Shown one piece after another: positions 1 through 64,000 of a DNA stretch of 64,000 bases. The notes beneath the pieces were generated by a model. That model had not been told where the DNA came from and searched no databases. It was given only the letters and a program-made list of their open reading frames with translations. The number at the start of each line of letters is the position of its first letter. Position 1 is the stretch's first letter. The translations under genes were made by a program, and so were the position numbers. Source of the DNA: an uncultured Pseudoxanthomonas sp. (GTDB lineage: Bacteria > Pseudomonadota > Gammaproteobacteria > Xanthomonadales > Xanthomonadaceae); assembly GCA_946479745.1 (NCBI GenBank), contig CAMLGZ010000011.1:40173-104172 (forward strand). The letters run 5' to 3'.

Positions 1-715
1 CGCGCAGCGAAGGTGTAGCGTTGTTTTCGCAGCTGACCGCGGGGGCCGGGCCGGGCGGACCAGCGAAGCGGATTTCTTGCGGGGTTCCGCCTACGGTGAC
101 CGTGGAGCGGATGTTGGTATTGCCGCCGCGGCATTGGGCGATCTCATCGATTACCCGCAAAGTACCTCCGTTTGTAAGGCGCGCAGCGACGAACTCGGTG
201 CCGCCGCTAGCCTCGGCATCGGCGAACACCAGGCCGCTTAGCGCGAAAGGCACTCCGCCCAGCGTGGCGCTGCACGCAAAGTCGAACTCGATCGTCCTAC
301 CACTTGGCGTTGCCAGGCCCACGCTCAGAGTATTGAGGTTGGCACCCTGCCCCGGCTGGTTGCCGCCGATGTTATACAGGTCGTCGAGGCCGTCGCCTTG
401 CCAGCCGCCTGGGGTGTAGACGGCCAGGCTCGCAGCCCCCGTGCTGGTGGCATTGCTCAACGTGCAGGTAATGTCGAGCCGGTTGGCAGCAGATGCCGGC
501 GTGCCGATATTGAAGCCACGCGTGATCGTTTTCCCGGCGAAAACATTTTCCCCGTTGTTGCCCCAGTCCACCCAGAAGATGCGCCCGCGATGCGCACCGC
601 TGCCGCCCGTAGCGAACTGGGCCTGTGCAGGAGACACCACAGCCAGCAGCAACAGCGCGAAGAACGCCGCGCCGAGTGCGCTCTTTGAAGTCCAGGATTT
701 CACTTGTGCTTGCAT
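1..715 (-). CDS. CshA-like secreted adhesin, N-terminal part (cut by window edge)
   Basis: The frame is open from an ATG at 715 to the window edge, so only about 238 N-terminal residues are seen. It starts with a signal peptide (hydrophobic ALLLLAVVSPAQAQ, cleavage near residue 33). A secreted domain follows with RGRIFWVDWGN, GWQGDGLDDLYN and a VIDEIAQCRG segment, the pattern of the non-repetitive domain of CshA-type fibrillar adhesins. An AGGGA ribosome site lies 8 bases before the chosen ATG; an ATG five bases upstream runs into a stop at once. It is the third gene of an operon, 52 bases after the barrel gene. A role in surface attachment is inferred; the repeat region expected downstream lies outside the window. 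Confidence 0.72.
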   Translation of the reverse strand, partial: MQAQVKSWTSKSALGAAFFALLLLAVVSPAQAQFATGGSGAHRGRIFWVDWGNNGENVFAGKTITRGFNIGTPASAANRLDITCTLSNATSTGAASLAVYTPGGWQGDGLDDLYNIGGNQPGQGANLNTLSVGLATPSGRTIEFDFACSATLGGVPFALSGLVFADAEASGGTEFVAARLTNGGTLRVIDEIAQCRGGNTNIRSTVTVGGTPQEIRFAGPPGPAPAVSCENNATPSLR

Positions 716-767
716 TGCATTTATCCCTTGGACGGCAGCCGGCATTATCGCCCGATGCCGATTCATG

Positions 768-3700
768 TCAGTACTGGCCGACCACATTGAGGAAGAAGCC
801 CTTGTGGTCGTAATCGAAATCAGTGAGGTCGTCGCTGAAGTCGGTGAAGTTGTAGCCCACGCCCACGCGGAAGTTCTTGTTGATGTCGCGGTCCACACCG
901 GCCAGGAAGCCGCTGCGGGTGCCGCCGTCTTTCACGTCCAGCCAGCGATACTCGGCCAGCGCATGCCACTGCGTGCGCAGCTCGTAACGGATCTGTCCGG
1001 AAGCGAAGGTGGTCGCCGAATCCGTCCATGCTCCGACGCCGCGTCCGAAACGCACCTCGCCTTCGCGCCGCGCCAGCTTGCCGGCAAATTCCCAGTGCGT
1101 GTCCAGCTTGTACACGCCTTCCAGCGAGAACACCTGCGAGCGCTGGTCGTAGTCGACGCCATTGATCTGGTCCAGCGTGGACAGGTCGTACAGGTACGTA
1201 TAGCGGCCGAACACACCCCAACGCGTGCTGTCCCATGGGCGCCAGGCGAATCCGACGTTGCCTTCGATGAACTTGGCGCCGGCTTGCGGGTTCAGTTCGT
1301 CGTCGGTGTCCGAATAATTCAGGCGTGCGGCCATGCGCCAGCTTTCGTTGAACTTGTGGGTGAAACGGTTGGTGCTGACCCACTGCTCGCGCTGTTCGGC
1401 GCCGGTGTCCTTGCGCCATTCCAGCTTGCTGTTCCAGTCGGTATCGGGCGAAGTATGCCCACCGTTGATGCTGACTGCGCGCCGGTCGACCACGCCCTGC
1501 GCACCGGTCAGTTCGCCGGACTGCAGAGTGAAGCCGGTGGTCCAGCCCTGCGACGGATAGAAATCCATGCCGAAGGTGTGGGCCAGGCCGGACTCGGACG
1601 GGGTTTTCAGGAACTGGCTTTCGTTGAACAGGTTGACCTGGTTCGACAGACGCCAGCGCTGACCCAGCGTCCAGCCGTTCTGCCGGTTCGGGTTGAACAG
1701 CGAGTCGTAGGCGGTGGTGTCGGTCGAATAGGTGTAGCCGCCGTAAACCGTATGCTCCGGTGCCAGGCGGTATTCCGCATTGACCGTAGCCGCATCGCCG
1801 CGATCGCCGGTGCTGACTTCCGCACCGACCGACGACAGGTCTCCGAACAGATACTTGCCGCCCAGGGTGAAGGCATCGTTGTCCGCATACTGGCCGCCAT
1901 CGTCGTCCAGCGTCACCTGGGCGGTGCCGTAGACATCCAGCGAACTGCCGAAACGATGGGTGTACTTCACCGCGCCAAGCGTGCCGGCCGCATCGCCGAT
2001 CAGACGGTCTTCCTCGACCCGGCGTATTTCGCCACTGAGCGCACTGTGATCGCTGATGCGCCACTCGGCGGTGACCTGCGCCTGGGTCAACGTCTCTTCG
2101 CCGCGTTCGGCCTTGCTGAAGCGCGCATAGAGGCCAATATTGGGCGTGAACTGGCCCAATACTTCGGCGCCGACTTCGGTAATGTCCAAACCATTGTCGT
2201 AGCGGCTGATGGAATAGCCGGCACCGACATCGCGCCACCAGGCACCCGCGCTCCAGTCCTGCCCGGTCCAGCCCAGCTCCTTGAAGTTGGCGCGCGCTTC
2301 GACCGACTTGGCCTGGCCTTCGCGCGGCCCGACCGGATTGAGCTGGGTGAAGGTGAAACCGCCGTTGTCGGAGAAGAACACCGGTGCGCTGAACGATTCG
2401 GTCTGGGTGTACTCGGCCTTGACGTAGGTGCCTTTGCCCGCCTGCAACGTGATGTCGCCGCTGGCCAGGGTGTAGTCCTCGCCTGCGCGGTTTTCGTCCA
2501 CGTAAGTGGCGCCCACGCCGAGGTGATCGCCGAACCAGTGCTTGGCGCGCACGCCGGCAGTAATGTCATCCGGATCGAAACCCGAGGGCACCCATTCGTA
2601 ATCCACTACCAGGCGCTGCTCGAAACCATCCAGCGGCGTGTCGCGGGTCAGCGTGGGAATGTTGTCGCGGGTGATCTGCAACAGTGGGCGCGTCAGCAGC
2701 AGGCGGCCCTGCAGCTCGTCGATTTCGTAATCGGCGCCGCGGGTCATCGGGATGCGGTTTTCGACGCGGCCGGTGGTCAGATCGCGAATTTCCAGCACCA
2801 CCACATCCGAACCCGGCAGCACGTCCTGATGCTTCAGGTAGTAAAGGCTACCGCCGGTGCCGATGAATTCGCTGTGGCCCGGGGCGGTCTGCGCCTCGGA
2901 ACCGAACGCACGCACTTCGGTGCCCGGATCGCCCCAGGCATTGGTCGCGCGCGAACGCCAGTTGAGCGCGGCGCCGTATAGCGAACGCACGTACTGCGCG
3001 TATTCGGTGCCGGTGAAGCCGGTGTAGAAATTGCCCCACAACGCCTGGTTCTTGTCCCAATCCATGCGCAGGTAGAAACGGCCCATGGTGTCCACGTCGC
3101 GATAGGTCGTGGAGTCGTCGCCGTAGACCGGATAGTAGAGATCCGGATCGAGGCGGCGGAAAACATCCTGCGGATCGGCGTTGGTGAAACCGTCGAACAG
3201 GTGCTCCAGGTCGCGTTCGGTGGTGTCGGCCTGCGCCGTCAACAGGTACTTGCCCTTGAACTTGGCCTTGCCGTAGAACGCCAGGCGGCCATCGCTGATC
3301 ACATCGTCGTCGTAGCGCGCGTCCACCAGCGACGGATCGGCCGAACCGCCGATCTTGTTCTGGGAAATGGTCACATCGGCCAGGCCGACGCCGAAGAAAT
3401 AGCGCCCGGTGACATCCACGTTGAGCGTGTGGTGAGCGGTCGAATTCTGCGAAGTGGTCGCCGGCGCTCCATCCAGACGCGGCGCGCCGCCTTGTATCTC
3501 GATGTCGAACGCATGCTGTCCTACCGGCACCAGATACTCGGCCGTGAACTTGCGTTCCAGATCGACCGGATAGTCGTCGCCGTTGATCTTCAGCGCGTAT
3601 CCCTGGGGCAGGTTGCGGCCCTGGATACGGATGCGCGAACCGTAGATCGGGATGTTCTGCTGGCGGAGCCCGTTCTGTGCGAACGCGTCGTCGATCAGGC

Positions 3701-4496
3701 TCTGTGTCTGGGCCTGGTCGATGCTCAGCGCGGTGCCCAGATACTTCTCGGTGGTGTCGCGCAGAGCCTGCCCGCCGCGCTCGGCTTCTTCCGGCGAAAC
3801 CAGCTGCAACTTGCTGGGATAGGTTTCGTCGAAGTTGCCTTCGGCATCATAGGCGCGCAGCACGTAGACCAATTCGTCGCCGGCGCGGAAACGGTATTTC
3901 GCCGGCAGGGTTCCGTCCCATTCGGCCGATACGATATTGCCCACGTCCATCGGCAGGGTGACGAGGGGGTCGATCAGGTCGGCATCGCTGGCGCGATAGA
4001 TCGTCAGCTCGTAGCGCTTCACGAACGTGGAGTAGTTGCTGCGGGTATAGAACTGCACCGGCTTGGTGATGGCGGTACCGTCGAACGGCACGATGCCCGG
4101 CGCGGAGATCGAGAGCTCGGGCTGACCGAGCGCGGGATCCTCGGTGGCCCAGATCGCGCCGCCATTGGCCAACTGGATGGAGAACTTGCCCTTGGCCACG
4201 GCCTTGCCGGGCTGCTCCAAAGCCACAGTCACGCGGCGATCGGGCTGCAGCGCTTCCGAGGTTGCGTTAGCGCCAGCGTCGACCACCGGCTTGCGCTCGC
4301 CGCGCGTGCGCAACCGGAACAGCAGACCGTCCTGCGAACTGCAACCGCTGTCGGTGCAATCCACTTGCGGGGATTCCACCGTGCCTTCGGTCTTGTCGGC
4401 GACGACCGGAGCCGCATTCTGCGCAACCGCCAGCGGCGTCATTCCCGCCAGCAAGCTGATCAGGGTGTAGTCGAGTAGTTTCATCTTCATCTTCAT
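768..4496 (-). CDS. Large outer-membrane beta-barrel surface protein
   Basis: The product has 1,242 residues. A signal peptide (MKMKMKLLDYTLISLLAG, cleavage after AVAQ near residue 26) is followed by about 380 residues of soluble beta-rich sequence. From roughly residue 410 to the end the sequence alternates short amphipathic strands, and it closes with GFFLNVVGQY, an aromatic-ended terminal strand typical of outer-membrane barrels. No TonB box or plug domain is visible, so it is probably not a TonB receptor. The ATG has an AAGGGGG ribosome site that overlaps the stop of the upstream DUF11-OmpA gene (12 bases apart), so the two are co-translated. Proteins of this kind sit beside DUF11-OmpA giants in other proteobacteria. 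The function is unknown; a surface assembly or anchoring partner is my inference. Confidence 0.8.
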   Translation of the reverse strand: MKMKMKLLDYTLISLLAGMTPLAVAQNAAPVVADKTEGTVESPQVDCTDSGCSSQDGLLFRLRTRGERKPVVDAGANATSEALQPDRRVTVALEQPGKAVAKGKFSIQLANGGAIWATEDPALGQPELSISAPGIVPFDGTAITKPVQFYTRSNYSTFVKRYELTIYRASDADLIDPLVTLPMDVGNIVSAEWDGTLPAKYRFRAGDELVYVLRAYDAEGNFDETYPSKLQLVSPEEAERGGQALRDTTEKYLGTALSIDQAQTQSLIDDAFAQNGLRQQNIPIYGSRIRIQGRNLPQGYALKINGDDYPVDLERKFTAEYLVPVGQHAFDIEIQGGAPRLDGAPATTSQNSTAHHTLNVDVTGRYFFGVGLADVTISQNKIGGSADPSLVDARYDDDVISDGRLAFYGKAKFKGKYLLTAQADTTERDLEHLFDGFTNADPQDVFRRLDPDLYYPVYGDDSTTYRDVDTMGRFYLRMDWDKNQALWGNFYTGFTGTEYAQYVRSLYGAALNWRSRATNAWGDPGTEVRAFGSEAQTAPGHSEFIGTGGSLYYLKHQDVLPGSDVVVLEIRDLTTGRVENRIPMTRGADYEIDELQGRLLLTRPLLQITRDNIPTLTRDTPLDGFEQRLVVDYEWVPSGFDPDDITAGVRAKHWFGDHLGVGATYVDENRAGEDYTLASGDITLQAGKGTYVKAEYTQTESFSAPVFFSDNGGFTFTQLNPVGPREGQAKSVEARANFKELGWTGQDWSAGAWWRDVGAGYSISRYDNGLDITEVGAEVLGQFTPNIGLYARFSKAERGEETLTQAQVTAEWRISDHSALSGEIRRVEEDRLIGDAAGTLGAVKYTHRFGSSLDVYGTAQVTLDDDGGQYADNDAFTLGGKYLFGDLSSVGAEVSTGDRGDAATVNAEYRLAPEHTVYGGYTYSTDTTAYDSLFNPNRQNGWTLGQRWRLSNQVNLFNESQFLKTPSESGLAHTFGMDFYPSQGWTTGFTLQSGELTGAQGVVDRRAVSINGGHTSPDTDWNSKLEWRKDTGAEQREQWVSTNRFTHKFNESWRMAARLNYSDTDDELNPQAGAKFIEGNVGFAWRPWDSTRWGVFGRYTYLYDLSTLDQINGVDYDQRSQVFSLEGVYKLDTHWEFAGKLARREGEVRFGRGVGAWTDSATTFASGQIRYELRTQWHALAEYRWLDVKDGGTRSGFLAGVDRDINKNFRVGVGYNFTDFSDDLTDFDYDHKGFFLNVVGQY

Positions 4497-4508
4497 GATC
4501 CAGCCCCC

Positions 4509-7500
4509 TTACTTGCCGGTACCGGCAGGGGCTGCCGGGTCGTTACTGGACTCGACACGCACTTTGGCGCGCACCTCAGGACTCAACTTGGCCGCGACCG
4601 CTTCGTAGACCGCCTTGGCGCGGCGCATGCCCAGCGCCACGTTGTAGGCGTCGGAACCACGGGGATCGGCATGGCCGACGATCGCTATCGCTCCTCCTCC
4701 TTTCTCGTCGAGATAGGCGGCCACCTTGTCCAGGATCGGCAGGAACTGCGGTTTGACCGTCGATTGGTCGGTATCGAACAACACCGTGCCCAGCAACGGG
4801 CCGCCTTCGGCAATGCCCACGACCAGAGACGACGGATCGTCCAGTTCGGTGCGCACGCTGACCGTCAATGCCTTGGCGACGTCGGCGGGCACGTGGCTCA
4901 CCAGTGCGTTCTTCACTGCGTTGGCGCGATCGAAGGCGAGGCTTTCGGTATCGCCGTTGGCGCTGATCAGTACTTCGCCGCCGCGGTACTCGGCCACCTT
5001 GGCGGCGATCTGTTCGATCACCGGCAGGTATTCGTCGCGCAGCTTGGCGCTACCCGGCGCGAAGACGACTTCGCCCAGTTCCAGCTCCACCGGCTGTTCG
5101 CCGCCCTGTATCTCTTCAACCGGTAGCTTGACGCCGAAGTCGAAACGCACCGGGAGCCCGGGAGTAATGCGGCGGACCAGCGGATTGTCGGTGGTGAACG
5201 CCGTACCGGCGGGCAGTGTCGATGGATCCACCTTGAGGATGAAGTTGCGGCCGCGGCCGCTGTCGCCACCGGCGATACCTTCCAGGTGATAGCGACCGAA
5301 CTGGTCGGTCTCGATCAGCAGGCCTTCCACCGAAGCGATGCGCACGCCCGGAATGCCGCGCTCGTCGATGCCGAGGTTGCTGATCACGTAATCCACCACG
5401 TAACCGCCCTCGCCCTGCGAGATGCGGCGCTTCACTTTGGGTTCGGCCGCGTTGAGGCCCTTGGCCGCTTCTCCGCTCTTCTCCACCGTGGTGTTGCCGG
5501 CGGTGTCCATGCGTACGGTGACGCCCTGCGCGCTGGTCAGCACGAAGTCGTTGGTGAAGGTCGGCTGGGTCAGACGCTGACGTATCACAACCTGATGGTG
5601 TTCGACCGGATCGGCTATCGACTGGCGTGCGCTGATGGCGCCAACCTCGATGCCATGCAGCAACGGCGAACTGGCGTCGGCCTCCGGTTGCGCACCCGCG
5701 CCACGATCCACCGTGGTCGAGTTGGCCACGTAGGCACCGGGCGCAAAGCCGCCCTGCACTCGTACATCGCTCAAGGCCGCACTGTCCTGCCAGGTATCGC
5801 CATCGCGATCGTCGAACACGGTGCCGATCAACAGACTGTCGTCGACCAGCGCATCGGCCACCAGGGTGACCGCGGCGGTGCTGGTGTTGGAGATCGCCGA
5901 ACCGGTCTGGGTGTAAGCCTGCGCCTGGTTGCGTTGCACGCCCGGACGTACGCCCGCGCCCACGCGCATCGCATACATGAGTGTCGCAGTCTGGCCGGGT
6001 TCGATATCCAGGCCTTCGAAACGCAACGGACTCTGGCCCACGGCGGTCGCCTGGTTGTCGCCGTCGGTCACGCTCAGCGAACCTTCCACGTAGCTGAAAC
6101 CAAGCGGCGGCGTATCCACGATGCTGCCGTTGATCAGCCTGCCGTTACCCACGTTCTCCACGCTCAGGGTGTAGCGCACCAGATCGCCGATCTTCACTTC
6201 GCGCACGGCGACGGTCTTGAGGATGCGCAACTGGTAGTCGGACAACACCGGATGCTCGGTGCTGCAGGCCAGCGCGCAAGTCGGCGAATCGCCGCCGGTG
6301 GGCACCACGACATTGCCGACCGTGCCGGTCGCGTCGGTATCCACCAGAGTGGTGTAGGCGAAGGTGTAGGTACCGGGCAGCATGCCGGCAGGCAACGTGC
6401 ACAGCAGACCGGTCGCACTGGCCGTGCAACCCGCGGGCAACGCGCCAGCAAGGGTCTGGTCGCCGCTGATCGTGTCGGTCAGCGTCACTGCATCGGTAGT
6501 GACCGAATTGGCCACGGTCACCGTCAGCGTATAAGCCAGCGTGTCGCCCGCCGACACCGAGGTGCCCGAGGCCGGGTTGGACGTCTTGGATACGGTGATC
6601 GCAGTCGCCACGACCTCATGGCTGGTGCTGCAGCTGACGCAGGTCGGACCGTCGCCGCCACTGGGCACCACTACGTTGCCGAGAGTGCCGGTGGCATCGG
6701 CGGCAACGCGCGTGGAATACGCGAAGCTGTAGCTTCCCGGCAACGCGCCGGCTGCCAGGGTGCACACCAGCCCGCTGCCGCTCGCCGCGCAACCCGCCGG
6801 CAACGCGCCGGCGAGAACCTGATCGCCGCTGATCGTGTCGGTCAGGGTGACCGCATCGGTGGTGATGGAGTTGGCCACGGTTACGGTCAGGGTGTAGGCC
6901 ACGCTATCGCCCGGCGCCACTTCCGTACCCGACGCCGGGTTGGACGTCTTGGCTACGGTCACTACCGAGGCGGCAATCGGATGCTCGGTGCTGCAGTTGG
7001 TGCAGGTGGGATTGTCGGTACCGGTGGGCACCACGTTGTTGCCCAACCTGCCGGTCGCATCGGCATCCACCGTGGTGGTGTAGGTGAAGCTGTAATTGCC
7101 CGGCACCGTACCGGCAGCCAGGGTGCACACCAATCCGCCGGCACCGCTGGCGCAGTTCGCCGGAAGCGGGCCGGTGAGCGTCTGGTCGCCGCTCAACGTG
7201 TCGGTCAAAGTCAACGTGGACGTAGTGGCGGTGTTTGCCACGACCACCGCCAGTGTGTAGCTGATGGTGTCGCCCGGCTGCACGGTGTCGCCGCTGGGCG
7301 GATTGGAAGTCTTGGAGACAGTGACTGCCAGCAACGGAGTGCTGGTGGTGGACGCATTGCTGGGCACGGCCGGACCCGACGGTGGAGTGCCAGTGGCGGT
7401 CGCGGTGTTGTTGACCACACCGGCGGCCACTTCGGCCTGGGTGATGGTGTGGATGCCGGTGCAGGTCGCGATGGCACCGGGCAGCAGCGTGGTTGCGTCG

Positions 7501-10500
7501 CAGACCGCGGGCGCATCCAGCAACGCATCGTCGATCACGATGGCACTGAGCGTGACGTTGCCGGTATTGGTCGCCACGAAGGCGTAGCCGATCGTGCTGC
7601 CGGCGATGTTGCCCGAGGGCGCGCCGGCGGTCTTGAGCAGGCTCAGGGCCGGGTTGGCGGCGATCGGCGTGGTGGTGGTCGACGGCGGCGAAGTCACCGG
7701 CGGACCCACCGGCGGCGTGCCGGTAACCGTGGCGCTGTTGTTCACTGCACCGTTATTCACTTCGGCCTGGGTGATGGTGTGCGTACCGGTGCAGGTGGCG
7801 ATGGCGTTCGGCAGCAACGTGGTCACGTCGCAGACCGCCGGCGCGTCCAGCAGCGCATCGTTGATCACGATGCCGGTGAGGGTGACGTTGCCGGTGTTGG
7901 TCGCCACGAAGGTGTAACCGACCGTGCTGCCGGCGGTATTGCCCGAGGGCGCACCTGCGGTCTTGGCGATGGTCAGCGCCGGGCTGGATGCAATCGGCGT
8001 CGTCGTAATCGACGGCGGCGAAGTCACCGGCGGACCCACCGGCGGCGTACCGGTAGCCGTGGCGCTGTTGTTCACCGCGCCGTTATTCACTTCGGCCTGG
8101 GTGATGGTATGCGTGCCGGTGCAGTTGGCGATGGCGCTCGGCAGCAACGTGGTTACGTCGCAAACCGCGGGCGCATCCAGCTGCGCATCGTTGATCACGA
8201 TGCTGCTGAGCGTGACATTGCCGGTGTTGGTCACCACGAAGGTGTAGCCGATCGTGCTGCCGGCCGAGTTGCCCGACGGGATACCTGCCGTTTTGACGAT
8301 GGTCAACGCGGGCGCCGCAGTGATCGGCGTCGTCGTAATCGACGGCGGCGAGGTCACCGGCGGACCCACCGGCGGCGTGCCGGTAGCCGTGGCGCTGTTG
8401 TTCACCGCGCCGTTATTCACTTCGGCCTGGGTGATGGTATGCATGCCGGTGCAGTTGGCGATGGCGTTCGGCAGCAACGTGGTCACGTCGCACACTGCCG
8501 GTGCGTCCAGCATTGCATCGGTCACGACGATGCCGGTCAAGGTCACGTTGCCGGTGTTGGTCACCACGAAGGTGTAGCCAAGCGTGTTGCCGGCCGAGTT
8601 GCCCGACGGGGTGCCTGCCGTCTTGACGATGGTCAGCGCAGGCGCCGTGGTGATAGGCGTGGTCGTGGTCGATGGCGGCGAGGTCACCGGCGGCCCCGAG
8701 GGCGGCGTACCGGTGGCCGTGGCGCTGTTGTTCACTGCGCCGGCATTCACTTCGGCTTGGACGACCGTATGGGTGCCGGTGCAGGTGGCGATGGCACCCG
8801 GCAGCAGCGTGGTTGCGTCGCAGACCGCCGGCGCATCCAGCTGCGCATCGTTGATCACGATGCCGCTGAGCGTGACATTGCCGGTATTGGTTACGACAAA
8901 GGTGTAGCCAAGCGTGCTGCCGGCCGAGTTGCCCGAGAGCGTGCCAGCAGTCTTGACGAGGGTCAGCGCAGGCGCCGTGGTGATCGTCGTCGTCGTCGTG
9001 GACGGCGGTGAAGTCACCGGCGGGCCCACCGGCGGCGTGCCGGTAGCCGTGGCGCTGTTGTTCACTGCGCCGTTATTCACCTCGGCCTGAGTGATGGTGT
9101 GCGTGCCGGTGCAGGTGGCGATGGCACCCGGCAGCAGCGTGGTCGCGTCGCACACGGCCGGCGCATCCAGCATCGCATCGTTCACGACGATGCCGGTCAA
9201 GGTCACGTTGCCGGTGTTGGTCACCAGGAAGCTGTAAGCGATCGTGTCGCCGGCATCGGTCAGTGTCGGGCTCGTGCCCTGCGCCATGGTCGCCGTACCT
9301 GCGGTCTTGGCGATGGTCAGGGTTGGAGTCGTGGTGATCGGTGTCGTGGTGGTCGACGGCGGCGAAGTCACTGGCGGACCCACGGGCGGCGTGCCGGTAA
9401 CCGTGGCGCTGTTGTTCACCGTGCCCGCGTCCACTTCAGCCTGCGTGATCGTATGCGTGCCGGTGCAGGTCATGTCTGCGCCTACCGCCAGTGTCGTCGC
9501 CGGGCACGAGGCCGCAGCGTCGAGCTGCGTATCGTTCACCAGCACCGCCGTCAGCGGTGTGTTGCCGGTGTTGGCCACCAGAAAGCTGTAAGCGATCGTG
9601 TCGCCGGCATCGGTCAGCGTCGGGCTCGCGCCCAGCGCCGTGGTCGCTGTACCTGCGGTCTTGGCGATGGTCAACGTCGAGGTCGTGGTGATCGGCGTCG
9701 TCGTGGTCGACGGCGGCGAGGTGACCGGTGGACCCGACGGCGGCGTGCCGGTGGCGGTCGCGCTGTTGTTCACTGCGCCGTTATTCACTTCGGCCTGGGT
9801 GATCGTATGCATGCCGGTGCAGGTCATGTTTGCACCCACCGCCAGCGTCGTCGCCGGGCACGTAGCCACAGCGTCGAGCTGTGCATCGTTCACCAGCACC
9901 GCCGTCAGCGGTGTGTTGCCGGTGTTGGTCACCAGGAAGCTGTAAGCGATCGTGTCGCCAGCATCGGTCAGCGTCGGGCTCACGCCCTGCGCCGTGGTGG
10001 GCGTGCCTGCGCTCTTGGCGATGGTCAGCGTCGAGGTTGTGGTGATCGGCGTCGTCGTGGTCGAGGGGGGCGAGGTCACCGGCGGACCCGACGGTGGGGT
10101 GCCTGTGGCGGTGGCGCTGTTGTTCACGGCACCGGCATTCACCTCGGCTTGCGTGATCGTATGCGTGCCGGTGCAGGTCATGTTCGCGCCCACCGCCAGC
10201 GTCGTCGCCGGACACGTGGCTGCAGCATCGAGCTGCGCGTCGTTCACCAGTACCGCCGTCAACGGCGTGTTGCCGGCGTTGGTCACCAGGAAACTGTAAG
10301 CGATCGTGTCGCCGGCATCGGTCAGCGTCGGGCTTGTGCCCAGCGCCGTGGTCGCCGTACCTGCGCTCTTGGCGATGGTCAGCGCAGGCAGTCCCACCGG
10401 AGTGGTTTCGTTGCAATCGTTGCCGACTGCTGCGCAGTTCACCCCATCCACGGCGACCGCGTTGACGATGGATGCCGTTGCGCCGGTCGGGAATGGCGTA

Positions 10501-12551
10501 ACGACCTGCACCACGAAGTTCAGCGTGGCGCTGCCGCCCACCGGAATGTTCACCGCATTGGTGTTGGTGCAGTTGCTTGCGGCGCAGGTGAAGTTGTTGC
10601 CCGCGGCTACTACCGTGGTGTTGGCCGGCAGGGTTTCCACCGCATCGCCCGCGAACAGGGTCGCGGCGAGGCTGCCGCCGACATGCGTCACTTCGATCTG
10701 ATAGGTGAGCGTGTCACCAGCGGCAACCGCCGCGCCCGCCACGTAGGCCGAACCGTTCACCTGGGCCAGGGTTTTTTCGACCTGCAGCTGCGCCGGCGTG
10801 GGGGCGGCTGGGAAAGAACACGAAGCAAGGTCGCGGGCCTGGTTGGCGAAGGTCGTCGTTACCGGCGACAGCGTGCCGGCGCCCAGATCGATGCGGTAAT
10901 AACTGCTGGGCGCCGTATTGGTGGCGACATACAGCAGACCGTCGTTGCCGTAAGCCACGCCCGCCCATTGCAGGGTGCTGGGCGCGCCGTTGAGCAACGG
11001 ACGCTGTTGCCGGGTGGCCGATACCGTGGTCGAACTGAAATCGAGCCTGTAAAGATCCACGCCAGCGGTCAGCCAGCCATTGCCCGCGTTGTCGAACGCA
11101 ATATCGCCCGAACTGGCGTTGGTGGGCTGGAAATCGTAGGTCAGGGTGCCGTACGACGTCAGCGAGTAGTTGAAGGTGCCCGAAGGCGTGACACGCCAGA
11201 CCGCGGGATTGGTTCCACTGCCGGCCACCAGATAGCCCACACCCGCTTGCGTCATGCCCGCACGCGGAAAATCGGGCGCGGTGATAGGACCTGCGGCGAT
11301 GTACCAACCGCCATTGGCCGCGTCATAAGCGTACAGCGTGGCCTGAGTGCCGACATAGCTTACGAACAGAAGCCGGTTCCGTACCGGATCCACCATCATC
11401 GCGTTGAGGTTGGGAGCGACATTCAGGGTCAGCTCGGGCACCAGCACATCGGGCGCGCCGCTGCCGACCGTGTAGCGATAGAACTCGCCGCGGCCGGCGA
11501 CCTGGGTGATGTTGAAAACCGAATCGACCGCGCAGAAGTTGACGCTGGCCACCAGCGTGGTGAGCGTGGCGTCCGGCGGGCTGGTCACTACGATTCCGCC
11601 GCTGGTCGAACCGGTAGCGGTCGCACTGTTGCTCACAGATCTGGTGGCAGCTTCCCCGGCGGTGATCGTATGCACGCCCGTGCAAGTGGTCGTGTTGCCG
11701 GGTGCGGCAGGAGTCAGCGTGGTGCTGCCGCAGGTAGCCGGCGCATCCAGCTGCGTATCGACCACCGCAATTCCATTCAACGTCACCGCGCCGGTGTTGG
11801 TGATCACGAAGGTGTAGGCGATGGTGCTGCCCGCGCTGCTGCCGGAAGGAGTGCCGGCGGTCTTGTCGATAGTCAGCGAGGCTGCGGGCACGCTGGGCGG
11901 ATTCACGCACGTGGCGTTGTCGCTGGTGTCCGTCTCCTGCCCGGTGGGCAGCGACGCGTTGTTGTACAGACCGCTACCCGGCGTGGGCGTGGCGGCGCAA
12001 GTCGTGGGGGGGGAAGTATTGGTGTAGACGTAGGTGATGCTGACGTTGAAGGTGTGGGTGACACCCGCACCGATCGCTATGTTGGTTCCGGTCAGCTGGT
12101 TAGGACCATCGATCGTGGACGAGCCACCGGCGGGAGCGCCGGCACCGGAAGTAGTCCAGGCGATGCCTGTGATGTTGGTGTTGGCGGGAAAAATCGGGGT
12201 ATCGGTCAATGCACCGTAAGCACCGGCCGCAGTGCCGGAATTGGTTACCGTGATCGTGTAGGAAACCGTGTAGACGCCCAGAGCGTCCGGCCCCGTCACT
12301 CCAATGGCGGACTTGGCGACGTTGATCAGCGGCTCGACGACATCGTCGGTATCGCTCGCGCTGCGCACGCAGGTCGGATTGGTCGCCGCATCGGCGCAGC
12401 TGACGCCGCTGGGCGGCGTGACCGTGGCCGTGTTGGTAACTGTCTGCGCCCAAGCCGGAGTAGCGCCAAGAAGCGCGCCAGCAAGCGTGAACACACACAA
12501 AGTGAACGAGCGCCGGAAACCAAGCGCATTGCAACGAGACGCGTCAGCCAC
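4509..12551 (-). CDS. Giant DUF11-repeat protein with C-terminal OmpA domains
   Basis: The product has 2,680 residues and is the first gene of a three-gene surface operon. It has a signal peptide (cleavage after TPAWAQ, residue 36), two DUF11-like domains, and a six-bladed-propeller-like segment at about residues 340-590. Nine tandem Ig-like repeats follow at about 720-1640, then three related 120-residue repeats, a last DUF11 domain near 2100, and a carboxypeptidase-regulatory-like fold near 2400. Two OmpA-like domains occupy the final 200 residues. The second has GHADPRGSDAYN and MRRAKAV, which fit peptidoglycan binding; the first is degenerate. The start is GTG, chosen because AGGGGA lies 5 bases upstream and the nearby ATG is followed by a stop. 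It probably spans or stalks from the outer membrane while held to peptidoglycan; adhesion is inferred. Confidence 0.88.
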   Translation of the reverse strand: MADASRCNALGFRRSFTLCVFTLAGALLGATPAWAQTVTNTATVTPPSGVSCADAATNPTCVRSASDTDDVVEPLINVAKSAIGVTGPDALGVYTVSYTITVTNSGTAAGAYGALTDTPIFPANTNITGIAWTTSGAGAPAGGSSTIDGPNQLTGTNIAIGAGVTHTFNVSITYVYTNTSPPTTCAATPTPGSGLYNNASLPTGQETDTSDNATCVNPPSVPAASLTIDKTAGTPSGSSAGSTIAYTFVITNTGAVTLNGIAVVDTQLDAPATCGSTTLTPAAPGNTTTCTGVHTITAGEAATRSVSNSATATGSTSGGIVVTSPPDATLTTLVASVNFCAVDSVFNITQVAGRGEFYRYTVGSGAPDVLVPELTLNVAPNLNAMMVDPVRNRLLFVSYVGTQATLYAYDAANGGWYIAAGPITAPDFPRAGMTQAGVGYLVAGSGTNPAVWRVTPSGTFNYSLTSYGTLTYDFQPTNASSGDIAFDNAGNGWLTAGVDLYRLDFSSTTVSATRQQRPLLNGAPSTLQWAGVAYGNDGLLYVATNTAPSSYYRIDLGAGTLSPVTTTFANQARDLASCSFPAAPTPAQLQVEKTLAQVNGSAYVAGAAVAAGDTLTYQIEVTHVGGSLAATLFAGDAVETLPANTTVVAAGNNFTCAASNCTNTNAVNIPVGGSATLNFVVQVVTPFPTGATASIVNAVAVDGVNCAAVGNDCNETTPVGLPALTIAKSAGTATTALGTSPTLTDAGDTIAYSFLVTNAGNTPLTAVLVNDAQLDAAATCPATTLAVGANMTCTGTHTITQAEVNAGAVNNSATATGTPPSGPPVTSPPSTTTTPITTTSTLTIAKSAGTPTTAQGVSPTLTDAGDTIAYSFLVTNTGNTPLTAVLVNDAQLDAVATCPATTLAVGANMTCTGMHTITQAEVNNGAVNNSATATGTPPSGPPVTSPPSTTTTPITTTSTLTIAKTAGTATTALGASPTLTDAGDTIAYSFLVANTGNTPLTAVLVNDTQLDAAASCPATTLAVGADMTCTGTHTITQAEVDAGTVNNSATVTGTPPVGPPVTSPPSTTTTPITTTPTLTIAKTAGTATMAQGTSPTLTDAGDTIAYSFLVTNTGNVTLTGIVVNDAMLDAPAVCDATTLLPGAIATCTGTHTITQAEVNNGAVNNSATATGTPPVGPPVTSPPSTTTTTITTAPALTLVKTAGTLSGNSAGSTLGYTFVVTNTGNVTLSGIVINDAQLDAPAVCDATTLLPGAIATCTGTHTVVQAEVNAGAVNNSATATGTPPSGPPVTSPPSTTTTPITTAPALTIVKTAGTPSGNSAGNTLGYTFVVTNTGNVTLTGIVVTDAMLDAPAVCDVTTLLPNAIANCTGMHTITQAEVNNGAVNNSATATGTPPVGPPVTSPPSITTTPITAAPALTIVKTAGIPSGNSAGSTIGYTFVVTNTGNVTLSSIVINDAQLDAPAVCDVTTLLPSAIANCTGTHTITQAEVNNGAVNNSATATGTPPVGPPVTSPPSITTTPIASSPALTIAKTAGAPSGNTAGSTVGYTFVATNTGNVTLTGIVINDALLDAPAVCDVTTLLPNAIATCTGTHTITQAEVNNGAVNNSATVTGTPPVGPPVTSPPSTTTTPIAANPALSLLKTAGAPSGNIAGSTIGYAFVATNTGNVTLSAIVIDDALLDAPAVCDATTLLPGAIATCTGIHTITQAEVAAGVVNNTATATGTPPSGPAVPSNASTTSTPLLAVTVSKTSNPPSGDTVQPGDTISYTLAVVVANTATTSTLTLTDTLSGDQTLTGPLPANCASGAGGLVCTLAAGTVPGNYSFTYTTTVDADATGRLGNNVVPTGTDNPTCTNCSTEHPIAASVVTVAKTSNPASGTEVAPGDSVAYTLTVTVANSITTDAVTLTDTISGDQVLAGALPAGCAASGSGLVCTLAAGALPGSYSFAYSTRVAADATGTLGNVVVPSGGDGPTCVSCSTSHEVVATAITVSKTSNPASGTSVSAGDTLAYTLTVTVANSVTTDAVTLTDTISGDQTLAGALPAGCTASATGLLCTLPAGMLPGTYTFAYTTLVDTDATGTVGNVVVPTGGDSPTCALACSTEHPVLSDYQLRILKTVAVREVKIGDLVRYTLSVENVGNGRLINGSIVDTPPLGFSYVEGSLSVTDGDNQATAVGQSPLRFEGLDIEPGQTATLMYAMRVGAGVRPGVQRNQAQAYTQTGSAISNTSTAAVTLVADALVDDSLLIGTVFDDRDGDTWQDSAALSDVRVQGGFAPGAYVANSTTVDRGAGAQPEADASSPLLHGIEVGAISARQSIADPVEHHQVVIRQRLTQPTFTNDFVLTSAQGVTVRMDTAGNTTVEKSGEAAKGLNAAEPKVKRRISQGEGGYVVDYVISNLGIDERGIPGVRIASVEGLLIETDQFGRYHLEGIAGGDSGRGRNFILKVDPSTLPAGTAFTTDNPLVRRITPGLPVRFDFGVKLPVEEIQGGEQPVELELGEVVFAPGSAKLRDEYLPVIEQIAAKVAEYRGGEVLISANGDTESLAFDRANAVKNALVSHVPADVAKALTVSVRTELDDPSSLVVGIAEGGPLLGTVLFDTDQSTVKPQFLPILDKVAAYLDEKGGGAIAIVGHADPRGSDAYNVALGMRRAKAVYEAVAAKLSPEVRAKVRVESSNDPAAPAGTGK
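7325..10390 (-). repeat. Nine tandem coding repeats (354-bp and 330-bp units)
   Basis: This is the repeat core of the DUF11-OmpA gene. Four units of about 354 bp (118 residues, carrying a TLTDAGDTIAYSF block) are followed by five units of about 330 bp (110 residues, carrying SAGSTIGYTFV). Each ends with a variant of VNNSATATGTPP and TSPPSTTTTPI. Neighbouring units are nearly identical over long stretches at the DNA level. Such arrays tend to change copy number by recombination and to collapse in short-read assemblies. Confidence 0.9.
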
Positions 12552-12733
12552 GTGAATCCCCTAATCCATTGCGTTGCGATCACGAGCTGCCGGACACCGA
12601 AGCGCCGCCCACCCCGAGATCAACCCCCTACGGCTGCCCTGTTTTGCCCCCGATCGGCCAAGGCCCGGACTGGTGATGCGGGGCATCGCCTGTCGGCACG
12701 GCATGGGAGCTGCACAAGTCAGCGCTGGTGTTT

Positions 12734-12763
12734 ATGGTAGTTGGGTCACAGTTTTGCTGTTAA
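12734..12763 (-). promoter_or_regulatory. Candidate promoter of the surface-protein operon
   Basis: On the minus strand a TTAACA box (12758-12763) is separated by 18 bases from TACCAT (12734-12739), a fair match to sigma-70 boxes. It lies about 180 bases before the GTG of the DUF11-OmpA gene, and no other gene intervenes. The match is imperfect, so this is only a candidate. Confidence 0.3.
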
Positions 12764-12782
12764 CCGACTCACAGATGAAAAG

Positions 12783-12797
12783 TGACGCGCCGCGTCA
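12783..12797. promoter_or_regulatory. Perfect 7-1-7 dyad upstream of the surface operon
   Basis: TGACGCG, one base, CGCGTCA forms an exact palindrome. It lies 20 bases upstream of the candidate -35 box, where an activator or repressor would bind. No regulator gene is next to it, so the cognate protein is unknown. Confidence 0.35.
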
Positions 12798-13116
12798 TTA
12801 GTTGAGACGATTGAGCACATCCCTCGCCGCGGCAACAGTCCGGCGACCACCCATGAAAACGTTATCTGGCAAGGGTTTTGAGTAGTCAGCCCTGTAAATA
12901 TTTCACACAAATATTGACTCGGCCTGCTATTTTGTTATTAGTTTCACAATAGACTATCGGCATATTTCGGCCGACAAACGGAGGGCGCAATTTGCCTCTG
13001 AAACGCATGTCAGCCGCCCGCGCCCGCAATGGGAGTATCGGCGTCAGTGGTGGAAGGCCGAGGCGACCCTGGTCCTGGCGAATAGGCTGGTGTCCCAGCG
13101 ACGGCAATACCGGCCA

Positions 13117-13250
13117 GGACCTTCTGCTGACACCCAGATTGAATGAGCGGCCATACCGGTAGTGGTAGCCCTGCGGCCACAACGGGTTGCCGTTGATGCT
13201 GCAAACCTGCTCGTCGTCCAGGACAGGTACGCGGCGAGCCACGGGCTTCG
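13117..13250 (-). pseudogene. Eroded C-terminus of a TonB-dependent receptor
   Basis: The minus strand encodes VLDDEQVCSINGNPLWPQGY followed by RYGRSFNLGVS. This matches the last 35 residues of the intact receptor encoded at 15376-18249 (LLDDEQTYSINGNPLLSQGY, then RYGRSVNLGVS). DNA identity is evident over about 95 bases (13131-13225). The upstream part of the receptor is gone and the terminal YRF is replaced by frame drift. It is best explained as the relic of a second receptor that once sat downstream of the GH27 gene. Confidence 0.75.
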
Positions 13251-13435
13251 CTTCGCCACCGCCGATCTGCCGCCGCGTTGCTGGATGATCCGGCTATGCC
13301 GATTGCAAACCGAACCGGATTTCATTTCTCAATCCCGGTTTGTCGCAATGCGCATGAATTTCTCCGCGGTCCATTCGAACCCATTGCGCAGATTGCGAAC
13401 TCGCACGATGGCCGACCCTTGGCGACGTACTGCCG

Positions 13436-15280
13436 TCAGTCGAGCTGCGCGCTGCCCCATGCCGTCACCAGGGAACGCTCCTCGCTGTTGCCGCCTTCAG
13501 CGGTCAGCTCAAGGATATCCACACCCGATACTGCCACCTCGATAGCGACCGGCGCTGCGCCGCGCTTCAACGGTGTACTTTCGAACAGCAGCTTGCGGTC
13601 TCCATAGACGCGAAACACCACCTTGCCGCTGGCATCGACCGAACTGTCGTCGACGCCCGCCAGCGCCATGAAGCGGGTGAACTGGCGCTGCGCTAGGATC
13701 TCCAGCCTCGAGTTCGCCTGGATGCCGATGCCGTAAGCCTGCGGCTGTCCCGCCAGGGTGATGGTCCTGCCTTGCGGTGTGAGGTCGGCACGTGGACCAC
13801 CGGAGGCCGCGGTCACGTCCGGATTGACCGTGCGGGTGCCGTCGACGGCGGCGTTGATGCGTCCGGTCATCTCGCTCAGGAAAACGCCTTTGCCCGCCAG
13901 TGGTTTACCGGTGAGTTTGAGCATGCGCGTTTCGCGCGGAGCGACAGACACCCGCAGGGCGTCCACCGCTGGCGCAAGATCGCCGTGCGCCCATAAATCG
14001 CGCACGCCGGCACGGCTCCCTGGCTTCAGTTTCAACTGCTGCCAGGTCACCAAGACTTCGGATTTTTTCGTGCCGCGGTTGAAAACGGCCACGGCCCGTT
14101 CTCCGCTTCCGGCCAGGGTTTTCACCAGCACCTGCACCTTGCCATCGTCATGCACGATCGTGCCCTGGTTGCCTGCCCGATCCTGATCGACCGCGATCAC
14201 TTCCTGGTTGAGCAGGATTTCGAGAATCGGTTGCGGCGCCTTGTTCAGATCGAAGCCCATCAGCAGCGGCGCCGACAGGATCGACCACAGCGAGAAATGC
14301 GTCTTCGCCTCGGTCAGATGATTGCCGTCGAACTCGCCCAGGCCAATGGCCAGCATGTCCGGATCGTTCCAGCGTCCTGGGCCCGCGTACATTTCACGTT
14401 TGGCGGCGCTGTCGAAGTTGTGCAGCAGGCTTTCCCACGTCGGTTCGATGTCGGCGCTGGTACGCCACAGATTGCCGTGCATGCCGCCCCAGCGGCGCGA
14501 ATCGGCCTCGCCCCATACACAGATGGCCAGTACCGCGTCGGCGCCCGGATCGAGTTCCTTCAACAGCCTACCGATCCGGGCATAGCGCGTTTCCACGCCG
14601 TCCAGGTCGGAGCTGTCGGGTTGCCCGCGGGTGAACTGCGGCTTGAATTCCTGGTACTGCCCGGCGACCACGGTTGCGTTGTCGCGCCCGTAGTCGGCAA
14701 GTCCGCAAGCGTCCACTTTCACGTAGTCGAAGCCCCACTCCTGGAAGTACAGGCGCAGGTCCTGGTATTCGTAGCCGTCGAGTCCGATCTCGCGTTCCAG
14801 CACTGTCCCTTCCGGCAGGTTGGGACTCTGCGGATCCCAGCGCTGCGAGCAACTGCTCTTGCCCGAATCGGTATAGATGCCCGCCTTGAAACCCATCGCG
14901 TGCAGTCGGTCGGTCAGCGGACGGAAGCTGGTCTGGCCGTCGGTGCCGATGGCGGCGCTGGGAAAGATCGAAGTGCGGATGATCATCCGTCCATCGTCGC
15001 CGCGTTTCAGCCACCAGCCATCGTCGAGGTTGATGTAGCGGTAGCCGGCGGCGGCCAGACCGGAGCGCTTGATCTTGTCGGCGTTGGCCATGATCTTGCC
15101 CTCGTCCACTTCGGTACGGAAGGCGTTCCAGGGATTCCATCCCATCGGCGGAGTAGCCGCGGCCTCACCGCCGTACACGGAGAACTTGCCGCTGGGTTCG
15201 AGTTCGGCGGTTTGCGCGTGGGCGGCGAACGACGCGGAGATCGCGGCGATCATGACTGCGGACTGCACCATTCGGAACAT
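13436..15280 (-). CDS. GH27 alpha-galactosidase / alpha-N-acetylgalactosaminidase with NPCBM domain
   Basis: The secreted product has 614 residues (signal peptide ending SFAAHAQ near residue 23). The GH27 barrel begins at PPMGWNPWNAF. YVKVDACG holds the candidate nucleophile (Asp about 190) and WRTSADIEP the acid/base Asp (about 277). A Greek-key sandwich follows, and the last 110-150 residues form an NPCBM-type carbohydrate-binding module (ITLAGQPQAYGIGIQANSRL). I moved the start to the ATG with AGAGGT upstream; the longer frame begins at a TTG inside a terminator. GH27 enzymes cleave terminal alpha-galactose or alpha-GalNAc. The aga-type genes nearby favour GalNAc, which is inference. It lies 95 bases downstream of the TonB receptor, behind a terminator. 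Confidence 0.9.
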   Translation of the reverse strand: MFRMVQSAVMIAAISASFAAHAQTAELEPSGKFSVYGGEAAATPPMGWNPWNAFRTEVDEGKIMANADKIKRSGLAAAGYRYINLDDGWWLKRGDDGRMIIRTSIFPSAAIGTDGQTSFRPLTDRLHAMGFKAGIYTDSGKSSCSQRWDPQSPNLPEGTVLEREIGLDGYEYQDLRLYFQEWGFDYVKVDACGLADYGRDNATVVAGQYQEFKPQFTRGQPDSSDLDGVETRYARIGRLLKELDPGADAVLAICVWGEADSRRWGGMHGNLWRTSADIEPTWESLLHNFDSAAKREMYAGPGRWNDPDMLAIGLGEFDGNHLTEAKTHFSLWSILSAPLLMGFDLNKAPQPILEILLNQEVIAVDQDRAGNQGTIVHDDGKVQVLVKTLAGSGERAVAVFNRGTKKSEVLVTWQQLKLKPGSRAGVRDLWAHGDLAPAVDALRVSVAPRETRMLKLTGKPLAGKGVFLSEMTGRINAAVDGTRTVNPDVTAASGGPRADLTPQGRTITLAGQPQAYGIGIQANSRLEILAQRQFTRFMALAGVDDSSVDASGKVVFRVYGDRKLLFESTPLKRGAAPVAIEVAVSGVDILELTAEGGNSEERSLVTAWGSAQLD

Positions 15281-15305
15281 TTTCTGACCTCTGTAGGAAT
15301 CCGGC

Positions 15306-15338
15306 AAAAAAATAAAGGCTCCCTTCGCAGGGAGCCTT
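15306..15338 (-). terminator. Intrinsic terminator between TonB receptor and GH27 gene
   Basis: On the minus strand AAGGCTCCC, a six-base loop and GGGAGCCTT form a perfect 9-bp stem, then TA and seven T. It follows the receptor stop codon and ends about 26 bases before the GH27 ATG. Read-through would therefore set how much GH27 mRNA is made from the receptor promoter. Confidence 0.88.
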
Positions 15339-15375
15339 CATCTTGCTGCGCCGGGCGGCCAACTTCGACTGCGGC

Positions 15376-18249
15376 CTAGAACCGGTAGCTGACCCCCAGG
15401 TTGACCGAACGGCCGTAGCGGTAATAACCCTGCGACAGCAGCGGATTGCCGTTGATGCTGTAGGTCTGTTCGTCGTCCAGCAGGTTCTGCCCTTCCAGAC
15501 TGACGCTGAACCGGTCGTTGAACTTGTACGACACATGCGCAGTAAGCCAGGTGATGGCGTCGGCCTGTTCGTTGTAGCCGGCGCCCAGCACGTTGATGGC
15601 GGTGACGAAGCCGTCGGTATGGTCCGCATTGGCGCCCAGCGACCACTTGCCTTTTTCGTACATCAGGCCCAGCGAGTAAGTGGCCGGCGCAATGCCTTCC
15701 AGCGGCCGCTTCTCATCGCCCACCCAGCTGTTGGACCAGTTGCGGGTGTACTGCGCGCGCACGCCGAAGCCGTTGTCCCAGAAATGCTGCAGGCCGAATT
15801 CCAGTCCATGCACCTTGGCGTAGTCGCCGTTGATGGGGCGCATCACGTTGAACAGGGTCGGCCCGGTGGTGATCGGGACGCCGTTGGCGTCGACGATGGG
15901 CCCGACGCCGATGTCCTGGCCCGGCTCCCAGCTGGTGGTGATCTGATTCTCGATGCGCTTGTAGAACGCGGCGATGTTGATGATGGACTGCTCGGAGAAA
16001 TACCACTCCAGCGAAACGTCGCCCTGCTTGGCGCTGTACGGTTTCAGATTGGCGTTGCCGCCGTAGATCTGGGTGAACTCGCCCCACGACACGCTGGCGG
16101 TGGTGTTGGTCGGCGCCAGCTTGTCCACCGGCGGGCGCGCCATGGTCTTGGCCGCGCCCACGCGCAGTTGCAGGTCGTCGGTGAAGCGCCAGATGAAGTT
16201 GGCCGACGGCAGTGCGAAGGTGTAGTCGGAGTCCTGCACGATCGGCGTGGGCTCTGCGTAGTCGGCGGTGTAGTTGAATGCGCCGTTCTCGGTGATGCTC
16301 AGGATCTCTGCGTCCCAGGCCTGCGCGTGGGTGCGGGTCTTGACCAGCCGCACGCCCACATCGCCGCTCCAACGGTCGCCCGAGAAATCCGCCTGCACGT
16401 AGAAGGCGTTGGTGTCTTCGCTGACGCGATAGCTTTCCAGCGGATTCCACGCCGGCGCGGCATTGGCGAAATCGTAGGCGCTGCCGTCGGGACGCAGGTG
16501 GCCGTTGTAAGCCTCCAACTGGGCCAAGTAGTTTGGCACGTCGAAACCCAGGAAGCTGCGCGGAAAGCTGCTGCCCACGCCGTCCATGAAGTGCGGGAAA
16601 TGCAGCGTGCTGGAGATCACTCCGTTGCCCAGTTCGCCCACATTGATGGCGTTGTCGCCGGAATAATAATCGGCGCCGCCATTGAGGGTGTTGTTGATCA
16701 GGTCGCGCGACTTGCTGCGCTCGGTGCGGGTGACGCCGAAGTGCAGATCATCCAGGTTCCATTTGCCCACGAACAGCTTGCCGGCCACGCTGCCGCCGGT
16801 GATCTTGTCCTGGATGTTGTCGCCGCGCAGCTCCATGTAATGGGTGTTGAAATCCGAACCGCCGAACTCGCCGTTGGCCAGGCCGGTGATCAGGTCGCGG
16901 CCGTCGTCGAAGGTCACCGCCACGTTGGGCACCGCGTTCGGCCCCAGGGTGATGCGGGCGGTGTTGGGCTGGTTCATGCGCAACACCACGTAGGTGTCCT
17001 GGCCGCCGGAATAGCGTTTGGAAGTGGAGCGGTAGAAATCCCCGGTAAGGGTCAGATCGTCGGTGGCTTTCCACTCGCCGTTGACGCCGTACAGATCGGT
17101 GTCGACCACGCGGTGCTCGGTCTGGTTGAGCAATTCCGGATTGAGCCGCAGCTCGGGATCCGTGTTATCCATGGTAAAGCCGGTGACGATGCCGTTCTGC
17201 ACTTCGATGTCGGACCAGCGCCCCGGCGCGAACAGCGGATAGTAGGATTGCTGGTAGGAAACCTGCGGCGAATCCAGGCGCGTCTTAAGACCATCGACCA
17301 CGATGCGCACATTGTCGCTGGGGCGCCACTCGAGCTTGGCCGAGAATGCTTTGCGCTTCTTCTCTTCCAGGATGGAACCGACCCGGAACTGGCCCGGCGC
17401 GATCAGGCCCTCTTCGTCCGCATCCAGCTCGCCGTCGCCGTCCAGATCGATATTGCCGCCCCATGCATTGCCGAACCAGGAGGCATCGCTGGGGTCGGGA
17501 TTGCGGGTCCAGCCGCCGTCGTTGCCGGCGATATCGGTGCGGTCCTTGCGTTTGGCGTAGACCACGCCCAGCAGCAGGCCGAAGGTGTTGTCGGCGAAGG
17601 TGTTGCTGTAGGCGGCGGAAAATTTCTGTCCATCCAGTTCCGACATCTGGTTGCGGTCGCCCTCCAGGCGCACGATCGCATGTTGGCCGGGGTCGTCGAA
17701 AGGACTGGCCGAACGCAGGTTGATCAGGCCGCCGACGCCGCCTTCGGTCAGCGCGGCCTGCGCGCCCTTGATCACGTCGGCGCCGCTGATGACATCGGCC
17801 GGCAACACGTCGTAGGCGAAATCGCGGCCGGCGCCGTCGGTGGCCAGGATGCGGCCGTTGAAAGTGGTGAGTGTGTACTCCGGGCCCAGACCACGCACGC
17901 TGACCTTCTGGCCTTCGCCGCCGGCGGTGCGGGAGATGGCCACGCCGGTGATATGGCTGAGCGAATCGGCCACGTTGTCGTCGGGGAATTTACCCAGTTC
18001 CAATGCGGTGATCGAATCCTGCACGGTGCCGGATTCGCGCTTGAGTTCGACCGATCGCGCCAGGCTGCCGCGTACGCCGGTGACGACCACGGTTTCCAGC
18101 GTGTCGACTTCTTCGGCGCTGGGCGCCGCGTTTTGCTGCGCATCGGTGGCGCTGGCCGCACTGTCCTGCGCCAGGCCTACCTGGGGCATCAGCAAGGCCA
18201 GCGCGATGCCACAAAAGAGCGTGTTCCGATGCGGTTGAATAAGCTTCAC
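15376..18249 (-). CDS. TonB-dependent receptor (Xanthomonas-Caulobacter type), glycan uptake
   Basis: The product has 957 residues. A signal peptide (cleavage near QVGLAQ) is followed by the TonB box ETVVVTGVR and a plug domain with ISRTAGGEGQKVSVRGL and GGVGGLINLRS. A 22-strand barrel ends with VNLGVSYRF. This matches the large receptor class that imports oligosaccharides and other large ligands in Xanthomonas and Caulobacter. I chose a GTG start because AGGAGA lies 5 bases upstream; the longer frame starts in the leader. It is divergent from the DeoR-type regulator and shares its promoter region, and it precedes the GH27 gene. The likely ligand is an alpha-GalNAc or alpha-Gal containing glycan, inferred from context. 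Confidence 0.92.
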   Translation of the reverse strand: MKLIQPHRNTLFCGIALALLMPQVGLAQDSAASATDAQQNAAPSAEEVDTLETVVVTGVRGSLARSVELKRESGTVQDSITALELGKFPDDNVADSLSHITGVAISRTAGGEGQKVSVRGLGPEYTLTTFNGRILATDGAGRDFAYDVLPADVISGADVIKGAQAALTEGGVGGLINLRSASPFDDPGQHAIVRLEGDRNQMSELDGQKFSAAYSNTFADNTFGLLLGVVYAKRKDRTDIAGNDGGWTRNPDPSDASWFGNAWGGNIDLDGDGELDADEEGLIAPGQFRVGSILEEKKRKAFSAKLEWRPSDNVRIVVDGLKTRLDSPQVSYQQSYYPLFAPGRWSDIEVQNGIVTGFTMDNTDPELRLNPELLNQTEHRVVDTDLYGVNGEWKATDDLTLTGDFYRSTSKRYSGGQDTYVVLRMNQPNTARITLGPNAVPNVAVTFDDGRDLITGLANGEFGGSDFNTHYMELRGDNIQDKITGGSVAGKLFVGKWNLDDLHFGVTRTERSKSRDLINNTLNGGADYYSGDNAINVGELGNGVISSTLHFPHFMDGVGSSFPRSFLGFDVPNYLAQLEAYNGHLRPDGSAYDFANAAPAWNPLESYRVSEDTNAFYVQADFSGDRWSGDVGVRLVKTRTHAQAWDAEILSITENGAFNYTADYAEPTPIVQDSDYTFALPSANFIWRFTDDLQLRVGAAKTMARPPVDKLAPTNTTASVSWGEFTQIYGGNANLKPYSAKQGDVSLEWYFSEQSIINIAAFYKRIENQITTSWEPGQDIGVGPIVDANGVPITTGPTLFNVMRPINGDYAKVHGLEFGLQHFWDNGFGVRAQYTRNWSNSWVGDEKRPLEGIAPATYSLGLMYEKGKWSLGANADHTDGFVTAINVLGAGYNEQADAITWLTAHVSYKFNDRFSVSLEGQNLLDDEQTYSINGNPLLSQGYYRYGRSVNLGVSYRF

Positions 18250-18312
18250 TGGGTTCTCCTCAGGTAGGGACGGCACGGCATACGCAACAAAACGAAACCG
18301 AGCCTAGCGCAT

Positions 18313-18348
18313 ATTTCGTTTCGCATCAATAGCGAAATGTAACGAAAT
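18313..18348. promoter_or_regulatory. Probable operator of the DeoR-type regulator
   Basis: ATTTCGTT (18313-18320) is the inverted copy of AACGAAAT (18341-18348). An inner pair, TTTCGC (18319-18324) and GCGAAA (18332-18337), is nested within it. A further AACGAAA lies at 18291-18297. The site sits between the divergent receptor and regulator genes. The same AACGAAA occurs before the amidohydrolase/GH36 pair (20424-20430), so one regulator may read both regions. Confidence 0.5.
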
Positions 18349-18382
18349 GTCAGATAATTCTATGCACCCCAAGGAGCTCCCC

Positions 18383-19162
18383 ATGATCGCCACCCGCGAC
18401 ACCAGCCAGAGACGTCTGCAGATCAGCGAGCTGGTGCGCCAGCATGGCAGCGTGCAGGTCGCCGCGCTGGCCCAGCGCTTCGGGGTGAGCATGCAAACCG
18501 TGCGCAAGGACCTGCGCTACCTGACCGAACGCGGAGTCATGGCCCGCGCCTATGGCGGAGCGATCGACAGCGGCGTGGTCGGCGGCGTGCCGGCCGAGCC
18601 GCCCTACGAAGCCAAGCGCACCGTCTTCCTGAACGAGAAGCGCCGCATCGGCCAGCGCGCCGCGGCCATGGTCAAGGCCGGCGACACCATTGCCATCGAC
18701 TCGGGCACCACCGCCATCCAGCTGGCCGAAGCGATGCCCAACATCGAGGTGACCGTGGTCACCAACGATTTCGGTGTGCTGACCGCGCTGACCTCCAAGA
18801 GCAACATCAACATCGTCATGCTGGGCGGCGAACTGAGACGCAAGAACATGGCTTTCTATGGCGGCCTGACCGTGGAAGCGCTGGGCGCCTTGCACGTGGA
18901 CATGCTGTTCCTGGGCGTGGACGGCTTCGACCTGGAGCGAGGCATCACCACCCACTACGAACCCGAAGCCATGCTCAACCGCAAGATGGTCGAGGCCGCG
19001 CGCATGGTGGTCGCCATTTCCGACAGTTCCAAGTTCGGCAAGATCTGCCTGCACCGGATCATCCCGGTCAGCGACCTCAACGTGCTGATCACCGATACCA
19101 ATGCGCCGGAAGAGATCCGTCAGGCCAGCCATCAGCTCGGTTTCGAGCTGATGCTGGCCTAA
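18383..19162 (+). CDS. DeoR-family transcriptional regulator (AgaR-like)
   Basis: The product has 259 residues. An N-terminal helix-turn-helix (VAALAQRFGVSMQTVRKDLR, about residues 24-45) precedes a DeoR C-terminal sugar-phosphate sensing domain with IDSGTTAIQLAE and VMLGGELRR. I chose the ATG preceded by AAGGAG six bases upstream; an upstream in-frame ATG lacks a ribosome site. DeoR proteins are usually repressors relieved by a phosphorylated sugar. The flanking AgaS, KbaZ and sugar kinase genes suggest a phosphorylated amino sugar as effector. It is divergent from the TonB receptor, convergent with the amidohydrolase, and probably autoregulated through the 18313-18348 site. Confidence 0.9.
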   Translation: MIATRDTSQRRLQISELVRQHGSVQVAALAQRFGVSMQTVRKDLRYLTERGVMARAYGGAIDSGVVGGVPAEPPYEAKRTVFLNEKRRIGQRAAAMVKAGDTIAIDSGTTAIQLAEAMPNIEVTVVTNDFGVLTALTSKSNINIVMLGGELRRKNMAFYGGLTVEALGALHVDMLFLGVDGFDLERGITTHYEPEAMLNRKMVEAARMVVAISDSSKFGKICLHRIIPVSDLNVLITDTNAPEEIRQASHQLGFELMLA

Positions 19163-19200
19163 AGCGAGGCGTCCTTATCCCTGGCTCGTGGTCGTAGGGC

Positions 19201-19261
19201 GTAGGAGCGACGTAAGTCGCGAAACCACGCAAGATTATTTCGCGACTTACGTCGCTCCTAC
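19201..19261. repeat. SMAG/REP-like inverted repeat with terminal GTAG
   Basis: Two perfect 24-base arms (19201-19224 and 19238-19261) begin or end with GTAGGAGCGACG and are separated by 13 bases. It lies between two convergent genes, where it could act as a bidirectional terminator. The GTAG terminus and layout resemble SMAG elements of Stenotrophomonas; a related family occurs at 54041-54109. Confidence 0.8.
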
Positions 19262-19278
19262 GTACCCCTACATCGCTC

Positions 19279-20403
19279 CTATGGCGTTCCCGGCACGAAT
19301 TCGCGCACCGAATTGGCGTAATAGATCTTGTCGATCACCGCGCGTGGCAGCGCCAGGCCCGGCACTTCCGCGTGCAGGACTTCCACCCGCTGGGTTTCGC
19401 CCGTGGCCAGGTAGCGCCAATCCGCGGTCCATACCGCGTGCGTTTCGCGCTTGAATTCCGCGGGATCCGCGTCCGGTCCGAAGGTCAGGTCGGTGCCATA
19501 CAGAAGGCGGTCCTGGTAGCGGATGAAGAAGTTGCGCACCTTTTCGCGATCGCGCACCGACTGGTACTGCACCTGGCTCATGCGCGCGGCCAGGTCCACA
19601 TTGGCGTTGGGGTAGCGATCCAGGAACGCGGCCAGCCGGTCCACGTCGTATTCCAGGCTGCCCATGTGCGCGCCGACGAAGCGCAGCTGCGGATGTGCGG
19701 CGACGAAGCGGTCGCGCGCGGCGATCTGGTCCTCGTAGCCGGGCTGGTCCGGATGCAGGTACATGTGATACTCGGGATGGTTGCGGAAGTACTCGCGGTC
19801 GTTGTCGGTGGTCATCTGCTCCAGCGGTAGCCAGCAATTGTGCGGCTCGCCCTGATGGCCAATCAGGGCCAAGCCCAGCGCGCCGATCTTGTCGGCCACC
19901 GGCGACAGGCCCGGTGTATCGAGCATGATCAGCTTGCCGTCGGCATCCTTCTCCACCATGCCGACGTTCTTCCAGATCTTGACCGCGCGGGCACCGAGTT
20001 TGGCGTCGCGGGCGAGACCTGCCTCCACTGCCTGCGTCCAGCCGGGCATGCCGAAACCGCGCATGGAAAAGGTGGTGGCCCAGTGGAAGCGTTGCGGATC
20101 CGCCTTGAGCAGCGCCAGCGCGGCGTCGCGCTGCAGGGCCACGCTGGGGAACGCCGGGTAATCGACATTGATCGACATCAGCTCGAAGCCGTCGGCGCGG
20201 GCCTGCTCGAGGAAGGCCGCGCTCTTCGAATTGGAATGCACATGCGCGTCGTACTTGCGCACTTTTGCGAAGTCGGCCATCGAATAGGCGTCGCCGGCAG
20301 CGGCCTGATCCGCCACAGCCGGTGCGGGGGCGGCCGCGGCAGCAGAGAAGGAGACGAGACAGGCAATCAGGAACCCGGCCAGGTTGCGCGGAAGTGCGGT
20401 CAT
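19279..20403 (-). CDS. Secreted amidohydrolase-family (TIM-barrel) metal hydrolase
   Basis: The product has 374 residues with a signal peptide (ending near VSFSAAAAAP). Metal-site motifs are KYDAHVHSN (HxH near residue 52), LIGHQGEPHN, FVGAHMGS and LLYGTDL. These fit the Amidohydro_2 branch, which holds lactonases, decarboxylases and other hydrolases. It is divergent from the GH36 operon, with AACGAAA in the shared 112-base promoter region, so it is likely co-regulated. The reaction is unknown. One untested idea is deacetylation or trimming of a released amino sugar in the periplasm, because no cytoplasmic deacetylase gene is present in the cluster. Confidence 0.8.
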   Translation of the reverse strand: MTALPRNLAGFLIACLVSFSAAAAAPAPAVADQAAAGDAYSMADFAKVRKYDAHVHSNSKSAAFLEQARADGFELMSINVDYPAFPSVALQRDAALALLKADPQRFHWATTFSMRGFGMPGWTQAVEAGLARDAKLGARAVKIWKNVGMVEKDADGKLIMLDTPGLSPVADKIGALGLALIGHQGEPHNCWLPLEQMTTDNDREYFRNHPEYHMYLHPDQPGYEDQIAARDRFVAAHPQLRFVGAHMGSLEYDVDRLAAFLDRYPNANVDLAARMSQVQYQSVRDREKVRNFFIRYQDRLLYGTDLTFGPDADPAEFKRETHAVWTADWRYLATGETQRVEVLHAEVPGLALPRAVIDKIYYANSVREFVPGTP

Positions 20404-20515
20404 TGCATCGCCTCAAGTAAGATAACGAAACTTATTACCACCATATCGCAACAAAACGCTTGCATCAACCCGAAGCCATGGCGGACAATCGCCGCACCTC
20501 GACCGGAAAGCCGCC
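20404..20515. promoter_or_regulatory. Divergent promoter region of amidohydrolase and GH36 operon
   Basis: These 112 bases separate two divergent starts. They hold AACGAAA (20424-20430) and ACAAAACG (20451-20458), which resemble the repeats near the regulator gene at 18291-18348. This is the likely control point for both transcripts; no clean -35/-10 pair stands out. Confidence 0.4.
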
Positions 20516-22615
20516 ATGCCCCCGATGGGACGACGCACCGTATTAAAGCTCGTGGCCGGCGGCGTGGCTGGCGGAGTCGCCTGGGCCACCCTGCCCTGGG
20601 CGCAGTCTGCGGCCGTCAGTGGCGGCAAACGCGCCGCGGCGACCGTGCAGGACCGGGCGCTGACGCTTTCCTTCGATACGCGCCTGCATACGGCGCTCGC
20701 ATCGGGCGGCAAATCCCTCACGCCCTTCCAGCCCAGCGAGAGCCTGTTGCTGGCCGATGGTGCAGCGGAAGACTTCACGCTGACCGGTCAGCACGAACTT
20801 GCTCTGAACGACCCGCGCCACGGGGCTGGCCACCAGCTCATCGTCACTGGCCGATCTTCGCGCGGTATCGAGAAACAGGTCGCGGTGACTTTCTTCGACC
20901 GCCTGCCCGGCATGGCCGTGTTGCAGACCCGCTACCGCAACGACGGCGCCAGCAAGCTTGAGATCGCCGGCTGGCGCAACGGCGCCCATGAACTGGCCGA
21001 AGCACCGGGCGGTTTCTGGAGTTTTTCGGGCGCCACCCACACCGACCGCCGCGACTGGGTGCAGCCGCTCAAGGCCGGCTTCGATCAGCGCAACACCTTG
21101 TCCATGGATTCCTCCGACTACGGCGGCGGCACTCCGGTAGCCAACCTGTGGCGCCGCGATATAGGCCTGGCCGTGGGCCACGTCGAGCCCGTTGCGCGAA
21201 TGCTGGACCTGCCGGTGCGCAAGACCGCGCACGGCGGCAGCATCGCGATCGAATCGACGCAGACCTCGGCGCTGGAACCGGGACAGACACTGGTCACCGA
21301 ACGCACGCTGCTGGCCGTGCATACCGGCGATCATTTCGCGCCGCTGCAGCAGTACCGGCAGTTCATGCAGACCGAGGGTCTGCAGGGTCCCAAGCCGCCG
21401 GAGTCCGCGTTCGCGCCGATCTGGTGCGCATGGGGATACGAGCGCGACTTCAATGTCGAACAGATCCTGGCCACGCTGCCCAAGGCGCGCGAGCTGGGTT
21501 TCGAATGGGCGGTGCTGGACGACGGCTGGCAAACCAACGAGGGCGACTGGCGTATCGACAAGCGCAAGTTCCCGCGTGGCGAGGCGGACATGCGCGATTT
21601 CGTGAAGAAAATCCGCGCGCAGGGCATGCGCCCGCGCCTTTGGCTGGCGCCGCTGGCCGCCGATCCCGGCAGCGATGTGCTGCACGAGCATGCGGACATG
21701 CTGCTGCTGGACCAGAACGGCGCCTTCCAGACCGTCACCTGGTGGAATGCGCTCACCCAGTGTCCTGCGTACCAGCCGACCATCGATTTCTACGTGGCGC
21801 TGGTGAAGAAGATCATCGGCGACTGGGGCTTCGAAGGACTCAAGCTGGACGGCCAGCATTTGAATGCGGTGGCGCCCTGCTACAACCCGGCGCACAAGCA
21901 CGCGCATCCCACCGATTCGGTCGAAGGCCTGGCCAAATTCTGGCAGGCGATCTACGACGCCGCTCACCAAGCCAACCCGGAAGCAGTGGTGGAGCTGTGC
22001 CCCTGCGGCACCGCATTCGCCTTCCATAACCTGCCTGCGACCGATCAGTATCCGTCTTCGGATCCGTTGTCTTCCTGGCAGGTGCGCAGCAAGGGCAAGT
22101 CGGTCAAGGCATTGATGGGCGACCGCAGCAGCTATGCGGGCGATCACGTGGAATTGTCGGACGGCCGCGACGATTTCGCTTCCAGCGTCGGCATCGGCGC
22201 GGTGATCTCTTCCAAGTTCACCTGGCCCAAGGACACCGACCATCCCACCGCGCCGCTGCCTCCTGGCGGCTATGTGCTGACCCCTGAGCGCGAAGCGCTG
22301 TGGCGCAAGTGGGTGGGGTTGTACAAGCAGCACATGCTGCCCAAGGGCGAGTACCTGGGCACGCTTTACGACATCGGTTTCGACAAACCCGAAGCGCATG
22401 CCATCGCCAAGGACGGAACGCTGTACTACACGTTCTATGCCGACGATTGGGACGGCGACGTGCAATTGCGCGGCCTGGGCGCGGGCCGCTACCGGGTGCG
22501 CGACCTGTTCAACGAACAGGATCTGGGCGAAGTGGAAGCGGACTCCAATAGCTTGAAGCTGGCGTTCAAGCGCTTCGCGATGCTGCAGGCCACGCCGTCA
22601 GGAAGCAACGCATGA
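20516..22615 (+). CDS. GH36 alpha-galactosidase / alpha-N-acetylgalactosaminidase
   Basis: The product has 699 residues. The N-terminus carries a Tat-like signal (RRTVLKLVAGGVAGGVAWA). A beta-supersandwich domain fills about residues 40-300. The catalytic barrel has EWAVLDDGWQ, GLKLDGQ (candidate nucleophile Asp445) and SSDPLSSWQ (candidate acid/base Asp516). The family contains alpha-galactosidases and also alpha-N-acetylgalactosaminidases such as AagA of Clostridium perfringens. It heads a plus-strand operon; the permease start overlaps its stop as ATGA. With the GalNAc-type genes downstream, terminal alpha-GalNAc is the likely target, but galactose cannot be excluded from sequence alone. 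An ATG three codons further in is an alternative start. Confidence 0.88.
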   Translation: MPPMGRRTVLKLVAGGVAGGVAWATLPWAQSAAVSGGKRAAATVQDRALTLSFDTRLHTALASGGKSLTPFQPSESLLLADGAAEDFTLTGQHELALNDPRHGAGHQLIVTGRSSRGIEKQVAVTFFDRLPGMAVLQTRYRNDGASKLEIAGWRNGAHELAEAPGGFWSFSGATHTDRRDWVQPLKAGFDQRNTLSMDSSDYGGGTPVANLWRRDIGLAVGHVEPVARMLDLPVRKTAHGGSIAIESTQTSALEPGQTLVTERTLLAVHTGDHFAPLQQYRQFMQTEGLQGPKPPESAFAPIWCAWGYERDFNVEQILATLPKARELGFEWAVLDDGWQTNEGDWRIDKRKFPRGEADMRDFVKKIRAQGMRPRLWLAPLAADPGSDVLHEHADMLLLDQNGAFQTVTWWNALTQCPAYQPTIDFYVALVKKIIGDWGFEGLKLDGQHLNAVAPCYNPAHKHAHPTDSVEGLAKFWQAIYDAAHQANPEAVVELCPCGTAFAFHNLPATDQYPSSDPLSSWQVRSKGKSVKALMGDRSSYAGDHVELSDGRDDFASSVGIGAVISSKFTWPKDTDHPTAPLPPGGYVLTPEREALWRKWVGLYKQHMLPKGEYLGTLYDIGFDKPEAHAIAKDGTLYYTFYADDWDGDVQLRGLGAGRYRVRDLFNEQDLGEVEADSNSLKLAFKRFAMLQATPSGSNA

Positions 22616-23538
22616 GTGCAGCTTCGATAGACAACAAGGGACGCGCGCGCCGTCGTCCCTGGCTGGCCTTCGCGCTGGCCACGGTAGCGTTGTGGGGCGT
22701 GTGGGGCGCGCTGGCCGGACTGTCCGCCCAGCATGGATTTCCCGACACGCTGGTGTACTGCGTGTGGGCGTTGACCATGATTCCGCCAGCGCTGTACATC
22801 TTGTGGCGCAACGGCTGGAAACTGGAACGTTCGCCGCGCGCGATCGCGTACGGCATGACTATCGGCCTGCTGGGCGCGGGCGGGCAGATGTTGCTGTTCC
22901 ACACGCTGACTATCGGGCCGGCGTACTTCGTGTTCCCGATCATCTCGCTGTCGCCGGTGGTGACCATTGCCCTGTCCTTCCTGTTGCTGCGCGAACGCAC
23001 GGGCTGGCTGGGTACGCTGGGCATAGTGCTGGCGCTGGTGGCGCTGCCGCTGCTGGATCTGTCTTTCGGCCGCGGCGCGACCGAAGGCCTGGGCTGGTTC
23101 CTGCAATCGCTGCTGATCATGCTGGCCTGGGGCGTGCAGGCCTATTTCATGCGCCTGGCCAACCACACGGTCAGCGCGGAAAGCATCTTCTTCTACATGA
23201 CCGTGGGCGCGCTGCTGCTGGCGCCGGTGGCGTGGGCGATGACCGACTTCACCCAGCCGATCAACCTGGGTCTGGACGGGCCATGGATGACCGCAGGAAT
23301 ACAGCTGCTCAACGCCGTCGGCGCGTTGACCCTGGTCTACGCCTTCCGCCATGGCAAGGCGATCGTGGTCGCGCCTTTGACCAATGCAGGCGCACCGCTG
23401 GTGACCGCCGTGCTCTCGCTGATCTTCGCCAGCGTGGTGCCGGGCCCATTGAAAATCGTCGGCCTGGTCCTGGCCCTCATCGCCTCCCTGCTGCTGGTGC
23501 TCGAACCCGAGCGCGACGCGGCCGCACCGCTTACCTGA
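22612..23538 (+). CDS. DMT-superfamily (EamA-like) sugar permease
   Basis: The product has 308 residues with about ten hydrophobic segments arranged as two repeated halves of five. The first starts at WLAFALATVALWGVWGALAG and the second at LGWFLQSLLIMLAWGVQAYF. This is the drug/metabolite transporter fold. Its ATG overlaps the GH36 stop by four bases and it is followed by amino-sugar catabolism genes. It is therefore the probable inner-membrane importer of the sugar released by the glycosidases. GalNAc or galactosamine as cargo is inferred from context only. Confidence 0.85.
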   Translation: MSAASIDNKGRARRRPWLAFALATVALWGVWGALAGLSAQHGFPDTLVYCVWALTMIPPALYILWRNGWKLERSPRAIAYGMTIGLLGAGGQMLLFHTLTIGPAYFVFPIISLSPVVTIALSFLLLRERTGWLGTLGIVLALVALPLLDLSFGRGATEGLGWFLQSLLIMLAWGVQAYFMRLANHTVSAESIFFYMTVGALLLAPVAWAMTDFTQPINLGLDGPWMTAGIQLLNAVGALTLVYAFRHGKAIVVAPLTNAGAPLVTAVLSLIFASVVPGPLKIVGLVLALIASLLLVLEPERDAAAPLT

Positions 23539-23553
23539 CCGGATCTCCCTCGC

Positions 23554-24843
23554 ATGCACGTCCTGCTAGACCTCATCGCCCGCCACAAACAGGGACGCGC
23601 CCTCGGCGTGACTTCGCTGTGCTCGGCGCATCCCATCGTCATCGAGGCCAGCTTGTTCCACGCGCAGCGCACCGGTCAGGAATTTTTACTGTTCGAAGCC
23701 ACCTGCAACCAGGTCAACCAGGACGGCGGCTACACCGGCATGAAGCCGGCGGATTTCGTGCGCTTCGTGCACGGCATCGCCGACCGCGTCGGTTTCGACC
23801 GCGCACGCATCGCGCTGGGCGGCGATCATCTGGGTCCCAATCCCTGGACCTCGCTGGATGCCGCTGCGGCCATGGACAAGGCCGAGACGATGGTCGCCGC
23901 GTATGTGGCGGCCGGCTTCCGCAAGATTCACCTGGATTGTTCGATGGCCTGCAGCGGCGACCCGGAACCGCTGCCGGAAGCGGAGATCGTGCGCCGCGCG
24001 GTGCGCCTGTGCCAGGCTGCGGAAACCGCGCATGCGCAGGCGGGCGGCGAAGCACCGGTATATGTGATCGGCACCGAGGTGCCCGTGCCAGGCGGCGCGA
24101 CCGAATCGATAGAAGGCCTTGCCGTCACCACGCCGAAGGACGCGCTCACCACTATCGACGCACACCGTGAGGCATTCGCCGCCGCCGGGCTGGAGTCGGC
24201 ATGGCAGCGCGTCATCGCTTCCGTAGTGCAGCCCGGTGTGGAATTCGATCATCACAGCGTGATCGATTATCAGCCCGACGCCGCACGCACGCTGAGCCAG
24301 GCGATAGAAGACGTGCCGAACATGGTCTTCGAAGCGCATTCCACCGACTACCAGACCCGCGACGCACTCGCGGCGCTGGTGCGCGACCATTTCGCCATCC
24401 TCAAAGTCGGCCCGGGGCTGACCTTCGCCTTGCGCGAAGCGTTGTGGGCATTGGATGCGATCGAACACGAATGGATCGATGCGCCGCAGCGGGCAAACCT
24501 GCGCCAGGTCGCCCTCGAACGCATGCGCGAGCAACCCGGTCATTGGCGCCGTTATTACCACAGCCAGGACGATGCGCTATCCATCGACCTGCAATACAGC
24601 CTGAGCGACCGCATCCGCTATTACTGGCCCGACCCGGTCATCGAACAGGCGCGCCAGCGACTGTTCGCCAACCTGCAGGCCAATCCGCCGCCGATCTCGC
24701 TGATCAGCCAGTTCCTTCCCCACGCACTGCACGCGCTACGTACCGGGACCGCCAGCAACGACCCGCTGTCCCTGGCCATGGCGCATATCGGTGCCGTACT
24801 CGACGACTATTACCATGCATGCCATGACCAACAAGACCACTGA
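23554..24843 (+). CDS. kbaZ: Tagatose-bisphosphate aldolase-associated protein, GatZ/KbaZ family
   Basis: The product has 429 residues and the full-length GatZ/KbaZ/AgaZ fold. Typical blocks are IARHKQGRALGVTSLCSAHP, FEATCNQVNQDGGYTGM, IALGGDHLGPNPW and LKVGPGLTFALREALWALD. Members support or stabilise tagatose-1,6-bisphosphate aldolase. In Shewanella-type GalNAc clusters the AgaZ form was proposed to be the tagatose-6-phosphate kinase. No separate aldolase subunit (GatY/KbaY) is in the window, which makes the AgaZ role attractive here. It lies between the permease and agaS; its 3' end overlaps the agaS start. Confidence 0.88.
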   Translation: MHVLLDLIARHKQGRALGVTSLCSAHPIVIEASLFHAQRTGQEFLLFEATCNQVNQDGGYTGMKPADFVRFVHGIADRVGFDRARIALGGDHLGPNPWTSLDAAAAMDKAETMVAAYVAAGFRKIHLDCSMACSGDPEPLPEAEIVRRAVRLCQAAETAHAQAGGEAPVYVIGTEVPVPGGATESIEGLAVTTPKDALTTIDAHREAFAAAGLESAWQRVIASVVQPGVEFDHHSVIDYQPDAARTLSQAIEDVPNMVFEAHSTDYQTRDALAALVRDHFAILKVGPGLTFALREALWALDAIEHEWIDAPQRANLRQVALERMREQPGHWRRYYHSQDDALSIDLQYSLSDRIRYYWPDPVIEQARQRLFANLQANPPPISLISQFLPHALHALRTGTASNDPLSLAMAHIGAVLDDYYHACHDQQDH

Positions 24844-25990
24844 ACATCTGGGCGTACCGGAAGCGGACCTGCTCGCCTCGGGTGCAATCTGGACCGCGCG
24901 CGAGATCGAACAGCAGCCGCGCATGCTGCAGCAGACGCATGAGCTGCTCTCGGCCATGCGCGAGCGCATCCAATCCTTCGTCGCGCCCATCGCCGGCAAC
25001 CCCGGCGCCCGCATCATCCTCACCGGTGCCGGCACTTCGTCCTACATCGGCCAATGCCTGGCGCCGCTACTGGACCGTCAACTGGCCGCACGCGTGGATG
25101 CGGTGCCCACCACCGATCTGGTCAGCGCTCCCTATCTCTATCTCGATCCCGCGCAGCCCTTGCTGCTGGTGTCGTTCGGCCGCTCGGGCAACAGCCCAGA
25201 AAGCCTGGCGGCGGTGGCACTGGCCGAGTCGCTGGTCCGCGACGTGCGCCATCTGGTGGTGACCTGCAATGCCGAAGGCGCACTCAACACTGTCCCGGCG
25301 CGTGAGTCGATGACTCTGCTGCTGCCGGAAGAAACCCACGACACCAGTTTCGCCATGACCTCCAGTTTCAGCTGCATGCTGTACGCCACGCTGATCGCCT
25401 TCAGCGATGCGCAGGCGCTCGACGACCGGATCGGGCCGATCGCGCTGGCGACCGAGGGCGTGATCAGCGAGTCGCGACTGTCGCTGCAGGAGCTTGCTTT
25501 GCACGGTTTCGACCGTGTGGTCTATCTGGGTAGCGGCCTGTTCCAGGGCCTGGCCCGCGAAGCGGCGCTGAAACTCGGCGAACTTACCAATGGCGCGGTC
25601 GCCACCTGCTTCGATTCGCCGCTGGGCTTCCGGCACGGACCCAAGACCTTCATCACCGACAGGACCCTGGTGATGGTGTTCGTTTCCAATGACCCACTCA
25701 CGCGTCAGTACGACCACGACCTGCTCGACGAATTGCGCCAGGACGGCTGCGCGGCACGCATCATCGAAGTCGCCGCGCAGCGACGCGAGCCGCAGGCGCC
25801 GGACACGCTGCTGGTTCCCGGCATGTCCACGGCGAGCGATATCGATCTGCTGTGGCCGTATGTGGCCGTCGCGCAGATCTACGCCTTCAACGCCTCGCGC
25901 GCACTGGGTTTATCGCCCGATAGTCCCAACAAGCAGGGCACGGTGAATCGTGTCGTGCAGGGCGTCAGGATCCATTCGATCACGCCATGA
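24824..25990 (+). CDS. agaS: Galactosamine-6-phosphate deaminase/isomerase AgaS (SIS domains)
   Basis: The product has 388 residues with two SIS domains. The first holds ILTGAGTSSYIGQCLAPLL and LLVSFGRSGNSPESLAA. The second holds VVYLGSGLFQGLAREAALKL and SPLGFRHGPKTFI. AgaS converts galactosamine-6-phosphate to tagatose-6-phosphate with release of ammonia. I chose the ATG that begins MTNKTTEHLG; an ATG three codons upstream is also possible. Either start overlaps the kbaZ stop by 20-29 bases. Its stop overlaps the kinase start as ATGA, so kbaZ, agaS and the kinase are translationally coupled. Confidence 0.92.
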   Translation: MTNKTTEHLGVPEADLLASGAIWTAREIEQQPRMLQQTHELLSAMRERIQSFVAPIAGNPGARIILTGAGTSSYIGQCLAPLLDRQLAARVDAVPTTDLVSAPYLYLDPAQPLLLVSFGRSGNSPESLAAVALAESLVRDVRHLVVTCNAEGALNTVPARESMTLLLPEETHDTSFAMTSSFSCMLYATLIAFSDAQALDDRIGPIALATEGVISESRLSLQELALHGFDRVVYLGSGLFQGLAREAALKLGELTNGAVATCFDSPLGFRHGPKTFITDRTLVMVFVSNDPLTRQYDHDLLDELRQDGCAARIIEVAAQRREPQAPDTLLVPGMSTASDIDLLWPYVAVAQIYAFNASRALGLSPDSPNKQGTVNRVVQGVRIHSITP

Positions 25991-26949
25991 GCGCACCCGA
26001 TTGCTTCCTTGGCGTGGACGGCGGCGGCACCAAGACGCGCTTCGCATTGATCGATGGCGATGGCCGCCTGCTTGCAGAGGCGCAGCACGGGACGACCTAT
26101 CACCCGCAGGTGGGACTGGACGGCGTTCGCGAAATTCTCCGCGCCGGCATCGAGCAGGTACTGTTGGAGGCGGGCGTGCAAATCAGCGTCATCCGCCATG
26201 CGTTCTTCGGCTTGCCTGCCTACGGCGAAGACAGCGAAGCGACGGCGAAGCTGCAGGCCATTCCGCGCGAGCTGCTGGGCCACGACCGTTACGCCTGCGA
26301 CAACGACATGGTCTGCGGCTGGGCGGGATCGCTGGCCTGTGCGGACGGCATCAACATCGTCGCCGGCACCGGTTCCATCGGCTATGGGCAGCGCCAGGGT
26401 CACGCCGCGCGTTCGGGTGGATGGGGCGAAGCGTTTTCGGACGAGGGCTCGGCGTACTGGATCGCCGCGCAGGGCCTCAACGTCTATTCGCGCATGAGCG
26501 ACGGCCGTCTGCCGAAGGGGCCGTTGCATGCGGTGTTCAACCAGGAACTCGGCCTGGGCAACGATCTGGATATCTGCGCCCGCGTGTATGGCGAGCAAGC
26601 CCTGAGCCGCGGCGACTTCGCCAAGCTTTCCTTGCTGGTGGCCAAGGCGGCACGTCTGGGCGATGCGAACGCGGCGAACATCTACACGCAGGCCGGAGAC
26701 GAGCTGGCCCAGATCGCCGATTCCCTGCGCCGGGCGCTGGACTTTAGTGCCGGCGAAACTGTTCCGCTTTCCTATTCGGGCGGCGCGTTCAGCGCCGGCG
26801 AACTGCTGCTGGCCCCGTTCAAGGAAGCGCTGCATCGTGCCTGCCCGGCATTCGAACTGCGGTCCCCGATACACGAACCGCACTATGGCGCGGCGCTGTA
26901 CGCGGCTAAGCTGTCCCGGCGCTCGATCCTCTCCCGGCAAGGCGGCTAG
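25987..26949 (+). CDS. BadF/BcrA-type amino-sugar kinase (AgaK/NagK-like)
   Basis: The product has 320 residues with the ASKHA ATPase signature: phosphate-1 loop FLGVDGGGTKTRFALID at the N-terminus, catalytic-region CDNDMVCGWAG, and INIVAGTGSIGYG. The family includes N-acetylglucosamine kinases, and GalNAc kinases in aga clusters. It is the last gene of the operon, overlapping agaS by four bases. Phosphorylation of GalNAc or galactosamine at C6 would feed AgaS. If the substrate is GalNAc, a deacetylase (NagA/AgaA) must come from elsewhere, since none is encoded here. Confidence 0.85.
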   Translation: MSAPDCFLGVDGGGTKTRFALIDGDGRLLAEAQHGTTYHPQVGLDGVREILRAGIEQVLLEAGVQISVIRHAFFGLPAYGEDSEATAKLQAIPRELLGHDRYACDNDMVCGWAGSLACADGINIVAGTGSIGYGQRQGHAARSGGWGEAFSDEGSAYWIAAQGLNVYSRMSDGRLPKGPLHAVFNQELGLGNDLDICARVYGEQALSRGDFAKLSLLVAKAARLGDANAANIYTQAGDELAQIADSLRRALDFSAGETVPLSYSGGAFSAGELLLAPFKEALHRACPAFELRSPIHEPHYGAALYAAKLSRRSILSRQGG

Positions 26950-26960
26950 AAAGATCCGAG

Positions 26961-26986
26961 AAAAACCCCTGCCCGTGGGCAGGGGT
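26961..26986 (-). terminator. Intrinsic terminator, stronger on the minus strand
   Basis: ACCCCTGCCC (26965-26974) pairs with GGGCAGGGGT (26977-26986). On the minus strand four or five T follow. It sits 16 bases past the kinase stop, so it may end both the plus-strand aga operon and minus-strand transcripts from the csrA side. Confidence 0.6.
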
Positions 26987-27206
26987 GCTGGATCACGGGT
27001 GGAAATCCGCTCCAACCGGTGCAGGTTTTTCTGAGCGCGGCACTCAGCACCTAATCCGCGGACGGGCGGCTATCAGTTGGTCCCGTGCAGACCGCGCCGT
27101 CAGAACCCACACGGGCAATGTAGGGCGGGCACTGCCCGCCATCGTTCCATTACGCAAGGCACCCATGTATTTGCGGTTGCCAGCGCACAGGCATTGCGCC
27201 CCTTTC

Positions 27207-27569
27207 CTACTTCCACCGCCACGTGAAAATCCAGCGCATCGCTTTGAGGCTGTCCTCACTCAATCCAGGGTGCCTTCTCTTCATTTCATGACCGACCCAT
27301 TCGACGGCAGCCGCTAGAGAATGCCTTGACCAATCGGGCTTCAACGCAGCGAGTTCACTCAGTATCAGGCGCACTCTCTTTTCAAGCGCAGGCGCCCGTT
27401 CGCTGCCGAACTCCATTGCGATCCGTGCCGCGTCCTCTTTGGGATAGGGCTCAATGCCATACCCCAAAAACTTGACGATCCCCAGGCTGACGTCGTCCAT
27501 GGACATGAGGTCAATCTTTTGAACACGACGCGGTGCCGCACCAGACCAGGATTTCGGCGTTGAACTCAA
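27207..27569 (-). CDS. Conserved-looking protein coupled to csrA, function unknown
   Basis: The product has up to 120 residues and I do not recognise it. It is mostly helical, with a Trp-rich end ([10 protein letters not shown]). The TTG start overlaps the csrA stop as TTGA and has GAGGGG about 8 bases upstream, so translation is probably coupled to csrA. An internal ATG (27506 or 27500) would give a 97-99-residue form starting just before MDDVSLGIV. No signal peptide or membrane segment is visible. A CsrA partner or antagonist is possible but unsupported beyond the coupling. Confidence 0.55.
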
Positions 27570-27751
27570 GGGCGCTGCCCCTCGGATTCATTGTCCCGGA
27601 TATGGCGATAGATCTCCTCGCGGTGCACGGGCACCTCCCGCGGGGCCGCGATGCCGATCCGCACCTGGCTTCCAACCGTGTTCAAGACCGTCACGGTAAC
27701 GGTGTCGCCGATCATGATTGCGTCACCGACGCGCCGAGTCAGGATCAACAT
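27566..27751 (-). CDS. csrA: CsrA/RsmA-family RNA-binding regulator (paralogue)
   Basis: The product has 61 residues and the whole CsrA fold: [16 protein letters not shown] at the N-terminus, then [19 protein letters not shown]. Arg44 of the RNA-binding VHREEI motif is kept. CsrA dimers bind GGA motifs in mRNA leaders. It differs from the usual housekeeping copy (DAIMIGDTV, no long tail) and sits among accessory genes, so it is probably a second copy. The ribosome site is weak. I chose the internal ATG because the longer upstream frame has no similarity. It overlaps the next gene by four bases. Confidence 0.9.
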
Positions 27752-27880
27752 GGATTTTTCAACCGACAATAAGAATGGAATGGCATTGCGGGTCCAAATG
27801 CGAGTACGTATGGGTCGGCTACCTTCTTCGCTGGATCGAATCGTTGGCCGATATGCTTCCAGCACCTGCCGCGGCAGGAT

Positions 27881-28399
27881 CTATTCCTGCGGCGGCACGC
27901 CCAGATAGCTGCCTGCCGCGGCTACCGTCGACCAGACGTCGGATTCGAGTTTGAACGAGCGGTCGAACAGCGCTTCCGCGGCGGCGCGGTCGTCACGCAT
28001 CAGGTAATAGGAGCCGACTTCGGCCATGCCCTTGCTATCGTCCGGTTCTTCACGCAAGGCGCGTTCGAACAGCGCCTTGGCCTGTTCCCAGTCGCCGGCT
28101 TCGCGGTAGACCCGGGCGATGCGGAACAGATCGCCCGCCTCGGGTTTGTGCGCGAGCACGTCGTCGAAGATCGCCTGCCCCTCGGGCTTGGAACCGCTGA
28201 GGTAATAGATACGACCGATCGCGATCCGCTCCCAACTGCCGCCATCGGCCTGGATCTTGGCCGTTTCCAGCAGGGTGCGAGCGGCCTCCTGCTTGTCCTT
28301 GCCGTGATACTGCGACGGTGCGGTTTTCTGGGCTGCGAAGCAGACCGTGATGCTGGAGACGAACAGGATGCCAATAGCTGTAATGGAACTGAATTTCAT
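27881..28399 (-). CDS. Secreted TPR-repeat protein
   Basis: The product has 172 residues with a signal peptide (ITAIGILFVSSITVCFA, cleavage near residue 23). Three or four degenerate tetratricopeptide repeats follow; the clearest runs from LFRIARVYREAGDWEQAKAL to EEP. The start has a strong AAGGAGG site five bases upstream. Periplasmic TPR proteins usually scaffold other proteins. No partner is apparent; csrA lies 129 bases downstream on the same strand. Confidence 0.75.
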   Translation of the reverse strand: MKFSSITAIGILFVSSITVCFAAQKTAPSQYHGKDKQEAARTLLETAKIQADGGSWERIAIGRIYYLSGSKPEGQAIFDDVLAHKPEAGDLFRIARVYREAGDWEQAKALFERALREEPDDSKGMAEVGSYYLMRDDRAAAEALFDRSFKLESDVWSTVAAAGSYLGVPPQE

Positions 28400-28989
28400 T
28401 TATTCCTCCTTGATGGTGAACGAGACGGAGTCGTCGCGGCTCGAATAGCACTAATGAATCGTCATTCCCGCGAAGGCGGGAATACAGAAAAATTGCTCCT
28501 GCTCCTAGTCCGTTTCTCCATTCTTTTGGCCCCTTTCCTTGTGGCCTGCGCCGTCCAAGCCCGCCTCTTTATACTTTCGCAGCGCCAAGTGCAGGATCGG
28601 AGCGGATAACAACAAGTGAATCGGATCCCGCCGCAACGATGGCTCTTGAAACTCCATCAGTCCCAACTCGCGCCACCCGTTACGCGCGACGTCCGACGGT
28701 GGATTCCCATGGCTAAGCCACAGACGGAGGATTCCCTGATCGTGAGGAAAAACTGTTTGTTGGCCCGCTCGAGGAGCGCCTGGCCCTCAGCAGTGAACAC
28801 CCCAACAATGGTCGTTCGCAACGTCGCATCTTATCGACGCACCCAACTTCCGTTCACACGAAAATACGAACCTTGCGTTCGTGTTTTGCGAACGACCCAA
28901 TATCTCGCAAGACCGCCCTGTATCTATATTCTGATTGCGCCCGAAATGAATCGGGCACCTTTCATAAAAAAAATTACAAACAAAATAGG
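28400..28989. other. Intergenic stretch of 590 bases
   Basis: It holds a dispersed-type hairpin near 28464 and an AT-rich end (28950-28990) that probably carries the promoter of the small peptide gene at 28990. A frame at 28616-28993 is open but lacks a ribosome site and any recognisable domain, so it is not called. Nothing else is visible. Confidence 0.6.
28464..28483. repeat. Dispersed hairpin of the CGCGAAGGCGGG type
   Basis: ATTCCCGC and GCGGGAAT flank the loop GAAG, giving a perfect 8-bp stem. Similar ATTCCCGCGAAGGCGGGAAT hairpins are scattered through many xanthomonad genomes; a related element is at 57771-57869. Confidence 0.6.
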
Positions 28990-29196
28990 ATGATTAATGT
29001 GAGTATTGCCACAACAACAGAACCCCGTAGCGGTCTTCGCACGCTGACGCCGGCTGAGCTGGCGGCCGTCGATGGCAGCGTTGCCACTTGGCCTTTCATC
29101 CGTCAGTGGTGGATCGCCATGGGCATGGACCCCGATGAAGTCGCATTGCGCGATTTCGCTGCCGAGTGCGGTTACGACCTTACGGAAGTGCACTGA
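28990..29196 (+). CDS. Small peptide with a leader-like LTPAELAAVDGS motif
   Basis: The product has 68 residues (65 if the GTG at 28999 is used; AGGATGA lies 6 bases before that codon). The segment LRTLTPAELAAVDGS resembles the double-glycine type leaders of bacteriocins and other exported peptides, where an acidic amphipathic helix ends in GG, GA or GS. The putative mature part, about 38 residues, begins VATWPFIRQWW and has one Cys. A clean terminator follows 35 bases after the stop, so this is a complete small transcription unit. No peptidase-transporter or modifying enzyme is nearby. It could instead be an ordinary small cytoplasmic protein. Confidence 0.55.
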   Translation: MINVSIATTTEPRSGLRTLTPAELAAVDGSVATWPFIRQWWIAMGMDPDEVALRDFAAECGYDLTEVH

Positions 29197-29231
29197 CGCT
29201 CGAGGTCCCTGGGCCCATAGCAAGTTTGAAG

Positions 29232-29255
29232 AAGCCGGAGATAACTCCGGCTTTT
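29232..29255 (+). terminator. Intrinsic terminator after the small peptide gene
   Basis: AAGCCGGAG and CTCCGGCTT form a perfect 9-bp stem around ATAA, followed by a T run (29252-29255) on the plus strand. It closes the 28990-29196 unit. Confidence 0.85.
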
Positions 29256-29414
29256 CCTGGAATCTTTGAAGAAAGGAGACAGAGTTATTGTCTGCAGTGT
29301 CTCTTTTGAAGTTATAGCGGATCATTTTCGAATGATCCAAAAAACAAATCTGCCACGTTTTCTTCTTGCGGGATTCTCGGACCGCGTTTGGGTGGAAACC
29401 TACTCGCAACTCAC

Positions 29415-29446
29415 AAAAAAGATCAGGCCAGCGAACTGGCCTGATC
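29415..29446 (-). terminator. Intrinsic terminator of the Sel1 / Gly-rich operon
   Basis: On the minus strand an 11-bp perfect stem (GATCAGGCCAG with its complement) closes on a four-base loop and is followed by six T (29415-29420). It lies 21 bases past the stop of the glycine-rich protein gene. Confidence 0.92.
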
Positions 29447-29467
29447 CTGGATAGCATAGCTGGGGAA

Positions 29468-29911
29468 TTATTGCTCCTTCTGGCCGGGCACCGGCGTGAC
29501 AGGGCCCACCGTCCCCCAAAGGTCCCCGCATCCGTAAATGCAACCCGGACTTCCCGGATTGGTGTAGAAGATCGTAGCGCCACCGCCACCGCCGCCGCCG
29601 CCACCACTCCCCATCCAGTTGCTGTAATAGTATCCCTCAGCAATCCATTGGCCAGAAAGCTTCACGTAGGTATACAACGCGCATTTGCTCCCGTTGCAAA
29701 GAATCATCTGATTGGGATTTCCACTGGAGTCCACCCAAGAATCTACGCTTTGATTTACGACCGTCAGCACGAAAGTGTAGGTGTCTCCGCTGGCAAGTCC
29801 TGCTCCAACCTGACAACTGGTTCCGCAATAAAATCGGCCCACATATTTTGCGAAAGCCACACCCGAAATAAGCAACGCAACAACTAGCAACACCTTGGCT
29901 TGAAGCTTCAT
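29468..29911 (-). CDS. Small secreted glycine-rich protein, function unknown
   Basis: The product has 147 residues with a signal peptide (VLLVVALLISGVAFA, cleavage near residue 21). The mature part has six Cys, a run of nine Gly near residue 105, and a CIYGCG segment. I recognise no family. I chose the second ATG because GAGGGAG lies about 9 bases before it; the first ATG abuts the site. It is the second gene of a two-gene operon with the Sel1-like protein and is followed by a strong terminator. An exported, disulfide-bonded protein is inferred. Confidence 0.7.
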   Translation of the reverse strand: MKLQAKVLLVVALLISGVAFAKYVGRFYCGTSCQVGAGLASGDTYTFVLTVVNQSVDSWVDSSGNPNQMILCNGSKCALYTYVKLSGQWIAEGYYYSNWMGSGGGGGGGGGATIFYTNPGSPGCIYGCGDLWGTVGPVTPVPGQKEQ

Positions 29912-29935
29912 ACGACACATCTCCCTCTGGTTGAA

Positions 29936-30712
29936 CTACTTCCTGTTTACGAGTGTCTGCGCCAGCTGCTGCGCGTAAATGACCTGTTCCGCAGTGAGGC
30001 CATTTGAATAGCGATTAAGCCATTCTTTTGAAAACCGGGACTGTGTGACCTGACTATTGGCGTAGGCATAAGCGTATGCCTTTACCTTATCTCGATCACT
30101 AAAAAGGCCATTCTTGTAGTTCTCTGCCAGGCGCGCATACGCGTCGGGATGGCCTCGATCCGCAGCCATGGTCAGAAATCTGAGGCTATCTCGCTTGTAT
30201 TGCGCAATCAACGCGGGGTCCAGTGCATTCTTTTCTTCGTTGAAAGCAGAAGCTGCAATTGCAGAAAAATCCAGCTGGGCCTGCAGATTCCCCCGCTCGG
30301 CGGCGAACTTGGCCAAATCGTAGGCGGAATACTTGCTATCGAGCGCGGCGCAATCCAGACCAGCAATGCGCGAGTCCGCGAGTTGCTTAGCCTCAGTTTT
30401 GCTCAGATCCTCTGGAATATTCAGATCAGCGTTCGCCGCATGCATGCAGCGAAGGATGGAGTAAGCGTCGGCGTAGGCCTTCTCGGGCGCCATTGTCGAC
30501 GGCACCTCGGCTCCGCTGCGGCTTGCAGAAACCGCGCCACCATGTGGCTGCATCTCACTGGCGTCGGGTGCAGTCTGACCCGCTGTTTGCCCCTCACCCG
30601 GAGCCTGATCAGGCAGCGGCGATTCCGTAGCGGTTCGATCAAGAAGAAAGTAAGCCGCGCCGGCCACCAAAAGTATCCCGGTGCCCAAGACTATCCACTT
30701 CCTTTGTGTCAT
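29936..30712 (-). CDS. Sel1-like repeat protein with N-terminal membrane anchor
   Basis: The product has 258 residues. A single membrane segment (WIVLGTGILLVAGAAYFLL, residues 6-24) is followed by a Pro/Gly-rich linker to about residue 75 and a helical C-terminal domain. That domain has a Sel1-type motif (ADRGHPDAYARLAENYKNG, about 185-205). It is probably anchored in the inner membrane with the domain in the periplasm. The gene is 24 bases upstream of the Gly-rich secreted protein gene, so they form an operon. Its role is unknown. Confidence 0.72.
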   Translation of the reverse strand: MTQRKWIVLGTGILLVAGAAYFLLDRTATESPLPDQAPGEGQTAGQTAPDASEMQPHGGAVSASRSGAEVPSTMAPEKAYADAYSILRCMHAANADLNIPEDLSKTEAKQLADSRIAGLDCAALDSKYSAYDLAKFAAERGNLQAQLDFSAIAASAFNEEKNALDPALIAQYKRDSLRFLTMAADRGHPDAYARLAENYKNGLFSDRDKVKAYAYAYANSQVTQSRFSKEWLNRYSNGLTAEQVIYAQQLAQTLVNRK

Positions 30713-31036
30713 TTACCTGACCCTCCATCCTTAGAGCGGAACTGACTATTCAAGATTATCCCCACTGAGCTGCGCGTCTGTCATCTCAGATCCCGGAGCT
30801 TGAACTAAACATCTGAACATATCAATACGCAGTTCAGATCGCACTTCCGCGTGGAACGGCGTGGAGGGAAGCGAAGCGCGGCGGGTTTTAGCACCACGCC
30901 GTTCCCTTGCTCATCGAACTTTCCCTGCTCGCGTAGCTGCTCGCTGTAGGCTCTTTGATAAGTCCGGGCTACCACCTTGGCACCGTAAATAATTCACATC
31001 CCGCCCGCTCCCTCGAGCGTCGCGCCCGTCTGGTTT
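30713..31036. other. Intergenic stretch of 324 bases with a coding remnant
   Basis: Apart from the open minus-strand segment at 30805-30993 (listed separately) I see no gene. The part next to 30712 should hold the promoter of the Sel1-like operon. Confidence 0.5.
30805..30993 (-). pseudogene. Unrecognised coding remnant
   Basis: This 62-codon segment is open between two stops. Its first 40 residues read like real protein (VVARTYQRAYSEQLREQGKF, then DEQGNGVVLKPAA), while the rest is Arg-rich and poor. There is no ATG or ribosome site. It may be the tail of a gene whose front was lost during insertion of the flanking accessory DNA. I cannot name the family. Confidence 0.22.
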
Positions 31037-31150
31037 TTATTCGCTGGCGCGATACAGTTTGGGAATCCGTGCGGCTGCAATGGCATTGCGTAGCAAGACC
31101 CCGGACAAAGAAAGCAAAAGCAGAATAATGGGGAAAGATTTATTTTTCAT
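31037..31150 (-). CDS. Possible 37-residue membrane peptide
   Basis: An ATG frame encodes MKNKSFPIILLLLSLSGVLL followed by a short basic tail. It looks like a signal peptide or a single membrane helix. The ribosome site is weak (GG only) and a dispersed repeat lies just upstream. It may be a genuine small membrane protein or the remnant of a secreted protein. Confidence 0.28.
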   Translation of the reverse strand: MKNKSFPIILLLLSLSGVLLRNAIAAARIPKLYRASE

Positions 31151-31162
31151 CCGATTGCCAAC

Positions 31163-31194
31163 CAGGGTCAGAAAATAAATCTGCCCCCTTTTTC
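31163..31194. repeat. Dispersed CAGGGTCAGAAAATAAATC-type repeat
   Basis: This segment contains CAGGGTCAGAAAATAAATC then a C-rich and T-rich end. Sequences of this form recur in xanthomonad and other gammaproteobacterial genomes near Y1-type (RAYT) transposases. No transposase gene is present here. The assignment is from memory of the pattern. Confidence 0.4.
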
Positions 31195-31237
31195 TGCATG
31201 CCCCAGTTACAACGTTCCTGGCACCATGACTCACAGG

Positions 31238-32851
31238 CTAAGGCGCAACAACCTCCCCGTCGGTCGAGGGAGCAAACACCAGGTCCTGGTAGTCGTAGCT
31301 GAAATCGGCAAGCGGTGAAACCGGCTTCATGGTCATCCGTGCGACCTTGCCTTCGGCGTCCAGCGCGAAGGTGACGTAAGCAGGTTCGATCGAACTATCG
31401 TCCCATTCGGAGCGGAAAGTGTCGTACTGCCAATGGCTGAGCGTTCCCGCCATATTCGGAGTCTGTTGGAAGTCGATGCGCAACTTGCCCGAGCGCTCCG
31501 TGATTTCAATGGGCCCATACCAGGCATCGGCATAGCGACCCGCGTAGCCCGATGCTGGTAAAGAAGAACGCGATGCCTTGCGGGCGCTCTTTCCGCTGGC
31601 CTGCAGCGCCGCCAGACCGCCATCGAGACGCTGCTTGTACCAGGTATCGAAGGCCGCCACCCAATCGCGCGGCTCGAAGCCCAGGTAATGGTCCAGAAGC
31701 TCGTAGCCCAACCCGCGCATCACGCCTACATCTTCGGAATTTATCTGAAGCGAAATGCCCAGGTTCCGCTCGGGCACCAGCACGATGAAAGTCAGAACTC
31801 CGAAAACGGCGCCACCGTGCTGCACTACTTTGACGCCGCGGTAATCCTGCACGTTCCAGCCCAGCGCATAGCTGGAGAACTGCGGCGTGATGTCGCTGAT
31901 CGGCGCCGGATAGGTATTGATCGGCACCGGTACCTGCGGTGTCCACATCGCCTGTGCGGAAGCTTCGCTATAAAGGCGCTTGCCGTCGCTGTCGGGCAAT
32001 GCGCCATGCGCCAGCTGTATCTGAAGCCAGTGGGCCAGATCGTTGGCGCTGGATGACAGGCCGCCCGCCGGCGCCCCTACCTGCCCCAACCCTTCGCGCT
32101 CGGGCAGCACCTGCTGTGGACCCAACCCGCGCACGCGCGGATCGAGCCGCGCGTGCGGCTGCGCCCGGTTCGGATTGGCGAAGCGGTCCTTCTCATCGCT
32201 GACCGAGCTGTCCATGCCAGCCGGCTTGAACACGCGCTCGCGCATGAAGCTTTCCCAATCCTGTCCGCTGGTTGCGGCGATCACTTCACCGGCGACGATG
32301 TACAGGATGTTGTCGTACGCATAGTTGCTGCGGAAGCTGGTGGCCGGTTTCAGATTGCGCAGCGCGCGAACGATGTCGGTGCGGCTGCGCGAGCTGCGTG
32401 GAATGAAAAGCAGGTCGCCCGCCCCGAGTCCCAGACCGCTGCGATGGACCAGCAGGTCGCGAACAGTTATCTCGCGCGTCACCCAAGGGTCGTACATGCG
32501 GAAGTCGGGCAAGTGATCTATGACTTTGTCGTCCCAGTGCAGCTTGCCTTCGTCCACCAGGATCGCCAGCGCTGCGGCAGTGAAGGCCTTGCCGGTGGAG
32601 CCGGTGGGGAAGAGAGTGTCGGCATCGACGGCTTCGGTTCCACCCAATCTGCGTACGCCATAACCCTTGGCATGCACGATCTTGCCCTGCTCGACGATAG
32701 CGATCGCCATGCCGGGCACGTCGTGATCGCGGATTACCTTGTCTACGTGCGCGTCGAAGTCCGGTGGCGGTGCGGCCGATGCGGCCGCGGCCATCGAAAG
32801 GCCGGTCGCGATGACCAGGACCCGCAACCATTTCGTAGTGAAGACCATCAT
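31238..32851 (-). CDS. Secreted serine hydrolase (beta-lactamase / DD-peptidase fold)
   Basis: The product has 537 residues with a signal peptide (LSMAAAASAAPPP). The catalytic SxxK is S85-T-G-K88 in FPTGSTGKAF, the second motif is Y179-D-N181, and the third is QHGGAVFG. This is the class C beta-lactamase-related family that includes DD-peptidases, D-aminopeptidases and esterases. A C-terminal beta domain of about 100 residues (from YAGRYADAWYGPIEIT) resembles the accessory domain of D-aminopeptidase-like enzymes. It ends the receptor-dgcN-permease operon, 19 bases after the permease. In that setting cleavage of D-amino-acid peptides is likely but inferred. GGGAG precedes two adjacent ATG codons. 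Confidence 0.88.
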   Translation of the reverse strand: MMVFTTKWLRVLVIATGLSMAAAASAAPPPDFDAHVDKVIRDHDVPGMAIAIVEQGKIVHAKGYGVRRLGGTEAVDADTLFPTGSTGKAFTAAALAILVDEGKLHWDDKVIDHLPDFRMYDPWVTREITVRDLLVHRSGLGLGAGDLLFIPRSSRSRTDIVRALRNLKPATSFRSNYAYDNILYIVAGEVIAATSGQDWESFMRERVFKPAGMDSSVSDEKDRFANPNRAQPHARLDPRVRGLGPQQVLPEREGLGQVGAPAGGLSSSANDLAHWLQIQLAHGALPDSDGKRLYSEASAQAMWTPQVPVPINTYPAPISDITPQFSSYALGWNVQDYRGVKVVQHGGAVFGVLTFIVLVPERNLGISLQINSEDVGVMRGLGYELLDHYLGFEPRDWVAAFDTWYKQRLDGGLAALQASGKSARKASRSSLPASGYAGRYADAWYGPIEITERSGKLRIDFQQTPNMAGTLSHWQYDTFRSEWDDSSIEPAYVTFALDAEGKVARMTMKPVSPLADFSYDYQDLVFAPSTDGEVVAP

Positions 32852-32870
32852 GAACTCCCGGATGCGTTTG

Positions 32871-33986
32871 CTAGCGGAAATCAGGGTCGATGCGCTGCGG
32901 GCGCCGCCATAGCAGCCAGACGCCCCAAGTCATCAACGGCAGCACGTACACCGCCAGAAACAGCCAGGTCAGCGTGCCGTAACCCTTGGCGATCAGGTCG
33001 ACCAGACCGACCGCGCTGGCGGCGTACACGGCGAGCAGCATCGCGCCGACTGCGATCGCCGGACGCAAAGCCTGCGGCATCGGCTTCTGCCGCTCTTCGA
33101 AAGCTTTGGCCACCCGTTCGTTGATCGCATGCAGCAGCGCCACGCCGGTATCCACCAGAGTCAGCAGCACCGCAATCTGGAATGCCCATTCGAACCACGG
33201 CGCACGCAGCTTGCCCAACAGGAAGGCCGAAGGCAGTGCTTCGGCGCCGATCTCGCTGTAGTAGCCCATCATGGCGATGTAGAACACCACGCCCGGCAGC
33301 ATGCCCAGCGGCCCGGCGAGCGCGCCGGCGGCAAGCGCCTCGCGGCGGTTGCCCAGATGGCGGATGCAGAACAGAACCGCGGGAATGGTGGCGACGTTGT
33401 AGCCGGCATAGGTGACCCCGGCGGTGAACCAGCCTTCGGCGACGGGAACCGCCGCGAAGTTGGCTTCGATGCGGTCTCCGAATGCGATCACGCTCCAGAC
33501 CAGGAATACGAAGTAGACCAGGTAGAGGTAGCCCACCGACACGGCGAGGAACTTCTCGATCACGGCGCTGCTGTAGACCAGCATCAGTCCGGTGGCGGCG
33601 ATCATGCCCAGCGAACCGGCCAGCTTCGGCAGGCCGAACAAGCTGTGCGCGATCTCGCCAGCCGCCGCGCCCATCACCGCCAGGATGATGATCATCAGCG
33701 CGAAGTAGCCGATTTCGAACAGAAACCAGCCGCGACCGAGCAGCACCTTGAAGAACGAACGATAGTCGTAGGCCCGCGCGACCCGGGCCAGTTCGAAACT
33801 GACCATCAGCACCAGGCTCCACACCAGCATGCTCACCGCCATGCCCAGCAAGCCACCCCACGGACCCGCCGGCAGAAAGAATTCGACCAGTTCGCGTCCT
33901 GTGGCATAGCCGCCCGCGATCACTGCCGCCTGGAAGACGAATCCCGGCAGCAGATAGCGTTGGAACCACGTGGAGGCCGCAGTCAT
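32871..33986 (-). CDS. Inner-membrane permease (YkvI / amino-acid transporter-like)
   Basis: The product has 371 residues with about ten membrane segments. The N-terminus GFVFQAAVIAGGYATGRELVEFF has the unwound-helix glycine pattern of the LeuT/APC fold. I place it with the YkvI-like branch of that superfamily. It starts with ATGA overlapping the stop of a 22-codon frame that itself overlaps dgcN. Position in the operon suggests import of an amino acid, such as D-glutamate, or of an N-acyl amino acid across the inner membrane. Confidence 0.82.
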   Translation of the reverse strand: MTAASTWFQRYLLPGFVFQAAVIAGGYATGRELVEFFLPAGPWGGLLGMAVSMLVWSLVLMVSFELARVARAYDYRSFFKVLLGRGWFLFEIGYFALMIIILAVMGAAAGEIAHSLFGLPKLAGSLGMIAATGLMLVYSSAVIEKFLAVSVGYLYLVYFVFLVWSVIAFGDRIEANFAAVPVAEGWFTAGVTYAGYNVATIPAVLFCIRHLGNRREALAAGALAGPLGMLPGVVFYIAMMGYYSEIGAEALPSAFLLGKLRAPWFEWAFQIAVLLTLVDTGVALLHAINERVAKAFEERQKPMPQALRPAIAVGAMLLAVYAASAVGLVDLIAKGYGTLTWLFLAVYVLPLMTWGVWLLWRRPQRIDPDFR

Positions 33987-34051
33987 GGCGTGGAAGCTCG
34001 CGCGGCGACATGGCGCGGGGCGATGTAGACGTAGTGGTCTGCGAGCTTCAT
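33983..34051 (-). CDS. 22-codon linking frame between dgcN and permease
   Basis: The frame MKLADHYVYIAPRHVAARAS (plus TP) exactly bridges two genes. Its ATG overlaps the dgcN stop (ATGA) and its stop overlaps the permease start (ATGA). It has no recognisable domain. Passing ribosomes would translate it and reach the permease start, so it may serve only as a coupler. A functional micropeptide is possible. Confidence 0.4.
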   Translation of the reverse strand: MKLADHYVYIAPRHVAARASTP

Positions 34052-35091
34052 GTCAGGCAATCCTCCACCAGTTGGTCGAACGCCGCTCCACCGCGTATCG
34101 GATCGGCGACAGTGCAGCCCAGACGCTTGCTCTCGGCCGCGCACAGACTATGCGCCGCAGCCTCGTCCATGTGCGAGGTGTTGAGACTTACGCCCGCGCA
34201 GCGGATGGCCGGTTGGGTGCGTCGCCCGAGCTGCAGCGCCAGCGCGATGGTCTCCTCGATGCTGGGCAACGCAAACTCGGCGTGGCCCAGCACGCGCTCG
34301 CGTCCGGGCTGGTGGCAGACCACCACGACGTGAGGCTGGCTGCCGTGCAACAGTGCCAGCGAGACGCCCGCATAGGCCGGATGAAACAGCGAGCCCTGCC
34401 CTTCGATCACGTCCCAATGATCGTCGTCGGCATCGGGCGAAAGCATTTCCGCAGCTCCAGCGGCAAAGTCGGAGACCACCGCATCCATCGGAATGCCACC
34501 GCCGGCGATCAGGATGCCGGTTTGCCCGCTGGCGCGGAAATCCGCATCGACGCCGCGTTGCACGAACGCCTTCGCGAGCGCCAGAGCGGTGTATTTTTTT
34601 CCCAGTGCGCAGTCGGTGCCTACCGTCAACAGCCTTTTCCCGCTGCGGGGCCGCCCGGTTGCGATTCGAATCCCCGACGGCGGCTGGCGCACATCGATGA
34701 GCCTGCGCCCCAGCAGCGAGGCTGCATCGCGCAGACGCTCTATTTCTCCCATCCGTACATGCATGCCGCTGATGATGTCCAAACCGGCTTCCATCGCCTG
34801 CAGTAAGGGCCCCACCCAGGTATCTGGAATGACGCCGCCGGCGTTGGCCACGCCGATGACCATCGAGCGTGCGCCCTGCGCCGAGGCTTCGGCGGGCGTC
34901 ATCGAAGGCAGCCCCGTGCTCACCGTAGCTGCATCGCAGCGGAACTCTCCAATGCAGCGCTCCGGCGCCCAGTCGCGCAGCCCGAAAGCGGTCTTCGCGT
35001 AGCCCGGTTCGGTGACGTCGCCCAGGAACAACAAGTGCGGGCCCGGCAATGCCGTCAATGCCTGTGGAGTTGGCAAGCGGGTCTGTAGCAT
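34048..35091 (-). CDS. dgcN: DUF1611 protein, DgcN-type D-glutamate N-acetyltransferase candidate
   Basis: The product has 347 residues and covers the full DUF1611 family. It has an N-terminal Rossmann-like domain (HLLFLGDVTEPGYAKTA) and a C-terminal P-loop-like domain (VGTDCALGKKYTALALA, about residue 160). In marine Pseudoalteromonas, a DUF1611 protein (DgcN) N-acetylates D-glutamate and the enolase-type DgcA then racemises the product. A DgcA-type gene lies 6 kb away under the same operator, supporting this reading. A GTG five codons upstream is an alternative start. The gene follows the TonB receptor by 95 bases. Confidence 0.8.
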   Translation of the reverse strand: MLQTRLPTPQALTALPGPHLLFLGDVTEPGYAKTAFGLRDWAPERCIGEFRCDAATVSTGLPSMTPAEASAQGARSMVIGVANAGGVIPDTWVGPLLQAMEAGLDIISGMHVRMGEIERLRDAASLLGRRLIDVRQPPSGIRIATGRPRSGKRLLTVGTDCALGKKYTALALAKAFVQRGVDADFRASGQTGILIAGGGIPMDAVVSDFAAGAAEMLSPDADDDHWDVIEGQGSLFHPAYAGVSLALLHGSQPHVVVVCHQPGRERVLGHAEFALPSIEETIALALQLGRRTQPAIRCAGVSLNTSHMDEAAAHSLCAAESKRLGCTVADPIRGGAAFDQLVEDCLT

Positions 35092-35186
35092 GCTGCGTTC
35101 TTTCACCTGGCGTGTAGAGGGGCATCCGCCGCCCTTGCGCGGCGGCGGATGCGAAGGAGATTGCGCTACGACATGCGCTGCCGCAG

Positions 35187-37547
35187 TCAGAACCGGAAGT
35201 CGAACTCGATGCCGAAGGTGCGCGGCCGGATCGGCACGCCCGCTACTTGCACGTGAGCGCCCGTCACCGCGCTATCGACAGGCGAGAGTGAGGACCACGC
35301 TTTTTCGTTGGTCAGGTTGTTGACGTACACGCGTACTTCCCAACTGCCCTTGCCGATCCCTGCGTACAGATCCAGTGCGCGGTAGCTGTCCAGTTCCACC
35401 GGCATGGTTATCTCGTCCGGGACCAGTACGGTCGATGGGTCTCCGAGGGCAGTGATGCGCTGGCGCTCGGTCGTATCGTTGAGCTGCGAGCCCACACCGC
35501 GCAATGCGGCGCCGACTTGGCCGTTCCACCCACCACTGGTCGTGAAGGCATATTCGGTATTCAACGCCCACGACAGCTTGGGCACGTACGGCATCCGATC
35601 GCCGGCCAGGCCGGTATTGAGGATGACATCGATGCCTTGATCCGGAATCGAAATCACCGTCGGGTCGAAGTCGTTCTTGATGCGGGCCTTGGTGTAGGCG
35701 ACGTTGAGGCCGACGGTCCACTGGTCGGTGGCGCGGAACTGGGCCGACAGTTCGGCACCTTCGCTGGTCGCCTCGCCGCCATTGACCAAGCCGCCGATAC
35801 CGTTGAAAGAGGAGGCTACCTGGATGTCGTCCCAGTCGATGCGGAACGCGGCCAGATCCAGCTGCCCGCGTTGGTCGGCGAACTGCGACTTGAGCCCGAT
35901 CTCGTAGCTGTCCAGCTTGGAGGAGTCCACCGTGGGAGGTACGCCGGGAACCGCCACGTTCGGCCCGCCGGGTTGGTAGCCGGTCGCGACGCGTGCGTAC
36001 AGCATGGTGTCCTTGCTGAGCTTGAACTGCGGACTCAGGCTCCAGGTGAAGACGTCCTCGCTGGATTCGCCGGGCGTGTTGCCCAGCGCCACCAGGAAAC
36101 CTTCGGTTACGTTCTGGCTGAATCGCTGGTCGTTGCGCGCCTGGCGCAGGCCCGCATCGATCTTGAAGCGCTCGCCGAGGCGCCACGAGCCATTGGCGAA
36201 CACCGCAAATTCCTTGTAGGTGCTGGGCAGGGCGAGAAAAGTCAGGGTTGAAAACATTTCGTCGTAGGGCGCCGGCAACGGCGAACCGTCGAGTTGTTCC
36301 AGCCATGCGAACTGCGTCTGCAACGCATCTTCCTTGGTGTAGTAAACGCCCACCAGCCACTCGAAGGGCCCGCCGCTCTTCGAGCTGAGGCGGAATTCCT
36401 GGGTGAGCTTGTCCAGGTCGAAGTCGTACCGCACGAAGGAGCTGCCCGGCTCCGGAAGACCGAGCGACACGTTCGCCAATTCTCCGAACTGAATGGTCGA
36501 ATCCAGCTGGGTCATCGTCTTGGTCTGCGACCAGCCAGTGGCCGATACCAGGTCCGCCCATCCCAAATCCCAATCCAGGCTGAGAGAGGTGAGCGTCAGC
36601 TCCTTGGAAAACGGCTGAGGCTGCCAGGTCCGGTCCACGTAATCGCCGAATAGCGGCTCCAGCGTGTCGGGATCCAGCGCGGTGCCGGCGCGGTCGTCTG
36701 CAGTGATGCGCTGATGCAATGCAGACAGGTTCAGATCGAATGCGTCGCCATCCCAGAACAACGCCGCGCGCGCGCCGACCTGCTCGCTGTCGTTGATGTC
36801 TTCGCGGCCATCGGTGAGGTTGTCGGTGTAACCCGGCAACCCGTTGCGCGCGAAGCTCAACCGAAGCCCCAGGCGATCTTCCTTCAACGGAACGCTAGCG
36901 CCGAAGCGCGCGTTCCATCCATCGCCGCCGTCGGCGACCGATCGCAGACCGAAGCCGAGGCGGAATTCGTCTCCGCTCACTTCGGGCGCGCGCGTCACGT
37001 ATTTGAGCAGCCCGCCGATCGCGCCGGCTCCGTACAACGTGCCTTGGGGCCCGCGCAGCACTTCCACGCGGCTGATGTCGTAGGGCAATACGTCCAGCAT
37101 CAAGCTGTTGGCGCCTTGATAAATGCCGCTGGATCCCACCGGCACCTCGTCGATATAAGTCGCTACGGTGGCGCTGGAAGACATCGCTGAAATGCCGCGC
37201 AGCGACACTGAGGTTTGTCCCGGGCTGCCGTTGTCCTGTACCTGCAAGCCGGGTATCAGGGCGGCGTAATCGGCCAGCGAACTGGCGCCGATGTTCTCCA
37301 GTTGACGCTCGTTGATGACGCTGATGGAAGCGGCGACGTCGCGAATGTTTTCGACACGCTTGTTGGCGGTGACCACCACCCGGTCGAGCGTTGCCGCGCG
37401 TTCGGCGGAAGTGGCGGCCGGCGGTGGATCGGCTTCCGCATTCTCCTGCGCCAGGACGGGGGCCGCTGCCACCCAGGCCAGGGTGCTGGCAATGGCGAGG
37501 GACAAGGGTGAGCGGTACCACGGACGCATGGACTGGAACGCGTTCAT
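35187..37547 (-). CDS. TonB-dependent receptor of the D-amino-acid/peptide regulon
   Basis: The product has 786 residues: signal peptide (ending AAAPVLAQE), TonB box LDRVVVTANK, a plug with IPGLQVQDNGSPGQTSVSLR and VEVLRGPQGTLYGAGAIGG, and a barrel ending FGIEFDFRF. The plug resembles siderophore and small-ligand receptors more than the glycan receptor at 15376-18249. I chose the ATG with GGGAGA upstream, dropping 24 residues of leader. A TTGACA-N16-CATTAT promoter overlapped by a palindrome lies about 100 bases upstream. It heads the operon with dgcN, permease and serine hydrolase. The ligand may be a peptidoglycan fragment or N-acyl-amino acid; this is inference. Confidence 0.92.
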   Translation of the reverse strand: MNAFQSMRPWYRSPLSLAIASTLAWVAAAPVLAQENAEADPPPAATSAERAATLDRVVVTANKRVENIRDVAASISVINERQLENIGASSLADYAALIPGLQVQDNGSPGQTSVSLRGISAMSSSATVATYIDEVPVGSSGIYQGANSLMLDVLPYDISRVEVLRGPQGTLYGAGAIGGLLKYVTRAPEVSGDEFRLGFGLRSVADGGDGWNARFGASVPLKEDRLGLRLSFARNGLPGYTDNLTDGREDINDSEQVGARAALFWDGDAFDLNLSALHQRITADDRAGTALDPDTLEPLFGDYVDRTWQPQPFSKELTLTSLSLDWDLGWADLVSATGWSQTKTMTQLDSTIQFGELANVSLGLPEPGSSFVRYDFDLDKLTQEFRLSSKSGGPFEWLVGVYYTKEDALQTQFAWLEQLDGSPLPAPYDEMFSTLTFLALPSTYKEFAVFANGSWRLGERFKIDAGLRQARNDQRFSQNVTEGFLVALGNTPGESSEDVFTWSLSPQFKLSKDTMLYARVATGYQPGGPNVAVPGVPPTVDSSKLDSYEIGLKSQFADQRGQLDLAAFRIDWDDIQVASSFNGIGGLVNGGEATSEGAELSAQFRATDQWTVGLNVAYTKARIKNDFDPTVISIPDQGIDVILNTGLAGDRMPYVPKLSWALNTEYAFTTSGGWNGQVGAALRGVGSQLNDTTERQRITALGDPSTVLVPDEITMPVELDSYRALDLYAGIGKGSWEVRVYVNNLTNEKAWSSLSPVDSAVTGAHVQVAGVPIRPRTFGIEFDFRF

Positions 37548-37630
37548 CTCTGAATCTCCCGGGACGGCGAATGGGTGGTACGGATGATCGGCCCGGGCTG
37601 TGTGCGCCAATGGCGGCACGCGCCGGTATC

Positions 37631-37668
37631 CTGATTAGGGATAATGATCCTAATCAGAGAATTGTCAA
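37631..37668 (-). promoter_or_regulatory. Promoter with overlapping operator (TonB receptor operon)
   Basis: CTGATTAGG (37631-37639), nine bases and CCTAATCAG (37649-37657) form a perfect inverted repeat. It overlaps a minus-strand promoter: TTGACA (37663-37668), a 16-base spacer and CATTAT (37641-37646). A 28-base block (37641-37668) is identical to 43999-44026 before the second operon. A repressor bound here would block polymerase. Confidence 0.82.
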
Positions 37669-37720
37669 TATATTTGGAAAATATCGCGCTCGGGCTTATC
37701 CGGCCGCAACGGCGCCCGGA

Positions 37721-39427
37721 TCAGTCGGCTTTGGACGCCTGCCATCCCGGCCCGCGCACCACCCGCCCGGGCTTGGCGCCGGTGTGTTCGCCGTCGCGCA
37801 GCACCTGCACGCCATTGATGAAGACATCGCTGACGCCGGTGGCGTACTGCTGCGGCGACTTGTAAGTGGCGTGGTCGGCGATGGTGGCCGGGTCGAACAC
37901 CACCACATCGGCAAAGCAGCCGGGATTGAGGCAACCGCGGTCGCGCAGTTTCCAGTTCGTCGCCGGTAGGCCGGTCAAACGGTGGATGCCCTCTTCCAGC
38001 GGCATCAACTTGCGGTCTCGCACGTAGTGGCCCAGGAATTTGGCGAAGTTTCCGTAGGCGCGCGGATGCGTGCTGGATTTGAGGAAGACGCCTTCGGGCG
38101 CAGAGGATTCGGCGTCCGAACCCAGGCTGGTCCACGGCTGCTTCAACCCCAACTCGACGTTTTCCTCGCTCATCAGGAAATACGCGGCGCCTACGCGCGA
38201 ATCGTCCTCGACGACCAGGTCGATCAGGGTTTCCTCTCCGGACTTGCCGCGTGCTTTGGCCACTTCCGCCAGAGATTTTCCGAGCAACGGCTTCAACTTT
38301 TCGTTCTTGAACTCGATCAACAGCACGCGATCATCCGATCCTGCGAGCAGGCGGATGTTTTCCCAGCTCACGTTGGGATCTTTCATCTCGGCGATCACAC
38401 GCTTGCGGATGGCCGGATCCTTGAGCCGGGCGACCATGGCTTCGTGGCCACCTGCCTGCACCCACGGTGGCAGCCCGGCAGTGAGTCCCGTGGCGCCGGC
38501 GGTGTAGGCATACATATCCGCACTGATCTTTACCCCCTGGTCTCTGGCGGCTTGGATTTTTGCGATCGCCTGGGCCATCTTGGGCCAGTTCTTTTCCCCT
38601 GCCGCTTTCAGGTGATACGCCTCGGCCTGTTGCCCGGTGGCCCGGCCGATGGCGATGGTTTCGTCCACCGCTTCGAGGAAGCGATCGGCCTCACTGCGCA
38701 TATGCGCGATATAGCCGCCGCCGGATTCCGACGCGGCCTGTGCAAGGGCGATCAGTTCGTTGCTGTCGGCGAACGCGGCTGGCGGATAGATCAGGGATCC
38801 GCCTACGCCCAACGCGCCTTCGGCCATCGCCTGCCGCACCAGATCCTGCATGCGCGCCAATTGCGCCGCGCTGGGCTTGACGTCGTCTTCGCCCAACTCG
38901 TGAATGCGCACTGTTGTGGCGCCAACGAACGAAGCGACATTCGGGGTAATGCCGCGCTTTTCCAGGTATTCCAGGTACTCGCCCAGCGTGGTCCATTCGA
39001 TCGGGTAGCGGATGTCGCCCTGCTGCTTCAGTGCATCGGCTTTCATCTTTTCGTTGTAAGGTCCCATCGACCAACCTTCACCGAACACTTCCAGGGTCAC
39101 GCCCTGCTTGGTATCGCTCACTCCGCGCCCATCGGCGATCAGCGATTCGGGGGCCCAGCTCAGCATATTGATGAAGCCCGGTGCGACGGCATGGCCGCGC
39201 GCATCCACGGTACGAGTGGCGACGGCACTGCTGCCGGCCGGCAGCAGTGCGGCAACGCGATCCCCGCGCACGGCCACATCGACCCGTTGCGCTGCAGAGC
39301 CGCTGCCGTCATAGACCACGCCGTTGCGGATCAGCAGGTCGTAGGTCTCACTTGTGGTCCTGGGACCCGGCACGGAAGAACAGCCGGCGAGTGCCAACGC
39401 CAGCAGGGAAATACTCAGTCGATACAT
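37721..39427 (-). CDS. D-aminoacylase-like lipoprotein (N-acyl-D-amino-acid deacylase family)
   Basis: The product has 568 residues. A lipobox (LALALAGC16SS) predicts a lipoprotein. The amidohydrolase fold has YIAHMRSE, AEAYHLKAAG, TSLGSDAESS and STHPRAYGNF, all usual for D-aminoacylases. The first metal motif, normally GFIDxHxH, reads GFINMLSWAPE, so the HxH pair is missing. The true start has AAGGAG upstream; the frame runs on further but without similarity. It is the last gene of the epimerase-POT operon. Deacylation of N-acyl-D-amino acids, such as N-acetyl-D-glutamate, would fit, although the odd metal site leaves the activity open. Confidence 0.85.
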   Translation of the reverse strand: MYRLSISLLALALAGCSSVPGPRTTSETYDLLIRNGVVYDGSGSAAQRVDVAVRGDRVAALLPAGSSAVATRTVDARGHAVAPGFINMLSWAPESLIADGRGVSDTKQGVTLEVFGEGWSMGPYNEKMKADALKQQGDIRYPIEWTTLGEYLEYLEKRGITPNVASFVGATTVRIHELGEDDVKPSAAQLARMQDLVRQAMAEGALGVGGSLIYPPAAFADSNELIALAQAASESGGGYIAHMRSEADRFLEAVDETIAIGRATGQQAEAYHLKAAGEKNWPKMAQAIAKIQAARDQGVKISADMYAYTAGATGLTAGLPPWVQAGGHEAMVARLKDPAIRKRVIAEMKDPNVSWENIRLLAGSDDRVLLIEFKNEKLKPLLGKSLAEVAKARGKSGEETLIDLVVEDDSRVGAAYFLMSEENVELGLKQPWTSLGSDAESSAPEGVFLKSSTHPRAYGNFAKFLGHYVRDRKLMPLEEGIHRLTGLPATNWKLRDRGCLNPGCFADVVVFDPATIADHATYKSPQQYATGVSDVFINGVQVLRDGEHTGAKPGRVVRGPGWQASKAD

Positions 39428-39494
39428 CGGTATGCTCCTTATGGATATCGCAACGGCGGCAGGCATCACGGCAAGACGCCGCGATCGACAAGCC

Positions 39495-40835
39495 TCAACT
39501 ACGGACTTCCTCAAGCTTCCCGCCCTCATTAGCGGACGCGTTTGTTTCGACACGCAGATTACGGCGGGCCGATTCCACATCACGGATGGGGCGATCCAGC
39601 ATCCACAGAACGCACGCGGCCAACAATGCCAGCCCCGACAGCAATACGAAGAATCCGGCGTGACTGGTCCGCGACCACAATGCGCCCACCGCACCGGCCA
39701 GCAGACTGCCGCTGAAGATCGCCAGGAACCATGCCGCGACCGTAGTCGCTCCCAGACGCGGCGGCGCCAGCCGTGCGAAAAGACCCAGGCCGGTCGGCAG
39801 GATATACAGCTCGCCCAGGGTGAGGATGACGAAGAACACCAGCAACCAGGGCCAGCCGACACGCGCGCCACCGGAGAAACCATCCAGCATCGCCAGCAGC
39901 AGATACGCGAGTGCGACGATGACCGCACCGATGGCCATCTTGCGTGCCGGCGATGTCTCGCGGCCGGCATCGGCGCGACGGCGCCAGTGCAACAGCAGCA
40001 GCGGCGTCATGCTGATCACCAGCAAGGGATTCAAGGACTGGAACCAGGTCATCGGAATCACCACGCCGCCCCATGTCCGGTCCACGCCCATGTCGGTCCA
40101 CAGCGGCAAAGTATTGCCGATCTGTTCGTAAGCGCCGCGGAAGATCGTCGCCGCAAGTCCGACACCCAACAGCAGCAGCCAGATCCGGCTCTGGTTGCTT
40201 GCGCGTTCGCCCGCCGCTGTGGACGCACGCACAGTGCGTGTACGGTTTTCCGGCGGAAGATAATCGCGACCGAGCACATAGATGATCAAACCGACGAACA
40301 TGCCGATGCCGGCCGCGCCGAAACCGTAATGCCAGCCATAGACTTCGCCGAGCGTCCCGCAAATCAATGGCGCCATGAAACCCCCGATGTTCAGACCCAC
40401 GTAGTACACGTTATAGGCCCGCCCCCGGCGCGGATCGTCGGCGCGGTACAGGTCATTGATCTGGCTGGGAAGGCTGGGCAGGAACAGGCCGTTGCCGAGC
40501 GCGATGGTTGCCAGCGCAAGGTAGAACATGGGTTCGAACGCCATCATGAAATGGCCCAGCGCCATCACGCTGCCGCCGATGATCACCGCATTGCGCTTGC
40601 CCAGCCAGCGGTCGGCAATGGCGCCGCCCAGGATCGGCGTGAAGTAGGCCATCGCCGTGTACGTGCCGTAGATGAAGGAGGATTTTTCCTGCGCGAACAG
40701 CAACTCCTTGGTCATGTAGTAGACCAGCAGCGTGCGCATGCCGTAGTAGGAGAACAGCTCCCACATGTTGGTCAGGAACAGTATCGTGAGGCCGCGCGGC
40801 TGGCCGAACCAGGTCTTGTCGGCCATTGCGCTCAT
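39495..40835 (-). CDS. POT-family proton-dependent di/tripeptide transporter
   Basis: The product has 446 residues with about 12-14 membrane segments. POT hallmarks are FLTNMWELFSYYGMRTLLVY (the ExxER-like region of helix 1), YTAMAYFTPILGGAIADRWL, and YNVYYVGLNIGGFMAPLICG. Its ATG overlaps the epimerase stop (ATGA). Di- or tripeptide import is the family role; with a dipeptide-epimerase-like neighbour the cargo may be peptidoglycan-derived peptides. The 66-base gap to the deacylase gene has no terminator. Confidence 0.92.
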   Translation of the reverse strand: MSAMADKTWFGQPRGLTILFLTNMWELFSYYGMRTLLVYYMTKELLFAQEKSSFIYGTYTAMAYFTPILGGAIADRWLGKRNAVIIGGSVMALGHFMMAFEPMFYLALATIALGNGLFLPSLPSQINDLYRADDPRRGRAYNVYYVGLNIGGFMAPLICGTLGEVYGWHYGFGAAGIGMFVGLIIYVLGRDYLPPENRTRTVRASTAAGERASNQSRIWLLLLGVGLAATIFRGAYEQIGNTLPLWTDMGVDRTWGGVVIPMTWFQSLNPLLVISMTPLLLLHWRRRADAGRETSPARKMAIGAVIVALAYLLLAMLDGFSGGARVGWPWLLVFFVILTLGELYILPTGLGLFARLAPPRLGATTVAAWFLAIFSGSLLAGAVGALWSRTSHAGFFVLLSGLALLAACVLWMLDRPIRDVESARRNLRVETNASANEGGKLEEVRS

Positions 40836-41845
40836 GCGAGAGCCTTCGGGCCCCAGACTTCGTCGCCGCAGCTGATGTAGCCGTCTTCGTAGCGGACCGA
40901 AGGCGTGCGGTCGGTCTTCAGGAATATCGGCCCATCCAGGTCGACGACATCGCAGAACTGGCCCAGCACGAACGCCGGTGCAGCCGCCAGGCTGGTGCCG
41001 CACATGTTGCCGACCATGACTTTTTTCCCGAGTTCGCGCGCGCGCCGGGCCATCAGCAGGCCCTCGGTGAGACCACCGCATTTGTCGAGCTTTATGTTGA
41101 TGACATCGAACCGGTGGTGGCGCGCTTCGAGCTCGGCCAGATCCAGGATGCTCTCGTCCGCTGCGAACGGCAGTACGCGTTCGATCCCGTCGAGGATGTG
41201 TTCCCGTCCGCGCACGCACGGTTGTTCCAGCAGCGATATTCTTGCCTCGATCAACGCCGGCAACAGCGACGGCAGGGTCGCCGCGTTGTAGCCCTGATTG
41301 GCGTCGACGCCGATCCAGGGTTGCGGGCAACGCGCGCGCACCGCACGCACCCGTGCGCTGTCCAGCTCCGGATCGCCGGTCAGTTTCAGTTTCAATGCGC
41401 GTGCCTGCGAATACGCCGCCGCTCTATCCGCCATTACCGCGGGCTCGTCGGCGCCCACGGTGAAAGTCGTCAGCAGCTTGCTGGTCTTTCCCAGCCCCGC
41501 CAGCTTCCAGACCGGAACGCCGCTGCGTTGCGATTCCAGTTCCCACAACGCGCAGTCGAGTGCGTTGCGCGCGCCCCCGGCAGGCAACAGCGTGCGCAAG
41601 GACTCCCGATCGAGCCCCGCTTCTATGCGCGGCCGTAGAGCTTCGAGCGTGGCGATCATCTTCTCGGGATGATCGTCGTTGTAGTACACGCCCGCCGCTT
41701 CGCCACGCCCGACATGTGGGCCGTCGCGCAGCGTCACCACCGTGGCCGGCATCGCTTCGAACACATGCCCGGCGATACGGAACGGGGCCGACATCGGCAG
41801 CGGTTCGTTGTGCAATTCCAGTTCGACGGACACGGCAGCGGCCAC
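40832..41845 (-). CDS. dgcA: Enolase-superfamily epimerase/racemase (dipeptide epimerase / DgcA type)
   Basis: The product has 337 residues. The muconate-lactonizing branch is shown by LKLKL (K152, K154), VDANQ (Asp181), LLEQP (Glu207), AADES (Asp230, Glu231) and IKLDKCGG (K252, K255), giving two general bases and three metal ligands. Known relatives are L-Ala-D/L-Glu epimerase and the N-acetyl-D-glutamate racemase DgcA. The DUF1611 gene under the same operator favours the DgcA role. I chose a GTG with TTGAGG upstream so that the N-terminal VELELHNEPL strand is kept; the first ATG would remove it. The next gene overlaps its stop. Confidence 0.83.
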   Translation of the reverse strand: MAAAVSVELELHNEPLPMSAPFRIAGHVFEAMPATVVTLRDGPHVGRGEAAGVYYNDDHPEKMIATLEALRPRIEAGLDRESLRTLLPAGGARNALDCALWELESQRSGVPVWKLAGLGKTSKLLTTFTVGADEPAVMADRAAAYSQARALKLKLTGDPELDSARVRAVRARCPQPWIGVDANQGYNAATLPSLLPALIEARISLLEQPCVRGREHILDGIERVLPFAADESILDLAELEARHHRFDVINIKLDKCGGLTEGLLMARRARELGKKVMVGNMCGTSLAAAPAFVLGQFCDVVDLDGPIFLKTDRTPSVRYEDGYISCGDEVWGPKALA

Positions 41846-41874
41846 GCACACCTCAACAGGCTGGGAATCAAGGA

Positions 41875-41902
41875 AACGGCCGGCGAAAAGCCGCCGGCCG
41901 TT
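41875..41902 (-). terminator. GC-rich hairpin between serine hydrolase and epimerase genes
   Basis: AACGGCCGGCG and CGCCGGCCGTT form an 11-bp stem around six bases. On the minus strand only TCCTTG follows, without a T run. It is likely a partial attenuator or mRNA-stabilising hairpin rather than a full terminator. Confidence 0.5.
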
Positions 41903-41907
41903 CTCGG

Positions 41908-43926
41908 TCAGTAGTACGCGCCGTAACCCATCAGATGGTTGGCGAAGCCGATCCAGAGCAGGAACAGGCACGACAGCGCCAGCAGCAAGGCCCACAGCTT
42001 GGCCAGCCAGCGACGGCGTCCACGCAACACGTGCCACGCGTTCCATACGGCGATCGCCGCGCCGACAGGCAGTACTACCGTTGCCAACAGGCGCAGCAAG
42101 TTGATCCACAAGTCGGAACCGGCCCCGGTCATCTCCAGATCGCCGAGCATCGCAACCACGAAGCCCAGGGCTCCGCCGACCGACAGCAACACGCCCAGCG
42201 CAGCGAGCCTGACCAGGCGGTGCGCGCGCGCGTCGGTTCCAGACAACGCATACGCAGCGCCATAGTGGCGGCGAACCAGCGCCGACACGGGCCACGCGAG
42301 CACGGTCAACAGCAACACCGCCAGACTGGCAACCAGCAGCGGTAGCGATAGCGCGCGCCAGGTGGAGAGCCGTTCGAACACCATGATCGGCGCATAGGGC
42401 TCCATGCTGAAACGGGTGACCTTGCCATCGACCACGTCGGCAGCCAGCCGGTCGCTGCCGGCTACGTCCTGCCACAGGTAAGGCGATATCTCGCGCCACT
42501 TCTTCGGTACGCCATTGGCGCCCATCGCCAGCGGCACGCTGATGGTACCGTCCTCGTTCGCCACCACTTTGACCTGGCCCAGCATGTTCACCAGCGATAG
42601 CAGGTTGCTCTGCGGACGCCGGCTGCTGTCGTAATGGCCCACCATCTGCTGCGTGTGCAGCTTGGCCTGTGCTGCGTCCATCGCCGGCGCGCGCACTTTC
42701 GGCCCGGGCAGGTAGCGATCGGCGAAGCCGCGAACCAAGGCGCCGCGGATCACGCCGGTAGCCCCGTCGCGGCCACTGCTGTTCATGGAAACGAAGATGC
42801 CGATACCGTCGTCCAGGAACAGTTCCAGGTCGCTGTGGAAATACATCGTGTCGCCGCCATGGGCGATCGCGCGATGGCCGTTGACGGTGGTTTCGTAGAA
42901 GCCGAGCATCATCCGGTTCAACGGACCGACCGAAGCCTGGCCCGTGGTATGCATCTTCTGCGCGGTTGCAGCGCTGAGGATGCGCGCGTCGCCGTAAGCG
43001 CCGTCCTGCAGGTGCGCCAGCATGAAGCGGCCCATGTCCGCACCCGTGGAGGCAAGACTGCCCGCCGGCGCCAGGCTGATGAACTCGTAGTCCTTGGCCT
43101 TGCCGTCGGAGGCTTTCGTATATCCCTTCGACATCTTGGCAAGCAATGCGGGCGGCAACGGCTGGCTGAAGCTGGAATGGGCCATTCCCAACGGCTGGAA
43201 GATGTGGCGCTGGATGTATACGTCGAACGGTTCGCCTGACACGCGCTGGACGATGTAGCCGGCCAACGCCGTGGCGTAATTGGAATAGGCGGGCGTTGCG
43301 CCCGGCGCATGGATGCGTTCGGGCACCCAGCGTTTCAGCGCCTCTCCCAGGGGCACGATCTCCTCTTTGCGCGAAGTGATCAGGCCGCGGATCTGCTCTT
43401 CCAGTCCGGTGGTATGGGTCATCACCTGGCGCAGCGTCATCGGTTTGCCGTCGGGCGACGGGATCTTGAAATCGAGGTATTTGTTGAGGTCTGCGTCCAG
43501 GTCCAGCTTGCCCTGCTCGACCAGTTGCATGACCGCGGTCCAGGTGAAGAGCTTGGACACCGAACCGGGTCGGAAAAGCGTGCTCGCCGGATCGACCGGA
43601 GTGCGCTTTTCGATATCCGAGTAGCCATAGCCCTTCTGCAACAGCACCTGGCCGTCTTTGACCACCACCACCACCGCGCCGGCGATATCGCCGTTATCCA
43701 GTGCGTAGGGCAGGTAGCCGTCCAACCAGGCTTCGGCATCGGCGCGTGTGAGCTCGGGCGCGACACCGGGAGAGGGAGTTTTGGGAAGCTGGGAAGCGGA
43801 GGGATCCGCCGGCACCGTGGTAGGCGGAACAGCAACCGGGGGCAAAGAGGCCTCTTGCGCCGTCAGTGTCGAGATCAAGCCCATGGCCAACAGGCAGCCG
43901 CACAACGTGAACGGAATTACGCGCAT
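41908..43926 (-). CDS. Serine hydrolase (DD-peptidase/esterase fold) with C-terminal membrane domain
   Basis: The product has 672 residues. After a signal peptide (CLLAMGLISTLTAQ) come a Pro-rich linker and a beta-lactamase-related domain with S122-V-S-K125, Y214-S-N216 and AHGGDT. From about residue 525 four or five membrane helices follow (LSLPLLVASLAVLLLTVLAW, LAALGVLLSVGGALGF and others), so the enzyme faces the periplasm on a membrane base. GGAG lies 8 bases before the ATG. It heads the operon with the epimerase, POT transporter and deacylase, under the palindromic operator at 43988-44015. Trimming of D-amino-acid peptides is a fair inference. Confidence 0.88.
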   Translation of the reverse strand: MRVIPFTLCGCLLAMGLISTLTAQEASLPPVAVPPTTVPADPSASQLPKTPSPGVAPELTRADAEAWLDGYLPYALDNGDIAGAVVVVVKDGQVLLQKGYGYSDIEKRTPVDPASTLFRPGSVSKLFTWTAVMQLVEQGKLDLDADLNKYLDFKIPSPDGKPMTLRQVMTHTTGLEEQIRGLITSRKEEIVPLGEALKRWVPERIHAPGATPAYSNYATALAGYIVQRVSGEPFDVYIQRHIFQPLGMAHSSFSQPLPPALLAKMSKGYTKASDGKAKDYEFISLAPAGSLASTGADMGRFMLAHLQDGAYGDARILSAATAQKMHTTGQASVGPLNRMMLGFYETTVNGHRAIAHGGDTMYFHSDLELFLDDGIGIFVSMNSSGRDGATGVIRGALVRGFADRYLPGPKVRAPAMDAAQAKLHTQQMVGHYDSSRRPQSNLLSLVNMLGQVKVVANEDGTISVPLAMGANGVPKKWREISPYLWQDVAGSDRLAADVVDGKVTRFSMEPYAPIMVFERLSTWRALSLPLLVASLAVLLLTVLAWPVSALVRRHYGAAYALSGTDARAHRLVRLAALGVLLSVGGALGFVVAMLGDLEMTGAGSDLWINLLRLLATVVLPVGAAIAVWNAWHVLRGRRRWLAKLWALLLALSCLFLLWIGFANHLMGYGAYY

Positions 43927-43987
43927 CGCATAGTCTCCGGAGGTGGATAGGCACGCCTTGGTACTACTTGGGCGGATCGATTTTATC

Positions 43988-44026
43988 CTGATTCGGCAAT
44001 AATGATCCTAATCAGAGAATTGTCAA
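43988..44026 (-). promoter_or_regulatory. Promoter with overlapping operator (serine hydrolase/epimerase operon)
   Basis: CTGATTCGG (43988-43996), ten bases and CCTAATCAG (44007-44015) form the second copy of the palindrome. The minus-strand promoter is TTGACA (44021-44026), 16 bases, CATTAT (43999-44004). The 28-base block 43999-44026 is identical to the one before the TonB receptor. Confidence 0.82.
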
Positions 44027-44090
44027 CCTGCCGAAAGTACTCCCTTCCCGCCTTGTATGGCCATTTGCCGCCGCCATTTCCCTAGAACGC

Positions 44091-44118
44091 CTGCTGAGGC
44101 GATGATGATCCTGCTCAG
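44091..44118. promoter_or_regulatory. Third operator copy, upstream of the regulator gene
   Basis: CTGCTGAGG (44091-44099), ten bases and CCTGCTCAG (44110-44118) give a variant of the same palindrome, 46 bases before the regulator start. Autoregulation by the XRE-cupin protein is likely. Confidence 0.65.
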
Positions 44119-44163
44119 GACATTTCTACAATTGGGCGTACTCACTCGGGAGACCAGGCAAGG

Positions 44164-44859
44164 ATGACTTCGCAACACCCCACCATCGGCGGACTGCTGC
44201 GCTCGCTCCGCGCCCGCAAGGGCTGGACGCTCAAGCAGATGAGCCAGCATTCCGGCATTCCGCTTTCCACCCTTTCCAAGGTGGAACACGACCGCCTGAC
44301 GCTCACTTACGACAAGTTGCTGCAGCTCAGCCAGCGTTTGAACCTGCGCATGTCCGAGCTGTTCGCCGAACAGGACGATGTGCCCGAGCCGGCAGTGACC
44401 GCCCGCCGCAGCATCGGTCGTATCGAAGACGCGATCCGCGTCAATACGCCCAACTACGACTATTACTACCTATGCCCGGAACTGCGCCGCAAACGCATGA
44501 TCCCGGTACTGACCCGCGTGCGCGCCAAGACCATCGAGGAATTCGGCGAACTCGTGCACCACTCCGGCGAGGAGTACATCCACGTCCTCGAAGGACGCAT
44601 GGAAGTGCATACCGAGTTCTACGACCCCATCGTCCTGGAAGCCGGCCAATCGGTGTACATCGATTCCAACATGGGCCACGCCTACATCGCGGCCGAAGGT
44701 TGCGATGAGGTGCTATTGCTGGGCGTGTGCTCGAGCTCGGACGAGCAGCTGATGGAATCGTTGATGACGCTGCATGGGGAAGAGACGATTGCCCAGCGTG
44801 CTCAAGGAGAATCGGTGGCCACGCGGACAGCGGTCAAAGGCAAGAAAGCTTTGCGTTGA
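44164..44859 (+). CDS. XRE-type HTH regulator with C-terminal cupin domain
   Basis: The product has 231 residues. An N-terminal helix-turn-helix (LKQMSQHSGIPLSTLSKVEH, about 24-43) is joined to a cupin domain (HHSGEEYIHVLEGRMEVHTE, about 138-157). Such XRE-cupin proteins often control amino-acid, polyamine or peptide catabolism and sense a small ligand in the cupin. It is divergent from the serine hydrolase/epimerase operon. Three copies of one palindrome, before itself and the two operons, mark it as the likely controller of the regulon. The ligand is unknown; a D-amino acid or peptide would fit. Confidence 0.9.
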   Translation: MTSQHPTIGGLLRSLRARKGWTLKQMSQHSGIPLSTLSKVEHDRLTLTYDKLLQLSQRLNLRMSELFAEQDDVPEPAVTARRSIGRIEDAIRVNTPNYDYYYLCPELRRKRMIPVLTRVRAKTIEEFGELVHHSGEEYIHVLEGRMEVHTEFYDPIVLEAGQSVYIDSNMGHAYIAAEGCDEVLLLGVCSSSDEQLMESLMTLHGEETIAQRAQGESVATRTAVKGKKALR

Positions 44860-44893
44860 AGCGGGCTGGGCAAATTATGACCGGATTCGAGTA

Positions 44894-44920
44894 CTGGAGC
44901 GGTGAAGGGGATCGAACCAA
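44894..44920 (-). repeat. Partial copy of the tRNA-Gly 3' end (att-like site)
   Basis: These 27 bases match the 3' end of the tRNA-Gly gene (47801-47828) in the same orientation, with one missing G and one substitution. A tRNA 3' end repeated as a direct repeat is the usual footprint of integration by a tyrosine recombinase. The rest of the tRNA is absent here. Confidence 0.75.
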
Positions 44921-44944
44921 CCCGCTCCACTCCGCCAGATCAAG

Positions 44945-44966
44945 AAAAAGAGGCCGAAACGGCCTC
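44945..44966 (-). terminator. Intrinsic terminator of the astacin operon
   Basis: GAGGCCG and CGGCCTC pair around AAA; on the minus strand five T follow (44945-44949). It lies 115 bases past the astacin gene stop. Confidence 0.75.
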
Positions 44967-45081
44967 CGACCGCGATACCTAAAACGATAACTAGCCTTCC
45001 TAACAGGCCTCACGTCTGTAGCTGCAGGATTGCTTGCGAGCGGCGCGTCAGACAAACCGCTGATCCAAATGGCCAAGAGTT

Positions 45082-45861
45082 CTAAGGCCATGCCAACCCC
45101 GGATACAGTCGACGCGCCGCCGCGATATCGCCTCCGCTCAGCCCGTTGCGTTGCCCGATGTCTCCGCCACCCTTGACGGTGATGGTGGGCTTTCCATTGC
45201 TGGTAAAGGCATGAGACGGATAGTGCATGATAGAACCAAAATCGTAGGTGCCCGCATCCGCCGCATTGTCGCGCAGCTGATTGAACTGACGCGCATCTTC
45301 CGGATCGAAGTTCTCAGGGTGAACAGTGATGTACTGATCGCGGTCTTTCCGACTGTGTTCGTGCCAAAGACCCAAGGCATGCCCAATTTCGTGTATTGCG
45401 CTGCCCACGGTGGTATCGGCCCTAAGCCATAAGCCCTGTATTCCCCCGACCCGACCCACATGAGACTCGGTGCGTCCTCCGGGTTCAAAAGAAAGGCAGT
45501 CGGTTTCACCCTGATATCTATTGAAACGAATGGGCGTGTGGCTCATCCAATGGGTAATGGCAGGCTCCACCACATCTTTCAGGCTACGGTTGCACGCGTA
45601 AGGAACAACCCCATTTGGCCAAAGGCATGATTTTTCGACGACCACATTGCCAAACACCGCTCGTGCAAAATGCATCGTCCTGGCTAGTACGGGCACTGGA
45701 CGCACCAGTATGTCGCCCTCGAAAAGGACATCCTCGGCAAAGCGCATGCATTCCAACCGCTTGATGGTGAAGTTCTGATCGGAGTGGAATATGCGTACAC
45801 TAGCGCTGGTTGGCAGGCCGGCACTCGCGCGAAACAAATCGGCACCCAGATCCAAATCCAT
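45082..45861 (-). CDS. Astacin-like zinc metalloprotease (M12A)
   Basis: The product has 259 residues. The zinc site H157-E-I-G-H161-ALGLW-H167-E is the full astacin signature, and SIMHY (210-214) supplies the Met-turn and the fifth-ligand Tyr. The N-terminus holds LWPNGVVPYAC, the usual first strand of the astacin domain. No signal peptide is seen, although astacins are normally exported; the first 75 residues are unlike a prodomain I know. GGGAG precedes the ATG and the lipoprotein gene ends 15 bases upstream, so the two are one operon. It may act on host or prey proteins, which is inference. Confidence 0.87.
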   Translation of the reverse strand: MDLDLGADLFRASAGLPTSASVRIFHSDQNFTIKRLECMRFAEDVLFEGDILVRPVPVLARTMHFARAVFGNVVVEKSCLWPNGVVPYACNRSLKDVVEPAITHWMSHTPIRFNRYQGETDCLSFEPGGRTESHVGRVGGIQGLWLRADTTVGSAIHEIGHALGLWHEHSRKDRDQYITVHPENFDPEDARQFNQLRDNAADAGTYDFGSIMHYPSHAFTSNGKPTITVKGGGDIGQRNGLSGGDIAAARRLYPGLAWP

Positions 45862-45876
45862 GGCTAGGCTCCCGGT

Positions 45877-47232
45877 TTACTCATCGGGACAAACGAAGCC
45901 GCCAGCATCAAGAATCGCTTGGCATTTCCTGAGTTTATTTAGTTTCTGCTGCGCCTCAAGCTCTTCAATCTGTGCCTTCTGGGACCGCAGGTCTTCCCCG
46001 TCACGCGCGGTCTTGAACGCGGTGGCAGCATCGACCACGGATTGCGCGCCGCCAGTGATTTCCTCACCTCGAGCTCCTGAGCTCCAAGAAAACGAGTTTC
46101 GCGTGCCAAATTCGTCCAGCGTCATCGCAACGGTCTTGGAGCCGCCAAAACCGACGGTGAGCGGCAAATAGGAAACCTTTCCCCATTGCGCCATAGGAAA
46201 CGCCAGCTGTGCCATTCTTGAGTCAATCTTCGCGTCCAGGTCCGTCCCAAGCGCCACCACAGTCATCACCGCCTGTGCTGGCTCCCGGAAAACCAGCGTA
46301 GTACGGCATTGGGTGCCATCTAGCAGGCAATCGATCGGCGCCGGCGGCGGTTTTTTCAGCGCGGTTTTCGTCACATCTGCCTGTTGCTCGGTAGTTTCTG
46401 GCGTTGGCGATGTCTGTGGCGATGGTTTTAAGTCAATGGCTAGGTCCGTGCTACACAACAGGTCCGAATCTCCCACTCTGGCAACGCACCAACCGATTCG
46501 GAAATTTCCGCGCAGTAGCTCGGCCTCGTTTTCCTGATATTGCAGCCATTTCTTGAGCTCGCTTGCTTTCCAAGCTATCTTCCCACCCTTAGTGCCCTCT
46601 ACAAATTCAATGCTGCGAGTAAGCTTGATCGTAAGCTGATCGCTTTGGAGGCGCCCCATTTCCGCAGCCAGAATGTCAATTTTCTTCTGAATCGCCTCGT
46701 GATCGGCATTGTTATCTTCAAGCTTCTTCTTTAGCTCCTCCACATCAAGCTTGAGTGCAGTAAAAGCTTTCCAAGCATCTGTAGTGACTTGGTTACAATT
46801 CTCTGGGGGATCTTTGTCGCCCGCATCGGCTGCCAGCACGGTGGCTGCTAACTTGATAACGTTGGCGATAATCGCGCCTGTTCGGTCCGTCACTGAACTA
46901 TTGATTGATTTGATTGCCCCGTTGGGATAAAGATCGATCTTTATCTCTTTCTTTTTGGTAAAAGAGACCAAGTCCGAACCAGAAATTGTAAATCGATGTT
47001 CGGAGTAGGGCGTGGGCTGGACAACAGGTGTTATGGTAACTGTTCCCTTTGCCACAGGCGCTGATTTACAGCTGATTATCGTGGCGTCCAGCGTCACTTG
47101 CGCTGCCGTAACCGGCAGTTGATAAGTGATCGAAGAGGCTTCGTTTAGAACTGCTTTTGAAGCGGGTTTCGTGGCACAACCTAATGCCGCGCACGCGGAA
47201 AGCATTGCCAAGATGGCAGTCTTACGATTCAT
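45877..47232 (-). CDS. Lipoprotein of unknown function, islet gene
   Basis: The product has 451 residues. The lipobox LSACAALGC gives a lipidated Cys near residue 19. A beta-rich N-terminal half is followed by a coiled-coil segment (VEELKKKLEDNNADHEAIQK, about 160-195), a Pro-rich linker near 280-300, and a short C-terminal coiled coil (LRSQKAQIEELEAQQKLNKL). I recognise no family. The ATG with AGGGG upstream was chosen over a start 12 codons earlier. It precedes the astacin gene by 15 bases and may hold the protease at the membrane. The AT-richer codon use suggests transfer. Confidence 0.75.
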   Translation of the reverse strand: MNRKTAILAMLSACAALGCATKPASKAVLNEASSITYQLPVTAAQVTLDATIISCKSAPVAKGTVTITPVVQPTPYSEHRFTISGSDLVSFTKKKEIKIDLYPNGAIKSINSSVTDRTGAIIANVIKLAATVLAADAGDKDPPENCNQVTTDAWKAFTALKLDVEELKKKLEDNNADHEAIQKKIDILAAEMGRLQSDQLTIKLTRSIEFVEGTKGGKIAWKASELKKWLQYQENEAELLRGNFRIGWCVARVGDSDLLCSTDLAIDLKPSPQTSPTPETTEQQADVTKTALKKPPPAPIDCLLDGTQCRTTLVFREPAQAVMTVVALGTDLDAKIDSRMAQLAFPMAQWGKVSYLPLTVGFGGSKTVAMTLDEFGTRNSFSWSSGARGEEITGGAQSVVDAATAFKTARDGEDLRSQKAQIEELEAQQKLNKLRKCQAILDAGGFVCPDE

Positions 47233-47457
47233 AACTAGTGCCCCTAAGTGTTGAAACTCGAAGTTCAACCATCCCTGCTAACAGGTCCATCAGAGCAATA
47301 CATTTGAATCAGGCTCAGCATCTAGTGCTTTACCGCCGTCTCCCCACTCGACATGCCGGACTATTGTCAGCGCGATTTTATTAGCTCACAACTGTAAATA
47401 TTTCACATGCCACAGGCGATACATTTCTGAGGTAGGGTTTAATGGTCAACGGCAGTA

Positions 47458-47763
47458 TTGAAGGTCTCAATCACTCGCAAGGGGGCATGTGTGGAGACCG
47501 TGCGTATTGCAGGCGATGATCAAAGAGCAGATCGATCAAGCTTAGCCGCCGAACTGGACCAGCTTGTAGCCAAGTTTGAAGGTAAAACGCTAGCGCTTCC
47601 TCCTAGCGAGGCAGCACTTCGCCAATGGGCTCACAAGGCGCTAAGTGACGTAGCCCAGGTAGAGCGCAGCGAAACCCGGGGCGCCGACGTGGGAACAACC
47701 ACTGTTTCAGAGATGTCTACCGGAGTGGGCCGGTCAGACAGGGCGCTTGCACATCAGATCTAA
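47458..47763 (+). CDS. Doubtful small protein in the islet
   Basis: A 101-codon frame begins at TTG without a clear ribosome site. The middle looks protein-like (LAAELDQLVAKFEGKTLALP), with no known domain. It could be a minor islet gene, or the remains of one that lost its start. Confidence 0.33.
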   Translation: MKVSITRKGACVETVRIAGDDQRADRSSLAAELDQLVAKFEGKTLALPPSEAALRQWAHKALSDVAQVERSETRGADVGTTTVSEMSTGVGRSDRALAHQI

Positions 47764-47801
47764 AAGCTACGATGCTACGACGCACGACTGAGAAAAAAAT
47801 C

Positions 47802-47875
47802 TGGAGCGGGTGAAGGGAATCGAACCCTCGTCAGTAGCTTGGGAAGCTACAGCTCTACCATTGAGCTACACCCGC
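47802..47875 (-). tRNA. tRNA-Gly (anticodon CCC)
   Basis: On the minus strand the gene reads GCGGGTG at the acceptor 5' end, a D arm GCTC-loop-GAGC, an anticodon arm GTAGC-TTCCCAA-GCTAC, a T arm around TTCGATT, and CACCCGC-T-CCA. All stems pair and CCA is encoded. The anticodon is CCC. Its 3' end appears again at 44894-44920. Confidence 0.96.
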
Positions 47876-47915
47876 AAGACCGCGAGTTTATGCTCCGGCG
47901 CCTCGCCCATGCAAA

Positions 47916-47938
47916 CGGGCGCCCGATCAGGGCGCCCG
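47916..47938 (-). terminator. Hairpin after the autotransporter gene
   Basis: CGGGCGCCC and GGGCGCCCG pair around GATCA; on the minus strand only TTT follows. It lies 27 bases past the esterase stop and is a probable terminator with a weak T run. Confidence 0.6.
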
Positions 47939-47964
47939 TAGCATCGAGAACGTCGGATTAAGAC

Positions 47965-49797
47965 TCAGAAGCTGCCGCTGAGGGTTGCGAAAGCGCCCGC
48001 ATTGGTGCCGCCCTTCTGTCCGACCGTGGTGGTCAAACCGATATCGGCGGCCAGGCCGAATACCGTGCTGCGCGCGCCCAGAGTCAGGCTGCCATAGTCG
48101 CGATCCATCTTGATGCCCGGCACCGCATAAGGCGCCAGACCCGGCATGGACTGCAGCGAAGCGAAGGCCTGTTCGTCGGGCGATTCGAATTCGCGGTCGT
48201 AGGTGAGGCGCGCGTACGGCCGCACGTTCTCGTTGATGGCGTAGCTGACCTGCCAACCCGCGCTGCCGATCAGCGAATCGAAATCCTGGTCGGGGTAAGC
48301 CAGTGCGGTGGAGCTGGGATCGCTTTCCGCGTAGCCATCGCGCTCGATGCGCTGCGCCAGCACGCTCAACACCGGGCCGTGACGGAAAGCGTCCTCACCG
48401 AATTCATAACCGGCATGCACGCCCAGGCTCAGATTGGTGCCGTCCGGCGAACCGCTGTGCGTGCGCGTAGCCGGGCCGAGTTGCACGGTGCGATCCACAT
48501 CGTAGGAAATCCAGGTATAGCTGACCTGCGCGTTGACCCAGGCCTGGTCGCCATACCAGCCGACGAAGCCGCCCAGGGTGGCGTCGGATTCGTCGAAGCT
48601 GCCGGCGCGGCTGCCGAAGTCGAAATCGCTGCGACCGTAACCGCCGAAAGCGCCGTACACCATGGAACCGCGCGACCAGTCCACGCCGAACAGGCCGGCC
48701 GGGCCGATGCCGTCGTACAGATGTCCGTGGTCGTAACGCAGCGAATCGCCGCGCAGGTCGCCCCACCAACTTACGCCGTCGGCTTCGGGCTTGCCGTTGA
48801 CGTGCTGGCCAACGCGATCGGCGCGCGCGCGTCCGATAACCGAAGCGGTGTAAGGCAGCAACGCGATCTGCCGCGGACCTTCGAGCACGGACACCGCATA
48901 GTCGGCGAGGATTTCATGCGCCCGCGAAGAAGGATGCACGCCATCGGCAAACGCATAGGTAGTGGCCGCATCGCCGGTCGCGTAGTTGGCCGGGCTGCAG
49001 GTCAGCGAAGACGCGGTGATCTGCGGATTGCACGCGGTACCGGTGACGTTGCTGATGCCGTAGGGAGCCGGGTTGGCGACGATTTCCTGCAACAGATGGA
49101 AGGTATCCAGCGGGATCACATTCAACCCCGCAGCGCTCAGTCCTGCGAACAAAGCATTGTTGTAGGTGGTCGACAGCTGGGTGCCGGCGGCCTGCTGGGC
49201 CGCGCCGCCCGCGCGGAACTGCGGAGTCACGCCCAGGTCCGGGATGGTCGGCACCAGCACGTAGCGGGCGCCCGCGGTCTGCAACGATCCCACCACGCCG
49301 ATCTGCGCCGTTACCGCCGCGGTGATGGTGGCCTGCGCAGGTGCACCCCCAGCGACGGCGAACAAGTCGTTGGCTCCGCCCCACACGGTGTAGAGGGCGT
49401 TGGGATCGGCCCGGCCGCCCGTGCTCGCCAGGTAGTTGGCGGTCTGGGTGGCGAGCGAAGGAATGGGGCCGAGCGCGCCAGCGGTGTTGGTGCCGGTACG
49501 GGCGCCGCCGACGGCATAGTTGGTGCCGCCCTGGTTGTCGCTGACCGCACTGGTTCCATAGAAGTCAGCCACGTACTCGGACCAGACCAGGCCCGGATTG
49601 GTGGTGAAGCGGCCTATCAACGCCCCGTTGGGCCCCACTACCTGGATCAACGCCGGGCGGAAATGGCCCGAATCGGTGAGGCTGTCGCCGATGAACACCG
49701 TCTGCGAATAAGGATGGTTCTGGGCGAACGCCGGCAAGGCGGCGACAGCCAATGCCAGTGCAAGGGCGGAACGGACGGGGCGGGCGAAGGACTGCAT
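47965..49797 (-). CDS. estA: GDSL esterase autotransporter (EstA-like)
   Basis: The product has 610 residues. A signal peptide (ALALAVAALPAFAQ, 26 residues) leads to a GDSL hydrolase passenger: FIGDSLTDSGH with Ser39, GGTNYAVGGARTG, WGGANDLF and the catalytic DGVHPSS near residue 290. About 270 C-terminal residues form a 12-strand autotransporter barrel that ends ATLSGSF. The enzyme is displayed on the cell surface and hydrolyses short esters or lipids. It is divergent from thiS and followed by a hairpin. Length and layout match the family fully. Confidence 0.93.
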   Translation of the reverse strand: MQSFARPVRSALALALAVAALPAFAQNHPYSQTVFIGDSLTDSGHFRPALIQVVGPNGALIGRFTTNPGLVWSEYVADFYGTSAVSDNQGGTNYAVGGARTGTNTAGALGPIPSLATQTANYLASTGGRADPNALYTVWGGANDLFAVAGGAPAQATITAAVTAQIGVVGSLQTAGARYVLVPTIPDLGVTPQFRAGGAAQQAAGTQLSTTYNNALFAGLSAAGLNVIPLDTFHLLQEIVANPAPYGISNVTGTACNPQITASSLTCSPANYATGDAATTYAFADGVHPSSRAHEILADYAVSVLEGPRQIALLPYTASVIGRARADRVGQHVNGKPEADGVSWWGDLRGDSLRYDHGHLYDGIGPAGLFGVDWSRGSMVYGAFGGYGRSDFDFGSRAGSFDESDATLGGFVGWYGDQAWVNAQVSYTWISYDVDRTVQLGPATRTHSGSPDGTNLSLGVHAGYEFGEDAFRHGPVLSVLAQRIERDGYAESDPSSTALAYPDQDFDSLIGSAGWQVSYAINENVRPYARLTYDREFESPDEQAFASLQSMPGLAPYAVPGIKMDRDYGSLTLGARSTVFGLAADIGLTTTVGQKGGTNAGAFATLSGSF

Positions 49798-49946
49798 CTA
49801 GTTTCTCCAGGAGGCCAAATTCATCAGCGGTCCCAAGGGGCCGCGGCGGAACGTACGGGGGCGTACAGGCGCGCATGGTTTCACTTCGCTCGCCGGCGCT
49901 CACGCTGCGTTGCGTCATAGACCGGGCGATGCGGCAAAATGCGCGC

Positions 49947-50147
49947 ATGGAAATCCAATTGAATGGCCAGCGCAGAGTCGTCGAGGCAGGCAGCAGCCTG
50001 TCGGACCTGTTGCGCACCGAAGGTCTGGCCGAACGCCGGGTGGCCGTCGAAGTGAACGGCGAGATCGTGCCCCGCGGGCTGCACCCTACGCAGCGTCTAC
50101 AGGCGGGAGACCGGATCGAGATCGTGCATGCACTGGGAGGCGGATAG
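49947..50147 (+). CDS. thiS: Thiamine biosynthesis sulfur carrier ThiS
   Basis: The product has 66 residues with the beta-grasp pattern of ThiS (MEIQLNGQRRVVEAGSSLSD) and the essential C-terminal Gly-Gly (IVHALGGG). The terminal Gly is adenylated and thiocarboxylated to deliver sulfur to ThiG. I chose the ATG of MEIQLNG; an in-frame ATG six codons upstream is less likely. It is 90 bases upstream of thiG on the same strand. There is one extra terminal Gly beyond the usual two. Confidence 0.9.
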   Translation: MEIQLNGQRRVVEAGSSLSDLLRTEGLAERRVAVEVNGEIVPRGLHPTQRLQAGDRIEIVHALGGG

Positions 50148-50237
50148 GTTCCGATCGCCCAGCCGCGCCGTCGCGTCGGCACGCGCACGGCCGACGACAA
50201 TCCGCCCGGCGCCCGCGACATCGGCGATAATCTTCCG

Positions 50238-51032
50238 ATGAATTCCCCAAGCCTTCACGATCCGCTCGTCATCGCGGGCAAGACCTACCGTTCGCGCCTG
50301 CTCACCGGCACCGGCAAATTCAAGGATTTCGACGAAACCCGCCGCGCCACCGAAGCCGCGGGCGCCGAGATCGTCACCGTGGCCATCCGCCGCACCAACC
50401 TGGGCCAGTCGCCCAACGAGCCCAACCTGCTCGACGTGCTGCCACCGCACCGCTACACCCTGCTGCCCAACACCGCCGGCTGCTACACCGCCGAAGACGC
50501 CTTGCGCACCTGCCGGTTGGCGCGCGAGCTGCTGGATGGCCATACCCTGGTCAAACTGGAAGTGCTGGGCGACCAGCGCACTCTGTTTCCGGACGTGATC
50601 GGCACGCTGAAGGCGGCCGAGCAACTGGTGGCCGATGGATTCCAGGTGATGGTCTACACCAGCGACGATCCGATCCTGGCCAAGCGCCTGGAGGAAATAG
50701 GCTGCGTGGCGGTGATGCCGCTGGCCGCGCCGATCGGTTCAGGCCTGGGCATCCAGAACAAGTACAACCTGCTGGAGATCATCGAGAACGCGAAGGTGCC
50801 GGTGCTGGTCGATGCGGGCGTGGGTACCGCTTCGGATGCGGCGATCGCGATGGAGCTGGGCTGCGACGGCGTGCTTATGAACACCGCCATCGCTGGCGCC
50901 CGGGACCCGATCCTGATGGCCGGCGCGATGAAAAAGGCGGTCGAAGCCGGACGCGAAGCGTTTCTGGCCGGGCGCATTCCGCGCAAGCGATATGCCAGCG
51001 CCTCTTCACCGGTCGACGGGCTGATCGGCTGA
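50238..51032 (+). CDS. thiG: Thiazole synthase ThiG
   Basis: The product has 264 residues with the full ThiG barrel. [11 protein letters not shown] starts the fold. [15 protein letters not shown] holds the Schiff-base Lys, and [14 protein letters not shown] and [12 protein letters not shown] bind the phosphate. ThiG forms the thiazole ring of thiamine from deoxyxylulose phosphate, dehydroglycine and ThiS-thiocarboxylate. It follows thiS and is one base upstream of trmB, so the three form an operon. Confidence 0.96.
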
Positions 51033-51033
51033 G

Positions 51034-51753
51034 ATGACCGGCACCGCGCCCAACCCTCCCAAACCCTATACGGTCACCACCGGACACCGCGCCGTACGCA
51101 GCTTTGTGCTGCGCCAGGGCCGGTTCACGCCGGCGCAGCAACGCGCGTTCGATGAACTGTGGCCGCGCTTCGGGTTGGATTACACGGGCATTCCACGCGA
51201 TTTCGATCAGGTTTTCGGCCGTCAGGCGCCACGCGTACTGGAGATCGGTTTCGGCAACGGCGATGCGCTGCGCTTTGCCGCTGCGCAGGATCCGCAACGC
51301 GACTACATCGGCATCGAAGTACACGCGCCCGGTGTCGGCCGCCTGCTCAATGCGCTGGACACGGACGCGGCGACCCATGTGCGCCTGTACCACCACGATG
51401 CGGTGGAAGTGCTGCGCAACGAAATCGCGGAAGCTTCGCTGGACGAAGTGCGCATCTATTTCCCCGACCCCTGGCACAAGAAGCGCCACAACAAGCGCCG
51501 CCTGATCCAGCCCGAATTCGCCGCGCTGCTCGTTTCGCGTTTGCGCGTGGGCGGCCGCTTGCATGCGGCCACCGACTGGCAGGACTATGCCGAACAGATG
51601 TGGGACGTGCTGGACGCCACCGCCGGGCTGGAAAACCGCGCCGGCCCGCGCGGTCATGTGCCGCGGCCGGACTGGCGTCCGCAGACCCATTTCGAGACCC
51701 GCGGCCAGAAGCTCGGTCATGGGGTGTGGGATCTTGTGTACGACCGCCGCTGA
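51034..51753 (+). CDS. trmB: tRNA (guanine-46-N7)-methyltransferase
   Basis: The product has 239 residues. The SAM site is [16 protein letters not shown] and the family motif is [15 protein letters not shown], followed by [13 protein letters not shown]. These identify TrmB, which makes m7G46 in the variable loop of tRNA. It begins one base after the thiG stop, so it is translated with thiG. The Pro-rich N-terminus is normal for the family. Confidence 0.96.
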
Positions 51754-51783
51754 CATGACCGCTGACGAGAAACAAGGCGCGTA

Positions 51784-53643
51784 ATGGACACCGCCCTGAC
51801 GCTGACCAACGACATGAAGCTCGTGCTTGGGCTGGTCGGCTTCACCATGGCGATGTTCCTGTTCGAACGCATCCGCGCCGATGTGGTCGCCCTGATCGTG
51901 CTGGTCATCCTGGGCCTGACTGGGCTGGTGGCGCCGGAGGAATTGTTCGGCGGCTTCTCCGGCAACGCGGTGATGAGCATCATCGCCACCACCATTCTGG
52001 GTGCGGGGCTGGACCGTACCGGCGCGCTCAACCGGCTCGCGTCCTGGCTGTTGCGGCGCGGCCACGGCATCGAGCAGCGGTTGCTGCTGATGACCACCGG
52101 CATCGCCGGCCTCAATTCTTCCTTCATGCAGAACCCCTCGGTGATGGCGCTGTACCTGCCGGTCGCCTCGCGCCTGGCCTCGCGCAGCGGGTTGTCCCTG
52201 CAACGCCTGCTGTTGCCGATCGCGGCGGCCATCGTGATGGGCGGCGCGCTGACCATGGTCGGCAACTCGCCGCTGATCCTGTTGAACGATCTGCTGATAT
52301 CGGCCAACAACAATCTGCCCTCGGGCATGGCCACGCTGGAGCCGTTGCGCATGTTCGCGCCGTTGCCGGTCGGCGTGGCCTTGATCGTCGCTTCGCTGCT
52401 GTACTTCCGTTTCTACGGAGACAAGAAGCTGCGCGAGGAAACCGAAACCAACGTCGCCCCGGCGCGTACGGAAAGCTATTTCGCCAGTGCCTACGGCATC
52501 GAGGGCGATGTGTTCGAAATGACCGTCACCGCCGAAAGCCCGCTGGTGGGCATGTCGCTGGGCGAAGCCGAGGCGCTCCACGATGCGCCGCTCATGCTGG
52601 CCTTGCAGACCGGCAGCGACACCCGTCTGGCGCCGCCGGCCGACATGCGGATCTGGGTAGGCAGCGTGCTGGGCGTCATGGGTGCACGCCAGGCGGTGCA
52701 CGATTTCGCGCAGAACCACTTCCTGCGCCTGTCCTCGCGGTTGCGCCACTTCGGCGACCTGTTCAATCCCAGCCGCGCCGGCATTTCCGAAGCGGTGATC
52801 CCGCCCACCTCCCGCTACATCGGCAAGACCGCCGCCGACCTGCGCCTGCGCAAGCAATCGGGCATCAGCCTGTTGGCCATCAATCGCGACAAGAAGGTCA
52901 TGCTGGAGGATGTGCGCAAGGTCACCCTGCGTGCTGGCGACCTGCTGGTCTTCCACAGCATCTGGCAGGACCTGGCGGTGGCCGCGGAAAGCCGCGACTT
53001 CGTGGTGGTGACCGATTACCCCAAGGGCGAGCAACGCCCGCACAAGTTCAAGATCGCGATGACTATCTTCGCCATCACCATCCTCATCGCGTTGACGTCG
53101 AAACTTCCGGTTTCCCTGACTCTGATGACCGGCGTGGCCGGCATGCTGGTGACCGGCGTGCTGCGCATGGACGAAGCCTACGCTTCGATCAACTGGAAGA
53201 CCGTGTTCCTGATGGCCGGGCTGATTCCGCTGGGCTGGGCCATGGACAGCAGCGGCGCGGCGGCGTGGGTGGCGGGACATACGGTGGAAAGGCTTCCCGA
53301 AGGCATTCCGGTCTGGCTGCTGGAAATCGCTATCGCGCTGCTGACCACCGCGTTCTCGCTGGTGATCAGCCATGTCGGCGCCACCATCGTGATGGTGCCG
53401 CTGGCGATCAACCTGGCGCTGGCGGCGGGCGGCAATCCCACTGCGTTCGCGCTGATCGTCGCGCTGTCGGCTTCCAACAATCTGATGACGGCCTCCAATC
53501 CGGTGATCTCGATGATCACCGGACCGGCCAATTACACCAGCCGGCAGCTGTGGCGCGTCGGCGGCCCGCTGTCGCTGATCTACACCTGCGTGGTGGTGCT
53601 GGTGATCAATCTGATGTTCTGGTGGGCCGCACGTGGAGGCTGA
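51784..53643 (+). CDS. SLC13-family (DASS) permease with two TrkA-C domains
   Basis: The product has 619 residues: about five N-terminal helices, two TrkA-C-like domains (about residues 230-420, with GMSLGEAEALH and GKTAADLRLRKQSGIS), and about six C-terminal helices. The transport signatures FMQNPSVMALYLPVA and LSASNNLMTASNPVISMITG match the anion transporters of the SLC13 branch. Similar proteins are called sodium/sulfate or citrate transporters; the cargo here cannot be read from sequence. It starts 30 bases after trmB. Confidence 0.88.
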   Translation: MDTALTLTNDMKLVLGLVGFTMAMFLFERIRADVVALIVLVILGLTGLVAPEELFGGFSGNAVMSIIATTILGAGLDRTGALNRLASWLLRRGHGIEQRLLLMTTGIAGLNSSFMQNPSVMALYLPVASRLASRSGLSLQRLLLPIAAAIVMGGALTMVGNSPLILLNDLLISANNNLPSGMATLEPLRMFAPLPVGVALIVASLLYFRFYGDKKLREETETNVAPARTESYFASAYGIEGDVFEMTVTAESPLVGMSLGEAEALHDAPLMLALQTGSDTRLAPPADMRIWVGSVLGVMGARQAVHDFAQNHFLRLSSRLRHFGDLFNPSRAGISEAVIPPTSRYIGKTAADLRLRKQSGISLLAINRDKKVMLEDVRKVTLRAGDLLVFHSIWQDLAVAAESRDFVVVTDYPKGEQRPHKFKIAMTIFAITILIALTSKLPVSLTLMTGVAGMLVTGVLRMDEAYASINWKTVFLMAGLIPLGWAMDSSGAAAWVAGHTVERLPEGIPVWLLEIAIALLTTAFSLVISHVGATIVMVPLAINLALAAGGNPTAFALIVALSASNNLMTASNPVISMITGPANYTSRQLWRVGGPLSLIYTCVVVLVINLMFWWAARGG

Positions 53644-53649
53644 TCGAGC

Positions 53650-54030
53650 ATGCCCTTGAGTTTGAAGCCGGTGGACGGATCGTTCGCGGTGTGCCGGCTG
53701 CCGGCCGGTTCGGCGCTGCCGGAATGGTTCCGTCCGGGACCGTTCGCTACGGTTTCATGGACCGACGACGAGCTCTCGATCCTCTGCGGCGAATCGCAGG
53801 TGCCGGAAGGCGTGCAGTGCGAGCGCGGCTGGCGTTGCCTGATGCTGCAGGGACCGTTCGCCTTCGAGCAGACTGGCATCCTGTTGCAAGTGCTGCAGCC
53901 GCTGGCCGAAGCGAAGATCGGCATCTTCGCGCTGTCGACTTTCGATACCGATTACGTGCTGGTCAAGGACCACGCTTTCGAAGCGACGCTGCAGGCACTG
54001 CGCGACAGTGGTCTGTCTATAGCTGCTTGA
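53650..54030 (+). CDS. ACT-domain protein (CASTOR/ACT_7 type)
   Basis: The product has 126 residues with two small ACT-like folds: FATVSWTDDELSILCGE in the first and PFAFEQTGILLQVLQPLAEA then IFALSTFDTDYVLVK in the second. These proteins bind amino acids and may act as sensors. GGAGG precedes the start, which lies 6 bases after the permease stop, so they are co-transcribed. The ligand is unknown. Confidence 0.85.
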   Translation: MPLSLKPVDGSFAVCRLPAGSALPEWFRPGPFATVSWTDDELSILCGESQVPEGVQCERGWRCLMLQGPFAFEQTGILLQVLQPLAEAKIGIFALSTFDTDYVLVKDHAFEATLQALRDSGLSIAA

Positions 54031-54040
54031 GAGCCGCTTT

Positions 54041-54109
54041 TGTAGAGCCGAGCTTGCTCGGCTGCTTTTCCCGCAGCGCGAAGAGCAGCCGAGCAAGCTC
54101 GGCTCTACA
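54041..54109. repeat. SMAG-like repeat pair (GTAGAGCCGAGC family)
   Basis: Two perfect 26-base arms (54041-54066 and 54084-54109) are inverted around 17 bases. Each arm contains its own palindrome (GCCGAGC, then GCTCGGC). The terminal GTAG supplies the TAG stop of the Rieske gene on the minus strand. A single arm of the same family is at 57925-57949. Confidence 0.88.
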
Positions 54110-54443
54110 CAGGCGGCGGTGCGCTTAACACCACCTCACCGTCGCACACTTCCACGGCAACGCTACGCAGCGAATCGCCACGGCAGGGGCCGGCGATGCA
54201 GTCGCCCCGCTCAAGCTCGAAGGAAGCGCCGTGCGCTGCGCAGACCAGATGCCCTTCCTTGCTTTTCAAGAACTTACCGGGCGCCCAATCCAGCCGCCGC
54301 CCCGCGTGCGGGCAGACGTTCAGCCATGCGCGCGCGTTTGCACCAATGCGATGCACGATCAACGACTCGGCGTCGCCGTCGACCAGCGCTTCGACCTCGG
54401 CGAAACCGCCGTCCTCGATTGAATCCAGTGCGATCAGAGGCAT
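54105..54443 (-). CDS. Rieske [2Fe-2S] ferredoxin-like protein
   Basis: The product has 112 residues with both cluster motifs: CPHAGRRLD and CAAHGASFELERG, giving two Cys and two His ligands. It is a small soluble Rieske protein of the type used as an electron carrier or in nitrite reductase-like proteins. Its stop codon lies inside the inverted repeat at 54041-54109, so the last residues (APPPV) abut the repeat. It is divergent from the small membrane protein gene. Its redox partner is not evident. Confidence 0.88.
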   Translation of the reverse strand: MPLIALDSIEDGGFAEVEALVDGDAESLIVHRIGANARAWLNVCPHAGRRLDWAPGKFLKSKEGHLVCAAHGASFELERGDCIAGPCRGDSLRSVAVEVCDGEVVLSAPPPV

Positions 54444-54531
54444 GGGTTTAACGAAGTTCTCACACTGTCATGTTTCGGTCATCCGATACTGCGCCACCGG
54501 CTTCCGCCGCATTCTGTCACGACTCACGCCG

Positions 54532-54816
54532 ATGTTCGCCAAACGTTTCCGCTTCGACAGCTCCCGCCTGCGTTACGCCTTCTCACCGCGCAAGCCGCGC
54601 CATCCTTTGCTGCGTGTGGCGTTCGGCATCGTCGGCCTGGCTCTGCTTTGCCTGCTGATCTTCTTCAGCGTGTTCGTGGGCGCAGCGATGATTGTGGCGG
54701 GCGTGGCCTGGAAACTGCTGAGCCAGCGTGGCAAGCCCATTGCAACGCGCGACGCCAAGGTGGTGGAAGGCGAATTCCGCGTGGTCCGCAAACCGGTGCT
54801 GCCGCTGTCGCATTGA
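54532..54816 (+). CDS. Small membrane protein of unknown function
   Basis: The product has 94 residues. A basic N-terminus (MFAKRFRFDSSRLRYAF) precedes a membrane region (LLRVAFGIVGLALLCLLIFF then SVFVGAAMIVAGVAW). A short hydrophilic tail follows. The ribosome site is weak; the start was chosen at the first ATG of the coherent part. I know of no assigned function. Confidence 0.65.
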   Translation: MFAKRFRFDSSRLRYAFSPRKPRHPLLRVAFGIVGLALLCLLIFFSVFVGAAMIVAGVAWKLLSQRGKPIATRDAKVVEGEFRVVRKPVLPLSH

Positions 54817-54902
54817 GTCACCGCTTCCTGCCGCGATCGGTGTACTCGGCCTGACGCGCTCCGCTTAAACTGTTGCGTCCGGAATCCTTGGCGCGAACTT
54901 TC

Positions 54903-55613
54903 ATGACCGATCTCATCCCCACGCCCGCGCAGGCGCGCGTTCCCGTCCGCGGCGGCGGCACCTTTCCCGTGCGCCGCATCTACTGCGTGGGGCGCAATTT
55001 CGCCGATCACGCCCGGGAAATGGGCGCGGTGGCGCCGGCTTCCAAAGCCGAGCGCGGCCAGCCGGTGTTTTTCCTCAAGCCCGCCGATGCCGTGGTTACC
55101 GGCGGCGCCGATGTGCCTTATCCGTCCGGCACCCAGGATCTGCACCACGAAGTGGAACTGGTGGTGGCGCTGGGCAAGGATGCGCCCGCAGGTGTGCTGG
55201 CCCCGGAAGACGCCGATGCGCTGGTCTTCGCCTACGGCGTGGGCCTGGACCTGACCCGTCGCGACCTGCAGGGCGCGGCCAAGGCCAAGGGCCTGCCCTG
55301 GGATATCGGCAAGGGCTTCGATCATTCGGCGCCGATCAGCGACCTGGTGCCGGCCGGCGAAGTCGCCGCCCTGGAAACCCGCAGCCTGACCCTCAGAATC
55401 AATGGCCAAACGCGCCAGCACGGCGCTTTGACCGACCTGATCTGGGACGTGCCCGACATCCTGCACGAGCTGTCGAAATTGTTCGCGCTGAAGGCGGGCG
55501 ACCTGGTGTTCATGGGCACGCCGGCCGGGGTCGGTCCGATGGTGGCCGGCGACGCATTCGAGGCCACGCTGGAAGGCGTCGCCGAACTTCGCGGACGCAT
55601 CATCGCTGCCTGA
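54903..55613 (+). CDS. Fumarylacetoacetate hydrolase-family protein
   Basis: The product has 236 residues. Key blocks are IYCVGRNFADHAREMG, FFLKPADAV, LHHEVELVVALGKDA (Glu metal ligands), GYGVGLDLTRRDLQ-like AYGVGLDLTRRD, and DLVFMGTPAGVGPM. The family includes acylpyruvases and oxaloacetate tautomerases; the short single-domain form here fits acylpyruvate hydrolase. An upstream TTG would add ten residues without similarity. It lies between the small membrane protein and mscL and shows no tight coupling to either. Confidence 0.9.
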   Translation: MTDLIPTPAQARVPVRGGGTFPVRRIYCVGRNFADHAREMGAVAPASKAERGQPVFFLKPADAVVTGGADVPYPSGTQDLHHEVELVVALGKDAPAGVLAPEDADALVFAYGVGLDLTRRDLQGAAKAKGLPWDIGKGFDHSAPISDLVPAGEVAALETRSLTLRINGQTRQHGALTDLIWDVPDILHELSKLFALKAGDLVFMGTPAGVGPMVAGDAFEATLEGVAELRGRIIAA

Positions 55614-55676
55614 CAGGAGCCGCGTTATAGTCCGCCGGCACGGGCGTATCGGCGCCCGACAGAGGAGGACACCTGC

Positions 55677-56078
55677 ATGGGCATGATCAGCGAGTTCAAG
55701 GAATTCATTTCGCGCGGGAATGTCGTAGACCTTGCGACGGCCGTCGTGATCGGCGCGGCGTTCGGCAAGATCGTCACCGCGATGGTCGATGGCATCGTCA
55801 TGCCGGTAGTCGGCTTCCTGACCGGCGGCGTCAGCGTCAGCGACTGGAAATACGTACTCAGCCCGGCGACCGTGGACGCAGCGGGAAAAGAGGTGGCCGA
55901 AGTCGCGATCCGGTACGGGGCCTTCATCCAGACGATGATCGATTTCCTGCTGATCGCGCTGGTGATCTTCCTGATCCTGAAGGCCTACAACCGCGTCCGC
56001 AAACCGGTGGAAGCGTCTGCCGCGACGCCCGAAGACGTGTTGTTGTTGCGCGAAATACGCGATTCGCTGAAGAAGTAA
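55677..56078 (+). CDS. mscL: Large-conductance mechanosensitive channel MscL
   Basis: The product has 133 residues. The conserved first helix is [20 protein letters not shown] with GAAFGKIV, a periplasmic loop follows, and the second helix is [18 protein letters not shown]. The C-terminal helix ([15 protein letters not shown]) is intact. MscL opens on osmotic downshock as a homopentamer. A GAGGAGG site lies 8 bases before the ATG. The gene is monocistronic; a large inverted repeat follows it. Confidence 0.97.
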
Positions 56079-56085
56079 ATGCTTT

Positions 56086-56243
56086 CCTTCTCCCATCGGG
56101 AGAAGGTGCCCGGAGGGCGGATGAGGGCATGGATTGTCAGTTTGTATTGAAAGTTCGTTAGCAAGTACTTCCCATTCCCTCATCCGGCGCTTCGCGCCAC
56201 CCCGTATCAAGTACGGGGCAGGCTCTTCTCCCGATGGGAGAAG
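56086..56243. repeat. Dispersed inverted repeat (CTTCTCCC-type) after mscL
   Basis: The hairpin CCTTCTCCC-ATC-GGGAGAAGG (56086-56106) recurs as CTTCTCCCGATGGGAGAAG near 56224-56242. Inside, GGCGGATGAGGG pairs with CCCTCATCCG. Elements of this wording are scattered through xanthomonad and other proteobacterial genomes. It probably ends mscL transcription. Confidence 0.75.
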
Positions 56244-56300
56244 GATTCTAAAGCCGAGGGCTGCTAAGCTCGCGGCTTCCCTGGTTTTCCGGAACACGAC

Positions 56301-57731
56301 ATGCGCTTGGTGCCTCTGCTGCTCGCCCTATCCATTTCCGCCAGCCTGATTTCAGCAAGCTCGTTCGCCGCAGAACGCGAAACCCGCATTCCCGAATCCG
56401 CACTGACCACGGCGGCGACATTGCGCGAGCAGGCGCTGGCAGACAACACCGGCTGGAACACGGTCGAATCCTTGACCACCGAAGTGGGCCCGCGCCTGGC
56501 CGGCAGCGAAGCCGATGCGCGTGCGGTGGCCTGGGCGCAGGCGAAGTTCAAGGCATTGGGTTTCGACAAGGTCTGGACCGAAGCGGTGACCTTTCCCAAA
56601 TGGGAACGCCGCAGCGAAAGCGCTGTGGTTCTCGGCGCACACACGCAGCCGCTCACGGTCACCGCGCTGGGCGGCAGCCCGGGCGGGAAACTGCAGGCCG
56701 AGGTAGTGCGCTTCGCCGATCTCGCCGCGCTGGAAGCCGCACCCGAAGGATCGTTGGCCGGCAAGATCGCCTTCGTCGACTACCAGATGCAATCCGCGCG
56801 CGATGGCAGCGACTACCGCAATGGCGGGGCGATCCGTTCCAAGGGCCCTTCTGCGGCGATCCGCAAGGGCGCGATAGGCTTTCTGATGCGCTCTGCCGGC
56901 ACCGACCACCACCGCGTCGCCCACACCGGCATCACCCGTTTCGATGACGGGCTGACTCCCGTGCCGTCAGCGGCGCTTGCCACTCCCGATGCCAACCAGC
57001 TGGCCCGGCTGTTGGCCATGGGTCCGGTGCGCGTGTCCGTTGCGCTGGATTGCGGTTGGAACGGCGAAGCCACCTCCTACAACGTCATCGGCGAGATCAC
57101 CGGGCGCGGCAAGCCGCAGGAAGTGGTGTTGATCGGCGGACACCTGGATTCGTGGGACCTGGGCACCGGCGCCATCGACGACGGCGCGGGCGTGGCCATC
57201 ACCATGGCGGCCGGGCACTTGATCGGGCAGCTGAAGCAAGCGCCCAAGCGCACCATCCGCGTGGTCGCCTTCGCCAACGAAGAACAAGGGCTCTACGGCG
57301 GCAAGGCCTATGCGGCCAAGCACGCCGCCGATGCTGGCAAGCATCAGCTGGGAGCGGAGAGCGACTTCGGCGCCGGACGCATCTACGCCTTCAATACCGG
57401 CGCGCCGGAACGCGCCAAGGCGGCAACGCGTCAGATCGCCGAAGCGCTGGCGCCGCTGGGCATCGAGTACGCGCCGGACAAGGGCAGCGCGGGCCCGGAC
57501 ATCGGCCCCATCGCGGAAAAGGGCGCCACCTGGGCCTGGCTGGCGCAGGACGGCAGCGACTATTTCGATCTGCACCACAATGCGGACGACACGCTGGACA
57601 AGATCGACCCGAAGGCTTTGGCGCAGAACGTTGCGGCCTATGCGGTGTTCGCTTATCTGGCTGCGGAGGCGGATGGTGATTTTGGGAGTGTGGTTAAGGC
57701 GACGGCGCCTGCGCCTGCGGCTGCCAAGTAA
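56301..57731 (+). CDS. Secreted M28-family zinc aminopeptidase/carboxypeptidase
   Basis: The product has 476 residues with a signal peptide (LLLALSISASLISASSFAAE). A PA insert domain (SLAGKIAFVDYQMQ and following) is followed by the M28 zinc domain: IGGHLDSWDLGTGAIDDGAG, FANEEQGLYGG with the catalytic Glu, and DIGPIAEKG. The layout matches plasma glutamate carboxypeptidase-type (M28B/F) exopeptidases. It would release amino acids from peptides in the periplasm. The gene lies alone between two repeat elements. Confidence 0.9.
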   Translation: MRLVPLLLALSISASLISASSFAAERETRIPESALTTAATLREQALADNTGWNTVESLTTEVGPRLAGSEADARAVAWAQAKFKALGFDKVWTEAVTFPKWERRSESAVVLGAHTQPLTVTALGGSPGGKLQAEVVRFADLAALEAAPEGSLAGKIAFVDYQMQSARDGSDYRNGGAIRSKGPSAAIRKGAIGFLMRSAGTDHHRVAHTGITRFDDGLTPVPSAALATPDANQLARLLAMGPVRVSVALDCGWNGEATSYNVIGEITGRGKPQEVVLIGGHLDSWDLGTGAIDDGAGVAITMAAGHLIGQLKQAPKRTIRVVAFANEEQGLYGGKAYAAKHAADAGKHQLGAESDFGAGRIYAFNTGAPERAKAATRQIAEALAPLGIEYAPDKGSAGPDIGPIAEKGATWAWLAQDGSDYFDLHHNADDTLDKIDPKALAQNVAAYAVFAYLAAEADGDFGSVVKATAPAPAAAK

Positions 57732-57770
57732 ATGGTCTAGAGCTGAGGCTGGCCCGCAATCATTCGGATC

Positions 57771-57869
57771 GTCATCCCAGCGAAAGCTGGGATCCATCTT
57801 GATCTTGCTTTGGCTCTTTGAAAGTCAAAAAGCAAAGTCAAAATGGATCCCAGCTTTCGCCGGGATGAC
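57771..57869. repeat. 99-base inverted repeat (GTCATCCCAGCGAAAGCTGG type)
   Basis: Two 27-base arms (57771-57797 and 57843-57869) are inverted copies with one mismatch; the inner part also pairs (TTGCTTT with AAAGCAA). Elements with this arm are dispersed in Lysobacteraceae. It lies between convergent genes and can act as a bidirectional terminator. Confidence 0.8.
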
Positions 57870-57924
57870 GACGAACTTTTTTTGGTTTCTGCAGATTTTC
57901 GTTGCAGTGTGCTTCGGACGTTAA

Positions 57925-57949
57925 AGCAGCCGAGCAAGCTCGGCTCTAC
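57925..57949. repeat. Single SMAG-like arm (GTAGAGCCGAGC family)
   Basis: These 25 bases are identical to the right arm of the 54041-54109 element. The arm starts 5 bases past the methyltransferase stop on the minus strand and forms a GCCGAGC/GCTCGGC hairpin there. Confidence 0.82.
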
Positions 57950-57953
57950 GGCG

Positions 57954-58817
57954 TCAATGGCGCCATTGGGCCAGGAACACCGCAGTGGCGGCGGCGACGT
58001 TGAGGCTTTCCACCGCGCCGGTACCGGGGATCGACAACTGCAGGTCGCAGGCTTTCGCCAGCGACTCATCCATGCCCTCGCCTTCGGCGCCCATTACGTA
58101 GATCAATCGCTGCGGCAGTTTCCTGGCGAAAAGATCCTCCCCGCCGCGCACCACGGTAGCGGCCAGTTGGAAACCGGCGGCACGTAATTGCGCGAGGGCC
58201 CCACCGCGCTCGCCCATGCGCACCAGCGGCACCTGCTCGGCCCCACCTTCGGCCACGCGCGCCGCCGCACCCGACACCGCCAGCGTCGAATCCTGCGACT
58301 GCAGAATCGCACTCACACCGAAATGCGCGGCCGAGCGCAGGATCGCGCCGAAGTTGTGCGGGTTGCCCACGCCGTCCAGCCATAGCGCCAGCACCGGTCC
58401 CGGCGGCAACGATTGCAGCCAGGTAGACAGCGCCAGCGGTTCGACGCGCAATACATCGGCCACCACGCCTTCGTGGTGGGAGCTGGCGGCCAGCTTGCCC
58501 AGGTCCGCTTCCTCCACCACGCGATAGCCGATCCGGTTCTTCACGCACCAGGCCAGCAGCGGCTGCAACTGGGGAATGCGCGCTTCGGAAAGGTAAAGCT
58601 TGCGGATGGCTTCTGGCCGCTGCGCAAAGACCGCTTGCACGGCATTGAGTCCGTAGTAGCGCAATTCCTGCTTGTTGCCGCCTTCGGGCCGGAGCGCGGG
58701 ACGCGGTTCGCGCGGGGGCGCCGCCTGCTGGCGCCTGCCGGTATTCTCGCTTTTGCGCGCATCGTCGGTGCGGATGGCGGCCTTGTCCCAGGGGGAAGGC
58801 GGTTTATTGGGGGTCAT
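57954..58817 (-). CDS. TrmH/SpoU-family RNA 2'-O-methyltransferase
   Basis: The product has 287 residues. A charged N-terminal tail (about 45 residues) precedes an RNA substrate-binding domain (LRYYGLNAVQAVFAQRPEAI) and the knotted SPOUT domain. The latter has NPHNFGAILRSAAHFG, IYVMGAEGEGM and IPGTGAVESLNVAAATAVFL, which are all three SpoU motifs. It modifies rRNA or tRNA ribose; the exact site is not evident, and a separate RlmB probably exists elsewhere. Its ATG lies 14 bases inside the end of the acetyltransferase gene. Confidence 0.9.
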   Translation of the reverse strand: MTPNKPPSPWDKAAIRTDDARKSENTGRRQQAAPPREPRPALRPEGGNKQELRYYGLNAVQAVFAQRPEAIRKLYLSEARIPQLQPLLAWCVKNRIGYRVVEEADLGKLAASSHHEGVVADVLRVEPLALSTWLQSLPPGPVLALWLDGVGNPHNFGAILRSAAHFGVSAILQSQDSTLAVSGAAARVAEGGAEQVPLVRMGERGGALAQLRAAGFQLAATVVRGGEDLFARKLPQRLIYVMGAEGEGMDESLAKACDLQLSIPGTGAVESLNVAAATAVFLAQWRH

Positions 58818-59349
58818 CGTCCAGGTTCCTGCGCACTTTGGCGAACACGCGCAGATCATGCAGCACTCCGCGCTTGAATACAGCCGCGCGTTGCACGCCT
58901 TCCTCCAGAAAGCCATTCCTGCGCAGCACCTGCGCCGAACCGATGTTGAACGCCAGCACCGTCGCGTACAGCCGGTACAGCTGCAATTCCCGCATCGCCC
59001 AGGGCGCGAACACCGACACCACACGGGTCATGGTGCCCTTGCCCCAGTGCTCGCGGCCCAGCCAATAGCCGAATTCCGCGCTGTGGATGCGTTCACCCTT
59101 GCCGGGATGGGCGCCGATGCCGCCGCAGGCTTCGCCGTCTATCTCGATGGCGAAGACCGGATCGTCCAGATCGATCACGCGTCCGGACAGGAACGCCTCG
59201 CCGTTCTCGCGTGTGTACGGCGAAGGAAAGCGGTCGCTGACGCCGCGCGACACCTGCGGGTCGTCGGCATGCCGCAGCAGGCTGTCCAGATCGGATTCGC
59301 GCCAGGGCCGCAGTACGAAGCCCTCGCCCGTCAACATCGCCTCAGCCAT
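58804..59349 (-). CDS. GNAT acetyltransferase (RimJ/RimL type)
   Basis: The product has 181 residues: GFVLRPWRESDLDSLLRHAD at the start, then FGYWLGREHWGKGTMTRVVS as the acetyl-CoA loop, and VLAFNIGSAQVLRRNGF. These match protein N-acetyltransferases related to RimJ/RimL. The ATG overlaps the RND pump stop by 8 bases and the 3' end overlaps the methyltransferase gene. It is thus co-translated in the efflux operon. The substrate is unknown; an ATG four codons later is an alternative start. Confidence 0.88.
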   Translation of the reverse strand: MAEAMLTGEGFVLRPWRESDLDSLLRHADDPQVSRGVSDRFPSPYTRENGEAFLSGRVIDLDDPVFAIEIDGEACGGIGAHPGKGERIHSAEFGYWLGREHWGKGTMTRVVSVFAPWAMRELQLYRLYATVLAFNIGSAQVLRRNGFLEEGVQRAAVFKRGVLHDLRVFAKVRRNLDDDPQ

Positions 59350-62300
59350 GCCCGCCGACCGATGGCGTTTCGCCTTCCAGTTTCTCCAATTCGTGCGCCA
59401 CGGATTCGGGCGACTTGGTAAACGGTGCCAGCAGCGTGTAGGCCGCCGGCACCACCAGCAGCGACAGCACGGTGGAAAACGCAACGCCGAACACCACCAC
59501 CACACCAATGGTCGCGCGGCTGGCCGAACCTGGTCCACCCGCCAGAATCAGCGGCACCGCGCCCATGATGGTGGCAATGGAGGTCATCAGGATGGGGCGA
59601 AGGCGTACCGAACACGATTCGATGATCGCCTGGTGCACGCTACGGCCTTCGTCGCGCAGCTGGTTGGCGAATTCCACGATCAGGATGCCGTTCTTGGCCG
59701 CCAATCCGACCAGCATGACGATGCCGATCTGACTGAAGAGGTTCATGGTGCCGCCGGTGATCCACAAGCCCAGCAGCGCGCCCAGCACGCCCAGCGGTAC
59801 GGTCAGCATGATGCCCAGCGGATGGATGAAACTTTCGAACTGCGCGGCCAGCGCCAGGTAGACGATCAGCAGCGCCAGCGCGAAGGTGAACAACACTGCG
59901 CCGCCGGCCTCCTGGAATTCCCGCGACTCGCCCTTCCAGTCGATCTGCGCATGTTCGGGAAGCTCTTCGGCCACTACCTGCTGGGTCCAAGCGATGGCTT
60001 CGCCCAGCGGGTAGCCGGGTGCCAGGCCTGCGGAAATGGTGATCGCACGCAGACGGTTGAAGCGGTTGAGCGAACCCGGTTCGGCCAGTTCGCTCAAGGT
60101 CACCAGGTTGGACAGCGGCACCAGCTCGCCGGTGCTGGAACGCACCTGGATGGCCTGCAGATCGGTGGGACTGGCGCGGCCGGCGCGGTCGGCCTGCACC
60201 AGCACGTCGTATTCCTCGCCGCTGTCGACGAAGGTGGTGACCTGGCGTGAACCCATCATGGTTTCCAGCGCGCGGCCGATCTCCGACACCGACACGCCCA
60301 GGTCTGCGGCGCGCGCGCGGTCGATGTTCACCCGCATTTGCGGGCGCGTTTCCTTGTAGTCGGAATCCGGGCCGACGAAACCCGGGTTGTCCTGCATCTT
60401 CTGCAACAACAAGTCGCGCCATTGCGCGATCTCCGCGTAATCCGGCCCGCCCAGCACCAGATTGAAAGGTTGGCCGCGCGACCGCACCAGGCCGCCACTG
60501 ACCTGGGTGCGCGCACGCGAGCCGGTTAGCACGGACAATTTCTTCTGCACGTCGGCGGCGACATCGGCGGTGCTTTCGCTGCGCTTGTCCCAGTCCTGCA
60601 GGAAGATGGTGGCGCGGCCGGTGTGCATTTCCTCGCTGGCGCCGAAGCTTCCCGGTACGCGCGGGTTGGCGCGCTGGATCGGCTGGTCGCCGCCGATCAT
60701 CGGCGCCAGGATCTTCTCCACCTGCTGCATCTGCCCGACCGTGTAGTCGAAACCGGCACCTTCCGGCCCGTCGATCATCACCTGGAACGAGCCGCGGTCT
60801 TCGGCCGGCGCCAGTTCGGAAGGAATGAAGCGGAACAGCACCACGGCACAGACCATCGCCACGACCATCAGGCCACCGAACATCCAGCTGCGATGCACGG
60901 TCTTTTCCAGCACGTGACCATAGCCGCGGCTGAGCTTGTCGAACTGGCGGTTGACCCAGCCATGTACGCGGTTCGGCTTCTCTTTGGCGTGCGGCTTGAG
61001 CAGCTTGGACGACATCATCGGCGTCAGCGACAAGGCGACGAAAGCGGAGATGGCCACCGCTGCCGCCAGCGCCACCGACAGCTCGCGGAACAAGCGACCG
61101 GTGTTGCCTTCCAAAAATCCTACCGGCAGGAACACCGCGATCAGCACCGCGGTAGTCGCGAGCACCGCGAAAGCGACCTGCGCAGTGCCGCGCTTGGCCG
61201 CCACCAGCGGCGGTTCGCCCAGGTCCACGCGGCGCTGGATGTTCTCCACCACCACGATGGCGTCGTCCACCACCAGACCGATACAGAGCACCAGTGCGAG
61301 CAAGGTCAGCAAGTTGATCGAGAAACCGAACGCATACAGCGCTATGAATGCCGCGATCAGGCACACCGGCACCGTGACCGCCGGAATCAACGCCGCACGC
61401 ACGCTGCCCAGGAACAGCCAGATCACCAGCAGCACCAGCACGATGCCTTCCAGCAGGGTTTCATAGACGCGGTCCACCGCCGCATCGATGAAGGTGGTGG
61501 TGTCGAAGGCGACGAAGATCTGCGTGCCCTTGGGCAGGGAGGAACGGATCTTGTCGGCCTCTTCGCGCACCGCGTGGGCCACGTCCAGGCTGTTGGCGGT
61601 GGACGTCTTGACCACGCCGAGCCCGACATTGGGCACGCCGTTACTTCGGAAATAGGCGCGCCGTTCCTCCGAACCCAGCTCCACCTTGGCCACGTCGCCC
61701 AGCCGCACCACGTAGCCGTCGGCGCCCTTGCCGAGCGGGATCTGGGCGAAATCCTCGGGCTTCTGGTAGTTGCGCGTGACCCGCAGGGTGAAGTCGCGGT
61801 CGGCCGATTCTATGCGGCCGGCCGGCGGTTCCACATTTTCTCGCGACAGCGCGTCTTCCACGTCGCCGACCGCCAAGCCGCGTGCGGCCAGCTGATCGCG
61901 GTCCAGCCAGATGCGCATGGCGTAGCGCTGCTGGCCGCCGATGCGCACCTGCGCCACGCCGTCGATGCTGGAAAGCCGGTCGGTGATGTAGCGCTCGGCG
62001 TAATCGCTCAGCTGCAGCGTGTCCATCGTGCTGGAGCTCATGTTGAGCCAGATGATGGGGTCGGCGTCGCTTTCGACCTTGGCGATCTCCGGCTGCTCGG
62101 CTTCCTCGGGCATGCGGGAGATCACCCGGCTGACCGCGTCGCGCACGTCGTTGGCGGCGGCCTCGATGTCGCGCGAAAGATTGAACTCGATGCTGATGTT
62201 GGAACGGCCATTGGCGCTGCGCGATTCGATGGTGTTGACGCCTTCGATGCCCGACAGCGCGTCTTCCAGCACCTGGGTGATGCGGGTTTCCACTACCGAG

Positions 62301-62467
62301 GCCGATGCGCCCCGATAGTCCACCGACACCGACACGATGGGCGGATCGATCGCCGGCAGTTCGCGCAGCGTCAGGCGGGTGAACGACATCACGCCCAGCA
62401 CGATCAGCAACAGGCTCATCACCACGGCGAACACCGGGCGCTTGATCGAAAGATCGGAAAGCTTCAT
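59342..62467 (-). CDS. RND efflux pump, inner-membrane transporter (HAE1 type)
   Basis: The product has 1,041 residues, full length for the family. It has an N-terminal helix (RPVFAVVMSLLLIVLGVMSF), two large periplasmic loops and 12 helices. The proton-relay Asp pair is in GLVVDDAIVVVENIQRR (helix 4), and helix 10 has LVGLAAKNGILIVEFANQL with its Lys. It works with the adaptor 5 bases upstream and with an outer-membrane channel encoded elsewhere. The sequence is closest in feel to the MdtB/MdtC- and MexK-like branch; the substrate is not readable. Confidence 0.94.
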   Translation of the reverse strand: MKLSDLSIKRPVFAVVMSLLLIVLGVMSFTRLTLRELPAIDPPIVSVSVDYRGASASVVETRITQVLEDALSGIEGVNTIESRSANGRSNISIEFNLSRDIEAAANDVRDAVSRVISRMPEEAEQPEIAKVESDADPIIWLNMSSSTMDTLQLSDYAERYITDRLSSIDGVAQVRIGGQQRYAMRIWLDRDQLAARGLAVGDVEDALSRENVEPPAGRIESADRDFTLRVTRNYQKPEDFAQIPLGKGADGYVVRLGDVAKVELGSEERRAYFRSNGVPNVGLGVVKTSTANSLDVAHAVREEADKIRSSLPKGTQIFVAFDTTTFIDAAVDRVYETLLEGIVLVLLVIWLFLGSVRAALIPAVTVPVCLIAAFIALYAFGFSINLLTLLALVLCIGLVVDDAIVVVENIQRRVDLGEPPLVAAKRGTAQVAFAVLATTAVLIAVFLPVGFLEGNTGRLFRELSVALAAAVAISAFVALSLTPMMSSKLLKPHAKEKPNRVHGWVNRQFDKLSRGYGHVLEKTVHRSWMFGGLMVVAMVCAVVLFRFIPSELAPAEDRGSFQVMIDGPEGAGFDYTVGQMQQVEKILAPMIGGDQPIQRANPRVPGSFGASEEMHTGRATIFLQDWDKRSESTADVAADVQKKLSVLTGSRARTQVSGGLVRSRGQPFNLVLGGPDYAEIAQWRDLLLQKMQDNPGFVGPDSDYKETRPQMRVNIDRARAADLGVSVSEIGRALETMMGSRQVTTFVDSGEEYDVLVQADRAGRASPTDLQAIQVRSSTGELVPLSNLVTLSELAEPGSLNRFNRLRAITISAGLAPGYPLGEAIAWTQQVVAEELPEHAQIDWKGESREFQEAGGAVLFTFALALLIVYLALAAQFESFIHPLGIMLTVPLGVLGALLGLWITGGTMNLFSQIGIVMLVGLAAKNGILIVEFANQLRDEGRSVHQAIIESCSVRLRPILMTSIATIMGAVPLILAGGPGSASRATIGVVVVFGVAFSTVLSLLVVPAAYTLLAPFTKSPESVAHELEKLEGETPSVGGHG

Positions 62468-62472
62468 CCGGG

Positions 62473-63564
62473 TCAGCCTTGTGCGCGGGCCGGCGTTTTT
62501 GCCGCAGGCGCAGCGTCGGCCTTGCCCTCGACTATCTTGCTGCCGGGCCGCAGCTTGCCGGTTCCATCGATCACGATGCGGTCGCCCGCCTCAAGCCCCG
62601 ACACCACTTCGGCCTTGCCCGAACTACGCGTACCCACCTCGACCCTGGGTTGCTCGACGCTGCCGTCGGCCTTAACGCGGAAAACGAAAGTGTCGCGGCC
62701 CACCTGCACCAGGGCGATTTCCGGCAGCACCAGCGCCTGGCGCTCCGGCCGCGACAACTGCACCTGCATCAACATGCCCGGACGCAGCACCCGGTCGGGA
62801 TTGGGGAAGTCGCCGCGCACGGTGACCGCGCGGGTGGCGGTATCGATGCGCGCATCGATGGTGCTCACCGTCCCTTCGAAATCGCGGTCCGGATAGGAAT
62901 TGCTGCGCGCGCGGATCGACTGGCCGATCGCCAAGGTCGCCAGCTGCGCTTCGGGGACCGGGAAATCCACGTAGACACGCGAAATGTCGTCGAGAGTGGC
63001 GATCACCGTGGTCGGAGTGATCAGGGCGCCGGGGCTGACCTGGCGGATGCCGAGCACGCCGGAAAACGGTGCGCGCACGCTGCGGTCGCCGATATCCGAA
63101 CGCATCTGCTGCACGCGGGCCAGCGCGGCGTCGCGGATGGATTTCTGCGTATCCAGCGAAGCGCGCGCCACCAGCTGCTGATTGGCCAACGAAACCTGGC
63201 GCTTGTACAACTGGTCGGCTTCGGCAAAGGTCGCCTGTGCAGCGACCAGCGCGGCTTGCTGCGAATCGCCGCGCAAAGTGATGAGCGGCGCACCTGCTTT
63301 CACTTCCTGGCCGCTTTCGAAATGCACCGCCTGCACCGCTTCGCTGACCTTGGAAGTGAGCGTGACCGATTCGCGCGCCTTGGCTGTCCCGATGGCCTGC
63401 AGGGTGTCGCTCCAGGCCGACGGCTGCACCACCAGCGTGGTGACCGGGATGGGCTGGGAAGCTGCCGCGTCGCCGCGCGAAGCGGCTTTGTCCTTGCCGC
63501 AGGCAGCGAGCAGCGAGACCATCATGGCCAGCAGCACAACGCGCGCGCCCGGTCGGATCGGCAT
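62473..63564 (-). CDS. RND efflux periplasmic adaptor (membrane fusion lipoprotein)
   Basis: The product has 363 residues with a lipobox (VSLLAACGK). Its domains, in order, are a lipoyl half (VHFESGQEVKAGAPLITLRG), a coiled-coil hairpin (about 100-165), the second lipoyl half (VRAPFSGVLGIRQVSPGALI), a beta barrel, and a membrane-proximal domain ending GDRIVIDGTGKLRPGSKIV. It links the pump to the outer-membrane channel. It is the first gene of the efflux operon; GGAAAAG precedes the ATG. Confidence 0.93.
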   Translation of the reverse strand: MPIRPGARVVLLAMMVSLLAACGKDKAASRGDAAASQPIPVTTLVVQPSAWSDTLQAIGTAKARESVTLTSKVSEAVQAVHFESGQEVKAGAPLITLRGDSQQAALVAAQATFAEADQLYKRQVSLANQQLVARASLDTQKSIRDAALARVQQMRSDIGDRSVRAPFSGVLGIRQVSPGALITPTTVIATLDDISRVYVDFPVPEAQLATLAIGQSIRARSNSYPDRDFEGTVSTIDARIDTATRAVTVRGDFPNPDRVLRPGMLMQVQLSRPERQALVLPEIALVQVGRDTFVFRVKADGSVEQPRVEVGTRSSGKAEVVSGLEAGDRIVIDGTGKLRPGSKIVEGKADAAPAAKTPARAQG

Positions 63565-63600
63565 GTCTTTTCCGTAATCGTGGTTATTTCCGGAGTTTAC

Positions 63601-63640
63601 CGGTCCACGGTTAACGCTTGGGGCAATAAACCGTTGACCG
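63601..63640. promoter_or_regulatory. Imperfect inverted repeat upstream of the efflux operon
   Basis: CGGTCCACGGTT (63601-63612) pairs with AACCGTTGACCG (63629-63640) with one mismatch. It lies 36 bases upstream of the adaptor start. No T run follows on the minus strand, so an operator is more likely than a terminator. Confidence 0.4.
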
Positions 63641-63685
63641 GGGCATGACTAAAGACCCTTGTGGCCAAGCGCGGCGCGGATAGCG

Positions 63686-64000
63686 TCAGCGCAGGCCCAG
63701 TTTCTCCAGCACCTGCGCCGCGAGTCTTTCCGGAGTGTCGCTGCCCGCATCCAGGCGCAGCTCGGCATGCTCGGGGACTTCGTAGGGAGAGTCGATACCG
63801 GTGAAGTTGGGAATCTGCCCCGCGCGCGCCTTGCGGTACAGACCCTTCACGTCACGTTCCTCGGCCAGCGCCAGCGGCACATCGACGTAGATCTCCATGA
63901 ACTCGCCGTCCTCGAATCGTGCGCGTGCCATCTGGCGTTCGGCGCGGAACGGCGAGATGAAGCTGACCAGCACGATCAGGCCGGCGTCGGTCATGAGCTT
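63686..64000 (-). CDS. cysC: Adenylylsulfate kinase (CysC domain), C-terminal part
   Basis: Only the last 104 residues are inside the window; the gene continues to the right. [35 protein letters not shown] and [20 protein letters not shown] are diagnostic of APS kinase, which phosphorylates adenylylsulfate to PAPS in sulfate assimilation. In xanthomonads this domain is often fused to CysN, which I cannot check here. It is upstream of the efflux operon on the same strand, 121 bases away. Confidence 0.9.

Follow-up and report, generated by a model that had tools for sequence, protein, structure and literature searches.

A candidate XRE-cupin regulon for import and catabolism of D-residue peptides, with a DgcN/DgcA-like enzyme pair that may act beyond D-glutamate

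The gene cluster described here probably enables bacteria of soil and water to import peptides containing D-amino acids and use them as food; its form of the key enzyme pair DgcN/DgcA may accept more than D-glutamate. In the window (the whole 64-kb stretch of DNA analysed) the cluster comprises two operons and a divergent regulator gene. Judging from the sequence, we favour, with a probability of about two in three, a repressor-controlled regulon that would import and catabolise peptides containing D-residues and that is probably not glutamate-specific. Cell walls and peptide antibiotics supply, in the form of D-amino acids, a large nitrogen pool that is degraded slowly, and to our knowledge the uptake of D-residue peptides across the Gram-negative outer membrane has been little studied. 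The cluster offers a defined regulon, whose operator could be tested in a single gel shift, together with two enzymes whose loop residues point to a substrate that is not D-glutamate.

We propose that in the absence of inducer the XRE-cupin protein would bind tandem CCTGATCAGG units, which overlie the promoters of the two operons and recur upstream of its own gene, and that RNA polymerase would be blocked at the promoters so occupied. A ligand in the cupin domain, probably a pathway product, would lift repression. In the induced state the TonB receptor would import a peptide or conjugate with D-residues, which would be cleaved in the periplasm by the S12 hydrolases together with the D-aminoacylase-like lipoprotein, whose place is taken in other species by an M19 dipeptidase. 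Small products would be brought inside by the POT symporter (or a DUF819 protein) and the YkvI-like permease, and the DgcN-like and DgcA-like enzymes would N-acylate and racemise a D-amino acid, or epimerise a dipeptide, feeding metabolism.

The gene calls of the initial annotation were right, but the starts of the DgcN-like, TonB receptor, lipoprotein, POT and DgcA-like genes had to be corrected. The features are:

31238..32851, minus strand: SH2, second S12-family serine hydrolase, with DUF3471
32871..33986, minus strand: permease, presumably YkvI-like, with 8 hydrophobic segments at the threshold used
34048..35091, minus strand: DgcN-like DUF1611 protein of a separate subfamily
35187..37547, minus strand: TonB-dependent outer-membrane receptor, start corrected to 37547
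37630..37658: operator 1, tandem units CCTGATTAGG (37630-37639) and CCTAATCAGA (37649-37658), starts 19 bp apart, preceding the TonB-receptor operon
37641..37668, minus strand: promoter block at operator 1, -35 TTGACA at 37668-37663, -10 CATTAT at 37646-37641
37721..39427, minus strand: D-aminoacylase-like amidohydrolase lipoprotein with altered metal ligands
39495..40835, minus strand: POT-family oligopeptide:proton symporter
40832..41845, minus strand: DgcA-like enolase-superfamily epimerase/racemase with cluster-type loops IAGHVF and GVYY
41908..43926, minus strand: SH1, S12-family serine hydrolase with SVSK, YSN and HGG motifs
43987..44016: operator 2, units CCTGATTCGG (43987-43996) and CCTAATCAGA (44007-44016), starts 20 bp apart, preceding the S12 hydrolase-DgcA-POT-lipoprotein operon
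43999..44026, minus strand: promoter block at operator 2, -35 at 44026-44021, -10 at 44004-43999
44090..44119: operator 3, units CCTGCTGAGG and CCTGCTCAGG, starts 20 bp apart, preceding the regulator gene
44164..44859, plus strand: XRE-cupin protein (HTH and cupin domains), the likely regulator

Tandem operator units and the promoter block

Three copies of one operator had been placed at 37631, 43988 and 44091, and all three are present. The sequence CTGATTAGG-N9-CCTAATCAG occurs exactly at 37631-37657, which is its sole match in 64 kb with up to three mismatches allowed; 100 shuffles yielded none. The site at 43988 reads CTGATTCGG-N10-CCTAATCAG and that at 44091 reads CTGCTGAGG-N10-CCTGCTCAG. 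The description as a single inverted repeat with a 9-base spacer was dropped in favour of a 10-bp palindrome, CCTGATCAGG, present in two tandem copies per site, because the distance between unit starts varies (19 or 20 bp) and the regulator site of genome G108 consists of one unit. The window holds 51 units of this type (up to two mismatches), and exactly three pairs of them, operators 1-3, are spaced at 19 or 20 bp. When the window was shuffled in 2-base blocks, 59 of 60 shuffles contained no such pair and the remaining one contained a single pair. A perfect lone unit at 30604 has no partner unit and falls within an ORF that belongs to no Pfam family; we take it as chance.

The claim that the first two sites share an identical 28-base block, with the operator covering the promoter, was borne out: ATAATGATCCTAATCAGAGAATTGTCAA occurs unchanged at both 37641 and 43999, and its minus strand carries the TTGACA and CATTAT boxes, which we assigned by eye from consensus. 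At operators 1 and 2 the right-hand unit sits between the two boxes. The position of operator 3 upstream of the regulator gene makes autoregulation probable.

Conservation of the operator and its association with the regulator

We examined the best 80 of 175 loci, picked by their match to the XRE-cupin regulator, so gene co-occurrence in this sample is not independent; promoters were gathered with a profile trained on those same promoters. In this way 124 operator-type promoters were found in 75 of the 80 regulator-selected loci, with at least two in 49 loci and none above the score used in five. The downstream genes are the S12 hydrolase SH1 (70), the TonB receptor (42), the M19 dipeptidase (8), dgcN (2), POT (1) and, in one case, no recognised gene. 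Over 1.53 Mb, tandem units form 15 pairs at 19 bp and 19 pairs at 20 bp, with 0.95 expected per distance. The equivalent of operator 3 outscores shuffles in only 24 of 64 loci, the window included, where about three are expected by chance.

A genome scan for the palindrome had been suggested as a check, and in 12 whole genomes it confined the pattern to the cluster: 19 matches in 11 genomes, every one within cluster loci, and zero matches in the reversed control. At the stringency used, which weaker sites would escape, the scan found no further regulon sites elsewhere in the genome. Among 149 genomes of the family the pattern occurs in 21, exactly those with a regulator at least 71% identical; it is absent from the 122 genomes without a regulator match and from the six with more distant regulator homologues (40-67%). 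In G108 the regulon and the regulator lie on separate contigs, and a perfect single CCTGATCAGG is found upstream of the regulator.

The conservation, the 21/21 co-occurrence and the dispersed arrangement in G108 support the proposal of one regulon under one operator and make the XRE-cupin protein the likely regulator of the tandem-unit promoters. The most invariant promoter bases include the -35 box, as would be expected if the conserved block were a strong promoter bound by another factor and the XRE-cupin protein merely adjacent; we regard this as very improbable, since the unit is found again at operator 3 and upstream of the detached G108 regulator, and the pattern co-occurs exactly with the closer regulators. 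The protein resembles PuuR-type XRE-cupin regulators in its HTH and cupin domains; PuuR identity was rejected (43.5 bits against the NF007408 cut-off of 211).

The DgcN-like and DgcA-like pair

The initial annotation had read the pair as DgcN and DgcA for D-glutamate. The DgcN-like protein falls below the NCBIfam equivalog cut-off NF041892 (444.1 bits in the window vs 480; 439.3 in G001 and 439.7 in G008), and matches over the cut-off in the same searches score 505-567. In the DgcN tree, 68 of 69 cluster proteins form one branch (98/95), L050 is without firm placement, all cluster proteins grouping together in 14% of bootstrap trees; the other 40 (the 37 that exceed the cut-off, with L105, L106 and L113) form one branch (96/100), and three distant DUF1611 sequences stand apart. 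The DgcA-like proteins of the cluster are also on a branch separate from canonical DgcA. That of the window scores 339.6 bits vs the NF042940 cut-off of 400 (L059, 358.6; L014, 342.4; L051, 376.2), and five canonical ones score 472-499.

At the thresholds used, K155, K157, D184, E210, D233, K255 and D305-L-D307 are conserved in the DgcA-like proteins of the cluster (74) and in the others (36); we take these to be the catalytic set of the dipeptide epimerase/N-acyl racemase group (KxK, D, E, D, K, DLD). The loops differ: all 74 cluster proteins have G at position 29, F at position 32 and Y at position 58, whereas the others have R (31/36), R or K (30/36) and R (34/36), respectively. Arg24 of the B. 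subtilis epimerase recognises the substrate side chain. The E. coli L-Ala-D/L-Glu epimerase (1jpd), with loops IARGSR and PYPRYGE, shares the fold, KxK, acidic metal ligands and DLD motif of the cluster enzyme; however, identity is 34% and its loop arginines are G, F and Y in the cluster. Assignment as that epimerase (PRK15129, NF011708) was rejected at 200.6 bits vs a cut-off of 343.

With the equivalog cut-offs missed, the branches separate and the conserved loop arginines gone, the D-glutamate assignment lacks support, so that D-Glu may be the wrong substrate for a growth test; the pair is a distinct subfamily, probably for a D-amino acid other than glutamate. A D-glutamate route would have DgcN acetylate D-Glu and DgcA racemise N-acetyl-D-Glu, with the rest supplying D-Glu peptides such as cell-wall L-Ala-D-Glu. 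It would agree with DgcN and DgcA being the nearest families, with the retained catalytic residues and DLD motif, with a fold closest to 4gfi and 1jpd, and with L105 (405.9) and L113 (410.3), which have cluster-type loops and score just above the DgcA cut-off. We nevertheless judge it unlikely: both window proteins score below the equivalog cut-offs and lie on separate branches, three positively charged loop residues are missing throughout the cluster, and a canonical DgcN is co-resident with the cluster version in G008, though no second, canonical DgcN was found in G001. Furthermore, the nine cluster proteins include none of the MpaA, NlpC/P60 or LdcA murein-peptide enzyme types.

The DgcN-DgcA D-glutamate pathway of marine bacteria, reportedly described in a 2023 ISME J paper, has homologous DUF1611 and enolase-superfamily proteins with the same catalytic residues. 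Its canonical genes adjoin in 37 of 38 loci, whereas in the cluster they are split between two operons under one operator; the cluster pair also differs in belonging to separate subfamilies without the conserved arginines, in its coupling to a receptor, hydrolases and transporters, and in being under probable XRE-cupin control rather than that of DgcR, the regulator of the pathway. The pathway is also touched on in passages of PMC10845958 and PMC11747546. A literature search covering titles, abstract starts and passages, with few subscription papers, gave no description of this cluster that we recognised among the matches listed. DgcN, DgcA and glutamate do occur together in one publication.

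Hydrolases, lipoprotein and transporters

SH1 carries a signal-peptide-like hydrophobic segment at its N-terminus and four further hydrophobic segments at the C-terminal end, and its SVSK, YSN and HGG presumably serve as the S12 hydrolase motifs. Distinct SH2 matches are found in 31 of 71 loci. Class C beta-lactamase was rejected for both (SH2 90.9 and SH1 87.4 bits vs the NF033085 cut-off of 415). S12 hydrolases are a diverse group, which counts against the favoured reading. The closest solved relative of SH1 is 2qmi, the CubicO protein Pab87 of Pyrococcus abyssi, which is reported to degrade D-amino-acid peptides and whose gene adjoins those for a D-aminoacylase and a dipeptide transporter (passages of PMC2651629). 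That locus resembles the cluster but is archaeal and has an ABC transporter in place of POT; a TonB receptor, a DgcN/DgcA-like pair and an operator go unmentioned in those passages.

The lipoprotein scores 186.8 bits vs the cut-off of 340 for D-aminoacylase/N-acyl-D-Glu deacylase (NF006560), and phmmer gives 246 bits to 1rjp and 222 to 3gip. It is without the HxH and the zinc Cys, going by the D-aminoacylase ligand roles in passages of PMC12017989: the HTH of D-aminoacylase aligns with LSW and the Cys lies opposite a gap, while the other His and Asp are kept. The altered positions are alike in 28 of 28 aligned sequences at the places compared. Given these losses, its catalytic activity is uncertain. 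Replacement of the Cys by a glutamate was dropped, as the Cys aligns with the gap next to that glutamate, and so was an oxidised-chitin deacetylase (OngB), a weaker match than D-aminoacylase in which histidines reported essential in OngB are missing (passages of PMC12017989). Within the stretch covered per locus, 26 of 71 loci have the D-aminoacylase-like protein, 15 an M19 dipeptidase (12 close matches, 3 weak), none both and 30 neither. Because the two never co-occur in these loci and the nearest solved relative of SH1 cuts D-peptides, the D-residue peptide substrate proposed earlier gains support from context.

The S12 hydrolases also match the alkaline D-peptidase 4y7p, SH2 additionally matches ClbP structures, and a D-stereospecific peptidase hydrolysing gramicidin A is reported (PMC9541196); the main role of the system might accordingly be to destroy or use up peptide antibiotics with D-residues (non-ribosomal peptides), catabolism being incidental. 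We find this quite improbable, as an outer-membrane importer and amino-acid catabolic enzymes sharing one operator speak for feeding, and no efflux-pump-like protein is among the nine cluster proteins. A wider reading is more tentative and somewhat less likely than not: the acetylate-racemise route for D-glutamate could be one case of a broader strategy. In it, a separate DgcN/DgcA subfamily, tied through an XRE-cupin repressor to a TonB receptor, to S12 D-peptidases and to a D-dipeptidase that can be exchanged, would let Xanthomonadaceae, Steroidobacteraceae and sphingomonads feed on D-residue peptides and on further D-amino acids, probably neutral or aromatic ones.

The window's cluster contains no recognised deacetylase for an N-acetyl-L-amino acid, and the permease has zero Pfam or NCBIfam matches. 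The receptor was rejected as a TonB-dependent siderophore receptor (152 bits vs the TIGR01783 cut-off of 223.5). The symporter belongs to the POT family (281.9 bits vs the TIGR00924 cut-off of 130.2), and across the 71 loci POT is present in 46 and DUF819 in 8, with both in none and neither in 17.

The tandem operator and its promoter

The three operator copies proposed in the initial annotation are present in the window, the third of them before the gene of the XRE-cupin protein (the regulator):

37630, site 1, TonB-receptor operon
43987, site 2, operon of the S12-family serine hydrolase SH1
44090, site 3, regulator gene
44164..44859 (+), regulator

The 28-base block described as common to sites 1 and 2 is also confirmed, starting at 37641 and 43999. 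The reported inverted repeat is real as sequence, but had been read from the outside: each site is a tandem pair of 10-bp palindromic units of ideal form CCTGATCAGG, with a start-to-start distance of 19 bp at site 1 and of 20 bp at sites 2 and 3. The window holds 51 such units (at most two mismatches) that make exactly three 19/20-bp pairs, while 59 of 60 shuffled windows contained no such pair and one contained a single pair. Among the related loci fetched by the regulator (the best 80 of 175; 1.53 Mb) there are 15 pairs at 19 bp and 19 at 20 bp, with about 0.95 expected for any distance, and no more than nine at each remaining distance up to 60 bp.

The promoter, read on the minus strand, consists of TTGACA, 16 bases and CATTAT; the two boxes flank the right unit, and the left unit follows directly downstream of the −10 box. 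Because the 126 promoters scoring >28 (124 from the loci, two from the window) were gathered with a profile trained on themselves, their conservation is descriptive and constitutes no test: the first two (CC) and last two (GA) bases of the right unit, together with GTCAA in the −35 box, show little or no variation, and the left unit, where at least 7 of its 10 bases match, has its best offset at 19 bp in 31 cases, at 20 bp in 56 and elsewhere in six. An operator placed over the promoter would most plausibly serve a repressor. Site 3 is weaker, its tandem pair beating shuffles (p ≤ 0.05) in 24 of 64 loci, the window included, with about three expected by chance. A perfect single CCTGATCAGG without a second unit lies at 30604-30613, within an ORF (29936-30712, minus strand; no Pfam family) 0.6 kb past the end of the second S12 hydrolase gene, SH2.

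Conservation of the operator with its regulator

The 124 promoters fall in 75 of the best 80 of 175 loci, and 49 loci carry at least two.

Genes downstream of the 124 promoters
SH1: 70
TonB receptor: 42
M19 dipeptidase: 8, promoter leading straight into the gene
DgcN: 2
POT (oligopeptide:proton symporter): 1
No recognised gene: 1, close to a contig end

Since these loci had been picked by the regulator, we used whole genomes as an independent test. The promoter pattern (at most two mismatches) gave 19 matches in 11 of 12 genomes, every one inside a locus with the cluster of receptor, hydrolase, transporter and DgcN/DgcA-like genes, and the reversed control gave none. A stricter tandem pattern matched seven times in six of the 12, again only in cluster loci.

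We then surveyed 149 genomes from the family of G001, the genome of locus L001. The regulator (E ≤ 1e-40) is found in 27 and the promoter pattern in 21, exactly those with a regulator at least 71% identical; the pattern is absent from the six with homologues of 40-67% identity and from all 122 without a regulator match. Of the 37 pattern matches, 35 are no farther than about 7 kb from the regulator. The remaining two belong to G108, whose cluster and regulator are on separate contigs (L091 and L092, respectively); there a perfect CCTGATCAGG precedes the regulator start by about 45 bp. This separated arrangement supports a regulator-site link and argues against mere neighbourhood. Operator, promoter and regulator link are all well supported (probability about 0.9).

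Regulator relatives of 65-66% identity occur at L093, L094 and L096 (genomes G149, G101 and G074), with no cluster genes found in the stretch examined; TCCTGATCGGAGAATTAT and TCCTGATTGGAGAATTG, which resemble the operator, occur at most about 0.6 kb away from these relatives. G149 additionally encodes a 42% regulator paralogue adjoining an S12 hydrolase (L095).

Specificity of the DgcN/DgcA-like pair

A D-glutamate role for the DUF1611 (DgcN-like) protein and the enolase-superfamily epimerase/racemase (DgcA-like) is not supported. Both window proteins score under the NCBIfam cut-offs. In the canonical comparison set, 38 short loci around over-cut-off DgcN matches, dgcA adjoins dgcN in 37, the lone exception being at a contig end, whereas the cluster pair is split between two operons joined by the common operator. 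A single branch (support 100/99) separates 74 cluster DgcA proteins from 36 others, and 68 of 69 cluster DgcN proteins share one branch (98/95); when the Steroidobacter locus L050 is included, only 14% of bootstrap trees recover cluster DgcN as a single group. One genome (G008, that of L059) encodes both a canonical (513.7 bits) and a cluster DgcN (439.7 bits); G001 has the cluster type only.

In cluster DgcA the DLD motif and catalytic residues are retained, and arginines in the loops are lost (positions counted on the trimmed sequence that opens with EVCVAAAV, giving values three higher than a count from the start at 41845): position 29 is G in 74/74, against R in 31/36 others; position 32 is F in 74/74, against R or K in 30/36; position 58 is Y in 74/74, against R in 34/36. 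E. coli L-Ala-D/L-Glu epimerase, by contrast, has Arg at all three, and the equivalent of R29 in the B. subtilis enzyme recognises the glutamate side chain. Cluster DgcN differs likewise, with A at position 47 in 69/69 (R in 39/40 others) and L at 273 in 67/69 (R in 37/40), both being R in the solved relative 7xrj.

Two further DgcA-like proteins (L113 and L105, both of genome G175) share the cluster type of loops and are likewise encoded near genes for a TonB receptor and S12 hydrolases, but lack the operator; they score just over the cut-off (410.3 and 405.9), so the cut-off by itself fails to divide the two loop types. The same genome carries an operator-free relative (L147, 2217-11889), all in one direction: D-aminoacylase-like protein, TonB receptor, S12 hydrolase, DgcA with cluster-type loops, and DgcN. 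The predicted structure of the window DgcA (mean pLDDT 92.3, two loops lower) is closest to 4gfi and 1jpd. Dipeptide epimerases with other specificities are described in passages of PMC13338154, and PDB titles among the structure matches likewise show such enzymes. Judged by its residues, the pair probably no longer recognises substrates of the glutamate type and would serve another D-amino acid or dipeptide; a non-glutamate specificity is the reading we favour.

Gene exchanges and the likely substrate

Gene content of the 71 loci whose left flank spans a full 10 kb (tblastn matches >60 bits)
SH1: 69
DgcA: 67
DgcN: 67
TonB receptor: 66
POT: 46
YkvI-like permease: 40
D-aminoacylase-like protein: 29

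The SH2 query matches 67 of the 71, only 31 of these distinct from SH1; SH2 and other genes often fall outside the examined stretch. The D-aminoacylase-like lipoprotein (>50% identity, leaving out three matches of ≤38%) occurs in 26 loci and an M19 dipeptidase in another 15; no locus has the two together, and 30 lack either. Of the M19 genes, 12 are at least 68% identical to one of three M19 queries (themselves counted) and three are weak matches, at about 35%. POT and a DUF819 membrane protein (8 loci) likewise never co-occur, and 17 loci have neither. M19 dipeptidases take D-residues on the C-terminal side.

Compared with D-aminoacylases, the lipoprotein has LSW aligned with the enzymes' HTH, and opposite their zinc cysteine it has a gap, next to a conserved glutamate; the remaining histidines and the aspartate are retained. 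These residues are the same in all 28 aligned rows. SH1, with one N-terminal and four C-terminal hydrophobic segments, has as its best solved relative 2qmi (100 bits), which is Pab87; passages of PMC2651629 report that Pab87 degrades D-amino-acid peptides and that its gene is adjoined by D-aminoacylase and dipeptide transporter genes. The two exchanges, the M19 trait and the kinship of SH1 with Pab87 together support a D-residue peptide as the likely substrate.

A ligand on the cupin domain would release the repressor from the tandem units; the TonB receptor would import the peptide, and the S12 hydrolases, together with either the lipoprotein or the M19 enzyme, would cleave it. Small products would enter via POT, DUF819 or the permease, and the DgcN- and DgcA-like enzymes would convert the D-residue. 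An N-acetyl route, if used, would require a further enzyme for the final deacetylation, and none was recognised within the cluster. Regulated use of D-peptides and D-amino acids is already known in outline; for this operator, regulator, receptor coupling and enzyme subfamily we found no description in the literature searched.

A compact one-strand version (DgcN, DgcA, POT, SH1, regulator) occupies 406-6266 of L050, from a Steroidobacter MAG. Two contigs binned as Chthoniobacterales (Verrucomicrobiota; L047 and L054) carry the same cluster with a regulator 76-78% identical, and are explained either by a transfer in the recent past or by misbinning of Xanthomonad DNA. A penicillin-amidase-family protein lies just past the regulator in two sphingomonads (L056 10757-13117, by Pfam scan; L063 10807-13281, by blastp grouping with the L056 protein). 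Elsewhere in the window, a 2680-codon reading frame (4509-12551) seemingly has long internal repeats, to judge from evenly sized antisense frames (five with 107 codons, three with 115), and 20516-26949 encodes a GH31/melibiase-like hydrolase, a SIS-domain protein and a BadF-type kinase, which may form a neighbouring amino-sugar operon.
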